Origin: a virus
Reading direction: 5' to 3' (one strand)
IMG/VR virus record: IMGVR_UViG_3300014325_000006
Coordinates: 1-48,032 of that record
DNA length: 48,032 bases
Part shown: piece after piece, positions 1 to 48,032 of the stretch
How positions within the stretch are numbered: the first letter of the stretch is position 1
Layout: each line of letters starts with the position of its first letter
Program-made: the position numbers and the translations under genes
The notes under the pieces: model-generated
The model's input: the letters and a program-made list of their open reading frames with translations, nothing else
Told to the model about the DNA's origin: nothing
The model's database searches: none

Positions 1-120
1 AACCCGGCGCTCGCCGCCTCGATGGGCGGACAGGCGGGAGGGTTGGCCGTCTCCCCTGACCAGTTCGCCCAGCACCAGATTCAGGCCGTTCAGCAGATGG
101 GCCTCGGCGCGAACGGCTGA
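1..120 (+). CDS. Portal protein, last 39 codons (gene begins at 46083)
   Basis: This is the C-terminal end of the portal gene that runs off the right end of the window. Codons 1-117 and the TGA at 118-120 are identical to 47910-48029. It is Gln/Ala-rich and has no start of its own. The next gene begins at 120, with its ATG overlapping this TGA. It should be joined to the 46083 gene, not counted separately. Confidence 0.95.
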   Translation, partial: NPALAASMGGQAGGLAVSPDQFAQHQIQAVQQMGLGANG

Positions 121-123
121 TGC
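1..123. repeat. 123-base terminal direct repeat (copy 1); circular junction
   Basis: Bases 1-123 equal 47910-48032 exactly. The overlap falls inside the portal gene and reads through in frame, so the molecule closes on itself. An assembly overlap of a circularly permuted genome is the simplest reading. A true short terminal repeat is possible but would be unusual inside a coding region. Confidence 0.95.
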
Positions 124-452
124 CTCTCTCGACGGAGGCGCAGGCCGAGCTGAATCGGCGAGCAGACCGGATGTCCTCGATCCTGAACACGCCGGGGTGG
201 ATCGAGATTGAGGCAGAGGCCGGTCGCAAGATCGAGCGGCTGAAGAAGGTCGCCGCCGCCCTTGCCCTCAGCCCCAACGGGGCCGATCAGCGTAAGCTCG
301 ACACGATCCGGGGCACCATCGCCGCGCTCAACTGGTTCGTCGGTGTCCCCAAGACCGCCCAGGCCACCCTGGAGAAGTTCCTCCGGGAGCAGGGCATTGA
401 GTTGGAGGAGGACTTCACGGATGAGCAACCAGGAGAGCGAGTCGCTCAGTGA
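120..452 (+). CDS. Small helical head-region protein, unknown function
   Basis: A 110-residue protein whose ATG overlaps the portal stop (TGATG), so the two are translationally coupled. It is rich in Glu, Lys and Ala and probably all helical. A single Trp-Phe patch (LNWFVGVP) lies near residue 75. Its place between portal and scaffold candidate suggests a head-assembly accessory role, but I recognise no family. It overlaps the next gene by 32 bases. Confidence 0.75.
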   Translation: MPLSTEAQAELNRRADRMSSILNTPGWIEIEAEAGRKIERLKKVAAALALSPNGADQRKLDTIRGTIAALNWFVGVPKTAQATLEKFLREQGIELEEDFTDEQPGERVAQ

Positions 453-1554
453 GAGGGAACTAGCCGCACAGCTCCAGGAGCAACTCTTCTCGGGGAAGCC
501 GCGCTCGGTCGGAGAGGCGCTCGCAGCCGACCCGGAAGACCCGACCCCGCTGATCGAAGACCCGCCGGGTCAACCCGGCGACGAACTAGAGCCGCCGACC
601 GCGCCGCCCGTCCAGCCGCAGCCGGTCGAGGTTCCGCCCATCGAGGTCACTGACGAGCCGGGGCGCGATGACGAGAAGCGCGAACCGCCCGTCCTCGCCG
701 AGGGCGAGATCACGCCGGTCGAAGAGGAGCAGCAGGTCGAGGAGGAGGAGGAGGAGCTTCCGCATCTCGCCTGGGCGAAGAAGAAGTACGGCGACGACCC
801 CGACAAGTGGGCGAAGGCCGCGTTCGACCAGGAGCAGCACATCTCGCGCATGGCGAACTCGCTCAAGGAGGCCGAGCAGCTCGCCGTCCAGTGGTACGAG
901 TACGCGCAGCAGGCAGAGGCCGCCGCGACCTCGGCGCAGACCCAGGGGATGCCGATGTCCGCCTCCGAGGAGGCGTGGGTCGAGCAGGCGATGACGAACC
1001 CACACGGGTACGCCCGCCAAGCCGCCTTCCAGGGCAACGCCAACCTCTTCAACGCCGTCCTCGCTCGCGTCGCCGAGGACAACCCCGGCCTCGCCGCCAC
1101 CATCGGCACGCAGGTCCAGATGGAGATGCAGCAGATCGTCGCGCAGGAGAACGGGCAGATGCAGTCCGGCCCGCCCCCGCTCGATCAGTCGCTCGGGGCG
1201 AGCTTCTCCCGGCTCGGGATCAACCTGGAGCAGGCAGGCCCGCAGATGATGGAGAAGGTGCAGGAGCTAGGCGAGTACCACCCGTACGTCCAGGCGATCT
1301 TGCACGGCGACGACGCGCAGCGTGACCTCGCGGTGCAGGCGGTGTACGACCTCGTTCGCGCAGGTACGCTCGTCACCCGCAAGGTGCGCGACGAGCAACG
1401 CGCCACGCAGATTCAGCGCGAGGGGGAGCTTCGCCGAGAGGCCGCAGGCGTCGTCACCGGCTCGCCACACACCCCGCCTCCAGCGGTTGACCCGTTCATG
1501 GCCGCTATGGAGCAGGAGTGGAAGGATCGACGCCAGTGGGGGACGGACGAGTAG
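421..1554 (+). CDS. Scaffolding protein candidate
   Basis: 377 residues from ATG 421, with a GGAGG-type Shine-Dalgarno about 10 bases upstream. The frame stays open further upstream, but those codons overlap the previous gene. Residues 1-130 are very acidic and proline-rich, with runs of Glu near 100-115. A helical middle (YGDDPDKWAKAAFDQEQHIS) and a Gln/Ala-rich C-terminus follow. Position directly before the major capsid gene, acidity and low sequence complexity fit a capsid scaffold. The call rests on context and composition, not on a recognised domain. Confidence 0.65.
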   Translation: MSNQESESLSERELAAQLQEQLFSGKPRSVGEALAADPEDPTPLIEDPPGQPGDELEPPTAPPVQPQPVEVPPIEVTDEPGRDDEKREPPVLAEGEITPVEEEQQVEEEEEELPHLAWAKKKYGDDPDKWAKAAFDQEQHISRMANSLKEAEQLAVQWYEYAQQAEAAATSAQTQGMPMSASEEAWVEQAMTNPHGYARQAAFQGNANLFNAVLARVAEDNPGLAATIGTQVQMEMQQIVAQENGQMQSGPPPLDQSLGASFSRLGINLEQAGPQMMEKVQELGEYHPYVQAILHGDDAQRDLAVQAVYDLVRAGTLVTRKVRDEQRATQIQREGELRREAAGVVTGSPHTPPPAVDPFMAAMEQEWKDRRQWGTDE

Positions 1555-1580
1555 TCACCATCCGAGAAGTGAGCTAGGCT
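1552..1580 (+). promoter_or_regulatory. Possible promoter ahead of the capsid gene
   Basis: A TAGTCA hexamer at 1552-1557 and TAGGCT at 1575-1580 are separated by exactly 17 bases, in the 137-base gap before the capsid gene. The match is weak at the -35 position. A dedicated promoter here would make sense for the most abundant virion protein. Confidence 0.3.
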
Positions 1581-1691
1581 CGGCTGAGCTTCTACTCCTC
1601 GGGGACCGGAGACGACCCACAGGACGAGGCCACCGTCGAAACCGCTTCCGCAGCGGCACTTCAGCAGACATCCGACTTTCAAGGAGTAGCT

Positions 1692-2852
1692 ATGGCTGAA
1701 GTTGCAGTCGGAGCCTGGGTTTCGACCGAGGAAGTCTTGCCTGACGAGCGAGTCATCGACATGGACTCCAACATGCGTCAGCTCGACCCCGACCAGACCC
1801 AGTTCTCCACAATGGTTTCGCGGATGCCGTCACGGGCGGCGAGCCGCGAGAAGTTCAACTGGCTGGAGGAGCAGTACGTCACCGACGTATTCACCGTCGA
1901 TGCGGCGTACACGTCCGGGGCAACCACCGTCTCGGTCGGCACCGTCGAGTCAGCGGCGATCAAGCCGAACGATGTCGTCCGCAACATGCGGACGGGTCAG
2001 GCGTTCATCGTCACCGTGATCGGGGCGAACGGCGACCTGACCGTGGTTCCACAGGGGACGAACGCAGCCGGGAACGTGGGCGACAAGCTCCTCTTCGTCG
2101 GCTCGGCGTTCCCGCAGGGTTCGCCTCTGCCCCAGCCGAAGTACTCGCAGCGCGTTCTGGGTTTCAACTACACCCAGATATTCCGCTCGTCTTGGAGCTT
2201 CTCCAACACGGCGGTCGCCATCGAGTACTACGGCGGACGGGAGCCTGCGAAGGAGGCCGCTCGCAAGGCCGTCGAACACAAGCGCGAGCTGGAACACAAC
2301 GCCTTCTTCGGCGCGAGGTTCTTCCTCACGTCAGGCGATCCGCAGGGCGGCTCGGGTGGACTCATCGAGTTCATCACCACCAACCGCCAGAACGTCGGCG
2401 GCGAGCTGACGGCGGACTACCTCGACCTGTTCCTCACGCAGGTCCTCGCAAAGGGGTCGTCCGACAAGGTGATCTTCACGGGCACGGTCGGTGCCTACTA
2501 CCTGTCGCGGTTCAACCGCGCAGGCCAGGGTGCCTTCTGGAAGCCGACGAACGACCGCGTTCACGGTGTCAAGGTGGACGGCTTCATGTCGGGCGTCTTC
2601 GGCTACCAGATTCCGGTCGTCGTGAAGAAGGAGTGGGCCAACTACCCGTCTGGAGCCAACGGCTACAACGGGATGATGTTCGTCGTGGACATGTCCAACG
2701 TCGAACGCCGCCCGCTCCGGGATCGTGACACGAAGCTGCTGACGAACCGACAGCCCCAGGGCGAGGATCGCACGGCAGCCGAGTACCTCACCGAGGCCGG
2801 GTGGACGGTCGCCCAGGAGAAGACGCACGGAATCCTGACCGGGATTGCGTAG
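1692..2852 (+). CDS. Major capsid protein, SU10 type (HK97 fold)
   Basis: A 386-residue protein that builds the head shell. It has the layout of the SU10 major capsid family (formerly DUF5309): an N-terminal stretch asking for capsid flatness (QFSTMVSRMPSRAASREKFN), a beta insertion around residues 70-130, then YSQRVLGFNYTQIFRSS and the helical segment with EAARKAVEHKRELEHNAFFG. AAGGAG lies 7 bases before ATG 1692. Its length is usual for the family. It follows the scaffold candidate and precedes a hairpin. An SU10-type adaptor is encoded at 7674, so head and neck proteins match. Confidence 0.88.
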   Translation: MAEVAVGAWVSTEEVLPDERVIDMDSNMRQLDPDQTQFSTMVSRMPSRAASREKFNWLEEQYVTDVFTVDAAYTSGATTVSVGTVESAAIKPNDVVRNMRTGQAFIVTVIGANGDLTVVPQGTNAAGNVGDKLLFVGSAFPQGSPLPQPKYSQRVLGFNYTQIFRSSWSFSNTAVAIEYYGGREPAKEAARKAVEHKRELEHNAFFGARFFLTSGDPQGGSGGLIEFITTNRQNVGGELTADYLDLFLTQVLAKGSSDKVIFTGTVGAYYLSRFNRAGQGAFWKPTNDRVHGVKVDGFMSGVFGYQIPVVVKKEWANYPSGANGYNGMMFVVDMSNVERRPLRDRDTKLLTNRQPQGEDRTAAEYLTEAGWTVAQEKTHGILTGIA

Positions 2853-2858
2853 AGTCGC

Positions 2859-2887
2859 GGGGGGCTGGGGCCGCATCCTGGCCCCCC
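2859..2887 (+). terminator. GC-rich hairpin after the capsid gene
   Basis: A 12-pair stem (six G-C pairs at the base, with G-U pairs above) and a 5-base loop CCGCA start seven bases after the capsid stop. No U-tract follows, so partial termination or protection of the capsid mRNA end is as likely as full termination. Confidence 0.6.
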
Positions 2888-2909
2888 ATCTCTCTCGGAA
2901 AGGACAGCC

Positions 2910-3476
2910 ATGCGATTCGTCTCCCAGTTCCAGGGCTACGGAACCCAGATTCGCGTTCAGCGCCAGCGGGCGCTTGGCGACGGCGGTGTCGAGGTCTTGC
3001 AGGAAGGTCTGTACGTCCAGTTCGTCCCCGTCCACGCGGGCGGGATGCTGTACGAGAACGAGCGCCGCCACGCGCTCGACCACTTCAACTTCCGGGGCAA
3101 CACGCAGGACATCGGCGAGGCGATCCCGACAGACCCGGTGCAGCGCCTCGCCATCTTGGACACCGATGAGATGGCCGCTCAGGAGAACTGGTCGGACGCC
3201 GACAAGCAGCTCGTAGAGGACCGCCTGTGTGAGCTGGCGCTGACCACGCCACAGGAGGTTCTCCTCGTCGCCGACACCCCGATCACCAAGCCCTTCCCGA
3301 ACTACGACAGCTTCGACGGCGATCCCACCGATCTCGTCGTCAAGCTCATCGAGGACGGGTTCGACCTGGAGTACGTCCTGCACTACGAGCGCACCTTCGG
3401 CCCGCAGCGCACGCCCGTCATCGAGGCGCTGGAGAACGCGCTGGAGGTTCAGCGCGAGCAGGTCATCACCGCGTGA
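2910..3476 (+). CDS. Head or neck protein, unknown family
   Basis: 188 residues, ATG preceded by AAAGGA at 9-base spacing. It starts with a compact basic region (RFVSQFQGYGTQIRVQRQRA) and turns acidic after residue 60. No transmembrane or nuclease motif is visible. It sits just after the capsid gene and overlaps the next start by four bases, so it is probably a virion protein. I cannot assign a function. Confidence 0.75.
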   Translation: MRFVSQFQGYGTQIRVQRQRALGDGGVEVLQEGLYVQFVPVHAGGMLYENERRHALDHFNFRGNTQDIGEAIPTDPVQRLAILDTDEMAAQENWSDADKQLVEDRLCELALTTPQEVLLVADTPITKPFPNYDSFDGDPTDLVVKLIEDGFDLEYVLHYERTFGPQRTPVIEALENALEVQREQVITA

Positions 3477-3865
3477 GCCGTATCTGGACACCCCCGGACC
3501 CGGACGACTGGGGAGTAGTCCAGGATGTCGAGCCAGCCGAGCGCCAGCGGCAGCTCCCGGATGGGCGGCTCATGCAGGAGTCGCGGCTCACGCTCTCGCC
3601 GCACGCCATCGAGCGCCTCTGGCAGGGGTACATGTGCGCGGTCTGCCTGGAGGAGCTGGACGAGGCGTACCCGGAGTTCTGCCCGAACGCCTGGTGCCGC
3701 TTCCCGATCCGCGAGCAGCAGCGCAAGCAGCTTGAGCAGGACTTCGTGGGCCAGCATCCGGGGCTGGTGTCAGGCTTCCCGATGGACAGGGAGCTGGATC
3801 ACCTGGAGCGGGTTGCCCACCAGAAGAGGCCGATGATGACAGTCCCGAAGGAGATCAAGCCATAG
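3473..3865 (+). CDS. Small Cys-containing protein
   Basis: A 130-residue protein starting with GTG inside the last codons of the preceding gene. Residues 55-76 hold a C-x2-C...C-x4-C pattern (CAVCLEELDEAYPEFC then NAWC), suggesting a zinc-binding loop. The C-terminus PKEIKP is encoded by DNA that also contains a strong Shine-Dalgarno (AAGGAG at 3848-3853) for the next gene. Role unknown. Confidence 0.7.
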   Translation: MSRIWTPPDPDDWGVVQDVEPAERQRQLPDGRLMQESRLTLSPHAIERLWQGYMCAVCLEELDEAYPEFCPNAWCRFPIREQQRKQLEQDFVGQHPGLVSGFPMDRELDHLERVAHQKRPMMTVPKEIKP

Positions 3866-4299
3866 CCACGACCTCCCAGTGGTACGCGCAGGCAGGCGGC
3901 CTTCTGATCGCCCGCCTGTGGACGCCCCAGGACATGCGGGTGATGCTGATGAAGCCGACGTACACGCCGGACATCGACGTGAATCTGCGCTACTCGGACG
4001 TGAACGGGCAGGAGGTCGCAACGGGCGGCGGGTACTCGGCGGGCGGGAAGTCGCTCACCGGCAAGTCGGTGTCCTACGACGCGGCGGCGAACGAGTACAA
4101 CCTGCTCGCGGCCGACCTCTCCTGGGGGCCGGGTGCGACGTTCCAGACTCGCTACGGGGTCGTCTTTGAGTGGGACACGACCGACAAGTTCCTGTGGGCG
4201 CTCCTCGACTTCGGCGCTCTCCAGGACATCACGAACGGCACGTTCCTGCTCGACTGGGCCACGAACCTCCTCGCCATCGCCGCAGGGCCACCCGTGTAG
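3862..4299 (+). CDS. Small virion-type beta protein, apparently starting at ATA
   Basis: The frame reads ATTSQWYAQAGGLLIARLW from codon ATA 3862, then VMLMKPTYTPDIDV and GGGYSAGGKSLTGKSV. This matches a widespread phage family of about 130-150 residues with a VML...YTPD...GYxxGG pattern, found near tail-fibre genes. The first ATG (3934) would delete the conserved N-terminus and has no usable ribosome site. ATA 3862 has AAGGAG at 8-base spacing and overlaps the preceding TAG, like the usual ATGA overlap. From ATA the product is 145 residues. The start is inferred, the frame is firm. Confidence 0.72.
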   Translation: MATTSQWYAQAGGLLIARLWTPQDMRVMLMKPTYTPDIDVNLRYSDVNGQEVATGGGYSAGGKSLTGKSVSYDAAANEYNLLAADLSWGPGATFQTRYGVVFEWDTTDKFLWALLDFGALQDITNGTFLLDWATNLLAIAAGPPV

Positions 4300-4308
4300 G
4301 TCGCCCCG

Positions 4309-4899
4309 ATGGGGGCCGTCTACACACCGATCTGCGGGCAAGTCCTCTGCGGGCAGACCCGCGTAGCGACTTGGATCGCCAAGGAGGGGCGCTCCACCCT
4401 CGTCCTCAAGCCGAGGACGTTCTCCATCACGATCACCGAGGGGCCGATCATCACCCTCACGGTCAACCGCCCCGTCCTCTTCCTGAACGCCAAGAGCTTC
4501 GCCAAGCAGACGGACACGACCAAGGCCATCGGGCGTTCCGTCCTCATCCTCCGGGGCAAGCCCTTCGTTATCCAGCCGTTCCTGAGCGTGGTGCTGAACG
4601 CGCCGCGCCTGTACCTGCGCGGGAAGGCCGTTCTCCTCGGCCTCTCAGCGCAGCTTCAGTTCGGCAGGCCGAGACTGATCCTCCTCGGAGGGAGGCTGGA
4701 GCGGGTGGGGCGAGCGGGACTCATTCCCACGGTGCCCGAATCACGACCCCTAGTGCCCACCACGCCGGGGTCGGGCACGCTCGTCCCCACCGCGCCCGCC
4801 TCGCGCACGCTCATCGCCACCGCGACCGGCACGTCCACGCTCGTCCCCACCGACGAGGAGTCGGAGCTTCTGGTGCCGACGACGGTGGAAGTCCGGTAG
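4309..4899 (+). CDS. Beta-strand repeat protein with Thr/Pro tail, probable fibre or decoration
   Basis: 196 residues. The first 145 alternate short strands of the type RxLxLRGKxF or RPVLFLNAKSF. Residues 147-196 form about five degenerate 10-residue repeats ending in LVPT (SRPLVPTTP, SGTLVPTAP, SRTLIATAT, TSTLVPTDE, SELLVPTT). Such repeats are typical of extended stalks in phage fibres. It lies at the head of the fibre cluster. No catalytic motif is seen. Confidence 0.65.
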   Translation: MGAVYTPICGQVLCGQTRVATWIAKEGRSTLVLKPRTFSITITEGPIITLTVNRPVLFLNAKSFAKQTDTTKAIGRSVLILRGKPFVIQPFLSVVLNAPRLYLRGKAVLLGLSAQLQFGRPRLILLGGRLERVGRAGLIPTVPESRPLVPTTPGSGTLVPTAPASRTLIATATGTSTLVPTDEESELLVPTTVEVR

Positions 4900-4917
4900 C
4901 CCCGCGAGAATGACTGC

Positions 4918-5796
4918 GTGAGTACCTACGTCCCGACTGACTGGGTTGACGGCACGACGCCGCTCGATGAAGCGCATCTCGACAAGATCGAGCAGGAGCT
5001 TGTGCTGCTCGACGGGCGCAAGGTTCCCGCCGTCGCGGGGCAGGACGGCAAGTGGCTCACCGTCGCGGGCGGGGCGATGGTGTGGGCAGCCGCACCCGCT
5101 GGCGGTGGCGGTGGCCTCGACTGGGAGGGCGCGTACGGCGCAGCCACCCCCTACGTCAAGGGCGATGTCGTCACCTACGGCGGGGTCGTGTACGGAGCGG
5201 TCAACGACTCGACTGGGCAGACGCCGCCCCCTGCCACGCCGGTCTACCCGAACTTCACGCCGCTGCCGCTCCTCACGGCGCTCCCGTCCTCACCTTTCGA
5301 CGGGCAGCAGATCATCCTCACCGACTCACTGACCGCACCGACGTTCACCTGGCTCCTCCGCTACGTCGCGGCCAAGGCGAGCAACAAGTGGGTGTTCATC
5401 GGTGGTGCCCCAGCCGTTACCGAAGTTCTCACATCCGAAGCTCTCGCCGGTTCCGCGAACACCTACAACGCACCGCCGACCGCAGGGCCGAACTGGACGA
5501 TTCCCGTGTCAGGCGACTACCTCGTCGCAACCAGCCATCACTTCACAGCCGTCTCCGGGGCGGGGAAGGGGTACATGTCCTACGACATCGGTGCAACGGG
5601 GGCTGTCGATGCGGATGCGTCGTCTGCGTTCTCCAGTTCCCCTGGCGACACGATGATGACGTACCGAGAGCGGCGAAAGACAGGGCTGGTGGCCGGGACT
5701 GTCCTCACCGCGAAGTACAAGCAGGGTGGCAATAACACGGGCGGGACGATCTCCACTCGCGCAATCATCGCCCGACCGATTGCGGTGGGCGGATGA
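4918..5796 (+). CDS. Fibre-type protein 1 with chitin-binding-like module
   Basis: 292 residues from GTG 4918. Residues 70-105 contain W-x2-A-Y...Y-x-KGDVV-x-Y-G-x-VY-x-A (WEGAYGAATPYVKGDVVTYG), the signature of carbohydrate-binding module family 5/12. Residues 118-158 form a module ending W-x-LRYVAAKASNKWVFIGG that recurs in the 6626 gene. The C-terminal part is a beta-rich domain (WTIPVSGDYLVATSH) typical of C1q-like tips on actinophage minor tail proteins. It probably contacts host surface sugars. A GAGAAT box six bases upstream suggests a leaderless promoter. Confidence 0.78.
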   Translation: MSTYVPTDWVDGTTPLDEAHLDKIEQELVLLDGRKVPAVAGQDGKWLTVAGGAMVWAAAPAGGGGGLDWEGAYGAATPYVKGDVVTYGGVVYGAVNDSTGQTPPPATPVYPNFTPLPLLTALPSSPFDGQQIILTDSLTAPTFTWLLRYVAAKASNKWVFIGGAPAVTEVLTSEALAGSANTYNAPPTAGPNWTIPVSGDYLVATSHHFTAVSGAGKGYMSYDIGATGAVDADASSAFSSSPGDTMMTYRERRKTGLVAGTVLTAKYKQGGNNTGGTISTRAIIARPIAVGG

Positions 5797-6629
5797 GCGA
5801 GCCATTCTGGACTCCGCTCGGCGGACAGCCGGTGGACTACGAGGGCGCGTGGGCGGCAGGCACGCAGTACGCCCCCGGCGACGTTGTGACCTACAACGGC
5901 GTCACCTACCTGGCGGTCAACCCGTCGCTCGGGTCAGCGCCTCCTGCGGCTGGGTGGGTGAACCCGTCCACGAAGGGTGTCGGGTTCCCGCTCGACAGGG
6001 CCGGACTTCTCGACACGCCCGATGCGATGTCGGACGAGTTCAACGTCGGGCCACTGGCGGGGAAGTGGTCGCTCGTCGGTACGGCTCTTGGGATTAGTGC
6101 TGCGGCTGATCCGCAGTACGCGCCCGAAGGTCTGTTCATGTATCGCACCGATACGAGTCAGGCCCAGTTGTCTGCCTACCTCCAGGCGCTCACCGGGCCT
6201 TGCACGATCTACGCGAAGCTCGGGTATTCCTTCCTCGACGGCACGAACTGTCGTCGCGGCGGGATCGTCCTTGCCCCCGCTGCCCCGACGACCGCTTCGC
6301 CCGCCGTCTACCTCGGCTCGTTCTCCTCGGCAGCCAACCAGCGAGCGTGTAGCGGCGTCCGCTACTCCAACTTCTCGACCTTCTCGGCCAACTACGGCGC
6401 TATTGCGGTGCCCGCCTACTCGATGTCCATGTGGATCAGGTGCCAGATTCTCGCGGGGATGACGAGCTACTCCGCGTGGGCGTCTGCTGACGGGCACTTC
6501 TGGTCGCAGATCGAGTTGAACCGCGCAGTCGGGTTCACCATCGGCACGGCTGGCCTCGGCTTCTCGATGGAGGGGCAGGCAGGGGCGGCGGGGCCGATCT
6601 TCGACCACTTCCGGGTGGTGCAGGGATGA
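5793..6629 (+). CDS. Fibre-type protein 2 with CBM5/12-like module and lectin-like domain
   Basis: 278 residues, ATGA overlap with the previous gene. Residues 15-45 carry the CBM5/12 signature (YEGAWAAGTQYAPGDVVTYN). Residues 80-278 look like a concanavalin-type beta sandwich (LAGKWSLVG near the start, SADGHFWSQIEL near residue 233, a final beta strand FDHFRVVQG). It probably works with its two neighbours as adhesin or decoration, all three being translationally coupled. Confidence 0.72.
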   Translation: MSEPFWTPLGGQPVDYEGAWAAGTQYAPGDVVTYNGVTYLAVNPSLGSAPPAAGWVNPSTKGVGFPLDRAGLLDTPDAMSDEFNVGPLAGKWSLVGTALGISAAADPQYAPEGLFMYRTDTSQAQLSAYLQALTGPCTIYAKLGYSFLDGTNCRRGGIVLAPAAPTTASPAVYLGSFSSAANQRACSGVRYSNFSTFSANYGAIAVPAYSMSMWIRCQILAGMTSYSAWASADGHFWSQIELNRAVGFTIGTAGLGFSMEGQAGAAGPIFDHFRVVQG

Positions 6630-7672
6630 GCGAGCCAGCCTGGATTCCGGTTGGGCCAGCCGCCGTCCTCGACGTAGGCCCGGAGGTCGCCTACGGAGAG
6701 ATCACGGCCTCAGTCTCGGTTACGGCCACGACCGAGGCTGGAGCTACGCCCCTCGTCACGGCCCCGGCGTTCACCGCTGACGGCACGTCGCAGTACCTCA
6801 TCGAGTTCTTCTGCCCGAACGCTCAGGCACCCGGCACTTCAGGCAGCGGCTTGTACTTCGTTCTCTTTCAAGACGGCGTGTCTATCGGCTACATCGGCGC
6901 GATCACCGCGACGGCTGCATCGGGGCCGCAGGAGATCGTGAGATGCACGCGACGGCTCATCCCTGCCGCAGGCGCTCGCGTCTACAGCGTTCGGGCGTTC
7001 GCCTCTGCCTCTTGCACGATCCAGGCAGGGCCGGGAGGCTTGGGGGCTTACGTCCCGACGTTCATCCGCGTCACGAAGGTTCCCTCGGCGGTCGCAGGGC
7101 CGTCCGGCCTCGTTCCGCCGACTGCCATCGGGACGGCTCTCCCTGCCTCCCCCGTAGACGGTCAGGAGTTCATCCTCACCGACTCCCTCACCGCCCCGAC
7201 CTACACCTGGCATCTCCGCTACGTCGCGGCGAAGGCCACGAACAAGTGGGTGTTCGTAGGGGGGTCGCCCAAGCTCGTAATGAACAACACCGTGGCTGAT
7301 TCCCAATCTTCGTCGGGGTCGTTTCAGTTCTTGGCGAACAACCCTTCGATGTCGATTCCCGTTACCGGGCGCTACGAAGTGTCGGCCTTCGCGGGTTTCC
7401 AGAACGTCGCAGCAACAGCCTCCCAGGTCTACATCGCTCTCGCTCGCAACGACACGAACCCACTGGGCGGGACGCCGCAGCCGGGGTACAACTTCCCCAA
7501 CCTGGCAAGCATCGAGGGACATGTTTCCATTCCGCCTAGCACGGTCGATCTCGTCGCTGGCGACAGCTTGCGACTGCTCTCCTACATCACGGCCAGCACG
7601 ATTGCCTGGGGTGGAACCGGGGGAGTGCGTGGTCGTGCGATTAGTGCTTGTCCAATCGCAATCGGAGGCTGA
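6626..7672 (+). CDS. Fibre-type protein 3, shares a module with protein 1
   Basis: 348 residues, ATGA overlap upstream. The N-terminal half is a beta-rich domain (LYFVLFQDGVSIGYIGAI). Residues 172-212 repeat the module of the 4918 gene (ILTDSLTAPTYTWHLRYVAA, NKWVFVGGSP), with closely similar DNA, so the module was copied or exchanged. The C-terminal domain (SIPVTGRYEVSAFAGFQN, final IAIGG) parallels the tip of protein 1. Probable receptor-binding or decoration protein. Confidence 0.72.
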   Translation: MSEPAWIPVGPAAVLDVGPEVAYGEITASVSVTATTEAGATPLVTAPAFTADGTSQYLIEFFCPNAQAPGTSGSGLYFVLFQDGVSIGYIGAITATAASGPQEIVRCTRRLIPAAGARVYSVRAFASASCTIQAGPGGLGAYVPTFIRVTKVPSAVAGPSGLVPPTAIGTALPASPVDGQEFILTDSLTAPTYTWHLRYVAAKATNKWVFVGGSPKLVMNNTVADSQSSSGSFQFLANNPSMSIPVTGRYEVSAFAGFQNVAATASQVYIALARNDTNPLGGTPQPGYNFPNLASIEGHVSIPPSTVDLVAGDSLRLLSYITASTIAWGGTGGVRGRAISACPIAIGG

Positions 7673-7673
7673 G

Positions 7674-8363
7674 ATGACCTACAAGCAGATGCAAGATCGG
7701 GTGAAGTTCACCCTCGGGGCCGAGGAGATCACGACCAACGATGAGGTCGCCCTCATCAAGCAGTTCTTGAACGACGGAATCGTGAACATCCTCACGCGCA
7801 CGCGCCCGTACACGCGCAAGATCGACCTCGTTCTCACCGCGAACACGCCGATCCACGACATGTCGTCGGAGATTCTGGCGCTGCTCGATGTCGAGCTTCC
7901 CGGCTACGGGTTCCTCAACCGCTACTCCCGCGAGGACATCACGCGGGCGCAGGGCAACGCGGGCTACGGGTACGCCTACGAGGAGCCGCTGTTCTGGATC
8001 AGCCCGATTCCCACGGTGCAGACGACGATCACGGCCTACGGCATCTTCCGCCCGACGCCGCTCTCGGCCGACACGGACGACCCCTCGGGCGCAAGCACGG
8101 GCGGTCTGAACCCGGAGTTCCATGAGGCGATCATCGTGTACGCCCTGTGGAAGATGGCCGAGTACGTCCAGCACGAAGGCTCGGGCCAGGGCGAGCGGTG
8201 GCGTGTCCAGTACGAGGGCCAGGACGGCACCGAAGGTGAGATCGCCTGGATCAAGCGCATCCTCGCCAAGCGCGTGACCCCGCGCTCCACGTCGCGGCGC
8301 AACTCCAGCAACCTCGGCTCGCTCTCGCCCTCTGGCTCGTATATCGGATCGACCGGATCGTGA
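7674..8363 (+). CDS. Head-tail adaptor, SU10 adaptor type
   Basis: 229 residues from ATG 7674, with GGAGG 6 bases upstream. The N-terminus (MQDRVKFTLGAEEITTNDEV, LIKQFLNDGIVNILTRT) and the later helix EFHEAIIVYALWKMAEYVQH match the podovirus adaptor family seen in SU10-like phages, which forms a ring beneath the portal. The Ser/Arg-rich C-terminal 40 residues look flexible. The nozzle candidate starts at GTG 8360, overlapping this stop. Confidence 0.72.
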   Translation: MTYKQMQDRVKFTLGAEEITTNDEVALIKQFLNDGIVNILTRTRPYTRKIDLVLTANTPIHDMSSEILALLDVELPGYGFLNRYSREDITRAQGNAGYGYAYEEPLFWISPIPTVQTTITAYGIFRPTPLSADTDDPSGASTGGLNPEFHEAIIVYALWKMAEYVQHEGSGQGERWRVQYEGQDGTEGEIAWIKRILAKRVTPRSTSRRNSSNLGSLSPSGSYIGSTGS

Positions 8364-9925
8364 GTCAGCCGACCTCCATCCTGGCGGACGTTCGGGGCAT
8401 GGCCCGCGACCACGACATCTCCAACATGCCGAGAGGCTTCGTCTGGGACCTGGCCGACTACATCCCCGACCGGCGAGGAGCGAAGCTGGAGTGTCGGGGG
8501 CCGTGGTCGTACTTCTCAACCCCGGCGTTCGCGGGGGTGCCCTGGGGCGGCAAGCACGCCGCCTTCCGGGCAGGCACGAAGCTCCTGATCGGAGCGGGCG
8601 GGAACCTGTACGACGTGAACCTGACCACGGGCGCGGCGGCGAGCCTGGGAGCTGTCCCCGCCTCGTTCCAGAACGGCATCCTGCTCAGGGATCGCGTCTA
8701 CTTCGCCGACTCCACCGGAGCTGCGGTGCCGAAGGTCGTCACGAACCCCTCGGGCACGCTCACGCTCGGGAGCATCCACGCCTCGGGGCCGAAGGCCACC
8801 GTCATCGGCGCGTACAAGGAGCGCCTGATCGCGGCGGGCGTCCCCTCACCGGGCGATCCGGGCATCGTCTACTTCTCTCCGTTGGAGACGACGGGCACCG
8901 CTCCGAACGTCGGGCCGCTCGCGGCCTGGGACGCCAAGTCCGTGATCGGAACCACGCGAGCCGTGACGATGCTCTACCCGATGGCCGCGCAGATTCTCGT
9001 CTTCCACGACGGCTCCATCGAGCGCATCCGTGGCTCGATCCCGCCCGCGTCCAACATCGACTCGGACATGTACGTCGATACCTTCTCCTCGCAGCTCGGC
9101 TGCTCCGACCCGGCGAGCGTAGTGCCGTGGCAGGAGAACGTCTGCTTCGCCAACCCGCTCGGCGTGTTCCTGACGGACGGCTCCACGATCCGCTCCCTTA
9201 CCGACCAGGGCGGCATCTCCGATCTCTGGCGACAGGCGTATGGACTCAAGAAGACCGGCACGCAGGTTCACGCGGCGGTCTTCCGCGACCTCCTATTCGT
9301 GACGCTGCTGACGAACTGGGGCACGTCCACGCCCGATGAGCAGCGGCCGATCACTCTCGTCTGCGACCTCAACGACCGCACCTGGATTCGCTTCCGCAAC
9401 ATCCACGCCACCGCCTACGTCGATTCCGAGATCGGCACCGAGGAGGTTTGGTGGGGCGTGGACGCGAGCGTTCCCTCGCTGGGGTCGAACCAGATCGCCA
9501 AGCTCTCGCCGACCCTCTTCGGCCCGACCGAGTACGACCCCGAGCTGGGCATCCCGACCGCCCCCGACGCCGTGGACGGGAACGGACTGCCGGTGCTGGG
9601 GCGCATCCGTACAGGCTGGATCAAGCTCGGTCCCGAAGGCGTGAAGCGGATGCGGCACGTCTACGTCTCGCACCTGACGCAGGCGAACCCGTCGAACAAG
9701 GCGGGCGTGTACCAGATCGGCTACCGCCTCTCCCCCTTCCCGCATCTCGACTCGATGTCGCTCGGGACGCTCCCGGCTGCCCCGCGCTACAAGCGCAACC
9801 GCCTGCGGATCGACCGGCGCTCGTATGGCATCCAGGTGGACGTGACCCAGGTTCTCCCGGTGTACGTCTCCCGGCTGTACGACATCGCCATCGACATGTG
9901 GGCACAGGATCGCGGAAAGCTGTAG
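8360..9925 (+). CDS. Tail nozzle or stabilisation protein candidate (beta-propeller)
   Basis: 521 residues starting at GTG. An N-terminal RGGx-type opening (GFVWDLADYIPDRRGAKLEC) and repeated blade-like strands (LLIGAGGNLYDVN, ILVFHDGSIERIRG, GVFLTDGSTIRSLT, ITLVCDLNDRTWIRF) resemble the propeller tail proteins of podoviruses (P22 gp10 or T7 gp12-like nozzles). It lies straight after the adaptor, as expected. The assignment rests on layout and strand repeats. Confidence 0.65.
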   Translation: MSQPTSILADVRGMARDHDISNMPRGFVWDLADYIPDRRGAKLECRGPWSYFSTPAFAGVPWGGKHAAFRAGTKLLIGAGGNLYDVNLTTGAAASLGAVPASFQNGILLRDRVYFADSTGAAVPKVVTNPSGTLTLGSIHASGPKATVIGAYKERLIAAGVPSPGDPGIVYFSPLETTGTAPNVGPLAAWDAKSVIGTTRAVTMLYPMAAQILVFHDGSIERIRGSIPPASNIDSDMYVDTFSSQLGCSDPASVVPWQENVCFANPLGVFLTDGSTIRSLTDQGGISDLWRQAYGLKKTGTQVHAAVFRDLLFVTLLTNWGTSTPDEQRPITLVCDLNDRTWIRFRNIHATAYVDSEIGTEEVWWGVDASVPSLGSNQIAKLSPTLFGPTEYDPELGIPTAPDAVDGNGLPVLGRIRTGWIKLGPEGVKRMRHVYVSHLTQANPSNKAGVYQIGYRLSPFPHLDSMSLGTLPAAPRYKRNRLRIDRRSYGIQVDVTQVLPVYVSRLYDIAIDMWAQDRGKL

Positions 9926-10765
9926 ATGTCGAGCGGCCAGCAGGCCGGTGGCGAGGGCGGGGCACCCGTTGGCGGGATCGGTCGCCTCACCGAGCAGGAG
10001 CAGAAGCTCGTTGCGAAGCTCCTCTCCGACCCGACCTACTTCCCGGTCGAGTTCCGCACCTGGCTCAAGCAGTTCTTTGAGGGGTCGGACATCCGCATCA
10101 CGCAGGGCCAGATCGTCGGCGGCGGCGGTTCCAATGTGGCGACCGGGCTTCCAGCCGGGATCATCCTCCCGGTCGCCGCAGCGGCAGCCATCCCCGCCGA
10201 CTGTCTCGTCTGCGACGGGTCGGCCAAGATCAGGACGGACTACCTCAACCTCTTCAACGCCATCGGCGTTGGCTGGGGAGCGGGCGACGGGACGACCACG
10301 TTCAACATTCCCGACCTGCGTGACCGGGCGCTGTACGGGCAGGGCGGCAGGATTAGCCTCGCGCAGACGGATGGTGTGGCCTTCGGCTCACGCGGCGGCC
10401 CCGACCATCACCACGACTTCGGGCAGACCTCCAACTCACAGGGGTCACACTCGCACTCCGTCTCTGGCTCGACGGATACGAGGGGCAACCACTCGCACTC
10501 GGGCGCATCCGGGGAAGGAAGCACGCTCGCGTACTCCGGGCCGACGACCGCCGCTCTTGGCTCGGGCGGAACGTCGCGCTACCTCGTCAACAACTGGGGC
10601 GCGTTGAACACCACGGGCGACCACTCGCACAGCATCTCTGGCAGTACGGACTCGCAGGGGTCGCACAGCCACTTCGTTTCTGGCCCCACGTCAGGCGGGT
10701 TTCTCTCCGACCGGGCCTCCTTCGCGGGCGTGATCTACGTCATCACTATCGGCGCGTCCGCCTAG
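9926..10765 (+). CDS. Tail collar domain fibre with histidine-rich metal-binding repeats
   Basis: 279 residues, ATG directly after the nozzle stop. Residues 72-145 form a phage tail collar domain (PADCLVCDG, GDGTTTFNIPDLRDRALYGQ). Residues 150-255 contain about five HxH clusters (DHHHDFG, SHSHSVSGST, NHSHSG, DHSHSISGST, SHSHFVSG). In T4 gp12-like and other short fibres such clusters coordinate metal ions along a trimeric needle. A final hydrophobic strand (FAGVIYVITIGAS) is typical. Likely a short tail fibre or needle. Confidence 0.85.
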   Translation: MSSGQQAGGEGGAPVGGIGRLTEQEQKLVAKLLSDPTYFPVEFRTWLKQFFEGSDIRITQGQIVGGGGSNVATGLPAGIILPVAAAAAIPADCLVCDGSAKIRTDYLNLFNAIGVGWGAGDGTTTFNIPDLRDRALYGQGGRISLAQTDGVAFGSRGGPDHHHDFGQTSNSQGSHSHSVSGSTDTRGNHSHSGASGEGSTLAYSGPTTAALGSGGTSRYLVNNWGALNTTGDHSHSISGSTDSQGSHSHFVSGPTSGGFLSDRASFAGVIYVITIGASA

Positions 10766-10782
10766 CGGCCTAAACTCCCAGC

Positions 10783-11727
10783 GTGGCTGTCCCCCTCACG
10801 CGGCGTCCGCAGGCACCCAGCTACCAGCTCGGGAAGAAGCCGATCATGGGGGCGGTAATCAAGAAGCCGAACACAGTCATGCCCCGCTCCGTCCAGCCCT
10901 ACGGAGGGCCGCCGCCAGGGCAGGACTACGGCCAGAACGCGCTGTATCCGGGGGGCTACAACCTGCCCAAGAACCCGGTGAACATGGGCACGTTCTTCAC
11001 GGGCGGTCCCAGTCAGGCTCAGCAGGCGCTCCGCAACCCGTACCGCGACATGATCGGCGGCGACTGGGACGTGCAGGGCGCGGAGTCGGCGATGAACGCC
11101 GGGATGGGTGCAGCGCGGGGCAACTTCACGGCCCAGATCAGGCAGGCGCTCATCGACCTCGGCGTCTCCGACACGTCCAAGCTCGGGAGCCTGGGGCAGT
11201 ACATCGACCAGGACACGATCTCCAAGGCGGCGCAGAACAAGTATTCGCAGATGGCGCAGACCTCTCAGGCCGAGACGGCGAAGCGGGCGCAGTCCGAGGC
11301 GCGGCTCGCCGCACAGGGGATGCTCTCCTCGGGGCAGCTCACGACCGAGACGGAGCGCACCCTCGCCGAGGGCGAGTCCGCCCGCTACGGGTATCTGCGT
11401 GACTTCCTCGGAGCGGGCCAGCAAGGGCTGGCGAATCTCGCCGACATGAACAACCAGTACGCCTCCCAACTCGCGCAGGCGCGGTTCGCCGCTGCCGCCC
11501 GAGCTGCCGACCTCTACAACCAGTCGCTCATGTGGGACTACGAGAACCAGCAGGGCCAGTACGCGCAGCCACAGTGGGGTCCCGACGTGATCCAAGGTCA
11601 GAGTCCCTTCGGCGGCGGGCCGAAGCAGCCCCTCTATCAGGCGATGGGGCCGTATGGCCCCTACGGGCCAGCGAAGTACACGCAGGCGCAACTCAACGCG
11701 ATGGCGAAGAACTACCCCTGGAAGTAG
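10783..11727 (+). CDS. Ala/Gln-rich internal virion protein candidate 1
   Basis: 314 residues from GTG 10783. The first 80 residues are Pro/Gly-rich. Residues 95-250 are Ala/Gln-rich helix (AQIRQALIDLGVSDTSKLGS, SARYGYLRDFLGAGQQGLAN). The end is again Gly/Pro/Gln-rich. Size, composition and place between tail genes and the giant protein resemble podovirus internal or ejected proteins. There is no Shine-Dalgarno. A TAAACT box exactly six bases upstream of GTG suggests a leaderless transcript. Confidence 0.6.
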   Translation: MAVPLTRRPQAPSYQLGKKPIMGAVIKKPNTVMPRSVQPYGGPPPGQDYGQNALYPGGYNLPKNPVNMGTFFTGGPSQAQQALRNPYRDMIGGDWDVQGAESAMNAGMGAARGNFTAQIRQALIDLGVSDTSKLGSLGQYIDQDTISKAAQNKYSQMAQTSQAETAKRAQSEARLAAQGMLSSGQLTTETERTLAEGESARYGYLRDFLGAGQQGLANLADMNNQYASQLAQARFAAAARAADLYNQSLMWDYENQQGQYAQPQWGPDVIQGQSPFGGGPKQPLYQAMGPYGPYGPAKYTQAQLNAMAKNYPWK

Positions 11728-11730
11728 GCG

Positions 11731-13074
11731 ATGGCTCGCACATACGCACCCGCGATGTCGCGGCAGGCGTTCAAGATTGCCCGCCCGAAGGGCAGCTACG
11801 ACGCCTACATCAGCTACCTCACGCGCAATCGCCCCGGCTGGAAGCCGCCGCAGGCCGCACGGACGCAGCACGTCGGCCCGCCGATGCGCGGGCCGCTGCC
11901 GTCGTACGAGTCGATGCTTCGCGGCCTCACCTTTGAGTCGCCCGCTCAGCTAGAGGCGCGGGCGAACCGGATGGCGGCGCAGCAGGCGAAGTATTCGCAG
12001 CAGATGATCGGCCAGGACTACAAGACAGCCGCAGACGAAGCGATGCGCCGGATGCGGGCGTTCCAGGTCGCCGGAAACCAGGCCGCCGCCATGAACGCTT
12101 CGCTCATCGGCCAGGTCGGATCGCAGTACCAGGCCGGGGCCGATCAGCTCAACGCGATGGCTGCGGGTGGCGCGGGGATGATCGCCGGGGCGACCCAGGC
12201 CGACGTGTCCGCCGCCAACCAGGCGCTCGGGAACGTGGGTGCCCCCGCGCTCAGCATCGGGGGGCCAGTCGGCGCTCCCGGCATCGCCGGGGATACGCAG
12301 GCTGGAGTCGAGAGCTATCGCGGGGGCACCCTCCCGGCAGGCGCGATGCAGACCGAAGGCGGGTACGCGCAGGCGGGCATGGCTGGGCAGATCAGCTCGC
12401 AGAACCTCCGCGCCACGCAGGAGGCGCAGGCCGCGTACATGCAGGCGATGGGCGATGCGAACCGCGCACGCGCATCGGCGGTCAAGGAGTTGGCGATGGG
12501 CCGCCCCTCGGAGGCCGCCAAGTTCCTGCTCCAGCTCCAGGACTCCCAGCGCCAGCAGTACGCGCTCGCCATGTCGATGCTGGAGGGCAGGCGTGGGACG
12601 ACCCAGGAGAAGTTCGGCCGCAACGTCACCCGGCGCGAGCAGGGCCGCGCCGACAAGGAGCTGACCATGAAGCAGCGCGAGCTGAACGCGAGCCTCGCGC
12701 AGGCGCGGAACACGGCGGCGATGCAGGGCCGGGAGATTGACGAGGCCCGCTCGATTGCGCTCGGTCACTGGGTGGACAAGATGGGCCGCCCGGTGCTGAA
12801 CGCGAAGGGCAAGCCAATCAGCGTCCCGAAGACGGTCACGACCTCGGGCACGAAGGCGACCCCCACGCCGCAGGCGATGGCCGCCTCGGCGTCGGACTGG
12901 CTCAACGACCATACGAGCCGGACTGGGCAGGTCTTGGGGACGAAGCGTCAGCTCATCTCCTACCTGACCGCGATCTACAAGAACGCGAAGCTGGCGAAGC
13001 AGATCGCGGAATCGGTGTTCCCGTCTGGAGCGAAGGCTTCGGGAGGCGGCGGCGGACTCGGCGCACAGCCGTAG
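11731..13074 (+). CDS. Ala/Gln-rich internal virion protein candidate 2
   Basis: 447 residues, three bases after the previous gene. Long Ala/Gln/Met-rich helices (residues 70-170 and 205-330) are joined by Gly-rich linkers, and the C-terminal 90 residues are a compact basic helical domain (GTKRQLISYLTAIYKNAKLA). It is similar in style to the 10783 product, so both may line the ejection channel with the giant protein downstream. No enzyme motif was seen. Confidence 0.6.
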   Translation: MARTYAPAMSRQAFKIARPKGSYDAYISYLTRNRPGWKPPQAARTQHVGPPMRGPLPSYESMLRGLTFESPAQLEARANRMAAQQAKYSQQMIGQDYKTAADEAMRRMRAFQVAGNQAAAMNASLIGQVGSQYQAGADQLNAMAAGGAGMIAGATQADVSAANQALGNVGAPALSIGGPVGAPGIAGDTQAGVESYRGGTLPAGAMQTEGGYAQAGMAGQISSQNLRATQEAQAAYMQAMGDANRARASAVKELAMGRPSEAAKFLLQLQDSQRQQYALAMSMLEGRRGTTQEKFGRNVTRREQGRADKELTMKQRELNASLAQARNTAAMQGREIDEARSIALGHWVDKMGRPVLNAKGKPISVPKTVTTSGTKATPTPQAMAASASDWLNDHTSRTGQVLGTKRQLISYLTAIYKNAKLAKQIAESVFPSGAKASGGGGGLGAQP

Positions 13075-13081
13075 GTAGGCC

Positions 13082-16000
13082 ATGCCATTCGGCATCGACC
13101 TGCCTGACATCAAAGAGCTTCCGGGCATCGACTCGTTCACCACGTCGGACGAGGAGAAGCGCAAGCGCCGCAAGCGCAAGCGCCCGACCGTCCCGAAGAC
13201 GGCGAAGAAGAAGAAGGACGACGGCGGCGACTTCTGGAGCGCGACCAAGCACTTCCTGACGCCGGGGGCGGCGTTTGAGGATGTCACCAGCCCCATCCTC
13301 AAGAAGGTTCACGCCCCGAAGATCATCCGCTCGATCCCGAAGAACGTCGCCCAGATCGGCGAGGGGTTCATCCCGGCGACGCTGGCGATAGGCAAAGCGG
13401 GCTGGCACGACCGCAACCTCTCGCTCCTGGACACGCTGGATCGCAAGCATCTCCAGGACTACATGCGCCTCGCCCAGTGGACGCTCGCCGACGAGAAGGG
13501 CGACAAGAAGAAGCGGCCGAAGACGGACTCAGAGTTGGCGGGCCTCGTCGCCGAGATGATCCGGGGCTGGGGACGTGGGATCGAGCGAGCGATCCCCGAC
13601 CCGACCAACTCGCAGGACGTGAGAGAGGCGGCGCGGACGTGGCGCGACGACCCCGTGTTCGCCGCGATGGACGTGCTGCCCTTCGGCGCAGCCGTCACCC
13701 GCCCCATCTCCATCGGCTCGCGGGTCGGCAAGCTCGGCGTGCGCGGCGCGATCAAGGAGTCGTACTACCCCGGCGCTGCTGCGCGGGCGGGGCTGGAGGG
13801 CGGCATCGCTCCCCGCACGCACGCCGTCCAGATCGGCGACGTGACACGCGAGGTTCACGGCCGCCCGTGGTCGCGCAACCCGCTCATGCGCGAGATGCAG
13901 CGCGGCTACGACAACCTCTTTGAGCTGTCGCCGAAGCTCCAGACGAAGAGGGTCGCTCGCGTCGAGGAGCGCCTCGCCAACGAGGAGAAGCGTCGGATCA
14001 CCCTCGCCTCGCAGGAGCTTTCGCACCCCGTCGCACACCTTGTGTACGGACGCCTGGGTAGGGCGCTCGGAGCCTTCGGCTTCAAGTCGGGGATGACTCC
14101 ACTGGAGCGCCAGAAGGCGACGGCGCTCGCCTACGCCTTCCAGATGCCCCGGCACATGGACCCGCACGAAGCCCTCGGTGCGGTGCAGGACGACCTTCGC
14201 AGCGTCCTTGAGTCGGGGAAGATGGAGCTTCCGAGGGGCAAGCGGGTGAAGACCGCCGACCTGACGCGAGAGCAGAAGCAGGCGCTCACCACCCAGATCG
14301 CCGACCTGGAGGCAGTCCGGCGCGACCTGCGATCCGGCGACCTCTCCGAGGACGAGTTCCGCACGGCGCTGGAGGCGATGAAGCACACGGCCGACCAGAC
14401 GCAGGAGATGGGCCTCGACATCATGCGGCGGCGCTACAACCTGACCGACGAGGAGGAGGCGGCGCTGCGCGAGGCGTGGGCGAACAGGGCCGACATGCTG
14501 CCCCGCCGTCTCGCCGGTCGCGGGCACCTGGGCCTCGACCTCGCCGACTCTCCCGAGCGGGCAGCCCGTATCGCCGAGTGGATGGACAGGCATGGGCCAG
14601 AGGGAGCGCAGGCGTTGACCGCGCTCTACGACGGCGTGGCGCGTGGCGTGCGCGGCAACGACCCGGCGAGCTTCTACGCCGAGCGCGTGGGCAAGGCCAC
14701 GGGCGAGACGCCCGAGGAGTACGCGCAGCGGGTCGGAGAGGCGGGCCTGTATCAGCGGGTCACGCCCGAACACGGGATGCAGTCCCTCATCGAGGGAGCT
14801 GCCGAAGCCCCGGCCCAGACGAGCGCCTTCTTCTCACCGCTCCAGAAGTGGGTGGACGAGAAGATGCCCCGCAAGATGCAGGCGGGACAGCTCCAGGCTG
14901 TCCTGCGCCGGGAGATTCCGAACGAGGAGTTCTACAACCTCGGCCTCGACAACTTCTTCAACCAGTACGGCCGCAACGAGGTCTTGCTCCAGGCCGAGTT
15001 CCAGAACTTCCTGGCGAACCCGCTGAACGCCTACAACCTGCGCGAGGTTCACTTCGTGAACACGCATGAGGCAGACGCGGTGGGCCTCGCCGCCCGCTAC
15101 GACATCGAGCATCAGGGCAACTACGTCTCCCGCGACCCGGCGATGGGCGAGTACCACGAAGTCGTGATGGAGCTGCCGAACCCGTACCTCGCCCGCGACA
15201 AGACCTACCGGGGGACGGGCCGCCTCCACTGGGACCGCGACAACGTGGCCGTCCACGCCCGCTTCCACGTCTTCGATGAAGACGGGAAGACGAAGCTCCT
15301 GATCGAGGAGATTCAGTCGGACTGGGCCAACGACTTCCGCAAGGAAGCGGCGCGGGGACTCAAGTACCGCGACCTCACCGAAGAGGAGGCGCAGCACTTC
15401 GATGACCTGCGGGGGGCGATAGAGGAAGCCGAAGCCGTGGTGCTGCCGTACCAGCGGGCCGTGAACGAGGCCGCTGAACGCGCCCGCAACGCCGCGCCCG
15501 AGGAGCGGGCGGCTGCCGACGACGAGTTCTACCGGCTGAGCGACGAGCGCGACCGTGCGCGGGAAGACCTACATCGGCTCCAGGACGAGTACGACGCCCT
15601 GAACGACGACTTCCGGCTCGGGAACGTCCCGCCCCCGCCGCTCGGTCGAGGCTCCTCGGCGCGGTCGAGCTACATCAACACGATGTCGCGCTGGCTGCAC
15701 CGCTACGCCGCCGAGAACGGAGTGGACGAGATCATCGTCGTCTCACGCGAAGCGCAGCTCGCCCGCAACGGCAAGTCGATAGGCAGCGAGGAGTGGTCGT
15801 CCCTCGGGGGCGGCAGCGCCGAGGCCGTGACGGAGTACCTCGCTCGCAAGGGGCACGCTGGACGGGCGTACATCTCCTACGACACGGACATCCCGGAGGC
15901 GCTCGCACGGGAGATGGGCGTCGATGGTCGCCGGGTGGAGGACGCCTACGACGGCCACTACCGGGTGCCCCACGACTTCAACGAGCAGGCCGCAGGGCGG

Positions 16001-18493
16001 ATGCCGGGGACGGTCTTCACCATGACCGACGAGGCGCGGGCTGCGGCGATGAAGCCGAAGTCCATGTATCAGCGCCAGCCCGACTGGGACGCGCTCCCGA
16101 AGGGAGCGACCGAGTTCATCGAGGGCGGGCACACCCGCGTCCACGCCTTCAAGGACGCCGACATCTCGACCTGGATTCACGAACTCGGACACATCGCGCT
16201 GCACGACCTCCCCGACGACGCCCGCGCTGTCCTGGAGGGCCACTACGCAGGAGGCAGGGCCGTCTCCGAGTGGAGGGAGATGGAGCATGAGAGCTTCGCT
16301 CGGGACTTTGAGGACTACGTTCGCAAGGGCACCGCTCCCACGAACCAGCTCGCCTCCATCTTCGGGAAGCTCTCGGCCTGGGTGAGGGAGGTCTGGAAGG
16401 CCGAGAAGCGCAAGGGCACGCAGCTCGACCCGCAGGTCGAGGAGGTCTTCTCGCGCATGTTCGGCCACCCCGACCCGGAGCTGACGAAGACCTGGGGCTA
16501 CTTCCCGCACCGCGACTTCACCGAGCTGGCGCAGCAGGAGTACCGGGGCGGCGTCCGCCCACCGGCAGCGGGGCAGACCATCGGCATCCCCCAGCTCGCG
16601 GGTCAGACGCTCCAGCGCAAGCCGAACGAGATGCTCCTGTATCAGGCCGGTCGCCTCTCGCCCGACCCGAAGCAGCTCGTTGACGTGTTCATGCGGCGGC
16701 TCCGCTTCCAGGAGACGCTGAACGCCCGCGACGAGCTGTGGTCGATGGGTCGCCCGCTGAGCGAGCAGCCCCCGAAGGGAGCGTGGCTCATCCGCAATCC
16801 CGACGAGGCGGCGCAGCGCATACGCCCGGAAGTGCAGGCGGCGGTGCGCGGACGGCCGACCACGGCTCCGTCCCGCACGGAAGACCTGGAGGCGCTGGAG
16901 GGTCAGCTCACCGGGGACGCCGAGCAGGTCAGGCAGGAGATGATCGCCAAGCCGGGGGAGCATCCCGAGTGGGCGTCCGACGAGGAGAACGTGCGCTGGG
17001 TCCCGGAGGAGTACGTCACCACCCGCTTCGGCGAGGTCTTTGAGCAGCGCCCACGCGGCGGGATGTGGTCGGCGCTCGGGCTGATGAACTCGCTCCAGCG
17101 AACGACGGGCATCTACGGTCGCCCGATCTCCTACGTCGGCGGCAACGTCCCCTTCAACGTGATGGCGCTCATGGCCTCGATGCCGGTGTCCACGCTGCGG
17201 AACGCCGGAAAGACGTTCCGGCTCATGCGCGGTAGCGACGAGCAGCGGGCGCTGTACCGGGCCATCGCCTCGGAGACGGGCGAGACGAGGGCGTCGGGTG
17301 GGCTGCCGGACTTCTACGTCCAGGCGCAGAACCGTTTGCAGGGAGCAGAGCAGAAGGCGACGCAGGCGCAGAGGGCTGCCGCCGACGTTCTCTCCAAGGC
17401 CGCCGACTCACCCTGGCGCGTCACCGCCTTCCTGAACAACGCCCGCAAGCGGGGCTTCCGCACCGACGATCAGCTCCGCGACCTGATCCGCGAGGGCGGG
17501 CCTGAGCTGTCGGACATCCGGCAGTTGACCCGCGAGCAGCTCCTCGACTTCGACACCCTGAACCCGACGCAGCGTCGGCTTGCCTCGCAGTTCCTCTACC
17601 TGTGGCCGTTCATGTACGCCTCGGTCAAGTGGCCCATGATGTTCGCCCGCGAGTATCCGGGGCGGGCGGCGCTCGCAGCGGAGTTCATGCAGGACAAGGG
17701 GCAGAACGAGCCAGCGTCGATTGCGAACCTGTGGAAGTCGCAGGGCATCGACCTCTCCACCTTCAACCCGGTCGGGCCTGCCGCCGACATCGCCGAGCAG
17801 CTCCAGCTCACGCTGCAAGACCCCGGCCAGATGGACTTGACCGTCCTCCAGGACAGACTGTCGCCGACCCTGGCCTCCCTGGTGGAGAGCATGAGCGGCG
17901 GCAAGAAGAACGCCGTCGTGAACTACCTGCGTCAGTCGATCCCCGGCGCGGCCGAGCTGATCTCTGCCGACCCGCAGTTCCGGGGCGGCAAGCAGTACGC
18001 TGACCAGTCGCGGGCCGCGTACCTCCTCCAGCGCCACACGCGCTTCTTCCCTCGCGGGCTGAACCCGGAGGTCATCAAGGAGCGCATCGACAAGTTCCGC
18101 TCCGACCACACGACCGCCGACACGCATGAGCTGGAGCGCAACGCCGACTGGCAGAAGATCGAGCGGTACTACAAGACGGTCGGCGGGGATGGCGATGCCA
18201 TCCGCCGCTCGTACAAGGCGTGGTGGGACTACCAGGAGGCCGTCGCCGAGAAGAAGGACGCGACCGGCCAGCGCAAGCTGACCACCCTCCAGAGCATCGA
18301 AGTCCTGACCGGCGTGGCCGAGGAGAACTACCCCGAGCTGGAGGGCCAGCTCTGGGATGTCGAGCGGATGCGCGACTCCGACTACCAGCGCAAGAACGCG
18401 AAGGCGATGGAGGAGTACGCGCAGACGCTCAAGGACTACATCAACGACGCCCGCTCCCGCCTCTTCAGCGACTACAGCTATGCGACCCCGTAA
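13082..18493 (+). CDS. Giant polyvalent internal virion protein with HELGH motif
   Basis: 1803 residues, the largest gene. It begins with a Lys/Arg-rich, nuclear-signal-like stretch (residues 20-45), then a long helical region. Residues 690-760 hold the EIQSDW motif (E743-W748), preceded by a beta region ending in LLIE. This block is a hallmark of large polyvalent proteins injected by phages and plasmids. An HELGH zinc-protease motif lies at 1033-1037 (WIHELGHIALHDL). The C-terminal third is helical. It is probably ejected with DNA to act in the host cell. It overlaps the lysin start by 14 bases. Confidence 0.8.
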   Translation: MPFGIDLPDIKELPGIDSFTTSDEEKRKRRKRKRPTVPKTAKKKKDDGGDFWSATKHFLTPGAAFEDVTSPILKKVHAPKIIRSIPKNVAQIGEGFIPATLAIGKAGWHDRNLSLLDTLDRKHLQDYMRLAQWTLADEKGDKKKRPKTDSELAGLVAEMIRGWGRGIERAIPDPTNSQDVREAARTWRDDPVFAAMDVLPFGAAVTRPISIGSRVGKLGVRGAIKESYYPGAAARAGLEGGIAPRTHAVQIGDVTREVHGRPWSRNPLMREMQRGYDNLFELSPKLQTKRVARVEERLANEEKRRITLASQELSHPVAHLVYGRLGRALGAFGFKSGMTPLERQKATALAYAFQMPRHMDPHEALGAVQDDLRSVLESGKMELPRGKRVKTADLTREQKQALTTQIADLEAVRRDLRSGDLSEDEFRTALEAMKHTADQTQEMGLDIMRRRYNLTDEEEAALREAWANRADMLPRRLAGRGHLGLDLADSPERAARIAEWMDRHGPEGAQALTALYDGVARGVRGNDPASFYAERVGKATGETPEEYAQRVGEAGLYQRVTPEHGMQSLIEGAAEAPAQTSAFFSPLQKWVDEKMPRKMQAGQLQAVLRREIPNEEFYNLGLDNFFNQYGRNEVLLQAEFQNFLANPLNAYNLREVHFVNTHEADAVGLAARYDIEHQGNYVSRDPAMGEYHEVVMELPNPYLARDKTYRGTGRLHWDRDNVAVHARFHVFDEDGKTKLLIEEIQSDWANDFRKEAARGLKYRDLTEEEAQHFDDLRGAIEEAEAVVLPYQRAVNEAAERARNAAPEERAAADDEFYRLSDERDRAREDLHRLQDEYDALNDDFRLGNVPPPPLGRGSSARSSYINTMSRWLHRYAAENGVDEIIVVSREAQLARNGKSIGSEEWSSLGGGSAEAVTEYLARKGHAGRAYISYDTDIPEALAREMGVDGRRVEDAYDGHYRVPHDFNEQAAGRMPGTVFTMTDEARAAAMKPKSMYQRQPDWDALPKGATEFIEGGHTRVHAFKDADISTWIHELGHIALHDLPDDARAVLEGHYAGGRAVSEWREMEHESFARDFEDYVRKGTAPTNQLASIFGKLSAWVREVWKAEKRKGTQLDPQVEEVFSRMFGHPDPELTKTWGYFPHRDFTELAQQEYRGGVRPPAAGQTIGIPQLAGQTLQRKPNEMLLYQAGRLSPDPKQLVDVFMRRLRFQETLNARDELWSMGRPLSEQPPKGAWLIRNPDEAAQRIRPEVQAAVRGRPTTAPSRTEDLEALEGQLTGDAEQVRQEMIAKPGEHPEWASDEENVRWVPEEYVTTRFGEVFEQRPRGGMWSALGLMNSLQRTTGIYGRPISYVGGNVPFNVMALMASMPVSTLRNAGKTFRLMRGSDEQRALYRAIASETGETRASGGLPDFYVQAQNRLQGAEQKATQAQRAAADVLSKAADSPWRVTAFLNNARKRGFRTDDQLRDLIREGGPELSDIRQLTREQLLDFDTLNPTQRRLASQFLYLWPFMYASVKWPMMFAREYPGRAALAAEFMQDKGQNEPASIANLWKSQGIDLSTFNPVGPAADIAEQLQLTLQDPGQMDLTVLQDRLSPTLASLVESMSGGKKNAVVNYLRQSIPGAAELISADPQFRGGKQYADQSRAAYLLQRHTRFFPRGLNPEVIKERIDKFRSDHTTADTHELERNADWQKIERYYKTVGGDGDAIRRSYKAWWDYQEAVAEKKDATGQRKLTTLQSIEVLTGVAEENYPELEGQLWDVERMRDSDYQRKNAKAMEEYAQTLKDYINDARSRLFSDYSYATP

Positions 18494-19505
18494 GCCCCTG
18501 GCTCCCGCCATCGACGCCTACCTCTCCGGGAGGGGGTCGCCGATGGCTGGGCAGGGCATGTCCTTCCTGCGGGCCGGTCGCAAGTACGGCGTCGATCCCC
18601 GCCTGCTCGTCGGCATCGCCACCATCGAGTCGAGCGCGGGACAGCATGAGAAGATCAGGTACAACCCGTTCAACTGGGGCGTGCATCGGGGCCAGAGCTA
18701 CGGCTCGTACGAGGAAGCGATCATGGACGTGGCCCGAGGGCTGCGCCGGGGCTACCTCGACCAGGGGTTGACGACCCCTCAGCAGATAGTGTCGAAGTAC
18801 GCACCCAGTTCTGATGGCAACAACGAGTCAAACTGGGCGAAGGTCGTCGGGCAGGTCATGGGGCAGCTCGGCGGCAACGTGCCTGCGGGGGCGACCCCAT
18901 CCCAGGGGCAGAGAGGCATCGCCGCAGCTCTCAGCCCCACTCCCCCGTCTCCGCAGGCTCCTTCCTACAAGACGGAGTTCGACCCCGCCCTCTTCTCTCG
19001 TAATCTGCGAAACCAGTTCATCGCCGGGGGCGGAAGGATAGACCTCATGGGCCTGGGACAGACGCGGCAGGAGAGCTACGTCCCGGTGCCTATCCCGCAG
19101 CCGCCCGCTCCGCAGCAGGGGCAGCCGATGGCGAAGACCGGCCACGGCCCTGTCGCCCCGCAGCAGCCCGTCCTCACGGGCAAGGGGATCAGCCTCCCGA
19201 TCACCTACAAGTCCACGCACGTCACGGACGGACTGACCGACCAGGGGTTCACCAGGGCCATCGACATCATGGGAGCGCCGGGGACTCCGGTTCGCGCTCC
19301 GATGGAGGGCACCGTTCTCTACTTCCACCCGAACGGAGCGCAGGGCGGCGGCTCGATGGAGGTCCGCTTCGCGGACGGGCGGGTCGGCTGGATCGGGCAC
19401 ATCGCCAACGGGCTACCCGCTGGCGCGAAGGTCAGGGCGGGAACCGAACTCGCGGTGATCTCGGCAGATCACCCACGCCCGCACGTCCACTGGGACCTGA
19501 GATAG
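18480..19505 (+). CDS. Two-domain virion lysin: glucosaminidase-like plus M23 peptidase-like
   Basis: 341 residues from ATG 18480. Residues 25-135 resemble beta-N-acetylglucosaminidases (PRLLVGIATIESSAGQ with E50 as likely acid, NPFNWGV, KYAPSSDGNNESNW). A Pro/Gln-rich linker spans about 140-235. Residues 240-341 resemble the M23/LytM fold (D262, H307, H335-V-H337). The usual first zinc-ligand His before the GxD strand is Thr258 here (TRAID), so peptidase activity is uncertain. It probably opens the peptidoglycan during DNA entry, being encoded with virion genes and not with the endolysin. Confidence 0.8.
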   Translation: MRPRKPLAPAIDAYLSGRGSPMAGQGMSFLRAGRKYGVDPRLLVGIATIESSAGQHEKIRYNPFNWGVHRGQSYGSYEEAIMDVARGLRRGYLDQGLTTPQQIVSKYAPSSDGNNESNWAKVVGQVMGQLGGNVPAGATPSQGQRGIAAALSPTPPSPQAPSYKTEFDPALFSRNLRNQFIAGGGRIDLMGLGQTRQESYVPVPIPQPPAPQQGQPMAKTGHGPVAPQQPVLTGKGISLPITYKSTHVTDGLTDQGFTRAIDIMGAPGTPVRAPMEGTVLYFHPNGAQGGGSMEVRFADGRVGWIGHIANGLPAGAKVRAGTELAVISADHPRPHVHWDLR

Positions 19506-19509
19506 ACGA

Positions 19510-19529
19510 AGGGCACCCGAAGGTGCCCT
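19510..19529. terminator. Bidirectional terminator hairpin between convergent units
   Basis: Stem AGGGCACC / GGTGCCCT is perfect over 8 pairs with loop CGAA. It lies five bases after the rightward lysin stop and 25 bases before the end of the leftward secreted-protein gene. No U-run is present on either side. Confidence 0.8.
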
Positions 19530-19554
19530 CCATCCTCTCTGGTGGGAGATCGCT

Positions 19555-20802
19555 CTATGGATCAACGACGATGGTGCAAGTAATCGTCTGCGGCTCCAGG
19601 TTGGAGGCCGTGACGCTCGGGTCGCCAGCGTTCGCGGCGTCGAGTGCGTCGTTGTCGCAGTCAACCGATGTCATCGTCCCGCCCGTGACCTGCGAGTGAG
19701 CAGAGATCGTCACGTTGGTCAGCGGCGTGTTGTGGAAGCTGACGTTCTCGCCTCCGTAGGACGCATCGGAGCAGGACGCCGAGTTGTCCGGCGTGACCTC
19801 CTTCACCGAGTCGTCAGACGAGTAGCCCGAGGGCACCGTCTCCGTCACCGTGACCTCCTCGCCGAGGGCGAGGCCGTCGAAGCAGGCGACGCCGTTCGCG
19901 TCCGTCTGCTTGGTGACGCCGTTGATCGTGAAGCTCACGCCCGACTGAGCAAGGTCGCCCGAGCTGGTCGCTGCGTGCTTGTACGTCTTCGTGATCTTGA
20001 CCGCGCCGCAGTTGTTGTTCGACAGCGAGATCGGTCGGATGAAGTCCTTGAGCTGCGACGTGAAGCTGTCGGAGCTGCGGGACTTGAGCATCGCAGAGCC
20101 GAACGCGAGGCATGTGTCGCCCCCGGTCACGGCGCTGAGATCGAAGGACGCCTCGCCGAACGTGCGCGGGGCGAGCGAGCCAGATGAGATCAGGCCGTCA
20201 GACTGCGCGGCCGGGATCGACACCTGATTGATCGCGCCGATGGCCTCGGTTGAACCGAGAGCTGTCGGATCGCTCCACCCGGTTGCCGTCCAGGTGCGAC
20301 GGGAGAGATGGGCCTGAGCGCCACCCTGATCCACGTCGAACTGGAGGAGAACGTCGCCGACTGTGCGGACGATGTTCGGGCCTGAAGCGCACTTCGTGGT
20401 CGAGCGGTTGAACTCAAAGTCCATGTTGGTCGTGCCGGACGGATCGTTCACACGCGCCCAGTAGACATGCAGCCAGCCGGGGCCGTTGACTTCGGACTCC
20501 GAGTAGCCACCGAACTCCAGCAGATCGCTCTTGTTGTTCGGGATCGAACCTGTCGTCTCGCCCGGACACACCGTGTCTTCCTTGGTGCCGCCCTGGTACG
20601 AGTCGTCGTTTGTCCCGGTCGGAGCGTCAGCTCGCCGGTTCTGAGAGACGTTCGCCCAGTCGAGGGCACCCGCCCCACCGTTGACGATGAGATTGCCGTC
20701 AATCTCAAACGCGCTGCCAGGAAGCGATGCTCCTGAAGCGCCTACAACGAGTACGACGGCAAACGCTGTGGCAGCGCAAGCTGCCGCGAGCCATCTATAC
20801 AT
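19555..20802 (-). CDS. Secreted protein with SpaA/CNA-B-like domain (possible moron)
   Basis: 415 residues from ATG 20802, chosen because GAAGGG sits 6 bases upstream. An in-frame GTG at 20832 would precede the ribosome site. Residues 1-25 form a clear signal peptide (WLAAACAATAFAVVLVVGAS then AxA). Residues 26-265 are a beta-rich domain with paired Cys. Residues 268-360 are a prealbumin-like (SpaA/CNA-B) domain: VKITKTYKH, SGVSFTINGV, NGVACFDGLALGEEVTVTET, VPSGY. There is no LPxTG or C-terminal anchor. Such domains are common in actinobacterial secreted proteins, so it may alter the host surface. Confidence 0.78.
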   Translation of the reverse strand: MYRWLAAACAATAFAVVLVVGASGASLPGSAFEIDGNLIVNGGAGALDWANVSQNRRADAPTGTNDDSYQGGTKEDTVCPGETTGSIPNNKSDLLEFGGYSESEVNGPGWLHVYWARVNDPSGTTNMDFEFNRSTTKCASGPNIVRTVGDVLLQFDVDQGGAQAHLSRRTWTATGWSDPTALGSTEAIGAINQVSIPAAQSDGLISSGSLAPRTFGEASFDLSAVTGGDTCLAFGSAMLKSRSSDSFTSQLKDFIRPISLSNNNCGAVKITKTYKHAATSSGDLAQSGVSFTINGVTKQTDANGVACFDGLALGEEVTVTETVPSGYSSDDSVKEVTPDNSASCSDASYGGENVSFHNTPLTNVTISAHSQVTGGTMTSVDCDNDALDAANAGDPSVTASNLEPQTITCTIVVDP

Positions 20803-20807
20803 CCCCA

Positions 20808-20820
20808 TCCCTTCTGTCGA
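20808..20820 (-). promoter_or_regulatory. Start-associated sequence ahead of the secreted protein
   Basis: Read leftward: TCGACAGAAGGGA, a variant of the genome-wide consensus CCCGACAGGAAGGAG. It supplies the Shine-Dalgarno of the 20802 start. No start-codon hairpin is seen here. Confidence 0.65.
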
Positions 20821-20861
20821 TGACCGGCGCACTCTATGGCGCGGCCGGTTCCTTTACAACC

Positions 20862-21638
20862 CTACCTGGCTGAGAGCGGAGGCGCGGGCACGTCGTCGCC
20901 CAGTCCCGCGCCTGCCGTGACGCCTAGGTCGCCCCGCTCCCCGGAGGGAGCGATGTCGGACGGGCCGGTTCCGCTCTCTTCCCAGTCGGCGATGAACGCC
21001 GTCCGGTTCTGCATGACCCACTCCAGGGCGGGGATGAGGACGTGGTAGCGAAGCAGGCGAGGGGACTCGGGGTCGAGGCCCATGAGGACGGCCAAGTCCT
21101 CGACGTAGGTGTCGAGGATGTCGGTGCCCGCCTCCCCATCGTCGGGGACGAGCAGGCTCCACGTCTTCGCCTTGCGCTTGGGCAGGCCGTCCACCGTCTG
21201 CCGCTTCTCGCGTGGGTGCGCTCGCCCGCAAGTCGGGCACAGTCCCTCCTCGCGGCGCACGCGCTTGACCTCTGGTTCAGGGTCAACTAGAGCCTGACCC
21301 CGAAGGTCGCCGAGGTTCTTCCACTCCCCCTGCCAGTCCAGCTCCCACCAGTCGAAGAGGCCCACGCCCGCGTCGTAGGTGATCTTCGCCTGGTGCCCCC
21401 CAACGGGAGAGGTCACTTCGTTGTGATGACGCACGCACAGGCCAACGGAGTTTGGGATGACGCGGCCCGCAATCTCGATCCACTCGTACGGCTGGCCGCG
21501 CAAGTACGACTTCGGCCAGAGATGGTGCCGCTGCTGGGTCAGCGAGAGGCAGCCGGGGACGACGCACCATTGGCTCAGCTCGACCGGCTTACCCTCGACG
21601 CCCCGGATGTCGGGGATGACCAGCGGAGCGAGGGTCAC
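20862..21638 (-). CDS. HNH-like endonuclease with additional CxxC
   Basis: 258 residues from GTG 21638, overlapping the TGA of the upstream gene (GTGA). Residues 24-75 carry the HNH layout: C25...C30, then HH at 38-39 (QQRHHLWPKSYL), N63 and HH-N at 71-73 (VGLCVRHHNE). A C134-x2-C137 pair follows. The C-terminal 120 residues have no recognised domain. It is next to the recombination genes, so it could act in recombination or be a free-standing homing-type nuclease. Confidence 0.75.
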   Translation of the reverse strand: MTLAPLVIPDIRGVEGKPVELSQWCVVPGCLSLTQQRHHLWPKSYLRGQPYEWIEIAGRVIPNSVGLCVRHHNEVTSPVGGHQAKITYDAGVGLFDWWELDWQGEWKNLGDLRGQALVDPEPEVKRVRREEGLCPTCGRAHPREKRQTVDGLPKRKAKTWSLLVPDDGEAGTDILDTYVEDLAVLMGLDPESPRLLRYHVLIPALEWVMQNRTAFIADWEESGTGPSDIAPSGERGDLGVTAGAGLGDDVPAPPLSAR

Positions 21639-21853
21639 GTCGGCCTCGGCGGCACGAACACGAAGTAGAGAATCCAGCCCACCGCCATGAACGTCCACAC
21701 GGTGCCGAGCGCGAACATGAACCAGCTCTCCCAGGCCAGAGCGCCCCAGTAGCAGAGCAGCGCGAGCAGCAGGTAGATGCTCACCACGATGGCGTACCCG
21801 ATGTAGTCGTCAAGCCCACGCTGGACACCCCTGTCTCCATCCGCAGAAGTCAC
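21635..21853 (-). CDS. Small membrane protein with two helices
   Basis: 72 residues from GTG 21853, overlapping the end of the nuclease gene by 44 bases. Two hydrophobic helices span about residues 18-41 (YAIVVSIYLLLALLCYWGAL) and 44-68 (FMFALGTVWTFMAVGWILYF). The short N-terminus is charged. The shape is compatible with a holin, but its place among recombination genes does not favour lysis. Function unknown. Confidence 0.65.
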   Translation of the reverse strand: MTSADGDRGVQRGLDDYIGYAIVVSIYLLLALLCYWGALAWESWFMFALGTVWTFMAVGWILYFVFVPPRPT

Positions 21854-22718
21854 AGGGGAGGATGTTCCTGCTGAAGTCGGGGATCGCGCCCCACGTCGGC
21901 CACTCCTCGTCCGGGCCGTAAGTGTCCAGGAAGTACCGGATGAGATCGGCGGCGGTGTTGACGAGGCGGACGAACTCCATCATCTGCGCCTCGGTCGGGA
22001 CGGGGACGATCATGTCGGCGGACTCAAGCGCGGTCACAATGGTCGGCGTCTTCGCCCGCGACACCGAGTGGTACTCGGTCGGCTTCTGGGCGGCGAAAGA
22101 GTAAGTGCGCCCCTGGAGCTGCCAGGACGGCTTCACCTTGCGCGACGCCTGCTTGCCGGTCTTCGTGTCGAGGACACGATCCGCCTCCTGCACGTCGATG
22201 TAGCCGATGACGGGAACCTCGACGCCCGGAACCTCGATGGTGAACTTCTGCTCCGTCTCGACGGGCTGGATGCGGGGCACGACGTGGCGGTAGTACGCCG
22301 ACGTGATGCGCTCGGTATCCGAGCGGGCGGACTCCAGGCCCGCATCCGTGTCCCAGTTGATCTCGTTGACGCCGCCCGATTCCTCCAGCACCTTCGGGAT
22401 GGCGACATCGTGGAGGTACTGCACGGCGTCAGCCAACGGCTGATCGACGTGGCTGGCGATCTTCTGGGAGTAGTTCCACTCCAGCGTCTCATGGAACGAG
22501 GAGCCGATGACGAGGTTCTCGCCGGGGCGCTCCTTCTCCCCGCGCAGGTAGCGGTGCTGGAACTGGCGCGGGCAGCGCATGAGCATCCCGATGGATGAGG
22601 CGCTCAGGTGGCGAAGGTGAGTGGTGAGGGAGACGGCTCCTTGTGACGGGCCTCCGTCTCCCCCTCCCTCCCCGACGACACGCCCGCCGAGGAGCGTGTC
22701 GAAGTCGATTGTCCCCAT
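21810..22718 (-). CDS. Cas4/RecB-like PD-(D/E)XK exonuclease
   Basis: 302 residues. LSASSIGMLMRCPRQF at 39-53 is the usual entry motif of the PDDEXK_1/Cas4 family. H76, D175 (GYIDV) and D184-T-K186 form the nuclease motifs, and Q-x2-Y follows near 203. Cys49 plus Cys289, Cys292 and Cys298 give the four-cysteine pattern expected for an iron-sulphur cluster, as in Cas4 and AddB. Its ATG overlaps the stop of the SSB-like gene (ATGA). Together they probably process DNA ends and drive phage recombination. Confidence 0.85.
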   Translation of the reverse strand: MGTIDFDTLLGGRVVGEGGGDGGPSQGAVSLTTHLRHLSASSIGMLMRCPRQFQHRYLRGEKERPGENLVIGSSFHETLEWNYSQKIASHVDQPLADAVQYLHDVAIPKVLEESGGVNEINWDTDAGLESARSDTERITSAYYRHVVPRIQPVETEQKFTIEVPGVEVPVIGYIDVQEADRVLDTKTGKQASRKVKPSWQLQGRTYSFAAQKPTEYHSVSRAKTPTIVTALESADMIVPVPTEAQMMEFVRLVNTAADLIRYFLDTYGPDEEWPTWGAIPDFSRNILPCDFCGWRQGCPAWA

Positions 22719-23383
22719 CAGAACGGGATGTCGTCGTCCGTGTGCGGGACTCCCTGGGGACCCGGATCGCCTTCGGCGGCGGGGTTGCCACCGTTCTGCT
22801 GACCCAGGCCATGTTCGTAGTAGGCGACGAGCCGCTCCGAGAGCGACAGCACGTTGTCGAGTGTGCGCTGCTCGGAGGGGACGTGCGAGATCAGGATGCC
22901 CGCCACCTTCGATGCGGTCTGCCGCATGATGCGGGCCTCACGCAGCGACTCGGGGATGCGCTGCTCGACCGTAGCCACGGGCTGCTGCGTCACGCCCATC
23001 GGCTGCACGGTCGGCTGCACCACGGTCGGCTGCTGCCACTGTTGGGCGGGCTGGGGCTGCGGCGCAACCGAAGGGGGAGTTATCGGCTGCTGCGGCATGG
23101 CCGCTTGGGGAACCGCAGCACCCTGCCCGACGCCATTGATCCATAGCGACCGGACCGGCTGGTTCTGCTGGTTCGTCCAGTGAGAGATGCCGCAGAGGAA
23201 GCTCGTCTGCTGGCCGATCATCATGGAGAGCTGACCGACGAGCGAGGCGTCCTTCGTCCACAGGCGGCGGGGGTTCTGCTGGCCGATGTTGACCTCGACC
23301 TGCCACTTGTCCGGCCCCTTCTGGACGATGCCTTGGATGATTCCCGAGACGACCTCGGTTTCGGCTTGTGGTGCCACTGTCAT
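22718..23383 (-). CDS. Single-stranded DNA-binding protein with DDDIPF tail
   Basis: 221 residues from ATG 23383, with AAGGAGG 8 bases upstream. Residues 10-85 look like an OB fold (VVSGIIQGIVQKGPDKWQVE, FLCGISHWTN). A Pro/Gln-rich linker (85-145) and a helix (REARIMRQTASKVAGILISH) follow. The last six residues DDDIPF are the classic SSB tip that recruits partner enzymes. It is coupled to the exonuclease by ATGA, so it probably protects ssDNA for recombination. Confidence 0.82.
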   Translation of the reverse strand: MTVAPQAETEVVSGIIQGIVQKGPDKWQVEVNIGQQNPRRLWTKDASLVGQLSMMIGQQTSFLCGISHWTNQQNQPVRSLWINGVGQGAAVPQAAMPQQPITPPSVAPQPQPAQQWQQPTVVQPTVQPMGVTQQPVATVEQRIPESLREARIMRQTASKVAGILISHVPSEQRTLDNVLSLSERLVAYYEHGLGQQNGGNPAAEGDPGPQGVPHTDDDIPF

Positions 23384-23404
23384 GCTGGTTCCTCCTTCAT
23401 CTGC

Positions 23405-23421
23405 CGGGGCTTGAAGCCCCG
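23405..23421. terminator. Hairpin upstream of the SSB-like gene
   Basis: Perfect 7-pair stem CGGGGCT / AGCCCCG with loop TGA, between the 23446 gene and the SSB-like start. It could end transcripts of the upstream small genes or sit at the 5-prime end of an SSB transcript. Confidence 0.5.
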
Positions 23422-23423
23422 CC

Positions 23424-23429
23424 AGTATA
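23424..23429 (-). promoter_or_regulatory. Possible -10 box for the SSB-nuclease operon
   Basis: TATACT read leftward, 41 bases before the SSB start and just after the end of the previous gene. The same hexamer occurs at the 29220-29225 operator. No convincing -35 is present. Confidence 0.4.
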
Positions 23430-23445
23430 GATGGGATGACGGACG

Positions 23446-23646
23446 CTATTCGTTCCAAAGCTGATCCTGCGCGAGGGTCGCTCCGTGCCGCAGAGCGACG
23501 ATGCAGGAGGCGTGGGCGACCGCCCCTGTGTCACGTCTGCCGACCATCGAGTCGGCTCCTTTCGGCCTGACCCAGCCGACGACTTGCTTCCAGGCTTGGC
23601 GCTGATCGTCGGCCTCGATGGGCCGACCGCAGAGGGAGCAGGTCAT
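23446..23646 (-). CDS. Small zinc-finger-like protein
   Basis: 66 residues beginning MTCSLCGRPIE (C3-x2-C6), with H45-x2-C48 (HASCIVALRHG) completing a plausible CCHC zinc site. It overlaps the upstream gene by four bases. A similar CxxC start is common in small actinophage proteins. Role unknown. Confidence 0.65.
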   Translation of the reverse strand: MTCSLCGRPIEADDQRQAWKQVVGWVRPKGADSMVGRRDTGAVAHASCIVALRHGATLAQDQLWNE

Positions 23647-24242
23647 AGCGGCGGCAGGCTGTCCAAGCCGTGCAGGTTGAACTGAGACATGCTCCAGGCC
23701 GGGTACGGGAGGCGCTCGTTCCAGTGGATGTCCTGGCAGACCTCATGCGGATAGACCCAGCCCCGGATGACGAGAGCCTTGATGGTCGGGCCGGTCACGA
23801 AGACGATAGGGAGCAGGAGGGGACGCTTCCCCCGATGCACGATCAGCTCGGCGTCGGGCCGGTCACGCCAGCGGACACTCAACCCCTCTACGTCCTCTCC
23901 CTGGTCGAGGGTGCCGGTCTGATTCTCGTTCAGCCATCGTCGCCCCGTGGTGAGCGCGACGAGCTTCTCGGCGGCGAGGGACATCCCCATCATGTCGCGG
24001 TGCGCGTCCCCCTCCTTCCAGGTGAAGTATTCGGAGAACCGCCCTGTCGCGTACTCGTCGGTGCGGAAGCCGAGGTCATACGCAGCTTGCAGCTCCCGCG
24101 TCCACGTCGGCGTCGCCTTCATCGCGTTGCGGCGGCGAAGGTTCTCCGCAATCACCATCAGCCCCGAGGCATATGTCTCCGGGAAACAGTCCATGCACCA
24201 GTGAGGCTCCTCGCCCGCGACTTCGTGGCGTTGGCACGTCAC
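23643..24242 (-). CDS. Protein with degenerate restriction-endonuclease-like layout
   Basis: 199 residues. The N-terminus has H-C-x2-C (PHWCMDC). The middle, AAEKLVALTTGRRWL, then DQGEDVEGLSVRWRD, then LPIVFVTGPTIKALVIRGWV, follows the order helix-E, D, (E)xK, strand, GWV of phage PD-(D/E)XK-fold proteins. The ExK pair is replaced by V-R-W, so catalysis is doubtful. I infer the fold from motif order only. Confidence 0.55.
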   Translation of the reverse strand: MTCQRHEVAGEEPHWCMDCFPETYASGLMVIAENLRRRNAMKATPTWTRELQAAYDLGFRTDEYATGRFSEYFTWKEGDAHRDMMGMSLAAEKLVALTTGRRWLNENQTGTLDQGEDVEGLSVRWRDRPDAELIVHRGKRPLLLPIVFVTGPTIKALVIRGWVYPHEVCQDIHWNERLPYPAWSMSQFNLHGLDSLPPL

Positions 24243-24737
24243 CTACTGCTGCATCCTCATGCGGGTCAGCTCGCGGTCGGGGGACGTGAACCGTGAGCCG
24301 TCCGCCCGCCAGAAGTCTGCGTTTGCGCCACTGTTGCAATCGGGGCAGGGAGCGTACTCATCGAACCCGGAGTCCGAGTGCGGTGCGGTGCGGGTCGCCA
24401 CGACGACGAGCTTGTCACCGTCGCACGTCTCGCACACGGGGGTTCCCCCTACTCCGGGAGAAGGGGAGATCGACGGGCGCGGCTTGGGCATCTGCTCACG
24501 CACCCGCTTCCAATGCTTCGCCAACGCCGAAGGCGTCAGGAGAATCTCGTCGCCCATGACGACGGCGTACATCTTCGCCCGGTCGATGATCTCGCACGAC
24601 AGCAGGTAGCTGTCGTGGATGTCCGGCTCCTGCTGCTTGATCGAGCTGAGCGCCTTGTTCAGCTCGCCGCGCCCAGTCTCCCAGTCGGTGTTCGTGACCT
24701 CGGCGAGCGCCTCAAAGGCGAAGTCCCTCGCTGCCAT
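24243..24737 (-). CDS. Zinc-ribbon protein, unknown function
   Basis: 164 residues from ATG 24737, with GAGGAG 5 bases upstream. The in-frame GTG at 24743 would overlap that ribosome site. Residues 1-85 are helical (ARDFAFEALAEVTNTDWETG, LTPSALAKHWKRVREQ). Residues 105-140 carry CETCDGD...CPDCNS, a zinc ribbon. The type recurs in actinophage early regions without a known role. Confidence 0.7.
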   Translation of the reverse strand: MAARDFAFEALAEVTNTDWETGRGELNKALSSIKQQEPDIHDSYLLSCEIIDRAKMYAVVMGDEILLTPSALAKHWKRVREQMPKPRPSISPSPGVGGTPVCETCDGDKLVVVATRTAPHSDSGFDEYAPCPDCNSGANADFWRADGSRFTSPDRELTRMRMQQ

Positions 24738-24945
24738 CGTCACTCCTCTCTGTCGGGTAGTCGATCTCGATGCCGTAGGCGCTCCGCGAGACTATCGCGC
24801 CACGCCCATTGATCGTGGCCCGAAACGGGAAGCGGGTCAGTTGGGGCGGGCCAGCCCCAGTCGGTCCGTAGCCAGGGAGGTAGCTGACCTTCACCCGGCC
24901 AGCCTTCGGCTTCCACTTCCTCCTGTCCCTCCTGCTCCATGCCAC
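24712..24945 (-). CDS. Small basic protein
   Basis: 77 residues from GTG 24945, with GAGGAGG 5 bases upstream. It starts very basic (WSRRDRRKWKPKAGR), then a beta-like middle (VKVSYLPGYG, FPFRATINGRGAIVSR). An overlapping frame (24740-24985) was rejected as low-complexity. This is the first gene of the cluster leading left to the SSB operon. Function unknown. Confidence 0.55.
   Translation of the reverse strand: MAWSRRDRRKWKPKAGRVKVSYLPGYGPTGAGPPQLTRFPFRATINGRGAIVSRSAYGIEIDYPTERSDDGSEGLRL
24741..24756 (-). promoter_or_regulatory. Start-associated sequence, 24737 gene
   Basis: Read leftward: CCCGACAGAGAGGAG, one mismatch from the consensus. No start hairpin follows. Confidence 0.7.
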
Positions 24946-24981
24946 AGATTCCTCCTCCCCTTAGAACCCCCTGGGTACGGA

Positions 24982-25009
24982 GCATTAGCGGTCATAGCTC
25001 CAGTGTCTA
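24982..25009 (-). promoter_or_regulatory. Candidate leftward promoter
   Basis: Read leftward: TAGACA (25009-25004), 16 bases, TAATGC (24987-24982). It lies 37 bases before the 24945 start, in the only long gap of this operon. Confidence 0.45.
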
Positions 25010-25235
25010 GCGTTCCGCTTCACCATTCCCCCGAGGATGTGGGATGCCCCTGAACGCTTCACCCGCTCGCGTCTTGCGGTCGCTGCCGTAGACCGTCAGA
25101 GAGAGTGCCCTTCTACTTGGGTCGGCATCGCCTTCCGCGTAGCCAGCTCTCACTGGAGATGTCGTCGCCCGTGCGTTAGGCTTCGTCTCCTGTGAGTTGG
25201 GCCGCCACGGTCTGACGAACTTAGCGGGGAGGGGG

Positions 25236-25252
25236 GCCGGGTACAACCCGGC
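25236..25252. terminator. Hairpin terminator between leftward units
   Basis: Perfect 7-pair stem GCCGGGT / ACCCGGC with 3-base loop, followed on the leftward strand by a C/T-rich stretch. It lies 27 bases after the stop of the 25279 gene. Confidence 0.6.
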
Positions 25253-25278
25253 CTTTCCCCACTTTGCGGGAAGTTTCG

Positions 25279-26235
25279 TCAGTCCCTCACATCGAAGATG
25301 CGAGGACGGATGACCAGCTCGGCGTCCTCCGGTCCCCGGATGAACTCGTCAATCCATATCTGCCGGTGCGTCTGGAGAGACGGGAACCACTGTTGCCGCC
25401 AGTGACCTCTGGTCAGGGTGCGGTAGTTCAGCCGCCACTTCTTCTCGGCCTCGTCGTCCTTCGGAGTGATGGTCTTCTTGCGGCGAAGGCGGATGACGGA
25501 GTAGCGGGGCAGCTCGTAGCCCTCCCGCTTGTGCCGACGCCGTACCTCTCGCGGCACGGTGTCGTAGACGGCGACCTCCGTGAGTCGCTGCATGACGAGC
25601 CTGAAGAACACCCTCGGGTACAGGTAGGCCGGGTGCCACTCGGCTGCGAGTCGCTGGTCGTCGCTCAAGGTGTCCTTGAGCGGCCAGCCGACGTAGCGTC
25701 CGGGGTAGAGGCCCACCGGGAGCTTCGGGAAGTCCTGGTTCGTGTGGTAGTAGACGAGCAGGATGCCCTTCCCGTCGAGAACCTCGACCTCCCTGTCTGC
25801 GGTCGGCTCGACGGCGAGTCCCTGCGTCTCCCAGCCGAACGCGCTGTGCTTCGGCCAGTAATGCTCCTCCTCCTCCACGTTGGTCTTGCGGAATCCAGGC
25901 GGGGAGTCGATCACTGACGGAACCTCGATGGGTTCCGGCAGCCGGACGTAGCCGGTGGGCGTGATGAGGTCGGTCGAGAGCAGAGGCTCTGGCTCAAACG
26001 TCTCCATCGCCGCCAGCACCAGGCGGTGCATGTCCGGCTCCACGAAGAAGATGTCTTGCGAGTCGAGGATGCGTCGCTCCGTGGCGAGGATGCGGACGGC
26101 GTTCTCCACGTCGAACTGGGTCGCGCCCTCCTCGGGGATCGTGTCGGTGATGGCGAACTCGCGGAAGCGTGGGTTGTCCCAGAGCTTGCGGGCATCCAGC
26201 AGCTCGTCCATCACATAGTCGAGCTTCACACTCAT
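25279..26235 (-). CDS. Unknown protein with RGHWR...QW C-terminal domain
   Basis: 318 residues from ATG 26235, which follows the start-associated sequence at 5-base spacing. The C-terminal segment (TLTRGHWRQQWFPSLQTHRQ, then IWIDEFIRGPEDAEL and VIRPRIFDVR) matches a domain I know from actinobacterial plasmid and phage proteins of unknown function. The N-terminal 120 residues are acidic and helical (DVENAVRILATERRILD). The middle is beta-rich (GILLVYYHTN, GRYVGWPL). No catalytic motif is evident. Confidence 0.7.
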   Translation of the reverse strand: MSVKLDYVMDELLDARKLWDNPRFREFAITDTIPEEGATQFDVENAVRILATERRILDSQDIFFVEPDMHRLVLAAMETFEPEPLLSTDLITPTGYVRLPEPIEVPSVIDSPPGFRKTNVEEEEHYWPKHSAFGWETQGLAVEPTADREVEVLDGKGILLVYYHTNQDFPKLPVGLYPGRYVGWPLKDTLSDDQRLAAEWHPAYLYPRVFFRLVMQRLTEVAVYDTVPREVRRRHKREGYELPRYSVIRLRRKKTITPKDDEAEKKWRLNYRTLTRGHWRQQWFPSLQTHRQIWIDEFIRGPEDAELVIRPRIFDVRD

Positions 26236-26240
26236 GTCAT

Positions 26241-26254
26241 TCCTTCCTGTCGGG
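26241..26254 (-). promoter_or_regulatory. Start-associated sequence, 26235 gene
   Basis: Read leftward: CCCGACAGGAAGGA, an exact match to the consensus core. The ATG follows five bases later without a start hairpin. Confidence 0.8.
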
Positions 26255-26282
26255 TGTTGCGCTAAGGTCCGGGCACAGTCTG

Positions 26283-26315
26283 GTGGCTCCTTCGGGAGTC
26301 TCCTTTCTGTCGGGG
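26283..26315 (-). promoter_or_regulatory. Orphan start-associated sequence with UUCG-type hairpin
   Basis: Read leftward: CCCGACAGAAAGGAG, then a hairpin (6 pairs, loop CGAA) abutting the GGAG. No open frame follows: the first start is GTG about 23 bases on, giving only M-P-G-P-stop. The 26241 copy comes next. It may be the remnant of a deleted gene or a leader peptide. Confidence 0.55.
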
Positions 26316-26319
26316 CGAC

Positions 26320-26343
26320 GGGGGGCTGAGAGATCAGCCCCCC
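26320..26343. terminator. Hairpin after the M41-like gene
   Basis: Ten-pair perfect stem (G-rich then CTGA / TCAG then C-rich) with GAGA tetraloop, 14 bases after the leftward stop at 26358. No U-tract. Confidence 0.6.
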
Positions 26344-26357
26344 TCGCACATCCCCGG

Positions 26358-26786
26358 TCATGCAAGGGCCAGAGTCACCGTCCCTTCCGCCATGAGGCGG
26401 TCGGTGAGATCGGCGATCTCGACCCAGTGGTCATCGACCATGTTCACGCAGAGGTCGTAGACCTCATCGAACGTGATGCCGTGTCGGCCCGCGATCTCAT
26501 AGGCGAGGCTGGCCTCCATCTTGGCGTACCTGAACAGCTCCTTGTCGGAGCGGTGCGTGTCCAGGAGAGAGGGAGCGGCCATCGCCACGCAGATCGCAAG
26601 GCGATCCCGCTCCATGTCGAGCTTCTCGTCGGGAATCTTGACGGCGGCAACGAAGTTGATCCCTTCGTCGTAGCCGTCCTCGATAGTGACCCACTCGACG
26701 GGTAGCCCCATCTTCAGCGCCACGATGGCGTGGGTCGCCTCATGCTCGGCGACTCGTCGCCGATGCCAGTGAGGGTCTGTCGTCAT
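26358..26786 (-). CDS. M41-like HExxH metallopeptidase-fold protein
   Basis: 142 residues from ATG 26786. Residues 13-24 AEHEATHAIVAL hold H15-E16-x2-H19, matching the FtsH (M41) zinc motif. A later helix (KMEASLAYEIAGRHG) resembles the region supplying the third ligand. The AAA+ and membrane parts of FtsH are absent, so it is a stand-alone domain, as in some actinophages. It could cleave a host or phage protein or act as a decoy. Its ATG overlaps the stop of the 26783 gene (ATGA). Confidence 0.72.
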   Translation of the reverse strand: MTTDPHWHRRRVAEHEATHAIVALKMGLPVEWVTIEDGYDEGINFVAAVKIPDEKLDMERDRLAICVAMAAPSLLDTHRSDKELFRYAKMEASLAYEIAGRHGITFDEVYDLCVNMVDDHWVEIADLTDRLMAEGTVTLALA

Positions 26787-26932
26787 GCGTCTCCCTTCCG
26801 TCGGGTCTTCTTACACTCGCCCTCGTAGCAGTACCGCTCGTTCGTCCAGCGCGAGAAGACGTACCTCTCCTGCGGCAGTCTCCTGCCGCATCTCCCGCAC
26901 CGGAACTTGCTGAGCTTCTGCTTCGCAGGCAT
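26783..26932 (-). CDS. 49-residue zinc-ribbon protein
   Basis: Short gene coupled at both ends: its ATG overlaps the stop of the 27189 gene (TGATG) and its TGA overlaps the M41-like start (ATGA). The sequence has C12-x2-C15 (FRCGRCGRRL) and C35-x4-C40 (YCYEGECKK), a compact zinc knuckle. Its last codons also encode the start-associated sequence of the next gene, so that signal is translated here. Confidence 0.68.
   Translation of the reverse strand: MPAKQKLSKFRCGRCGRRLPQERYVFSRWTNERYCYEGECKKTRRKGDA
26791..26806 (-). promoter_or_regulatory. Start-associated sequence, 26786 gene
   Basis: Read leftward: CCCGACGGAAGGGAG, within the 3-prime end of the 26783 gene. ATG follows after four more bases. 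Confidence 0.7.
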
Positions 26933-27189
26933 CACGCTGCCTCGGCGTACCGAGTCACATCCCAGGTGTCCAACGACTCAACGATCTCGATGACGAGATC
27001 GACCTTCGTGGCCGGACTCAGGGTCGTGGCGAGCATCGTCCGATGGACGAGTGCCCGCATCAGCTTCGTGTGGGCCTGCGCCCACGCCGCAGCCGGGTCA
27101 TCGGGGTCCGTGTCCGTGTCGAACAGGATCGTGCGGACCTCCTTCGTCACCGGGTCCTGGAACCCGATGGTGGTGCGCTGGGAAGCCAT
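26932..27189 (-). CDS. Small protein, unknown function
   Basis: 85 residues from ATG 27189. It begins with a beta-hairpin-like stretch (RTTIGFQDPVTKEVRTILFD), followed by helices (AAWAQAHTKLMRALVHRTML, KVDLVIEIVESLDTW). It lies downstream of the HNH-repeat gene and behind its own start-associated sequence. No family recognised. Confidence 0.68.
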   Translation of the reverse strand: MASQRTTIGFQDPVTKEVRTILFDTDTDPDDPAAAWAQAHTKLMRALVHRTMLATTLSPATKVDLVIEIVESLDTWDVTRYAEAA

Positions 27190-27208
27190 AGGCTCCTCCT
27201 GTCTGTCG
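27182..27208 (-). promoter_or_regulatory. Start-associated sequence plus start-codon hairpin, 27189 gene
   Basis: Read leftward: CCCGACAGACAGGAGGAG, then stem GGAGCC / GGCTTC with loop TAT. The ATG begins in the loop. This is the leftmost of nine such arrangements. Confidence 0.65.
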
Positions 27209-27302
27209 GGGTAGGGCTGAGAGCGCCGATCCGGGGTTGGTTCGCCGGGGCATCGCAGCCAAGTCAGCTTCTCACCCACTCGCCGACCGGCGCTCTCATG
27301 GA

Positions 27303-27893
27303 CTAGTCGTCCCATCGGGACTGACTTCTTACGCGCTCCCTGTATCGCCGTTGTGATGCTCGTCTGCAAGCGAGACATAGACGAGCGCCGGACGACGTGA
27401 CGAGGATGTTCTTCTTCACCCAAGGGTGAAGACCATTCCGGCACGTTTCGCCACGGCGGATGCGCTTCGACCTCTGGCTCTCCTTGTGGAGAGAGGTCAC
27501 GTTCCAGCCCTTCGGGCTGGAGAATCCAGCAGCACGAAGGGCTGCTCCCCATGAGCCGAAGTGACTCTTCACGGGGCGGACGCTCGGACGGAGTTCGTCT
27601 CCGCGTGTCCGCTCCCAGTCCCTTCGTCTCGGGGGACGACCGTGGGCTTCCGCCCACTCTTGCATCGCCGCCACGATCATCTCGGGTGTCCACATGTCGA
27701 GCTTGTTGCGGCGCTTGGCCTCGATGAGGCAGCTCCGCGAGCAGGTCCAGCGATGCTGTCCTGCCGCGTTGCGCGGACAAGGATTCCCACAGATGACGCA
27801 TGAGCGAAGCGGTCGTCTCTTTGGGTCGGGAGAGGGGTTCCCGCCGAAGCGAGAACCCCGTGTCCCTACGCCGCGACTGCGATTCGTTCCCAT
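27303..27893 (-). CDS. DNA-binding protein with homing-endonuclease-associated repeat and two zinc knuckles
   Basis: 196 residues from ATG 27893, the only start that keeps the first zinc site. It lies 28 bases inside the upstream gene and lacks a ribosome site. C-x2-C...C-x3-C (SCVICGNP, WTCSRSC) opens the protein. The middle (MIVAAMQEWAEAHGRPPRRR, DW, RPSVRPVKSHFGSWGAALRA) matches the HNH-associated repeat that binds DNA. A second site follows (CRNGLHPW...CLACRR). No HNH catalytic core is visible. A regulator or a nuclease remnant is possible. Confidence 0.68.
   Translation of the reverse strand: MGTNRSRGVGTRGSRFGGNPSPDPKRRPLRSCVICGNPCPRNAAGQHRWTCSRSCLIEAKRRNKLDMWTPEMIVAAMQEWAEAHGRPPRRRDWERTRGDELRPSVRPVKSHFGSWGAALRAAGFSSPKGWNVTSLHKESQRSKRIRRGETCRNGLHPWVKKNILVTSSGARLCLACRRASQRRYRERVRSQSRWDD
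27834..27859 (-). terminator. UUCG-capped hairpin after the DUF932-type gene
   Basis: On the leftward RNA an 11-pair stem (GGGGTTC, a T-G pair, CGC) closes a TTCG tetraloop, seven bases after the stop at 27866. It lies inside the first codons of the next gene. The T-G pair exists only in the leftward strand, which suggests it acts there. Confidence 0.55.
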
Positions 27894-28957
27894 TCGCGGG
27901 TCGAAGTCGTCGCCAGGTCCCAGCCCATCGCTTCCATCTCGACGCGACGGTCGAAGGATTCGACCGTCTGGGCCGCTGACGTGATTGCATTGAGGCAGCC
28001 CCACCTAGTGAAGTCCCCGTTGGACGCGAGGCTCGTCAGGACTGCTTCCTTCTCTCCATCGGAGAGTTCGTACGTCTTGGCAAGCCGCTCGGTGGCGGCG
28101 ATGGGAGCCGTGATCGTGGCACCCTCCGTCGTCAGACGAAGCGACTGAACGACCGTCTCAAACTGCGTCTCCGAGATGGCGTTCCGAAGCTCGTCCCGAG
28201 CTGCCAGCCAGAACGCACGGTCGTCGGCGCGGATCGCCTCGTCGGAGAGATGCTCTCCGAGACGCTTGCCAACGTGACGTGCGCTCATCACCTTCGCCAC
28301 GACCATCCCGTTCAGGCAGACGAGTCGCATGACGAAGCTGTCGATGCTGAACTGTCCAGCACCGACCTCGCTGTTGCTGATCTGGACTCCCCACTGGACC
28401 GGATCGCCGAGGCGAACCTCCTTCTCCATGCGGGGGAACACGGCGCGGAGGTAGAACCTCTCGTCCGTGATGGAGGCGTTGTGGAACTTGACCTCCGTGT
28501 CGAGGCGGTCGAACTCGGGCAGCAACTTCGTTGCTACCTCGATGTTGTCGAGCCTCCTGTACCGATCCGAGAGCCACGCCCGACCAGTGGCGTAGCCACT
28601 GTCGTTCTTCCTGGCCCGGATCATTCGGCGGTTCGGCGTCTCGTACATCCAGTGATGCACGTTCTCGCGGAACAGGCCCGGAGCTTCGACCTTCATCCGG
28701 TCGAAGTACCGCTTCGGGATGCCGAGATCGGTCGCCATCTGACCGAGGGCGTGATCGGAGAGACGGAACGTCTCTGACGAGAAGTCCTGCGTCTGCGCCG
28801 GGTCACGATCCACGGACAGGAGAACGTGAGGGGCTTCGCCCTCCTCGCGCTCCTCAGTGGCGACGGACATGCGCCGAGAATCGGCGAGGAGATCGAACTT
28901 CCTCGCGTCCTCGGCCAGCACCCTCTCGATGAGGGTGTCCAGTGTGTCGATGACCAC
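27866..28957 (-). CDS. DUF932-type phage/plasmid protein
   Basis: 363 residues from GTG 28957. Recognisable DUF932-like stretches: LSDHALGQMATDLGIPKRYF, ENVHHWMYETPNRRMIRARK, GRAWLSDRYRRLDNIEV, GDPVQWGVQISNSEVGAGQF and RLVCLNGM. The family is widespread on plasmids and phages, and its biochemical role is not established. Length is close to usual. It is downstream of the HTH regulator gene and has its own start-associated sequence and start hairpin. Its coding DNA is hairpin-rich, for instance the 10-pair stem at 27946-27968. Confidence 0.78.
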   Translation of the reverse strand: MVIDTLDTLIERVLAEDARKFDLLADSRRMSVATEEREEGEAPHVLLSVDRDPAQTQDFSSETFRLSDHALGQMATDLGIPKRYFDRMKVEAPGLFRENVHHWMYETPNRRMIRARKNDSGYATGRAWLSDRYRRLDNIEVATKLLPEFDRLDTEVKFHNASITDERFYLRAVFPRMEKEVRLGDPVQWGVQISNSEVGAGQFSIDSFVMRLVCLNGMVVAKVMSARHVGKRLGEHLSDEAIRADDRAFWLAARDELRNAISETQFETVVQSLRLTTEGATITAPIAATERLAKTYELSDGEKEAVLTSLASNGDFTRWGCLNAITSAAQTVESFDRRVEMEAMGWDLATTSTREWERIAVAA

Positions 28958-28978
28958 AGGTCATCACTCCTTCCTGTC
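28949..28978 (-). promoter_or_regulatory. Start-associated sequence plus start-codon hairpin, 28957 gene
   Basis: Read leftward: CGACAGGAAGGAG, then perfect 7-pair stem GATGACC / GGTCATC with loop TGT. The start GTG spans loop and 3-prime arm. Confidence 0.75.
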
Positions 28979-29185
28979 GGTTCGTGCGAGTACCTCGTCC
29001 TTGTCCCACAGGGGCGAAGCCCCTGTCTTGTGGACGACGGGTTCTGGGAGGCGTCCGTCCTTGACCATCCGAGCGACGGCGGGCCTCGACCTAATGTCGA
29101 GAAGCACCTGTAGCTCAAAGCGGTCGATGAGACGCCTCGATGCCTCCTCCCGAAACTTCTCGGGAGAGAGGACGACTGTTGGCAT
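28964..29185 (-). CDS. Small HTH (MerR/excisionase-like) DNA-binding protein
   Basis: 73 residues from ATG 29185. The core LLDIRSRPAVARMVKDGRLP, then EPVVHKTGASPLWDKDEV, matches the helix-turn-helix type found in AlpA/excisionase and MerR-like regulators. A helical N-terminus (EKFREEASRRLIDRFELQV) precedes it. A perfect 22-base palindrome covers its promoter, so it probably regulates itself and the leftward genes behind it. No integrase is present, so a pure excisionase role is unlikely. Confidence 0.72.
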   Translation of the reverse strand: MPTVVLSPEKFREEASRRLIDRFELQVLLDIRSRPAVARMVKDGRLPEPVVHKTGASPLWDKDEVLARTDRKE

Positions 29186-29190
29186 ACGAT

Positions 29191-29206
29191 CCTCCTTCCT
29201 GCCGGT
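29191..29206 (-). promoter_or_regulatory. Start-associated sequence variant, 29185 gene
   Basis: Read leftward: ACCGGCAGGAAGGAGG, one base off in the GAC core. ATG follows six bases later. No start hairpin. Confidence 0.7.
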
Positions 29207-29219
29207 AGGTACGTTGCAC

Positions 29220-29225
29220 AGTATA
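29220..29225 (-). promoter_or_regulatory. Extended -10 promoter of the HTH gene
   Basis: TATACT read leftward, preceded by TGG (extended -10). It overlaps the left arm of the 22-base operator palindrome and has no good -35. Repression by a protein bound at the palindrome would block it directly. Confidence 0.5.
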
Positions 29226-29244
29226 CCACGTTACAACGTGGTAT
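29223..29244. promoter_or_regulatory. 22-base operator palindrome
   Basis: Ten-base arms ATACCACGTT / AACGTGGTAT are perfect around a 2-base centre. The element overlaps the -10 box of the HTH gene. The half-site TATACCAC recurs at 35380-35387, before the rightward ribbon-helix-helix candidate gene. Confidence 0.7.
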
Positions 29245-29280
29245 GGAGGCGTGGCCTCCCGACCCCTCTCGATGAGAGGG
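29245..29280. terminator. Two adjacent hairpins upstream of the operator
   Basis: GGAGGC / GCCTCC with loop GTG (29245-29259), then CCCTCTC / GAGAGGG with loop GAT (29264-29280). They lie just after the stop of the small membrane gene at 29290 and would separate it from the HTH promoter. Confidence 0.55.
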
Positions 29281-29289
29281 ACCGGCAAG

Positions 29290-29436
29290 TCAGACCTGCT
29301 TGCGTTTCCGGGAGCGCCGCCTGTCCCACCTGTCCATGAGCCACACCCTCAGAAAGAGGGCGGGCCAGAACAGGAAGTTGGCGGCGATCATCCAGAGCGG
29401 GTCCTTCCAAGGAAGGAGCCAAGGCCAGCCGCCCAT
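29290..29436 (-). CDS. 48-residue Trp-rich membrane peptide
   Basis: ATG 29436 lies 18 bases past the stop of the 29454 gene. The peptide has a Trp-rich start (GGWPWLLPWKDPLW), a hydrophobic helix (MIAANFLFWPALFLRVWL) and a strongly basic tail (RWDRRRSRKRKQV), giving a clear inside-positive topology. The only Shine-Dalgarno-like GGAGGGG lies far upstream. The composition makes it credible as a gene. Function unknown. Confidence 0.5.
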   Translation of the reverse strand: MGGWPWLLPWKDPLWMIAANFLFWPALFLRVWLMDRWDRRRSRKRKQV

Positions 29437-29453
29437 GAGGAGGGAGAGGAGCG

Positions 29454-29963
29454 TTAGCTCCCCTCCGTGACCTCGGTGACGGCGGTTGCGGCCTCGGCCT
29501 GCTCGACCCGAGCGACGAGTCCTGCGATGCGGCTCGTCGCCTCGGAGAGGCGGGCCTCCATCGAAGCGAAGCTGTCGAAGACGAACTCGACGGCCTCCCT
29601 GACCTCCTCGTCGTCTCCAGAGGAGACGAGTCCGGTCAGAATCTCCCTCGCTCTGTCGAGCGTCATCGGGATGACGACCTTCTCGATCTCGGTGCGGACG
29701 TTCACAGCCTGCCAGGTGATGCCCGAGTCGTCCTCGACCTCCATGCCGTCGTAGACGGCCTGACGTGCTGTCTCCTCGGCCTCGTCCTCGTCCTCGGCCT
29801 CGACCGTGAACGCGATGGAGCCGCCGTAGCACTCGACCGGATTGTCCTGGAAGTACGAGGAATCCTCGTAGTCCTCGACGCCATCCGGCTCATCGAACCG
29901 GACGCCCTCCGGGCTGATGCTCGTTTCCAGATCGAACTCGATCTGGACGTTGAAGCGTGGCAT
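29454..29963 (-). CDS. Acidic protein, unknown function
   Basis: 169 residues from ATG 29963. Residues 1-75 are very acidic with aromatics (IEFDLETSISPEGVRFDEPD, AEDEDEAEETARQAVYDGME). The C-terminal 60 residues form a likely coiled coil (MEARLSEATSRIAGLVARVE). Acidic small phage proteins sometimes mimic DNA, but no specific family is recognised. Confidence 0.65.
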   Translation of the reverse strand: MPRFNVQIEFDLETSISPEGVRFDEPDGVEDYEDSSYFQDNPVECYGGSIAFTVEAEDEDEAEETARQAVYDGMEVEDDSGITWQAVNVRTEIEKVVIPMTLDRAREILTGLVSSGDDEEVREAVEFVFDSFASMEARLSEATSRIAGLVARVEQAEAATAVTEVTEGS

Positions 29964-29984
29964 AGCCACTCCCTTCTGTCGGTG
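29957..29984 (-). promoter_or_regulatory. Start-associated sequence plus start-codon hairpin, 29963 gene
   Basis: Read leftward: ACCGACAGAAGGGA, then stem GTGGC / GCCAC with loop TAT. The ATG begins in the loop. Confidence 0.72.
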
Positions 29985-30046
29985 TGGTGCTGACTGCACC
30001 GTAAAGCCCCGGCTTGCCGGGGCTTCGTGCTGCGGTCGAGCTACTC
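29984..30046 (-). repeat. Intergenic cassette, copy A
   Basis: The flank GTGGTGCTGACTGCACCGTA and the far flank CGTGCTGCG...AGCTACTC are shared with 31152-31212, while the hairpin between them differs. Both copies lie between a stop codon and a start-associated sequence. Confidence 0.7.
30004..30025. terminator. Hairpin terminator in cassette A
   Basis: Nine-pair perfect stem AAGCCCCGG / CCGGGGCTT with loop CTTG. On the leftward strand it ends in CTTT, giving a short U-run. Confidence 0.7.
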
Positions 30047-30490
30047 CTGGCCCATCATGTCGCCGACCGGGCGGGGGATCAGAGTCCTGACCTGATCCAG
30101 CGCCCTGTCGAGGTCGTTGCTGAACCGCTTGAGCCACTTGGCGCGGCTCTCGGTGGTGACATTGGCCGTCAGGCCAATGTGGGCGACGACCTCCTCGGGC
30201 GTGATGAAGGCGGCGTACCCTTCGGGTCGCTTGCCATCGACCTCGGCCCGAATGAGCATCGCTCCATCGAGTCTCTCGATGAAGCGGAGCCGAGCGAAGA
30301 ACTCGGCAGCGTTCTCTCTGGTGATGCCAGAGAGTCCGACGCTCATGGTCGCCCAGATGAGGGCGTTCGTGACCGGATTCAGCATCCTGTCGCCCTTGGC
30401 GACGAACTGCGACGGGATGTCGCAGGGTGCCTCCATGTAGCAGACTGAATCCCAGTCTGCGATCTTGTCCAGCGTCCAGTTGAGACTCAT
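30041..30490 (-). CDS. Unknown helical protein
   Basis: 149 residues from ATG 30490, overlapping the stop of the 30756 gene (ATGA). Predicted alpha-rich with a basic C-terminal segment (TTESRAKWLKRFSNDLDRAL). A central FFARLRFIERLDGAMLI stretch could be a strand-helix core. The coding DNA contains a 9-pair hairpin at 30159-30180 and an 8-pair one at 30440-30460. No family recognised. Confidence 0.65.
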   Translation of the reverse strand: MSLNWTLDKIADWDSVCYMEAPCDIPSQFVAKGDRMLNPVTNALIWATMSVGLSGITRENAAEFFARLRFIERLDGAMLIRAEVDGKRPEGYAAFITPEEVVAHIGLTANVTTESRAKWLKRFSNDLDRALDQVRTLIPRPVGDMMGQE

Positions 30491-30756
30491 ACCTCGTCGT
30501 CCTCCTCAGCCCCTTCGGGGCCGTCGTAGTAGTGGATGTCCATGCCGCGCTCCTGTGCGTTGGCGCAGGAGTCACACTGGTAGCCCGAGGCGGCATCCCT
30601 GGCGGTCAGCCTGTTGGGCCAACCGCAGGTTGGGCAGGGCAGGTTCCGGGGGTTGTCCCGTCCTGCGACGTGGAGCGCCGAGTCCCCTCCGGGGTCGGCG
30701 AACCGCTCCACCCTGTCGGCCCACTCCTCGTCGTCGTAGTAGTCGTCGTAGGGCAT
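30487..30756 (-). CDS. Zinc-ribbon protein with acidic ends
   Basis: 89 residues from ATG 30756. N-terminus MPYDDYYDDEEWADRVERF is acidic and aromatic. The middle holds CPTCGWPNRL and CDSCANAQ, a zinc ribbon, and the tail is EGAEEDDEV. It is the first gene of a two-gene unit with the 30490 gene. Function unknown. Confidence 0.68.
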   Translation of the reverse strand: MPYDDYYDDEEWADRVERFADPGGDSALHVAGRDNPRNLPCPTCGWPNRLTARDAASGYQCDSCANAQERGMDIHYYDGPEGAEEDDEV

Positions 30757-30778
30757 TGGCCCTCCTTCCTGTCGGTTC
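30750..30778 (-). promoter_or_regulatory. Start-associated sequence plus start-codon hairpin, 30756 gene
   Basis: Read leftward: ACCGACAGGAAGGAG, then stem AGGGC / GCCCT with loop CAAT. The ATG overlaps loop and 3-prime arm. Confidence 0.7.
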
Positions 30779-30786
30779 GGGGGGAA

Positions 30787-30807
30787 CCCCCTCAAAGAAC
30801 GAGGGGG
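30787..30807. terminator. Hairpin after the 30824 gene
   Basis: Perfect 7-pair stem CCCCCTC / GAGGGGG with a 7-base loop, 17 bases beyond the leftward stop. Confidence 0.6.
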
Positions 30808-30823
30808 ATTCCTCCCGGTGTGG

Positions 30824-31129
30824 TCAGACTGTCCTGCCGCCTCGCGCCCTCGCTGCGGCGTAGTCGGCCTCCGCAGAGCGGAGGGCGGCGTTGGCGTTGT
30901 CGAGGATGCGCTGGGCTGTCTCGTCCTGTCCCTTCTGGGACAGGAGGTAGCCCCGGTCGTACTGCTTGCGGTAGATGGCGCGAGCAGCGTCGAGACGACG
31001 CTGGGCCTCGTCCTGGACGATGACCCTCGTAGCGCCCATCTGGATGTAGAGGGGCGCGGTGTCCGGCTTCGTGTGACCACCCTCGCACTTCGGGTAGTCG
31101 CACTCCGGGCAGCGTTGTGTCGAACACAT
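30824..31129 (-). CDS. CxxC protein with long helix
   Basis: 101 residues from ATG 31129. MCSTQRCPECDYPKCEGG gives a four-Cys zinc knuckle near the N-terminus. Residues 40-95 form one long helix (DEAQRRLDAARAIYRKQYDR, ADYAAARARGG). It lies between the glutamine amidotransferase and the 30756 zinc-ribbon gene. Function unknown. Confidence 0.65.
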   Translation of the reverse strand: MCSTQRCPECDYPKCEGGHTKPDTAPLYIQMGATRVIVQDEAQRRLDAARAIYRKQYDRGYLLSQKGQDETAQRILDNANAALRSAEADYAAARARGGRTV

Positions 31130-31150
31130 AGTGTTCGCTCCTTCCTGTCG
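31121..31150 (-). promoter_or_regulatory. Start-associated sequence plus start-codon hairpin, 31129 gene
   Basis: Read leftward: CGACAGGAAGGAG, then perfect 7-pair stem CGAACAC / GTGTTCG with loop TAT. ATG starts in the loop and its G is the first base of the 3-prime arm. Confidence 0.78.
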
Positions 31151-31151
31151 A

Positions 31152-31212
31152 GTGGTGCTGACTGCACCGTAGAGGGCACCTTCGGTGCCCTCCGTGCTGC
31201 GTTCAGCTACTC
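31152..31212 (-). repeat. Intergenic cassette, copy B
   Basis: Same flanks as 29984-30046 but with a different central hairpin. It joins the stop of the amidotransferase gene to the start-associated sequence of the 31129 gene. Confidence 0.7.
31172..31192. terminator. Hairpin terminator in cassette B
   Basis: Nine-pair perfect stem GAGGGCACC / GGTGCCCTC with loop TTC. It is related in sequence to the 19510 terminator. Confidence 0.65.
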
Positions 31213-32247
31213 GGCATCCTCATCGAGGATGGCCGCGTTCACGGCGTCCCAGGACTCGTACACGATGTCAGCCTGTCGGCTGATCTTCGGCACGCCGTCC
31301 ATCTCCCACAGAACGTCGCAGTCCTGGCAGAGCTGGTACGTCGTCTTGTCCTCGTCGTCCCAGCGGTACTCCATCTCCTTCCAGGAGATGACGGTGCCGC
31401 AAGCGTCACAGTCGAGGGTGTCCTCCTCGCGCTCCCAGCTCAGAGAGCTGGTCGTGGAGGCGGGGACCTGCGGCGTCACGTCCTTCCAGGGAAGGACGAG
31501 GTTCGTGCCCTGCCAGGTCTTCACCTTCGGTGGGCTGTACGGCTTGAACGACTTGCGAGTCAGCTTCCCGTCCTTGAAGTGCAGGACGGTGCCCTGCTTG
31601 ACCTGCTCGATCTTCTGCCTCTTCGGCAGACGACCGATGTGGGCCTCGTACGCCTCCTTGACGGTGGCAAGCGTGCTGCCCCAGAGGACGTACCGCTTCG
31701 TCGTCAAGACGAAGAGAGGCGACTGGTGGCCTCGGGCCAGGACCAGCTCGTCGGGACGATTCTCGTCCACGACGGCGATGGCCGCTGCCCCTTCGATCTC
31801 ACTCATCACCTTCGGTGCCGCTCCGAGCTTCCCGAGGCTCGCAAAGCGAGCCGGGATGGCTTCGGAGTCCACCTGGCCGTACCGCACCCGACCGGCAAGC
31901 TCAAAGAGCTTGTGGTCGTTGCTGACATGGCCGTTGTGGATGGCGTAGAACGACCCCCTCTTGAGGGGGTGATTGTTCTCCACGAAGGCAGGCAACCCTT
32001 GGGTTGCCCAGCGAGTGTGGGCCAAGATCGTGCGAGTCCCCTTCGGGACTCGGCGGCGGTACTTCACGAAGTCCCGCACGTCACAGGCGGCCTTCTGCCA
32101 CTCCGTGACCCCCTCGTCGCCAAGAGCGACGAAGCCTGTCGCGTCCCCACCACGATGCTCGATCTCATCGAGCATGGTGTCGAGGATCGCATCGAGATCG
32201 GCCTTCGCCTTCGGGTCACGAAGGTATACGCCAGCGATTCCACACAT
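31207..32247 (-). CDS. Class II glutamine amidotransferase
   Basis: 346 residues from ATG 32247. C2 follows the initiator Met (MCGIAGVY) and is the expected N-terminal nucleophile. H77-T-R-W-A-T, N-N-H-P at 91-94, N105-G-H and D127-S-E-A complete the GATase class II (Ntn-hydrolase) signature. These enzymes release ammonia from glutamine for a partner synthetase. The C-terminal 80 residues add a zinc ribbon (CDACG, CQDCD). No synthetase domain is fused. The adjacent amidoligase gene (33614) is the likely functional partner. Confidence 0.88.
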   Translation of the reverse strand: MCGIAGVYLRDPKAKADLDAILDTMLDEIEHRGGDATGFVALGDEGVTEWQKAACDVRDFVKYRRRVPKGTRTILAHTRWATQGLPAFVENNHPLKRGSFYAIHNGHVSNDHKLFELAGRVRYGQVDSEAIPARFASLGKLGAAPKVMSEIEGAAAIAVVDENRPDELVLARGHQSPLFVLTTKRYVLWGSTLATVKEAYEAHIGRLPKRQKIEQVKQGTVLHFKDGKLTRKSFKPYSPPKVKTWQGTNLVLPWKDVTPQVPASTTSSLSWEREEDTLDCDACGTVISWKEMEYRWDDEDKTTYQLCQDCDVLWEMDGVPKISRQADIVYESWDAVNAAILDEDAE

Positions 32248-32269
32248 AGTGTGGCTCCTTCCTGTCGGG
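32240..32269 (-). promoter_or_regulatory. Start-associated sequence plus start-codon hairpin, 32247 gene
   Basis: Read leftward: CCCGACAGGAAGGAG (exact consensus), then stem CCACAC / GTGTGG with loop TAT. The ATG begins in the loop, as in the 31129 gene. Confidence 0.78.
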
Positions 32270-32307
32270 TATTCGGCTCGTAGAGCCGGGAGGTATTGCC
32301 CTCCGTA

Positions 32308-32330
32308 AAGCCCCGGCAAAGCCGGGGCTT
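32308..32330. terminator. Hairpin terminator between amidoligase and amidotransferase
   Basis: Ten-pair perfect stem AAGCCCCGGC / GCCGGGGCTT with loop AAA. A second hairpin (GGGGCT / AGCCCC, 32341-32355) covers the amidoligase stop codon. Confidence 0.7.
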
Positions 32331-32345
32331 ATTGCAGGGCGGGGC

Positions 32346-33614
32346 TTACAGCCCCGGTGAGCGTCCTGCCGCTTCCAGGATCGTGTCCTTCTCACCTTCG
32401 GTGAGAGGCAGGATGTCGAGCAGATGGTTCAGCACTTCCCGCTTCTCCTCACGGGTCGAAGACCCGTATTCGTTCACGGGGAGCGTCCCCAGCTCATGCC
32501 TCTTGGCATGAGCCGTCATGGCGTGAGCGAACAGCAGCCATGCGTGGATCGTGCGAGGCAGCGTCGAGGAGTTGAAGACCCTCCATTCGACGGTTGCACC
32601 GTCGAAGGCTCCGCAATCGCAAGCCTCCCAGTCGCCCATCGTCGCTGCTCCACAGGAGCAGCGGGAGACGGCCGAGTAGAGCCGCTGGAAGTTCAGACCG
32701 AAGTATCGGTCTGAGCGCATGACTCGCCACACCTTTGCTGCTCCAGCAGCACCCTCCACCTTGGGCACGGGCTTGCAGTAGCCCGAGTAGGAGTCGGCAG
32801 GCTGCCGGTGCCGCTGCCATCCGGCAGCGGAGAACGAGTAGAGCATGTCCTCGGCATAGCTCCACAGCTCGTAAAGAGCTGCCATGTCCCGAGCGCCGAA
32901 GCCAGTCCCGTCCTCGGCGTTAGCCGAGATGTGGACGTGGATGCCTGCGGCGTACGAGGTCGTCACTGGACGACCTGGCGTGTCCCGGAGCTGACGAATC
33001 TTCGTCAGAGCCAGCGACAGAGCCGTCGAGTGACCGTCCTGCGAGAGGTTGAAGCGGTCGAAGACCACTTCACCACCGGCATCCGGCAACGAGCCGTCCT
33101 CCTCGACGTGTGCCCTGCCACGGCGGGAACCGCCGTAGTGGTACTGCACCTTCCCTGGCTCATCGGCTACGCCGATGTCGTAGAGAAGCCGAGCGACCAT
33201 CGTTCCGCCGCTCGCCAGCTCTTGCTCCAAGGAGCAGAGCCGCGCAGGGCGGCCTTCGATGGCAGGAACGCTGACCCTGTAAGGGTCATCGACCGGGGCG
33301 AGGTACGGCATCTCACCGTGGAACTCCTCTTCGGAGTTACAGCAGTCGTATGCCTCCTCGTCGGAGCCATGCTCCGACCCACAGTCGGCGCAGTAGTAGC
33401 GATGCTCCGCATCGCAGTCCTCGCAGAGCGAGCCGCCGTAGTTCTCGTTGTAATACAACGAGTCCGACGAGTCCTGCCGATTGCCACAGCAATCGCAGTA
33501 GACGGCGCAGCACTCCTCAGCATCGCTGAGGAACTCATGCCCGCTGCCACACTCGGCACACGGGTACAGCTCCTCTTCAGCATCTTCGATGCTGGATGTG
33601 AGAACGTCAGGCAC
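32346..33614 (-). CDS. Amidoligase (Amidoligase_2-like) with N-terminal zinc-ribbon array
   Basis: 422 residues from GTG 33614. Residues 17-95 hold eight or more CxxC-type pairs (CAECG, CCAVYCDCCG, CEDCD, CADCG, CC), a zinc-ribbon array. The catalytic region carries E130-Q-E132 (SLEQELASGG), E171-E-D-G-S-L-P...GGE182 and H226-V-H228 (AGIHVHISA), the signature of glutamine-synthetase-fold amidoligases. These join an amine to a carboxylate using ATP. The neighbouring glutamine amidotransferase could supply ammonia. A role in modifying cell wall or a peptide is inference. The coding DNA is the densest hairpin region of the genome. Confidence 0.82.
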   Translation of the reverse strand: MPDVLTSSIEDAEEELYPCAECGSGHEFLSDAEECCAVYCDCCGNRQDSSDSLYYNENYGGSLCEDCDAEHRYYCADCGSEHGSDEEAYDCCNSEEEFHGEMPYLAPVDDPYRVSVPAIEGRPARLCSLEQELASGGTMVARLLYDIGVADEPGKVQYHYGGSRRGRAHVEEDGSLPDAGGEVVFDRFNLSQDGHSTALSLALTKIRQLRDTPGRPVTTSYAAGIHVHISANAEDGTGFGARDMAALYELWSYAEDMLYSFSAAGWQRHRQPADSYSGYCKPVPKVEGAAGAAKVWRVMRSDRYFGLNFQRLYSAVSRCSCGAATMGDWEACDCGAFDGATVEWRVFNSSTLPRTIHAWLLFAHAMTAHAKRHELGTLPVNEYGSSTREEKREVLNHLLDILPLTEGEKDTILEAAGRSPGL

Positions 33615-33639
33615 CTTCGGTGCCTCCTTCCTGTCGGGG
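33610..33639 (-). promoter_or_regulatory. Start-associated sequence plus start-codon hairpin, 33614 gene
   Basis: Read leftward: CCCGACAGGAAGGAG, then stem GGCACC / GGTGCC with loop GAA. The GTG start lies in the 3-prime arm. Confidence 0.75.
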
Positions 33640-33665
33640 TGTTGCAGAGGTTGGAACCCTCCGTG

Positions 33666-33686
33666 CAGGGCGGCGAAGCCGCCCTG
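33666..33686. terminator. Hairpin upstream of the amidoligase leader
   Basis: Nine-pair perfect stem CAGGGCGGC / GCCGCCCTG with loop GAA, 14 bases after the stop of the 22-residue peptide gene. Confidence 0.65.
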
Positions 33687-33699
33687 GGTGCAAGGTTCT

Positions 33700-33768
33700 C
33701 TACCTGGATGGCAGAGCGAAGACCGTGGCGTAGAACGCCACGACGAGCGGGATGATGAGCAAGCTCAT
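33700..33768 (-). CDS. 22-residue membrane peptide
   Basis: M-SLLIIPLVVAFYATVFALPSR: one hydrophobic helix and a basic end. Its ATG overlaps the TGA of the 17-residue peptide (ATGA), and that peptide overlaps the 33994 gene, so three frames are chained. Such chaining supports real translation despite the size. It could be a membrane effector, a lysis-related peptide or a substrate for the amidoligase downstream. Confidence 0.45.
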   Translation of the reverse strand: MSLLIIPLVVAFYATVFALPSR

Positions 33769-33818
33769 TCGCACGCCGCCCACATGAGGCAGAAGACGAT
33801 GAGCAGACCGAGCCACAT
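33765..33818 (-). CDS. 17-residue hydrophobic peptide
   Basis: MWLGLLIVFCLMWAACE, starting inside the stop of the 33994 gene (TGATG) and ending inside the start of the 22-residue peptide. It is nearly all hydrophobic with two Cys. It may be a true microprotein or simply a coupling device that carries ribosomes to the next start. Confidence 0.4.
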   Translation of the reverse strand: MWLGLLIVFCLMWAACE

Positions 33819-33994
33819 CAGACCGTCACTCCCTTCGGGAGTGTCTTCAGCCACGCCTTCTCAGCTCTACGAGCTGAGCGGACGAGCTGTCGAGTGGCGA
33901 TCCTCACGTCGTCGGATACTCCGACGCTGACGGGTGGGCGGAAGGCACCGAAGGTGCCCGTGGCCGCGACCCTGCCGTGATGTCTAGCCTTCAC
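33818..33994 (-). CDS. 58-residue basic protein, first gene of the leftward unit
   Basis: GTG 33994 behind a start-associated sequence. The protein is basic (MKARHHGRVAAT, RIATRQLVRSARRAEKAWLK) and probably binds nucleic acid. As the first gene of the leftward unit it could be an early regulator. Given the start-hairpin architecture downstream, an RNA-binding role is an attractive but untested idea. Confidence 0.55.
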   Translation of the reverse strand: MKARHHGRVAATGTFGAFRPPVSVGVSDDVRIATRQLVRSARRAEKAWLKTLPKGVTV

Positions 33995-34015
33995 AGAAGG
34001 CTCCTTCCTGTCGGG
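33986..34015 (-). promoter_or_regulatory. Start-associated sequence plus start-codon hairpin, 33994 gene
   Basis: Read leftward: CCCGACAGGAAGGAG, then perfect 7-pair stem AGCCTTC / GAAGGCT with loop TGT. The GTG begins in the loop. Confidence 0.78.
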
Positions 34016-34531
34016 AACGTCCCCAGAGGGGACGGGGCGTCGAAACCCAGAGCCGCTCAGCGCAAGGCTGGGCGACTCAAGGAGTCGCTGCACATGTCCA
34101 TGTGTAAGCCGTGAGCGTTTCCGCTCCAGGACACCTTCGGTGTCGTCCTGCCGGTTTCGCCTCTTCCGTGCATCCGCTCCTAGCGCAACCGGCTCCGACG
34201 CCTCTCAGCGTCTTCCACCTTCGGTGCAGCGCCACAGAACGGACGGTTCAGCGACCTGGCAGGACACCTACGGTGTCCCACGACTCGGGGATTACGAGGC
34301 GACTCGGCATCACGCTTGACCATGCCCATTCACGGCCTACGGCTCGGGAGCCTCGACCCAACCGGCTTTCGGGCTGTCCTCACTTCGTGAGTTCCCGATG
34401 CCCCGGCTGGGGAATCCCACTCTGCATAGCCCTGGCAACGGTGTCAAGGGTGGCAGGGTGCTTCTCAACACAAACGCAACATTCCAGCCCCGTAGGGGCT
34501 GAGCATCCGGCGAGCGGCGTATGATGCGTAG
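34016..34531. other. Divergent control region with hairpins, no convincing gene
   Basis: The gap between the first leftward gene (33994) and the rightward gene at 34532. Perfect hairpins occur at 34072-34088 (GCGACTC / GAGTCGC), 34130-34144 (GACACC / GGTGTC), 34262-34278 (GGACACC / GGTGTCC) and 34486-34500 (AGCCCC / GGGGCT). A 137-codon frame each way was rejected. It may hold the leftward early promoter or an origin, but I cannot point to a clear -35/-10 pair for the leftward side. Confidence 0.6.
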
Positions 34532-34534
34532 GTG
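34520..34534 (+). promoter_or_regulatory. Possible leaderless promoter of the 34532 gene
   Basis: TATGAT (34520-34525), six bases, then GTG. No Shine-Dalgarno is present. The same spacing occurs at 10771 and 38411. Confidence 0.5.
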
Positions 34535-35119
34535 ACGGACGCGCCACACCTGAGCGTCGTGGACGCAGATTCGCGGCCGTCGAGCGGGACGGTGGACACA
34601 CTCGCCGACTCGGCGCAGGAGGCTGTGGAACAGCCCGCGTACGGAGTCCGAGCGACCGCGCAGGGTCCGAGGGGGTGCTGGGCGCTCAAGCGGGACGGGA
34701 CGGCTTGTGCAGCTCCATCCCGAAGGGATGCCGACTACTGCGCCGCTCACTCGGGACTTGGCGTAGCCAAGAGTCCTGCCGAGTGGTCTGCGATTGGGAA
34801 CGCGGCGAGCGTCGATTCTCGCCGAAGGCGAGCCACCCTGCGACTTGCACTCGGCAAAGCAGGGCTGAACACTCCTAGAGGAGTGTTGAAGGCGGCGGTG
34901 ATGGTCGAAGCGGAGCGGGTGGCGGCCGCCGCTTTAGCGGGCATCGACCCCTCGGTGCCACCGGCTCAGCGAAGCAGAGCCGCCCTCGCGCTGCTGGACG
35001 CGACCGACCCTCTGCTGCAAGCAGAGCTATCCCTACCCCTCCCCTCCAACCCCGAAGGGGTTGAGCAGATGGGCTTGGAAGAACTCAAGGCACTTGCTTC
35101 GCAAGTGGGGATCGCATAG
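34532..35119 (+). CDS. Zinc-motif protein, possible small terminase or DNA-binding protein
   Basis: 195 residues from GTG. Residues 49-73 carry CWALKRDGTACAAP and CAAHSGLG, a C-x8-C...C-x2-H zinc site known from actinobacterial phage and plasmid proteins. The C-terminal region (RAALALLDATDPLLQAELSL, GLEELKALASQVG) resembles the ends of some small-terminase-like proteins. It lies about 10 kb from the large terminase, so the terminase link is weak. The coding DNA is hairpin-rich. Confidence 0.6.
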   Translation: MTDAPHLSVVDADSRPSSGTVDTLADSAQEAVEQPAYGVRATAQGPRGCWALKRDGTACAAPSRRDADYCAAHSGLGVAKSPAEWSAIGNAASVDSRRRRATLRLALGKAGLNTPRGVLKAAVMVEAERVAAAALAGIDPSVPPAQRSRAALALLDATDPLLQAELSLPLPSNPEGVEQMGLEELKALASQVGIA

Positions 35120-35409
35120 GCGCGATTCGGCTCGGCTGAGCCAAGTCCACCCGGAGGGTGGGGCATCCCCCGCGTTTGGGCGCGAGCGCGTGAGCCTCTC
35201 CTAGGGGGAGGCGTTTCTGCAAGCGCCAGCCCTCTGAGAGCCTCCCACACAGGTAGCTGCCAATCCGCCGCATTGACGCCTAGCCGCCTAGCTGAGAGAG
35301 GAGCGCGACCCACCGCAAAGAGTCGCGCTCACCCTCCCAGCCTCTCCCCCGCTTCCCCTCTGCCGGGGGGTGTACGGGTATACCACATAACTAGTAGACT
35401 GGTGTACCT
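35120..35409. other. 290-base gap with hairpins
   Basis: No gene seen. Hairpins: GGCTC / GAGCC, CCACCC / GGGTGG, GCCTCTCC / GGGGGAGGC (35202-35220), a 9-pair stem GAGCGCGAC / GTCGCGCTC (35301-35309 with 35322-35330), and a C-rich/G-rich pair just before the promoter region of the 35410 gene. The 9-pair stem may terminate the 34532 transcript. The hairpin block ends here. Confidence 0.6.
35378..35400 (+). promoter_or_regulatory. Promoter-operator region of the 35410 gene
   Basis: GTATACCACATAACTAGTAG followed by ACT gives a TAGACT box (35395-35400), 9 bases before ATG. The half-site TATACCAC (35380-35387) is shared with the 29223 operator, suggesting control by the same HTH protein. No Shine-Dalgarno is visible. 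Confidence 0.45.
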
Positions 35410-35571
35410 ATGGCGAAGAACGCGATGAACGTCGTGGTGTACGTCCGCGCCGAGGACGCGAAGTTCCTGCGCGAGAAGCTGCTACACACCGATCCGAAGA
35501 CCTGGGTACGCGAGGTCGTCCAGGCGAACATCGACCGACTGAAGGAGCGCCATGAGCGAGAAGACGCCTGA
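35410..35571 (+). CDS. 53-residue ribbon-helix-helix-like protein
   Basis: Sequence begins MAKNAMNVVVYVRAED then AKFLREKLLHTDPKTWVREV and ends in a basic helix. A short strand followed by two helices is the plan of Arc/MetJ-type DNA-binding proteins. It overlaps the next gene by 20 bases. Likely a regulator of the right arm. Confidence 0.6.
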   Translation: MAKNAMNVVVYVRAEDAKFLREKLLHTDPKTWVREVVQANIDRLKERHEREDA

Positions 35572-36067
35572 CGAGTTGGAGGGGATCGTCTACGTCGGTG
35601 AGGATGGGGAGGTCGAAGGTGCCGAGTCGAACGTGGAGCTTCCGGCGCTGACGACGGCGGCAGACCTGCTGCCTCCCGAACCTGACCCCCTCGATGCCAT
35701 TCCCGTCGAGCCTCCCGACGACGATACGCCACCCGAGGAGGCGGCTCCGTCCTTCATCGTCCTGAAGAACGCCTACGGGCCGGGGGCACATTCCTTCAAG
35801 CTCGCGGACGGACGCCCGGTCGGAGTATGGCTGTCCGAGGAGCATCCCGATCTCGATGGGGGTCAAGTCGCTGAGATGCTGATTCTCATGGGCCTGGACG
35901 GAGAGGCCGCTGCCTGGTTCGGCCTCATGCGCGACAAGAAGATCGCGGCCAACCGCGAGCTGATGCAGCACCCCGATGTCCAGATGGAGATGGCGCAGGA
36001 CATGGTTCGCTCGGCGCAGAAGAAGGCGATCCAGGATGCCTTCGTGAAGGCGCAGGCCCGCAAGTGA
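35552..36067 (+). CDS. Acidic protein, unknown function
   Basis: 171 residues, AAGGAG seven bases before ATG. Residues 1-65 are acidic and Pro-rich, probably disordered. Residues 65-171 look folded (SFIVLKNAYGPGAHSFKLAD, AAAWFGLMRDKKIAANRELM). It overlaps the next gene by four bases. No family recognised. Confidence 0.68.
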   Translation: MSEKTPDELEGIVYVGEDGEVEGAESNVELPALTTAADLLPPEPDPLDAIPVEPPDDDTPPEEAAPSFIVLKNAYGPGAHSFKLADGRPVGVWLSEEHPDLDGGQVAEMLILMGLDGEAAAWFGLMRDKKIAANRELMQHPDVQMEMAQDMVRSAQKKAIQDAFVKAQARK

Positions 36068-36591
36068 CCGACACGTTCCCGCGTGAGGGAGGCTGGGACA
36101 CCGAGCCACGGCGTGAGCCTCGCGCCGCCTTCTGCCACATCCACGCCTTCTACGACTGCCCGATCTGCAAGGGGGAGGAGCCGGTGTGGGTCATCCCGGT
36201 CGAGAACCCCTTGGGTCAGATCACCGGCACCGTGTTCGTGCGCGAGGACGGGTCGGTGACGATCACGGGGTCGCCCGACCTGCCCGAGCCTCCGCAGACC
36301 GTGATCGTGCATCTGCCGGTGGCGAAGGTCGAGGACTTCTCGCACGCCTGGGAGGCAGAGCCTCCTCCGCAGCCCGCCCCCACGGTCGAGGTCATCCCTC
36401 GCCTCCCGCGCCCCACCCAGAGGCAGCTCATGGCCGCCGCCGCTCTCTTCGCCGAGCCTCTCCCCGATGGCTGGGTGCGCGAGGCCGAGGCCCGAGGCCG
36501 CGCCGTCCACGATGCCGCCGTCACTCTCGCCGCCTCCGAGGACATCCCCTACGCCGAAGCGATCCAGCGAGTCCTCGATGAACGCGCTTGA
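36064..36591 (+). CDS. Protein with N-terminal HxC zinc motif
   Basis: 175 residues from GTG overlapping the previous TGA (GTGA). CHIHAFYDCPICKG near residue 24 gives a likely zinc site. A beta segment (GTVFVREDGSVTITGS), a Pro-rich linker and a C-terminal helix follow. Function unknown. Confidence 0.65.
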   Translation: MTDTFPREGGWDTEPRREPRAAFCHIHAFYDCPICKGEEPVWVIPVENPLGQITGTVFVREDGSVTITGSPDLPEPPQTVIVHLPVAKVEDFSHAWEAEPPPQPAPTVEVIPRLPRPTQRQLMAAAALFAEPLPDGWVREAEARGRAVHDAAVTLAASEDIPYAEAIQRVLDERA

Positions 36592-36877
36592 GCTGTACGA
36601 GGAGATCGCGGAGCGCAAGGTCATCCTGCATCGCGGCAACGTCTTCTTCAACACGCGCATCTACGACGACGCTCTTGCCTGGGAGCGCCGGGGCGCACGC
36701 ATCGTGCCCTGGTATCCGCTCGATGAGCTGGATCGGCTCAAGGCCAAGGGCAAGCCGGTCGTCCCCGGCTGGGAAGTTCACGTCGTGCCGATGCTCGATC
36801 CCGACTGGGAGGAATCCGACGAAGGGGAGGTTGACATGGCCCCGGAGAGGCTGAGGGAACTGTGCCGGACGACCTGA
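36578..36877 (+). CDS. Small protein, unknown function
   Basis: 99 residues from ATG 36578, inside the end of the previous gene. It opens with a helix (NALELYEEIAERKVILHRGN) and has a Trp-containing middle (WERRGARIVPWYPLDEL). The longer frame to 36467 overlaps too far upstream. No motif. Confidence 0.6.
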   Translation: MNALELYEEIAERKVILHRGNVFFNTRIYDDALAWERRGARIVPWYPLDELDRLKAKGKPVVPGWEVHVVPMLDPDWEESDEGEVDMAPERLRELCRTT

Positions 36878-37068
36878 TGGAAACCCATGAGATTCTGATT
36901 GGCGAGTACGAGGCGCTGGAGCGCGAGTTCGACATGCTTCGTGTCGCCAAGATGCGCGAGTGTGCGCGGCTGCGGGCGGACAACCGCGAGCTTCGCAAGC
37001 AGCTCAGGCTCGCGCTGGAGGAGGTTGACGAGCTTCAGACCCTCCTCGCCCGGTCGTATGTGAAGTGA
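36862..37068 (+). CDS. Short coiled-coil protein
   Basis: 68 residues from GTG. Almost entirely heptad-like charged helix (EILIGEYEALEREFDMLRVA, ADNRELRKQLRLALEEVDEL). Overlaps both neighbours. It may be a structural or regulatory oligomer. Confidence 0.6.
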   Translation: MPDDLMETHEILIGEYEALEREFDMLRVAKMRECARLRADNRELRKQLRLALEEVDELQTLLARSYVK

Positions 37069-37166
37069 GCTACCGCAAGTACCCACCCGACCTGGACGGC
37101 TTCGGCATCTTCCTCATCGTCCTCGTCGTCGTTCTCATCGTGATCGCTGTTCTACGAATCGTGTAA
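37065..37166 (+). CDS. 33-residue single-helix membrane peptide
   Basis: GTG overlaps the previous TGA (GTGA). Sequence MSYRKYPPDLDG then a long Ile/Val/Leu helix ending LRIV. The coupling supports expression. Function unknown. Confidence 0.55.
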   Translation: MSYRKYPPDLDGFGIFLIVLVVVLIVIAVLRIV

Positions 37167-37180
37167 CCCGACAGGAAGGA
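37167..37180 (+). promoter_or_regulatory. Start-associated sequence, rightward copy
   Basis: CCCGACAGGAAGGA six bases before the ATG at 37186. It is the only clear rightward copy of the consensus and has no start hairpin. Confidence 0.75.
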
Positions 37181-37185
37181 CAGAC

Positions 37186-37596
37186 ATGTACGACCATCAG
37201 GAGCGCCTAGAGCGCGAGTTCGCTCCGACCCTCACGCATCTGCGCGAGGTCGAGGGCCAGATCGCCTTCCATGAGGAGGAGATCGCCAAGCTGAAGGACG
37301 TTCACCGCCGTCTCGTTGCCATCGAGCGGATCATCCATCCGCCCGCGCCGAAGGCGAAGGTGAAGGCGTCTTCCAACGGAGCGGTGTCGGAGACGACGTT
37401 GCAGGAGGCCATCGTCTACCTGCGAGCCTCCTACCCCGACGAGGACATCTACTCCTCACGCCTCGTTGCCGACGAGGGCTGGACGCCCTCGGACTCGCAC
37501 ACGTCGAAGATTCTCGCGGCCCTGCATGAGCGCGGCGACCTGCGCCTCGACTCCAGGGGGATCGGGGGCCGCAAGAACTTCCGGGTGGTGACGTAG
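37186..37596 (+). CDS. Coiled-coil plus winged-helix-like protein
   Basis: 136 residues. Residues 1-50 are coiled coil (EGQIAFHEEEIAKLKDVHRR). Residues 65-136 look like a winged helix (TTLQEAIVYLRASYPDEDIY, SKILAALHERGDLRLDSRG). Probably a DNA-binding regulator. The next gene, also winged-helix-like, starts immediately after it. Confidence 0.62.
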   Translation: MYDHQERLEREFAPTLTHLREVEGQIAFHEEEIAKLKDVHRRLVAIERIIHPPAPKAKVKASSNGAVSETTLQEAIVYLRASYPDEDIYSSRLVADEGWTPSDSHTSKILAALHERGDLRLDSRGIGGRKNFRVVT

Positions 37597-37971
37597 GTGT
37601 TCTCGGTCAGGGAGTTCCGCGACTTCGACCTCATGCTCAAGCTCGCAGAGACGGGGCCGCTCAAGTCACCCGCGCTCGCGGGCGAGCTGGGCCTCGATGA
37701 GTACGGCTCGGTCATCGGGCGACGCCTCGGCTGGATGCGCCACTACGGGATGCTGGAGCGCAAGGACTCGGGCGAGTGGCTGCTGACCGACGCGGGCGGG
37801 CGCGTGATCCATGCCCGCAAGCGAGCGAGGCTGCTTCAAGAGTTGAACGAGCTTCCCGAGGAGGAGCTGATCGAGGTCATGGCGCAGGTCATGGCCCGCT
37901 ACCAGCGTGGTCAGCCGATGATCGCCACCATGATGCGGCGTGAGTTCATCTTCGGCACCCGACGTGCTTGA
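37597..37971 (+). CDS. Winged-helix-like DNA-binding protein
   Basis: 124 residues from GTG directly after the previous stop. LMLKLAETGPLKSPALAGEL, then GSVIGRRLGWMRHYGMLERK and WLLTDAGGRVI is the classical winged-helix order (helix, recognition helix, wing). The C-terminal helical tail may dimerise. Confidence 0.65.
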   Translation: MFSVREFRDFDLMLKLAETGPLKSPALAGELGLDEYGSVIGRRLGWMRHYGMLERKDSGEWLLTDAGGRVIHARKRARLLQELNELPEEELIEVMAQVMARYQRGQPMIATMMRREFIFGTRRA

Positions 37972-38413
37972 CGAGATTCAGTTCTTCGTCCCCGGCAAGC
38001 CGGTCGCGCAGGGATCGAAGCGACATGTGGGCAAGGGGGTCATGGTCGAGATGCTCCGCGACCTGGCCCCCTGGCGACAGGCAGTCGCCGAGTACGCGAG
38101 GCTTGCCGCTGGGAGCGAGCGATTGCTCGGCCCACTCAGGCTCCGCGCACTCTTCTTCTTCCAACGCCCCTCCGCTCACTTCGGAACGGGTCGGAACATT
38201 GGACAGCTCAAGGCTAGTGCCCCGATCTGGCGGGACGCTAATCCTGATCTCGACAAGCTCCTGCGAGCCGTCTGCGACGGCCTCACCGCCTCGGGGGTGA
38301 TCCGCGACGACCGCTACATCGTGAAGATGTACGGCGAGAAACGCTATGGCGATCCTGGCGTATTGGTGAATCTGCAAACACTCGGTGCAGAGGACGCCCG
38401 CCTGACCGAGTAG
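37940..38413 (+). CDS. RusA-like Holliday junction resolvase
   Basis: 157 residues from GTG 37940 (GTG 37964 is an alternative). IQFFVPGKPVAQGSKRHV matches the RusA N-terminal strand. PDLDKLLRAVCDGLTASGVI, then RDDRYIVKMYGEK contains the D-x2-K-x3-D and DD residues that form the metal site. It resolves branched DNA before packaging and fits with the SSB and Cas4-like nuclease as a recombination set. Confidence 0.85.
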   Translation: MSSSSAPDVLDEIQFFVPGKPVAQGSKRHVGKGVMVEMLRDLAPWRQAVAEYARLAAGSERLLGPLRLRALFFFQRPSAHFGTGRNIGQLKASAPIWRDANPDLDKLLRAVCDGLTASGVIRDDRYIVKMYGEKRYGDPGVLVNLQTLGAEDARLTE

Positions 38414-38425
38414 CCTCCAAGGGTG
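38411..38425 (+). promoter_or_regulatory. Possible leaderless promoter of the 38423 gene
   Basis: TAGCCT, six bases, then GTG. It overlaps the RusA-like stop. Same geometry as at 10771 and 34520. Confidence 0.4.
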
Positions 38426-38947
38426 CGCTACACCGACGCGAGCTACGACATCCCGGTCGGCAAGACCGGCGAGCCGTACTCGCATCAGTTCGCAGGAGAG
38501 GGGGGCTGCGGCCCCGCGCTTCCCTACCAGTGGCGCATCCTGCAAGGCGAGATGCCTCCGGGCCTCTCCCTGAACGGCGCGACCGGCCTCGTCTCGGGTG
38601 TGCCCACCCAGGTTGGATCGTGGGCGGTCTGGATCGAGCTGTCCGACCAGGACCCGCCGAGCGCCGACTGGTGCCGACCGGCGAAGTCTGAGCGCGAGTT
38701 CGTGTTCCCGGTCGAGAAGGGCACCGCCCCACCCGAACCCCCGCCCGATGGAGGCGACGACATGGCGACGAAGATCGGATACCAGGACGGGATCGAGTCG
38801 TTCTTCGACTGGTATCGCAAGCAGCCCACCGTCCCGCAGCGCGGCCCGAACTACGACCCGAACGACATCAACACCTGGCCGTGGCCGGACAAGCTGGAGC
38901 GCACGCTCCAGATTCTCAAGGACGACCACGACGCAGCGATCAAGTGA
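38423..38947 (+). CDS. Ig-like (putative Ig, He_PIG type) domain protein
   Basis: 174 residues from GTG. Residues 10-80 match the putative Ig domain: GEPYSHQFAGEGGCGPALPY, QWRILQGEMPPGLSLNGATG and LVSGVPTQVGSW. The C-terminal 65 residues are helical and Trp-rich. Such domains decorate phage particles or bind cell surfaces. It precedes the endolysin and overlaps it (GTGA). Confidence 0.72.
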   Translation: MRYTDASYDIPVGKTGEPYSHQFAGEGGCGPALPYQWRILQGEMPPGLSLNGATGLVSGVPTQVGSWAVWIELSDQDPPSADWCRPAKSEREFVFPVEKGTAPPEPPPDGGDDMATKIGYQDGIESFFDWYRKQPTVPQRGPNYDPNDINTWPWPDKLERTLQILKDDHDAAIK

Positions 38948-39744
38948 CCGTCTCCGAGCAGAACGCGCCCTTCACCGAGGCGTACGGCCTTCCCTCGACC
39001 GACTTCAAGTCGAAGGGGAACACCGCGCTCGCGGTCAAGAGGGCGCTCGCGCACCTTGGCTTCTTGGAGTGGGAGCCGGACAAGTGGGACAAACAGTGGA
39101 ACGAGAAGCTCAACACCGCGAGCGCCGAGTGGAAGCGCAAGCGTGGCCTGATCCCCCAGGGGTCGGACGATGGCTCCTGGGGGAAGAAGGCGCACGACAC
39201 GATGCGCGGGACGAACTTCGGCAAGGAGAAGAAGCCCGCCTTCGACGGTGAGTCGCAGCGCCTCCTCCAGGAGGAGAAGAAGGCGTCCCAACCGGCGACC
39301 TCCAAGGAGGATGCCGTCCGCAAGAAGATCACCGAGTTCTGCGAGCAGGCCATCGCGGAGCCGGACTGGTACTACTCGCAGAACCGTGCCGTCGATGTGA
39401 GCGTGAACCCGAACGGGCCGACGACCTCGGACTGCTCAGGTTCGACCATCCAGGCCTTCCACTACGCGAAGCGCGAGACGGGGCTGAACGTGCAGGACCC
39501 CGCGCAGCAGGGCTGGTCGGGGTACGGGAACACGAACTACTACGAGGACGACTGGCCCACGGTCGGCGCTCCCTACAAGGTGGGCGACCTCGCGCACTAC
39601 GACGGGCATGTGTGCTGCTGCTACCAGCCCGGTGACGCGAACACGTCCAAGTGGTTCTCGTTCGGGAGCGAACCTCCGTCGTCGCGCTCGCTGCACTACC
39701 GCACCGACTTCCGCAAGGTCGTGCGCCCGAGGCTGCTGGCATGA
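38944..39744 (+). CDS. Endolysin, NlpC/P60- or CHAP-like
   Basis: 266 residues from GTG. Residues 28-95 look like a peptidoglycan-binding-type helical domain (NTALAVKRALAHLGFLEWEP). Residues 125-266 are the catalytic domain: C164 in TTSDCSGSTIQAF, then H222 in VGDLAHYDGHVCCCYQPG. The Cys-His pair fits NlpC/P60 peptidases, which cut wall peptides. The hydrophobic genes that follow could include the holin. Confidence 0.8.
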   Translation: MTVSEQNAPFTEAYGLPSTDFKSKGNTALAVKRALAHLGFLEWEPDKWDKQWNEKLNTASAEWKRKRGLIPQGSDDGSWGKKAHDTMRGTNFGKEKKPAFDGESQRLLQEEKKASQPATSKEDAVRKKITEFCEQAIAEPDWYYSQNRAVDVSVNPNGPTTSDCSGSTIQAFHYAKRETGLNVQDPAQQGWSGYGNTNYYEDDWPTVGAPYKVGDLAHYDGHVCCCYQPGDANTSKWFSFGSEPPSSRSLHYRTDFRKVVRPRLLA

Positions 39745-39881
39745 ACGCGCTCGACCGGGCGATCTACCGCTTCCTCATCTGGGCGATCCCGCGCCGCTGG
39801 CACCAGTCGTTCCCCCACTGGCTGAAGGTGCTGCTCAACCGCTGGATGAAGCATCGGGGCGACCCCGGCGACCTCCGGTAG
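39741..39881 (+). CDS. 46-residue amphipathic peptide
   Basis: ATG overlaps the endolysin TGA (ATGA). MNALDRAIYRFLIWAIPRRW, then HQSFPHWLKVLLNRWMKHRG is Trp-rich, basic and amphipathic. It could attach to membranes and help lysis. Confidence 0.6.
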   Translation: MNALDRAIYRFLIWAIPRRWHQSFPHWLKVLLNRWMKHRGDPGDLR

Positions 39882-39899
39882 GCCAGCGACGATGACGGG

Positions 39900-40121
39900 A
39901 TGCTCGCCGTCAGCACCGTCGAACTCTCGCTGGGCGGCCTCACGCTCGTCCTCGCCCTCATCATCGCCGCCGTCTTCCTCGCCCGTCACGACCGGATTAC
40001 GCGGGTGAAGTTCGGCATCTTCCTGGAGCGAGAGCGGTATCGAGACGACGAGCCGCCTCCATCCGAGGGCGATACGAAGATCATGGGACCCTGGCCGGGG
40101 CAGAAGAAGGAGGAGGAGTAA
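39900..40121 (+). CDS. Single-helix membrane protein, holin-like
   Basis: 73 residues. A hydrophobic helix spans residues 8-28 (ELSLGGLTLVLALIIAAVFL), followed by a basic and acidic tail. One helix plus charged C-terminus next to an endolysin fits a class III holin or a spanin-like helper. A GACGAT box lies six bases upstream. Confidence 0.62.
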   Translation: MLAVSTVELSLGGLTLVLALIIAAVFLARHDRITRVKFGIFLERERYRDDEPPPSEGDTKIMGPWPGQKKEEE

Positions 40122-40207
40122 TGCTCACGTTCAACGACATCTGCCTAGCGATCATCGCGGTGGCGCTCGTCCTGATCTTCCTGTTCGGCGTCAACGTCGC
40201 TGGCTGA
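40121..40207 (+). CDS. 28-residue membrane peptide
   Basis: ATG overlaps the previous TAA (TAATG), and AGGAGGAG supplies the ribosome site. MLTFNDICLAIIAVALVLIF is followed by LFGVNVAG. One helix only. Lysis helper is possible. Confidence 0.58.
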   Translation: MLTFNDICLAIIAVALVLIFLFGVNVAG

Positions 40208-40338
40208 TGCCCGGAAAGCAGGTCAAGAACTGGAAGGTGTACGAGGCGCTGCGCCGCGAGGGCCACTCCAAGGAGTCGGCGGCTCGCATCGCCAACGCTC
40301 AGGCGGCGAAGAAGAAGCGTCCGAAGAAGAAGAAGTAG
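40207..40338 (+). CDS. 43-residue Lys-rich protein (DUF7218-like)
   Basis: ATG overlaps the previous TGA. MPGKQVKNWKVYEALRREGH, then SKESAARIANAQAAKKKRP and a Lys-rich tail. The YEALRREGHSKESAARIAN core is a common small actinobacterial and phage family, probably nucleic-acid binding. Confidence 0.7.
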   Translation: MPGKQVKNWKVYEALRREGHSKESAARIANAQAAKKKRPKKKK

Positions 40339-40340
40339 CC

Positions 40341-40430
40341 CTAGGACCAGAAGCCGCGTGAGAGGTATCCCAGGAGGTACGCGAGTCCGATGATCGGAAG
40401 CGCGTACCTCCACGGGACACGGTGCTGCAT
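40341..40430 (-). CDS. 29-residue membrane peptide, leftward
   Basis: ATG overlaps the stop of the 41003 gene (TAGATG). MQHRVPWRYALPIIGLAYLL, then GYLSRGFWS has one helix. It converges with the 40207 gene with two bases between stops. Very short, so tentative. Confidence 0.4.
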   Translation of the reverse strand: MQHRVPWRYALPIIGLAYLLGYLSRGFWS

Positions 40431-41003
40431 CTACTTGACGGTGATCGTCCCCGAATCGACCAGGGAACCGTCGAGTGCGCGGACCTCGACGTAGCTCTCT
40501 CCCTTGAACCCCTTGGGGTAGGAGAGGAGCGCGAGGCCGTCGTTCGGCTGGACGGCCGTGTTCGACCAGTCGCCGTCCTGCCCCTGCGCGAACACCTGAA
40601 CGGCGATCTCCTTGCCGCCCATCGGCTCGACATGCTCCGGGAGGTTCCCGAACAGGAAGTCCTTGAGCTTCTGAGCCGCCTCGCCCGGAAGCGAGTTGTC
40701 GATGTACGGCGGCAGGTAGATCGGATGGGACGGCCCCGGCTGCTCGCCAGGAAGCCCCTGATCCGGGCGGGGCTGGTCGCCGGGGAGTTCGTGATCGGGC
40801 CTCGGCTGATCGCCCGGAAGTTCGTGGTCTGGGCGAGGCTGATCCGTAGGTGGAGCGTTGTCCACATACGGAGGCAGGAAGATCGGATGCGTCGGGAAGC
40901 CGTCCGGCTGGTCCGGTGGCTTCTCCTCCGGTGGCCCACTCTCGACCATCGGGTCCCAACTGATCTCGACCCCCTCGCGCTGGCTATTGACCTCTACGGC
41001 CAT
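40431..41003 (-). CDS. Pro-rich repeat protein with C-terminal beta domain
   Basis: 190 residues from ATG 41003. Two copies of HPI(F/Y)LPPY(V/I)DN flank three tandem 11-residue repeats of the DQPRPDHELPG type. The C-terminal 75 residues form a beta domain (ALLSYPKGFKGESYVEV). HPIxLPP repeats occur in many actinophage small proteins. The extended repeats suggest a spacer on the particle or cell surface. Isolated leftward gene with its own start-associated sequence. Confidence 0.68.
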   Translation of the reverse strand: MAVEVNSQREGVEISWDPMVESGPPEEKPPDQPDGFPTHPIFLPPYVDNAPPTDQPRPDHELPGDQPRPDHELPGDQPRPDQGLPGEQPGPSHPIYLPPYIDNSLPGEAAQKLKDFLFGNLPEHVEPMGGKEIAVQVFAQGQDGDWSNTAVQPNDGLALLSYPKGFKGESYVEVRALDGSLVDSGTITVK

Positions 41004-41020
41004 GCCGCTCCTTTCTGTCG
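40997..41020 (-). promoter_or_regulatory. Start-associated sequence plus start-codon hairpin, 41003 gene
   Basis: Read leftward: CGACAGAAAGGAG, then stem CGGC / GCCG with the ATG itself as the 3-base loop. It is the only start hairpin outside the main block. Confidence 0.6.
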
Positions 41021-41101
41021 ATTGCTCACGGAGACTACAACGCCCGCCCGTCGTGCGACGATTCACCCAGCGAGGGGGAAGTCGAACCAAGGAGCTAAGG
41101 C

Positions 41102-41815
41102 ATGTCGAAGAGGGACAGTTGCCGCCACTGTGGGGCAACCGAAGACCTCGTATGCGGGGACAGCGGGTGCGTGTGCAGGAACGGGATCGAGTGCCGCCGC
41201 CGCGAGACGCAGGACGCGGAGCGCGGGTACGGCAGGGCGATCCTGGTCGCGGTCGTCGCCTGCGTGATCTTCGCCGCAGGGCTAGGAGTCGCGCTCGCGG
41301 CTAAGCCACCTGAGCCACCCGGCAAGAACCCATGCGAACACGGCAACGCGCAGAAGCCATGCCGTGAAGACCCACAGCCGAACCACGGGGCTGACTGCAA
41401 GCCGCACGGCAAGGGTGGGGAGAACGAGGATCACTGTAAGCAGACGACCGAGACGACTACGACGACTCAGACGACCACCACGGGAACCACTACGACGACG
41501 GGGACGACCACCACGACGACGACATCTCCTCCGACGACAACGACAACGACTCAGCCTCCGACGACAACTCAGACGACGACGACATCACCGCCGCCGCCGC
41601 CTCCTCCAACGACGACAACGACCACGACAACAACTCAGCCACCTTCCACGACTGAGACGACTCAGACCACTCCATCCGTACCACCGCCCACGCAGAAGCC
41701 ACCGACCAAGCCTAAGCCCAAGCCGAAGCCGACGCCGCGCTCGCACAAGCCACCGCCTGTCTGTCCGCCCGGCGGTGTGACGACCGAGCGGTGCGGGGTA
41801 CAAGGGAGCGGATGA
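41102..41815 (+). CDS. Membrane-anchored Thr-rich (mucin-like) protein
   Basis: 237 residues from ATG. Residues 7-31 hold a zinc-knuckle-like Cys set (CRHCG, CGDSGCVCRNGIEC). A membrane helix (AILVAVVACVIFAAGLGVAL) follows at about 45-65. Residues 110-190 are almost pure Thr with Pro and Gln. A Lys/Pro-rich stretch and a last CPPGG...RCG segment close the chain. The Thr-rich stalk would be exposed and is a potential glycosylation target. It may alter the cell surface or anchor a receptor block. Confidence 0.68.
   Translation: MSKRDSCRHCGATEDLVCGDSGCVCRNGIECRRRETQDAERGYGRAILVAVVACVIFAAGLGVALAAKPPEPPGKNPCEHGNAQKPCREDPQPNHGADCKPHGKGGENEDHCKQTTETTTTTQTTTTGTTTTTGTTTTTTTSPPTTTTTTQPPTTTQTTTTSPPPPPPPTTTTTTTTTQPPSTTETTQTTPSVPPPTQKPPTKPKPKPKPTPRSHKPPPVCPPGGVTTERCGVQGSG
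41450..41680 (+). repeat. ACN-rich low-complexity tract
   Basis: Degenerate ACG/ACA/ACC triplets encode the Thr-rich stalk. Slippage could vary its length between isolates. Confidence 0.75.
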
Positions 41816-41931
41816 TGCGAAGGTTCTACATCTGGCTCAACTGGAAGATCGGACGCCATGTCCTCGCTGCGGACTGCTGGTGCAACCCGCGAGTGGAACT
41901 TGTATTCCGTCCGACAGACGAGCCAAGCTAA
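41812..41931 (+). CDS. Small CWCNPRVE-type protein
   Basis: 39 residues from ATG 41812 (ATGA overlap with the previous stop; ATG 41815 is also in frame). RRFYIWLNWKIGRHVLAADC, then WCNPRVELVFRPTDEPS. The DCWCNPRVE ending is a recognisable short actinophage pattern. Role unknown. Confidence 0.65.
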   Translation: MMRRFYIWLNWKIGRHVLAADCWCNPRVELVFRPTDEPS

Positions 41932-41936
41932 TCCGC

Positions 41937-42335
41937 ATGGCTAAGTCACTGATCGAGCGGCTGCCGGTAGGGATGCAGTCCCGCATCATGCGGCGGCTTT
42001 CTCGTAACGCAAGAGGGCCGGGAGGGATCGTCACTCCGAAGGCATACGGAGGCGGGTCTGTCGGCCGCAGCGCAGGCACCTGGATGTCGCAGGCGGGTCT
42101 GCGTGGCGTCGTTCCTATCGAGGTCAGGCCGGGGTCGCTCACCGCCGACATCGCGGTGTGGCCGCAGAACCCGACTGCGGGCATCACGCTGGACTACGGA
42201 TCGGGGGCAACTCCCGCCACGGGGGTCCATACGACCAACGCCTTCGTGACGGTGGCCTATGGGACTCCGGGGCTGAAGGTCGTGGCGATCACCGCCCCAC
42301 CCGACCTGAAGGGCGAAGTGGAGTTCACGGTCTGA
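41937..42335 (+). CDS. Small beta-rich protein, decoration candidate
   Basis: 132 residues from ATG 41937. The basic N-terminus (MQSRIMRRLSRNARGPGG) is followed by an Ig-like beta region (SLTADIAVWPQNPTAGITLD, TVAYGTPGLKVVAITAPPDL). Possibly a virion decoration or adhesin piece. Confidence 0.6.
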   Translation: MAKSLIERLPVGMQSRIMRRLSRNARGPGGIVTPKAYGGGSVGRSAGTWMSQAGLRGVVPIEVRPGSLTADIAVWPQNPTAGITLDYGSGATPATGVHTTNAFVTVAYGTPGLKVVAITAPPDLKGEVEFTV

Positions 42336-42547
42336 TGCTCTGCGAATCGAACACTCCACTCACCCAGATCACCGGAGGCTGCAAGTCGCAGGGGCGCTGG
42401 GTTGGACCGGACGGGCGGGTTCGCTGCTCGCTCCATCATGTTCAGGAGTTCGGGCACTCGGAGCGGCTCGTCCGGGTCAAGGACTATCAACCACCGAACG
42501 GCGCACCCGCGCCCGTCGAGGTCGAGGAAGGGAGTAGAAGTGGCTGA
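42335..42547 (+). CDS. Small Cys/His protein
   Basis: 70 residues, ATG overlapping TGA (TGATG). CESNTPLTQITGGCKSQGRW, then CSLHHVQEFGH suggest a CCCH metal site. Function unknown. Confidence 0.6.
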   Translation: MLCESNTPLTQITGGCKSQGRWVGPDGRVRCSLHHVQEFGHSERLVRVKDYQPPNGAPAPVEVEEGSRSG

Positions 42548-42956
42548 AGCAAAGGAACTGGAAGTTCCGGGATCGGTCGAGCTGGCTGACGACGAGCGCG
42601 ACAAGCTGGAGGCGCTCAAGGAGGTCGTGATCGGCGATCACGTCAAGCAGGAGATTCTCGTCCAGGCTGGCGACTCGGAGGCCATCGCCCGCCGACTCGG
42701 ACAGCGGACGCAGGCGAGCCTGACGTACCCGGCCGAGGAGGAGGACGCGAAGAACATCGCTGGCGACAGCGGCGAACTCTTCGACATCGAGGAGGAACTC
42801 GCCAAGGAGCGCGAGGAAGGGGAGAAGGCGCGAATCGCCGAGATCGAGGCCGAGGCCGAGGCGTCAGCGAAGGCGAACAAGGAGGCTGCCGCCAAGCGCA
42901 AGTCCGCGACCCAGCAGGTCATGGACGAGCATGAGAAGGCCCAAGGAAGGAAGTAA
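42540..42956 (+). CDS. Acidic coiled-coil protein
   Basis: 138 residues from GTG 42540, with GGAAGGGAG upstream. Residues 20-138 are charged helix (IEEELAKEREEGEKARIAEI, AEAEASAKANKEAAAKRKSA). It may be a scaffold-like or regulatory helix protein. No enzyme motif. Confidence 0.62.
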   Translation: MAEAKELEVPGSVELADDERDKLEALKEVVIGDHVKQEILVQAGDSEAIARRLGQRTQASLTYPAEEEDAKNIAGDSGELFDIEEELAKEREEGEKARIAEIEAEAEASAKANKEAAAKRKSATQQVMDEHEKAQGRK

Positions 42957-43156
42957 TGCCCTGTGCTGCACCCGTTCGGGGGAAGACCGACACGGTGCTT
43001 CCGTGGAACCCGGCGACGGACAACGATCCTTGCGGGAAGGGGATTGTCTCGACCGTCAACGGTGTGGACGTGTCAGCACAAAGCCTCTGCCTTCCCCACT
43101 GGGCGGCCAAGAACGGCGCACTCGCCCTGAAGGGAGTCATCACGTTCGCACCGTAG
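42956..43156 (+). CDS. Small Cys-containing protein
   Basis: 66 residues, ATG overlapping TAA (TAATG). MPCAAPVRGKTDTVLPWNP, then CGKGIVSTVNGVDVSAQSLC and LPHWAAKNG. Pairs of Cys could form a metal site. Unknown role. Confidence 0.62.
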   Translation: MPCAAPVRGKTDTVLPWNPATDNDPCGKGIVSTVNGVDVSAQSLCLPHWAAKNGALALKGVITFAP

Positions 43157-43177
43157 AGAGGAGGGGGTCGGGGAGAC

Positions 43178-43639
43178 ATGCACCGCGCAAACCGACCCTC
43201 TCCTCAGCTCGCCTTCCCCTCCATGCGGCGGGAGGCCGAGAAGACCGAGCGCCTCTTCTCCATCGACATCGAGCAGTCGTTCCGCGACTGGATGACGCAG
43301 CTCGGTGGCAACCCCGACGTGATGGCTCACGCCGAGCCGGTCGTCCCGGACTTCGACCGCCAGCTCGACCTGACGAGCCGTGAGCGTGAGTGCCTGACCC
43401 TCATGGCCTGCGGCTACAACAAGCGACAGGTGGGCGAGTTCCTGCACATCGGGATGGAGACGGTCAAGCAGTACACGAAGCGGTGCAACCACAAGCTCGG
43501 GGCGAAGAACTACGGGCAGGCGGTGATGATCGCTGCCCTCGTCGGCGAGCTAGACCTCGACCTCCTGCGCGAGCATCTGTTCAGGGCGTGGGAGTCAGGC
43601 AGCCCAGCGACAGCTCCAGGGACTCCAATCGCGGCCTGA
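43178..43639 (+). CDS. LuxR-type HTH regulator
   Basis: 153 residues from ATG, with GAGGAGG upstream. Residues 65-120 contain the GerE/LuxR helix-turn-helix: LTSRERECLTLMACGYNKRQ, VGEFLHIGMETVKQYTKRCN, HKLGAKN. The N-terminal half has no sensor domain. It lies just ahead of the terminase and structural operon, so it may activate late transcription. A small-terminase role is a less likely alternative. The last 45 bases overlap a convergent gene. Confidence 0.75.
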   Translation: MHRANRPSPQLAFPSMRREAEKTERLFSIDIEQSFRDWMTQLGGNPDVMAHAEPVVPDFDRQLDLTSRERECLTLMACGYNKRQVGEFLHIGMETVKQYTKRCNHKLGAKNYGQAVMIAALVGELDLDLLREHLFRAWESGSPATAPGTPIAA

Positions 43640-43939
43640 CGCGACGAAGTAGCGATGAGCTGCTCTGGCCTGCGCCCATGCCCCCGAGCCGTGGCCGTAC
43701 TTCGCACGCTCCGACGAACCCATCTGGAAGATGCCGAGGTACTGGCCGTTCTGTGCCCAGACGTACCACTTGCTCTCGCACCAGGAGACACGGAGTGCCT
43801 CCTGGCAATACTCGCGGAACGTCTTGCAGATCGCCACTTTCGCTCGCGCTTGCTGCTGGGCGATTCGACCGTCTGGTGATGCAGTTGCCGGTGCTGCAAA
43901 CAGCGTGAACGCCAGTAGGATTCCGACGATCAGGCGCAT
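43595..43939 (-). CDS. Secreted transglycosylase-like protein
   Basis: 114 residues from ATG 43939, with AGGAGGG 9 bases upstream. A signal peptide (MRLIVGILLAFTLFAAPATA) covers residues 1-20. Residues 45-110 match the small transglycosylase-like fold of Actinobacteria: LRVSWCESKWYV with E55 as likely acid, NGQYLGIFQMG, SSERAKYGHG, and WSPWSC. It converges on and overlaps the LuxR-type gene by 45 bases. It may cut peptidoglycan during infection or exclude other phages. Confidence 0.78.
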   Translation of the reverse strand: MRLIVGILLAFTLFAAPATASPDGRIAQQQARAKVAICKTFREYCQEALRVSWCESKWYVWAQNGQYLGIFQMGSSERAKYGHGSGAWAQARAAHRYFVASGRDWSPWSCRWAA

Positions 43940-44062
43940 GGGACTGCCCTCCTATGCGGATCAGAGCGTCGGGGCGAGTCAGAGGCATCTTGCCGTTGCG
44001 TGCGGGTGCCAAAGGCAGCCCCGGCGCTTCGTTGGGATGTAGGTCGCGTAGCCTACTACCTG

Positions 44063-45673
44063 ATGACGACGCTTGACCTCGATCCCGCAGTCGCCGACGC
44101 GATTCGGGACAGGCTGAGCAGGCTGGAGGCCGAGGTTGCCGAGGCTCAAGCGCACCCGGCGAGCTGGCTGCGTCATACCCAGGCCGTCGATCCGAAGACC
44201 GGCGAGGTCTTCAACTTCACCTTCGCGGACGGCTGGGAGTGGCAGCGCGACGAGCTGGACTCGTACATGCGCGATCAGGTCATCCTGCGTCTGAAGGCCC
44301 GCCAGCTCGGCGTCTCCTGGCTAGGGATCGGGTACTGCGCCTGGAAGTGCCTCGCGCAACCGGGCACGCGGGCGCTTGCCGTCTCGATCAACGAGACGGA
44401 GGCGATCAAGCTCATCGGCCGCGCCTGGGACCTGTGGGAGAACTCTCCCGAGCATCTGCGCTTCGGGGCGAAGGTCATCAAGCCCGAGCGCGGACGACCC
44501 TCCTCGCAGATTCAGTGGGAGTTCCCGGACGGCCGCATCTCCTCGCTCATCGCCATGCCCTCGACTCCGCGAGCGGGCCACGGCGAGACGGCGGGCGTCG
44601 TCCTGCTCGATGAGTTTGGCCGCCATCAGTGGGCCGACGAGACGTACAAGGCGTTCATCCCGGTCATGGCCGACTCGACCGAGACGCAGCTCTTGATCGT
44701 CTCCACCGCGAACGGCTACGGCAACCTCTTCTATGAGCTGTGGACGGGAGCGGCCGACCGCGACATCTCGGCGATCTTCCTCGGGGCCGACAAGCACCCT
44801 GGCCGCGACGACGCCTGGTTCGCCCGGATGCGGAAGCGGCTCAAGCCCTCCGACATGTCCGAGCAGTACCCGCTCAACGCGGCCGAGGCGTTCATGGGGA
44901 CGGCGGGCTGCTGGTTCGACGTGGAGGCGCTCGGCCGCTATGCCGAGAAGTTCCGCGAGGCTCTCTTCCGGGGGCGCTTCATGGCCGACGAGTCAGGGGC
45001 GAAGGCGGTCTTCCACCAGTCCCGCGACGGCTGGGTGTGGGTGTACGACAAGCCCGAGAAGGAACACGACTACGCGATCTACGCCGACACCGCGACGGGG
45101 CGCGGCCTCGACTTCACGGCTGCCTACGTCATCGACCTGTCGAACATGAACATCGCCGCCGAGCTGCACGGCAAGATCGACTCCGACCTCGCCGCCGAGC
45201 AGCTCCACTTCCTCGGTCGCTGGTACGGCACAGCGCGGCTCGCGGTCGAGATGGGCGGCGGCTACGGCGAGGCCATCATCATCCCGTTGCGCGACGGCAA
45301 GCAGGGACGCCGCCCGTACCCGAAGCTCTACCGCCACGTCCAGGACGACCGGCCCGACTTCAAGCAGAACATCACCTACGGCTTCCCGATCACGTCGAAG
45401 ACGAGGCCGCTCATCATCTCCCAGTTGGAGGTCGCCATCCGCGAGGAGTCGCTGCCGCACATCCCGCTCCAGGCGATCATGGAGTGCAAGACCTTCGTGC
45501 GGCGGGATACGCTCCCCTCGCCGAGGGCAGCAGACGGAACGAACGACGACCGCGTGATGGCGCTCTGCGGGGCGCTTGAGATGTACCGCAGGTACGGGAG
45601 CCATCCGCGTGATGTGCGAACCTCCCGGAGACGCGCAGGACGCTCGTACACGCCCGATTACGCTTGGAGCTAG
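44063..45673 (+). CDS. Terminase large subunit (TerL)
   Basis: 536 residues from ATG 44063. GTG 44000 is in frame upstream but adds an unconserved basic leader. The ATPase carries a Walker A variant at 78-87 (KARQLGVSW) and a Walker B at 179-184 (VVLLDE). The nuclease half includes YADTATGRGLDFTAAYVIDL near 350 and later acidic residues. It packages DNA through the portal, which lies two genes downstream. Confidence 0.92.
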   Translation: MTTLDLDPAVADAIRDRLSRLEAEVAEAQAHPASWLRHTQAVDPKTGEVFNFTFADGWEWQRDELDSYMRDQVILRLKARQLGVSWLGIGYCAWKCLAQPGTRALAVSINETEAIKLIGRAWDLWENSPEHLRFGAKVIKPERGRPSSQIQWEFPDGRISSLIAMPSTPRAGHGETAGVVLLDEFGRHQWADETYKAFIPVMADSTETQLLIVSTANGYGNLFYELWTGAADRDISAIFLGADKHPGRDDAWFARMRKRLKPSDMSEQYPLNAAEAFMGTAGCWFDVEALGRYAEKFREALFRGRFMADESGAKAVFHQSRDGWVWVYDKPEKEHDYAIYADTATGRGLDFTAAYVIDLSNMNIAAELHGKIDSDLAAEQLHFLGRWYGTARLAVEMGGGYGEAIIIPLRDGKQGRRPYPKLYRHVQDDRPDFKQNITYGFPITSKTRPLIISQLEVAIREESLPHIPLQAIMECKTFVRRDTLPSPRAADGTNDDRVMALCGALEMYRRYGSHPRDVRTSRRRAGRSYTPDYAWS

Positions 45674-45682
45674 GAGGACGAG

Positions 45683-46090
45683 ATGTCGATGATGATGCCC
45701 CCCGATCCAGGGGCGGCCCCGAACCTCCCGGTGCAGCCAGGTGGAGGCGGGATGCCGCCGCCGATGGATGCGCTCAACCAGGGACCCCTCCCGGCCGACC
45801 AGGGGATCGGTGGCCTGCTCGCCGCGCTCCAGGGCGGCGGTGGCCCTCCCGGTCCGGGTGGTCCGCCTGACGCTGGCGGCCCCGACGCGCTCGGCCCCGG
45901 CGACGAGGACACGGGCGCGATGGATGCGGTCGGCCATATCCAGCAGGCGATGAAGCACCTGATGATGGCGATGGCGAAAGAGACGGACGAGGACAGAGGA
46001 CTCGGCATCACGAAGGGCATGGGTGCCCTCCAGGGAATCCTCGCGGGCGAGCAGAAGAAGAACGCCCAACTGAGCGCCATCGGTGGCTGA
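45683..46090 (+). CDS. Gly/Pro-rich protein between terminase and portal
   Basis: 135 residues, with AGGAGG before the start. Residues 1-75 are Pro/Gly-rich. Residues 80-135 form a Met-rich helix (GHIQQAMKHLMMAMAKETDE). It overlaps the portal start by eight bases. Podovirus packaging operons often carry such small linker proteins. Function unknown. Confidence 0.62.
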   Translation: MSMMMPPDPGAAPNLPVQPGGGGMPPPMDALNQGPLPADQGIGGLLAALQGGGGPPGPGGPPDAGGPDALGPGDEDTGAMDAVGHIQQAMKHLMMAMAKETDEDRGLGITKGMGALQGILAGEQKKNAQLSAIGG

Positions 46091-48029
46091 CGAGCGCGGA
46101 TCGACTGCGAAGGAACGGACTCGGGACCCGTACGGATCACGCGACGGCGCGTTCGTAGACGAGCTGTCGATGGTCACGGCGGCCATCGAGTCTGTCGAGC
46201 CGTTCCACAAGAACTTCACCGAGCAGATCGAGCGCCGTTACAAGGCGTACCGGGGGATCGCCGAGCAGCGCAGCGCGACCACGCAGAACTGGCGCTCGTC
46301 CCTGACGACCCCGTACATCCTCCAGGTGATCGAGGGCATGATCGCCACCCTGCTCGACGCGAAGCCGAAGTGGGAGGTTCAGCCGAAGCCCCTCCCCGGC
46401 GAGGCGATGGATCAGCTCCTCGGTCGCCAGTCCTCATCGAAGATTGCCTCGGCAGCTCTCCAGTGGGCGATGGACGAGGACGGCTTCGCCGTCAAGCAGC
46501 GCCCCTTCATGCAGCAAGACCTGATCGCGGGCATGACGGTCGGGAAGGTCGTGTGGGCGTACGAGACACGCGAGATGACGCGGCTCGTCCCCATCGAGGT
46601 CGAAGTCTCCGACGACTTCGGCGTGCTGCGTGACCGCTACACCGACACCGAGGAGGAGACGCAGCACGTCTGCCTGCGCGACGGGCCGAGCCTGATCGTG
46701 CGCGACGTGCGCGACTTCTTCTGGCCGCAGTCGGCGAAGGGGATGGACGACGCCGCCTGGGTGATCGACCGAAGCTGGGAGACGTGGGACGCGCTCAAGG
46801 CGAAGGAGGACGCGGGCCTGTTCAAGAACGTGGACGAGCTGAAGGACGCCCAGAACGAGTCCGGCCACTACGACCTCTCCGGGCGCGAGCAGCTCCTCTG
46901 GGGCCATGAGCGAAACAAGGACCTCATCGAGGTCCTGGAGTATTGGACGGATGAGCGGGTCGTGACCGTGGGCGCTCGCCGCGTCGTTCTCGCCTCGCGG
47001 GAGAACCCGCTACGGATCAAGCGCAAGCCGTTCGTCGTCTGCTCGGCGATGCCGGACGCCTTCCAGGTCCCCGGCATCTCGGTGGTCGAGTCGCTCGCGC
47101 AGATTCAGGAGTACCTGTGGACGGTGCAGAACCAGCGCATCGACGCCCTGCGTCTGCTCACGAACGTCATCACTCTCATCCGCTCCGACGTGGACGACCC
47201 CGACTCGTTTGAGTTCTTCCCCGGCGCTCAGTGGGTGGTCGAAGACCCCGGCCAGGTGTCGCAGCTTGAGATCGACCCGACAGCGGCGTCGATCACGCTT
47301 GAGGCCGAGTCGATGATGAAGGGCGACCTCCAGAACATCATGGGCGGCCTCGCGTTCGCGGGCGGCACCGAGAGCGGGCTGTCGAACGCGCAGAACACGG
47401 CCACGGGCATGAGCATCGTGACCTCCATCGCGCAGCGGATCATCCAGGCCCGCAAGCAGCACTACATGTGGTCGTACTCGCGGATCGGCGAGATGTTCCT
47501 CGGGATGATGGGGCAGATGCTCCGCGAGGAGCGGATCATCCCGCAGATCGGCGCGGGCGGGAAGCAACAGCTCCTCGCCGTCCACCCGCTCCAGCTCCAG
47601 GGCGAGTTCGACGTGAACATCAACGTCATGGACGAGTCCACCGTCCGCCAGGAGAAGCTCTCCGAGGCGATGGCGCTCGTCAACCTCGCCGGACAGCTCG
47701 CCGCCATCCCCGGCCTCAACATCAACATGCGCCCGTTCATGGAGCGTGTGCTAGAGGCCCAGGGCATCCAGAACCCGGACTCGTTCTTCCTGCCCGCCCA
47801 GGGCGGCCCACCCGGACAGCCGCAGCAGCCGGGGACTCCCGCCTCTCCCCAGACGATGCAGGAGAACATGCAGCCGGGGCCGATGCCGATTGGCTCACAG
47901 GGGCAGACGAACCCGGCGCTCGCCGCCTCGATGGGCGGACAGGCGGGAGGGTTGGCCGTCTCCCCTGACCAGTTCGCCCAGCACCAGATTCAGGCCGTTC
48001 AGCAGATGGGCCTCGGCGCGAACGGCTGA
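46083..48029 (+). CDS. Portal protein
   Basis: 648 residues from GTG. Layout follows podovirus-type portals: helical N-terminus (VEPFHKNFTEQIERRYKAYR), a core with PYILQVIEGMIATLLDAKPK, QRIDALRLLTNVITLIRSDV and the long helix MSIVTSIAQRIIQARKQHYM, then a Gln/Pro-rich C-terminus. It forms the ring through which DNA enters and leaves. The gene crosses the end of the window, and its last 39 codons also appear at 1-120. Confidence 0.9.
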   Translation: MADERGSTAKERTRDPYGSRDGAFVDELSMVTAAIESVEPFHKNFTEQIERRYKAYRGIAEQRSATTQNWRSSLTTPYILQVIEGMIATLLDAKPKWEVQPKPLPGEAMDQLLGRQSSSKIASAALQWAMDEDGFAVKQRPFMQQDLIAGMTVGKVVWAYETREMTRLVPIEVEVSDDFGVLRDRYTDTEEETQHVCLRDGPSLIVRDVRDFFWPQSAKGMDDAAWVIDRSWETWDALKAKEDAGLFKNVDELKDAQNESGHYDLSGREQLLWGHERNKDLIEVLEYWTDERVVTVGARRVVLASRENPLRIKRKPFVVCSAMPDAFQVPGISVVESLAQIQEYLWTVQNQRIDALRLLTNVITLIRSDVDDPDSFEFFPGAQWVVEDPGQVSQLEIDPTAASITLEAESMMKGDLQNIMGGLAFAGGTESGLSNAQNTATGMSIVTSIAQRIIQARKQHYMWSYSRIGEMFLGMMGQMLREERIIPQIGAGGKQQLLAVHPLQLQGEFDVNINVMDESTVRQEKLSEAMALVNLAGQLAAIPGLNINMRPFMERVLEAQGIQNPDSFFLPAQGGPPGQPQQPGTPASPQTMQENMQPGPMPIGSQGQTNPALAASMGGQAGGLAVSPDQFAQHQIQAVQQMGLGANG

Positions 48030-48032
48030 TGC
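47910..48032. repeat. 123-base terminal direct repeat (copy 2)
   Basis: Identical to 1-123. The final ATG at 48029-48031 is the start of the 120-452 gene. Confidence 0.95.

What the first reader, a model, noticed from the sequence alone, without database searches (positions are those of the whole stretch)
19555..20802. Secreted SpaA-like protein encoded by a phage
Signal peptide, cysteine-rich beta domain and a prealbumin-like domain are typical of actinobacterial surface proteins, and it is not next to virion genes. Phages rarely encode secreted host-like proteins unless they modify the infected cell. It lies at the end of the leftward unit, beside the terminator, a usual moron position.
Basis: partly seen in the sequence, partly recalled or inferred. 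Interest (0 to 1): 0.62.

Follow-up and report, generated by a model that had tools for sequence, protein, structure and literature searches.

The report
Phage-carried secreted host adhesin-like protein
A complete soil phage genome carries a gene, apparently acquired from an actinobacterium, for an exported sugar-binding-like protein with a SpaA-type self-crosslinking domain; distantly related and unrelated phages carry the same kind of gene at other sites, which points to an optional extra that probably alters the surface of the infected cell.

Summary
Window 19555-20802 (-) encodes a 415-aa exported protein: Sec signal peptide, a 240-aa conserved beta-sandwich, one SpaA/CnaB domain and a conserved 55-aa C-terminal module, with eight cysteines and no LPXTG or membrane anchor. 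The window is a complete podovirus-like phage (123-base terminal repeat, no integrase found). Full-length homologues are actinobacterial chromosomal proteins (35 loci, 36-52% identity; 16 of 396 sampled genomes). Close copies (74-76%) occur in two distant relatives of this phage at a different site, where the gene stands alone before a terminator. Closer relatives with all core genes lack it, and a tailed phage with unrelated structural proteins carries a separately acquired copy. That is moron behaviour. New here: the N-terminal domain models as a CBM9/DOMON-like carbohydrate-binding fold, and the SpaA domain keeps the complete Lys-Glu-Asn isopeptide triad; a published survey found no intramolecular isopeptide bond in viral proteins. 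Function (coating surface polysaccharide, perhaps excluding superinfecting phage) is inferred, not shown.

The parts
19555..20802 (-). 415-aa secreted SpaA-domain protein gene (called SPAA here)
   Evidence: ORF plus full-length homologues
20728..20802 (-). Sec signal peptide, residues 1-25, likely cleavage near ASGA|SLPG; no lipobox
   Evidence: sequence; hydropathy; same arrangement in homologues
20008..20727 (-). N-terminal conserved domain, residues 26-265, CBM9/DOMON-like beta-sandwich, no Pfam match
   Evidence: alignment A2; VIA-align Z 9.4 to 4jpq, 9.0 to 2ivf_C, 8.3 to CBM9 1i82
19717..20007 (-). SpaA/CnaB (prealbumin-like) domain, residues 266-362, with Lys272, Glu321, Asn358 isopeptide triad
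   Evidence: PF17802; CnaB structures Z about 10; triad conservation 29/29, 20/20, 18/18
19558..19716 (-). C-terminal module, residues 363-415, two conserved Cys, ends CTIVVDP at the extreme C terminus
   Evidence: alignment A1
19505..19534 (-). 13-bp hairpin with UUCG loop between the convergent units; likely terminator, no U-tract
   Evidence: strand folding z -3.25
20803..20861 (-). 59-bp upstream gap with TTGTAA-17-TAGAGT (20831-20859), a weak promoter candidate
   Evidence: sequence; 8 of 12 to consensus; scan found no site at 9 of 12
20862..21698 (-). neighbour: conserved phage gene, weak HNH-nuclease match, upstream in the leftward unit
18357..19505 (+). neighbour: glucosaminidase plus M23 peptidase lysin-like protein, last gene of the rightward unit (true start perhaps 18543)

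Best explanation
The gene is an accessory cargo gene (moron) that phages took from soil actinobacteria. During infection the host Sec system exports its product. The N-terminal CBM9/DOMON-like domain probably binds a polysaccharide of the host wall, capsule or matrix. The SpaA/CnaB domain, predicted to lock itself with a Lys272-Asn358 isopeptide bond (Glu321 catalytic) and disulfides, acts as a rigid stalk, and the C-terminal module extends it. With no covalent anchor, it would coat the infected cell or its matrix by binding glycan. The most likely benefit is masking surface receptors against a second phage, or changing adhesion of infected cells. Supported by sequence comparison: family, export signal, acquisition from bacteria, mobility. 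Predicted: folds and isopeptide triad. Inferred only: glycan binding, coating, benefit.
For: Full-length chromosomal homologues in Kribbella, Agromyces and others; 16 of 396 Actinomycetota genomes have the N-domain. Podophage clade sister to two actinobacterial proteins L096/L098 (support 100/99), and the fourth phage copy falls elsewhere. Present in G001 and L003/L082 at 74-76%, no match in G002-G007 although the HNH-exonuclease block is syntenic in G002-G005. SPAA (74%) is the most similar full-length protein found between the window and G001 (MCP 63, TerL 59, portal 49), yet G005, closer by MCP 72, TerL 74, portal 73, lacks it. Different site in G001: 151 bp from a divergent gene, with a strong hairpin 48 nt after the stop. 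Unrelated tailed phage G015, with a different MCP family, carries a homologue with signal peptide. Fold: CBM9-like and CnaB-like. Triad invariant.
Against: No function is known to me for any homologue. No integrase was found, so the phage is probably lytic and lysogenic conversion, the usual benefit of morons, may not apply. N-domain model confidence is modest (mean pLDDT 67.9 alone, 78.5 in the full protein), and Z 8-10 with 4-8% identity shows fold, not sugar binding. No consensus promoter was found in the window copy.
Confidence: 0.45

Rival explanations
1. A secreted factor whose use is outside the cell after or around lysis: it sticks to soil or matrix polysaccharide or neighbouring cells and helps virion spread, or acts as a decoy that keeps new virions from binding debris.
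For: No cell anchor, acidic soluble mature protein (pI 4.3), CBM9-like N-domain, probably lytic phage.
Against: A signal peptide is not needed for a protein released by lysis. The bacterial homologues also carry signal peptides, so the family is built for export from living cells.
Confidence: 0.25
2. A virion-associated decoration or receptor-binding protein.
For: CnaB/Ig-like domains occur in phage structural proteins (BFVD hits named baseplate and cell-wall-anchor). In G015 the gene follows tail-fibre-like genes.
Against: Signal peptide in all complete phage copies, eight Cys, leftward unit with nuclease genes in the window and G001, absent from relatives with the same virion genes, and full-length homologues are bacterial chromosomal proteins.
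Confidence: 0.08
3. A neutral hitchhiking gene with no present role in the phage.
For: Patchy presence.
Against: Open reading frame kept in three podophage records (one cut by the contig end), codon usage matched to the phage (distance 0.116, within the range of core genes), triad and family-wide Cys positions kept, and separate capture by another phage.
Confidence: 0.12

Closest known systems
Actinobacterial chromosomal SpaA-domain secreted proteins (e.g. Kribbella L004, Agromyces L006/L014)
   Same: Same architecture and order: signal peptide, N-domain, SpaA, C-terminal module ending CTIVIDP; no LPXTG
   Different: The phage copy has one SpaA domain, while bacterial paralogues have one to several; phage clade adds a Cys pair (79, 138); function unknown in both
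SpaA/CnaB isopeptide domains of sortase-assembled pilins (GBS52 3phs, LGG SpaA 5f44, CnaB2 8bdw)
   Same: Fold (Z 9.5-10.7) and E-box; Lys, Glu, Asn triad positions
   Different: No sortase signal, no sortase gene recognised among the window genes searched; not a pilin
CBM9 carbohydrate-binding module and DOMON-like domains (1i82, 2ivf_C, 4jpq)
   Same: Beta-sandwich fold of the N-domain (Z 8.3-10.1)
   Different: Sequence identity 4-8%; no Pfam CBM hit; ligand residues not compared
Phage surface lipoprotein morons for superinfection exclusion (Ltp of phage TP-J34, PMC3952083)
   Same: Small exported accessory phage protein expected to act at the infected cell's surface
   Different: Ltp is a lipoprotein of a temperate phage; this one is not a lipoprotein and its phage lacks a recognised integrase
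PblA/PblB phage adhesins of streptococci (PblB: PMC4508584)
   Same: Phage-encoded protein linked to adhesion
   Different: These are described as phage tail proteins (own knowledge); this one is not in the virion gene unit

Membership tests
Phage moron (accessory cargo gene) | Extra gene present between genes that are adjacent in relatives | tested here: met
   HNH and lysin-type genes adjacent without it in G005, G002, G004
Phage moron (accessory cargo gene) | Own promoter and terminator | tested here: inconclusive
   Terminator hairpin in window and G001; stand-alone divergent arrangement in G001; no consensus promoter in window
Phage moron (accessory cargo gene) | Foreign origin | tested here: met
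   Chromosomal actinobacterial homologues and tree; but codon usage is ameliorated
SpaA/CnaB isopeptide domain (PF17802) | Sequence and fold match | tested here: met
   E 1.1e-4, 0.4 bits below gathering score for the single sequence; family profile hits collagen adhesins 3.9e-11; Z about 10
SpaA/CnaB isopeptide domain (PF17802) | Lys, Glu, Asn/Asp triad | tested here: met
   K272, E321, N358 invariant in all rows with data; all three in or at ends of predicted strands
SpaA/CnaB isopeptide domain (PF17802) | Formed isopeptide bond | not testable with these tools
   Needs mass spectrometry or crystal structure
LPXTG-anchored surface protein / sortase pilin | C-terminal sorting signal | tested here: not met
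   No LPXTG in the C-terminal 60 residues of any member; no NCBIfam hit for the window protein
Carbohydrate-binding module CBM9 | CBM9 fold | tested here: inconclusive
   Z 8.3 over 155 residues, rmsd 3.9, above the unrelated Ig-like rows at 6.5; model pLDDT modest
Carbohydrate-binding module CBM9 | Sugar binding | not testable with these tools
   Needs glycan binding assay
Virion structural protein | Homologous to known phage structural families | tested here: not met
   No significant PHROG hit (best E 0.07), no hit in 50,697 phage records

The most novel reading that the evidence does not exclude
A phage-encoded, exported glycan-binding protein carries the first viral intramolecular isopeptide bond, and phages of different lineages have captured this host adhesin-like family more than once to remodel the surface of the cells they infect.
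Probability: 0.35. Interest if true: 0.7.

Novelty: new variant of a known kind. Interest (0 to 1): 0.5.

Why it matters
Morons that act at the cell surface are known mainly from temperate phages (own knowledge). Here an apparently lytic soil phage lineage carries, and seems to have exchanged, a host-derived secreted protein with a carbohydrate-binding-like domain. The intact isopeptide triad bears on the open question of whether intramolecular isopeptide bonds occur in viral proteins; a 2025 survey of the BFVD reported none (PMC12617251). Both points can be tested directly on one recombinant protein.

Tried and rejected
Virion protein: rejected on signal peptide, gene position, absence in relatives with the same virion genes, and no PHROG or phage-record match. 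LPXTG surface anchor: none. Lipoprotein: no lipobox. Prophage origin of the bacterial homologues: the neighbours read in Kribbella and Agromyces look like chromosomal genes by eye (names from sequence reading, no family search run). Recent transfer by base composition: codon usage and GC (63.6 against 65.9%) fit the phage, so it gives no signal. Known defence gene: no PADLOC hit. RNA families: none in window. Plasmid carriers: only one, a 1-Mb Arthrobacter replicon. Single-sequence PDB search of the SpaA domain alone gave only weak hits. Foldseek on the whole multi-domain model gave mostly immunoglobulin noise besides UafA. Host prediction: capsid homologues in 2 of 396 actinobacterial genomes, not conclusive. 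Literature searches found no description of this family in phages.

Full report
What the window is. The window is one whole IMG/VR virus record of 48,032 bases with an exact 123-base direct terminal repeat, so it is very likely a complete genome. Portal, terminase, major head protein, tail-fibre and collar proteins and a 1,803-aa protein fit a podovirus-like phage. Phage isolates share only weak similarity with its head protein (22 records, about 31% identity or less in those listed), but IMG/VR holds a group of related contigs, the longest 44-49 kb. No tyrosine or serine recombinase was found, so a lytic life is likely but not proven.

The gene. The leftward gene at 19555-20802 encodes 415 aa. 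Residues 1-25 are a Sec signal peptide, with the only strong hydrophobic peak of the protein. The mature protein is acidic (pI 4.3, 40 kDa). It has no LPXTG, no C-terminal membrane segment and no lipobox. Pfam finds SpaA (PF17802) at 287-338, slightly below the gathering score; a family profile finds solved collagen adhesins at 3.9e-11.

Homologues. Bacterial genomes give 35 loci, nearly all Actinomycetota: Kribbella (49-52% over most of the length), Agromyces (often two adjacent paralogues), Hamadaea, Arthrobacter, Pseudarthrobacter, Rubrobacter and others. They share the signal peptide and the conserved N-domain, followed by one to several SpaA domains, and in the closer members a C-terminal module that ends the protein in CTIVIDP. 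The N-domain occurs in 16 of 396 sampled Actinomycetota genomes, so it is an accessory family. The neighbours read around the Kribbella and Agromyces copies look like ordinary chromosomal genes.

Phage copies. INPHARED has none. IMG/VR has three further copies: G001 (L002; 48,873 bases, 74%), fragment L003/L082 (76%) and G015 (L083, 36,601 bases, 42-48%). G001 is a distant relative of the window phage; L082 carries the same exonuclease and HNH genes. G015 is a different phage, with PHROG 777 head protein, major tail protein and tape measure, and no window core gene matches it.

Mobility. In G002-G005 the exonuclease-HNH-lysin order is kept and the gene is absent; G005 shows only a short gap with a hairpin at the site. 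In the window the gene lies after HNH, at the end of the leftward unit. In G001 it lies upstream of that block, 151 bp from a divergent gene and with a strong hairpin 48 nt after its stop. Window and G001 share SPAA at 74%, while head protein, terminase and portal share 63, 59 and 49%. G005 shares those three at 72-74% and lacks SPAA. Presence therefore does not follow phage descent, which points to exchange or separate capture. The tree joins the three podophage copies (100/100) and makes them sister (100/99) to two actinobacterial proteins, with the G015 copy elsewhere; the four phage rows need at least two changes. That two captures from bacteria occurred is the simplest reading; direction rests on the much wider bacterial distribution.

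Structure. AlphaFold models (pLDDT 78.5; N-domain 67.9) show a beta-sandwich N-domain. Its best matches are a putative carbohydrate-binding protein (4jpq, Z 9.4-10.1), ethylbenzene dehydrogenase gamma (2ivf_C, 9.0-9.1) and the CBM9 of Thermotoga xylanase 10A (1i82, 8.3), standing above unrelated Ig-like rows at about 6.5. This suggests, but does not show, carbohydrate binding. The SpaA domain matches CnaB pilin domains at Z about 10. Lys272, Glu321 and Asn358 fit the CnaB isopeptide triad and are invariant in all rows with data. Eight Cys are present: 231, 265, 307, 344, 382 and 409 are family-wide, and 79 and 138 are shared mainly within the phage clade and its nearest bacterial relatives. 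A 2025 survey reports no intramolecular isopeptide bond among BFVD models, with the caveat that some SpaA subfamilies score low in its detector (PMC12617251). The known crosslink of HK97-type capsids is between subunits (own knowledge), a different case.

Mechanism. Shown by sequence comparison: a host-type protein with an export signal, mobile among phages. Predicted: carbohydrate-binding-like N-domain, self-locked stalk. Inferred: it coats the wall, capsule or matrix of the infected cell and masks receptors or alters adhesion. Ltp-type lipoproteins (PMC3952083) are a functional precedent, not relatives.

Limits.

Noticed in passing
41102-41815 +: 237-aa protein with one hydrophobic segment, a Cys-rich motif (KNPCEHGNAQKPCREDPQPNHGADCKPHG..GGENEDHC) and a long Thr/Pro mucin-like stalk. 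In G001 its homologue (73% over 59 aa) lies divergently next to the SPAA gene; found in 1 of 396 Actinomycetota genomes at E 1.9e-6.
   Followed up: partly
31207-33614 -: Adjacent glutamine amidotransferase and amidoligase-like genes, conserved in G005 at 68 and 61%; possibly another envelope- or peptide-modifying module.
   Followed up: no
38942-40895: Stretches 73-87% identical in DNA to G001 (40204-40317 at 87%), more than most core genes; no Rfam match.
   Followed up: no
1-123 and 47910-48032: Exact 123-base direct terminal repeat, so the record is very likely a complete genome.
   Followed up: yes
L006, L008-L014, L022: Many Agromyces genomes carry two adjacent paralogues of this family, one of them longer with more sequence between the N-domain and the C-terminal module.
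   Followed up: no

Follow-up and report, generated by a model that had tools for sequence, protein, structure and literature searches.

An amidoligase and class II glutamine amidotransferase gene pair in a hairpin-dense region of an uncultured phage lineage

The window analysed here is the whole of the 48,032-base IMG/VR virus record IMGVR_UViG_3300014325_000006, in which an amidoligase gene and a class II glutamine amidotransferase (GATase) gene sit within a leftward run of small genes (Table 1). With a capsid, portal and terminase that are only distantly related to those of sequenced phages, the window represents a deep, uncultured lineage. A megablast of the module region against phages gave no match, and a tRNA search of the 48,032-base window gave no tRNA genes. 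The leftward run also holds a DUF932 protein (27866-28957, - strand; PHROG 1362, of unknown function), which is shared by gut and marine phages and by numerous mycobacteriophages. Zinc-ribbon-like Cys-x2-Cys motifs were observed at three places, namely the GATase C-terminus (31207-31410, -), a downstream protein of 90 aa (30487-30759, -) and the amidoligase N-terminus (33390-33560, -).

Table 1. Genes, micropeptides and hairpin features at the locus, in positions of the window.
Feature	Position	Strand	Basis
Hairpin field: perfect hairpins at high density and regular spacing, spanning the leftward gene run plus the first divergent + strand gene	26320..35161	.	hairpin counts against nulls
Free-standing class II glutamine amidotransferase, 346 aa, ATG start at 32247; GlmS glutaminase-like domain (about residues 1-240) and Cys-x2-Cys C-terminus	31207..32247	-	ORF, Pfam, PHROGs, alignment, predicted fold
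Hairpin ccacac-TAT-gtgtgg enclosing the GATase ATG start, directly after GACAGGAAGGAG	32240..32254	-	sequence
Amidoligase_2 protein, 422 aa, GTG start at 33614; Cys-rich (zinc-ribbon-like) N-terminus and GS/YbdK-type ligase domain	32346..33614	-	ORF, Pfam, PHROGs, alignment, predicted fold
Hairpin aggcacc-GAA-ggtgcct enclosing the amidoligase GTG start, directly after GACAGGAAGG	33609..33625	-	sequence
Hydrophobic micropeptide of 22 aa, MSLLIIPLVVAFYATVFALPSR; its start overlaps the stop of the 17-aa micropeptide	33700..33768	-	read from sequence
Hydrophobic micropeptide of 17 aa, MWLGLLIVFCLMWAACE	33765..33818	-	read from sequence
Protein of 58 aa with a GTG start inside a hairpin; its stop overlaps the start of the 17-aa micropeptide	33818..33994	-	read from sequence

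The preliminary description had recognised the amidoligase by its motifs SLEQELASGG, EEDGSLPDAGGE and HVH; the ORF and all three motifs were confirmed in place, and the profile search gave the same identity. The protein scored 22.6 bits against the Pfam model Amidoligase_2 (PF12224), a narrow pass of the curated cut-off of 22, and 24.3 bits 'with its neighbours in the frame'; the amidoligase of the related locus L002 fell just under the cut-off (19 bits). The PHROGs match is 'amidoligase enzyme' (2.8e-5), concordant with the predicted fold. The predicted structure (mean pLDDT 83.8), searched with Foldseek, matches YbdK-type and GS structures with E 1e-4 to 1e-3, probability 1.00 and TM about 0.34-0.37 (0.33-0.39 over its structural matches as a whole), PafA and Dop being matched more weakly, and its BFVD matches include phage amidoligases. 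Since the TM-scores are low, E-values, motifs and homologues had to be taken jointly for the fold assignment. An alignment of 45 phage homologues showed E130, E132, D173, E182, G224, H226, H228, R270, R303, E343 and R345 to be invariant, and the ExE, D, E, HxH, R and ExR residues among them are as expected for a predicted GS/GCS-type active site. The window amidoligase is thus assigned as a divergent Amidoligase_2 member with a GS/YbdK-like predicted fold.

The zinc-ribbon array attributed to this protein corresponds to a Cys-rich, zinc-ribbon-like N-terminus, most of whose Cys are invariant in 6 relatives. It is through this part that the family profile matched, weakly, mainly zinc-finger-type proteins. 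With the amidoligase as query, tblastn against phages at E 1e-3 and phmmer against the PDB returned no match, and a scan of genome contigs with the lineage amidoligase confirmed a bacterial relative in no case. One locus (L012) carries tandem amidoligase ORFs before the GATase (2263-3096 and 3232-4998), the second with a Cys-containing N-terminal extension.

The downstream gene had been read as a free-standing class II GATase with C2, HTRWAT and NGH, and this reading was upheld for the ORF, for the motifs and, in the profile search, for the family: Pfam GATase_6 matched with E = 2e-18 and PHROGs with 'glutamine amidotransferase' at 2.3e-29, together with a GlmS-type fold and an intact catalytic set. 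Invariant in 24 homologues are C2, H77, T78, R79, T82, N105, G106 and D127, a pattern matching the class II active-site set, i.e. an N-terminal Cys nucleophile, HTR..T, NG and D, equivalent to C1, R73, N98, G99 and D123 of GlmS. In structure the model comes closest to the glutaminase domain of GlmS (1.3e-15), with EgtC (4zfk, E 1.3e-10, TMt 0.75) as a further match; in sequence, too, GlmS glutaminase domains are nearest. Judged by these residues, the active site is intact, of the GlmS glutaminase type, and activity is predicted.

From a profile scan of viral contigs we took the 80 best GATase loci and searched upstream of the GATase with a profile made from five amidoligases and iterated on these loci. 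Wherever the upstream sequence exceeded about 0.6 kb, it held an amidoligase on the same strand; the 8 of the 80 loci without one all have a GATase frame that starts no further than about 0.54 kb from the sequence end. The co-occurrence in relatives on which the preliminary description had staked its proposal therefore holds wherever the upstream sequence is long enough. As the 80 loci were ranked by similarity to the window's GATase family and redundant loci are included in the count, this conservation applies inside that family rather than to phage GATases in general. Both genes occur in identical order, with 61-71% identity, in the relative IMGVR_UViG_3300032261_000018, and the arrangement is likewise found in Arthrobacter phages Ottawa and Wheelbite and in Pseudomonas phage LUZ24. 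The amidoligase-GATase pair is a real module, adjacent, in fixed order and on one strand across many phages. These observations suggest that the conserved core in these phages is the pair, rather than a larger cassette, frequently accompanied by single-span micropeptides, and they offer a minimal unit for testing wall or peptide modification.

Directly upstream of the module, two hydrophobic micropeptides had been noted as possible substrates or membrane partners. Both exist, in overlapping TGATG/ATGA junctions. Hydrophobic small ORFs of 27 and 51 residues lie at the equivalent place in L002, and L010 has a single-span micropeptide of 31 residues; in low-GC relatives, a micropeptide family ...INYWSIIDGRxLLL... 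lies between amidoligase and GATase and a family MYLGTGDIIATIIALLGALTVMG... after the GATase. In L053, L064, L072 and other low-GC loci, micropeptides of about 30-40 and 53-58 aa flank the GATase, between the genes and about 1.2 kb after the GATase start. These two recurring flanking families are possibly conserved membrane partners of the module. In a set of 22 dereplicated loci, the density of hydrophobic small ORFs per kb of free sequence is 0.59 close to the module and 0.11 elsewhere; the micropeptide events number 11 near the module, all on the same strand, vs 3 elsewhere. This excess, although small in numbers, favours a membrane-associated role of the module. The role of membrane partners is therefore moderately supported by the same-strand recurrence of small ORFs beside the module; that of conserved substrates was rejected, since the sequences are not conserved between lineages.

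The two genes lie in a field of about 9 kb (26.3-35.2 kb) in which perfect hairpins, defined as stems of at least 6 with loops of 3-8, are roughly 3-10 times as frequent as in shuffled controls (codon-preserving or dinucleotide). Against dinucleotide shuffles we counted 58 hairpins vs 5.7 at 31.0-34.3 kb and 52 vs 10.6 at 26.3-31.0 kb, the remainder of the window being at 0.8-1.9 times expectation. The density peaks over the amidoligase and GATase genes at 14-20 per kb. In shuffles that preserve the protein and its codon usage, 3.3 ± 1.6 hairpins are expected in the amidoligase gene, which has 23, and 4.0 ± 2.0 in the GATase gene, which has 17. Gene by gene, the divergent + strand gene at 34532-35119 shows an excess (8 vs 1.2), and so do the genes between 33994 and 26358, two short ones weakly, beyond which it fades. 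Arm sequences of the 111 hairpins in 26.3-34.3 kb share no common motif, and the loops are mostly of 3 or 4 bases.

The hairpin excess was likewise present in the relatives L002, L008, L009 and L010. Despite the same enzymes, it was not clear in L011, Ottawa, Wheelbite and LUZ24; the hairpin field is thus a property of the lineage, separate from the enzyme pair. The trait was seen in the groups L002/L091/L093, L008/L094, L009/L097-L098 and L010/L100 and is absent from G005/L011. Four related contigs show a steep field edge followed by decay over about 8-10 kb. Among stem pairs in which both bases changed between relatives, 45% of cells still pair, vs 20-29% in slid controls and 31% in the hairpin-free relative L011, in a comparison of five sequences with kinship uncorrected.

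Several simpler origins were considered. The codon-preserving shuffles, together with L011, Ottawa, Wheelbite and LUZ24, exclude a by-product of the enzymes' amino acids; a terminator scan of 33.6-35.2 kb found zero intrinsic terminators; one repeated operator is ruled out by arms that share no sequence, and a field beginning exactly at the leftward promoter by the covered divergent + strand gene, up to 35161. A search of Rfam with 18-40 kb of the window gave nothing at the gathering threshold.

Hairpins also mark gene starts. Both the amidoligase GTG (33614) and the GATase ATG (32247) are preceded by GACAGGAAGGAG, and a start-codon hairpin is present in 5 of the 7 leftward genes with the GACAGGAAGGA element. 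At 28978, 31149, 32266, 33635 and 34012 (all - strand), GACAGGAAGGAG is followed immediately by a hairpin of 6-7 bp with a 3-nt loop that contains or overlaps the start codon. The arms differ at each of these five sites, the pairing being always kept.

On balance, we lean towards the view that some 9 kb of genes, the amidoligase and GATase included, has been selected to form evenly spaced perfect hairpins of 6-10 bp whose sequence keeps changing, whether the DNA is coding or not, several start codons lying inside them. These hairpins would act either at the level of mRNA, through protection, anti-termination or control of translation, or at that of single-stranded DNA. Such an architecture was not found described for a dsDNA phage: narrow term searches of the open-access literature recognised no earlier report of dense hairpins in phage coding sequence, and with a check of this limited extent 'undescribed' is to be taken as provisional. 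If confirmed, the field would be a finding of another kind than the enzyme pair, the synonymous codons of phage genes being apparently spent on structure every 45-50 nt or so.

At the RNA level, it is conceivable, and we put it forward tentatively, that early transcripts carry beads of hairpins which shield them from nucleases, Rho or antisense, or which are bound by a phage factor. Equal hairpin densities in coding and non-coding sequence (13.8 vs 14.4 per kb), a field that extends over two divergent transcription units, thinning out along the longer of them, and the compensatory changes in stems are consistent with it, as are predicted 150-nt RNA folds about 8 kcal/mol more stable than those of control regions of the window. 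On the sense strand, UNCG tetraloops are more frequent than their complements (11 to 1), as are GNRA ones (25 to 15), in small numbers on which codon effects are possible; the triloops, on the other hand, are nearly strand-symmetric (GNA 63, TNC 72), and sense and antisense folding energies hardly differ. Moreover, the test for G-U tolerance was negative, G-U not being in excess over A-C in kept stems (39 vs 44). C-G-closed loops of the GNA type are exceptionally stable in DNA mini-hairpins. Strictly Watson-Crick stems that do not tolerate G-U, nearly strand-symmetric loops with a C-G closing pair in 192/281 triloops and with GNA or its complement TNC in 135/281, and an extension over the divergent region rather than one transcript would all fit hairpins of DNA. 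Such hairpins could arise while the DNA is single-stranded, close to an origin or a divergent promoter, or could be a product of template-switching repair, which turns quasi-palindromes into perfect ones. The DNA reading, too, we regard as a possibility to be held with reserve. Neither the even spacing (54% of inter-hairpin gaps are of 15-40 nt vs 34% under random placement, the largest simulated value being 41%) nor the compensatory upkeep is an obvious outcome of a mutational process alone, and an origin was not identified.

Considering the locus as a whole, the explanation that we find best, and fairly probable, is a phage amidoligase-GATase module working as one ammonia-donor and ligase pathway and encoded in a hairpin-array operon. 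Both enzymes would act in one coupled pathway: the GATase, by its Cys2 nucleophile, would free ammonia from glutamine, and the amidoligase would use ATP, via an acyl-phosphate on a (probably glutamyl) carboxylate, to form an amide with that ammonia or another amine. The pair is probably used to modify host cell material. More tentatively, the target may be a precursor of the host envelope or a glutamyl peptide located at the membrane, the adjoining single-span micropeptides may serve as membrane tethers, and the wall of the infected cell might thereby be altered, for instance against superinfection; the wall is a plausible target by precedent. Against this explanation, the full cassette's other enzymes (ATP-grasp, GGCT and COOH-NH2 ligase) are unrecognised among the window ORFs scanned, the amidoligase's structural matches have low TM-scores, and the proposed tethers reflect a micropeptide excess of few events, with peptides that vary among lineages.

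The main rival to ammonia-donor coupling, which we judge rather unlikely, is a ligase and hydrolase pair of the EgtA/EgtC kind, in which the group added by the amidoligase, a glutamyl or one like it, would be stripped off again by the GATase-fold enzyme, a metabolite being protected, activated or recycled. EgtA is a GCS-fold ligase and the partner of EgtC, and the GATase fold matches EgtC, a hydrolase, as well as a glutaminase. The full phage cassette includes a glutamyl-removing enzyme too, gamma-glutamyl cyclotransferase (PMC3890496, PMC11945000, PMC5498523). The closest matches of the GATase are nevertheless GlmS glutaminase domains, ammonia feeders of a synthetase, and a third enzyme for a protected intermediate is unrecognised in the window. 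PafA and Dop among the amidoligase's structural neighbours and the micropeptides adjoining the module would also accord with PafA/Dop- or peptide-amidoligase-like tagging of a host or phage protein or of a micropeptide. We consider such tagging improbable: the resemblance to PafA/Dop is the weaker one, and peptides that differ between lineages are unlikely substrates.

Among known systems, ergothioneine biosynthesis likewise couples a GCS/GS-like ligase (EgtA) with an enzyme of class II GATase fold (EgtC), the structural match of the GATase; EgtC, however, hydrolyses a gamma-glutamyl bond, and no family like its partners EgtB, EgtD or EgtE was recognised in the window proteins scanned. A 'peptidoglycan modification' cassette has been published for podoviruses, LUZ24-like ones among them (PMC3890496, PMC3517423, PMC5498523, PMC11945000); its members are amidoligase, GATase, COOH-NH2 ligase, ATP-grasp enzyme and GGCT. 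In LUZ24, tf, UFV-P2, PSA-HP1 and phiEco32, Amidoligase_2 adjoins the class II GATase or is one gene from it, and the two are adjacent in the window as well; the further COOH-NH2 ligase, ATP-grasp and GGCT members were not recognised among the window ORFs scanned, in a record that may be incomplete and in which small unnamed ORFs remain. The OM43-phage paper reports amidoligase and GATase in over 30 genomes and names Iyer et al. 2009 as the source of the idea that the wall is modified against superinfection (PMC10580990). In substance the preliminary description was correct about this literature: PMC10580990, PMC5498523 and PMC11945000 present phage gene sets with amidoligase and GATase and restate the proposed wall modification or superinfection exclusion. 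Since the pair is annotated and published in other phages, that of the window is a divergent example of an already known two-gene module; the order is annotated in Arthrobacter phages, and its novelty had been overrated earlier. The analysis extends this known, apparently biochemically uncharacterised module to a deep uncultured lineage.

The Arthrobacter pairs (Ottawa gp65/gp66, Wheelbite gp93/gp94) resemble that of the window in order, strand, both families and adjacency, with an identity of 20-25% for the amidoligase and 28-29% for the GATase; unlike the window, their ligases are without the Cys-rich N-terminus and the pairs without a clear hairpin excess. MurT is related to the Mur ligases, and GatD is an amidotransferase of the class I type; these two are therefore not homologous to the window pair. 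Peptidoglycan amidation by MurT/GatD (PMC3267633) nevertheless shares its two-protein logic, a glutaminase partner beside an ATP-dependent amide-making ligase. As to the hairpins at gene starts, the start-associated sequences of Cluster K mycobacteriophages (PMC3203893) are likewise a repeated element just 5' of the start codons of non-structural genes. The Cluster K element is one conserved motif, whose extended inverted repeat was judged unlikely to form mRNA hairpins (PMC3203893), whereas in the window an SD-like GACAGGAAGGAG is followed by a hairpin of varying sequence, with further hairpins throughout the genes.
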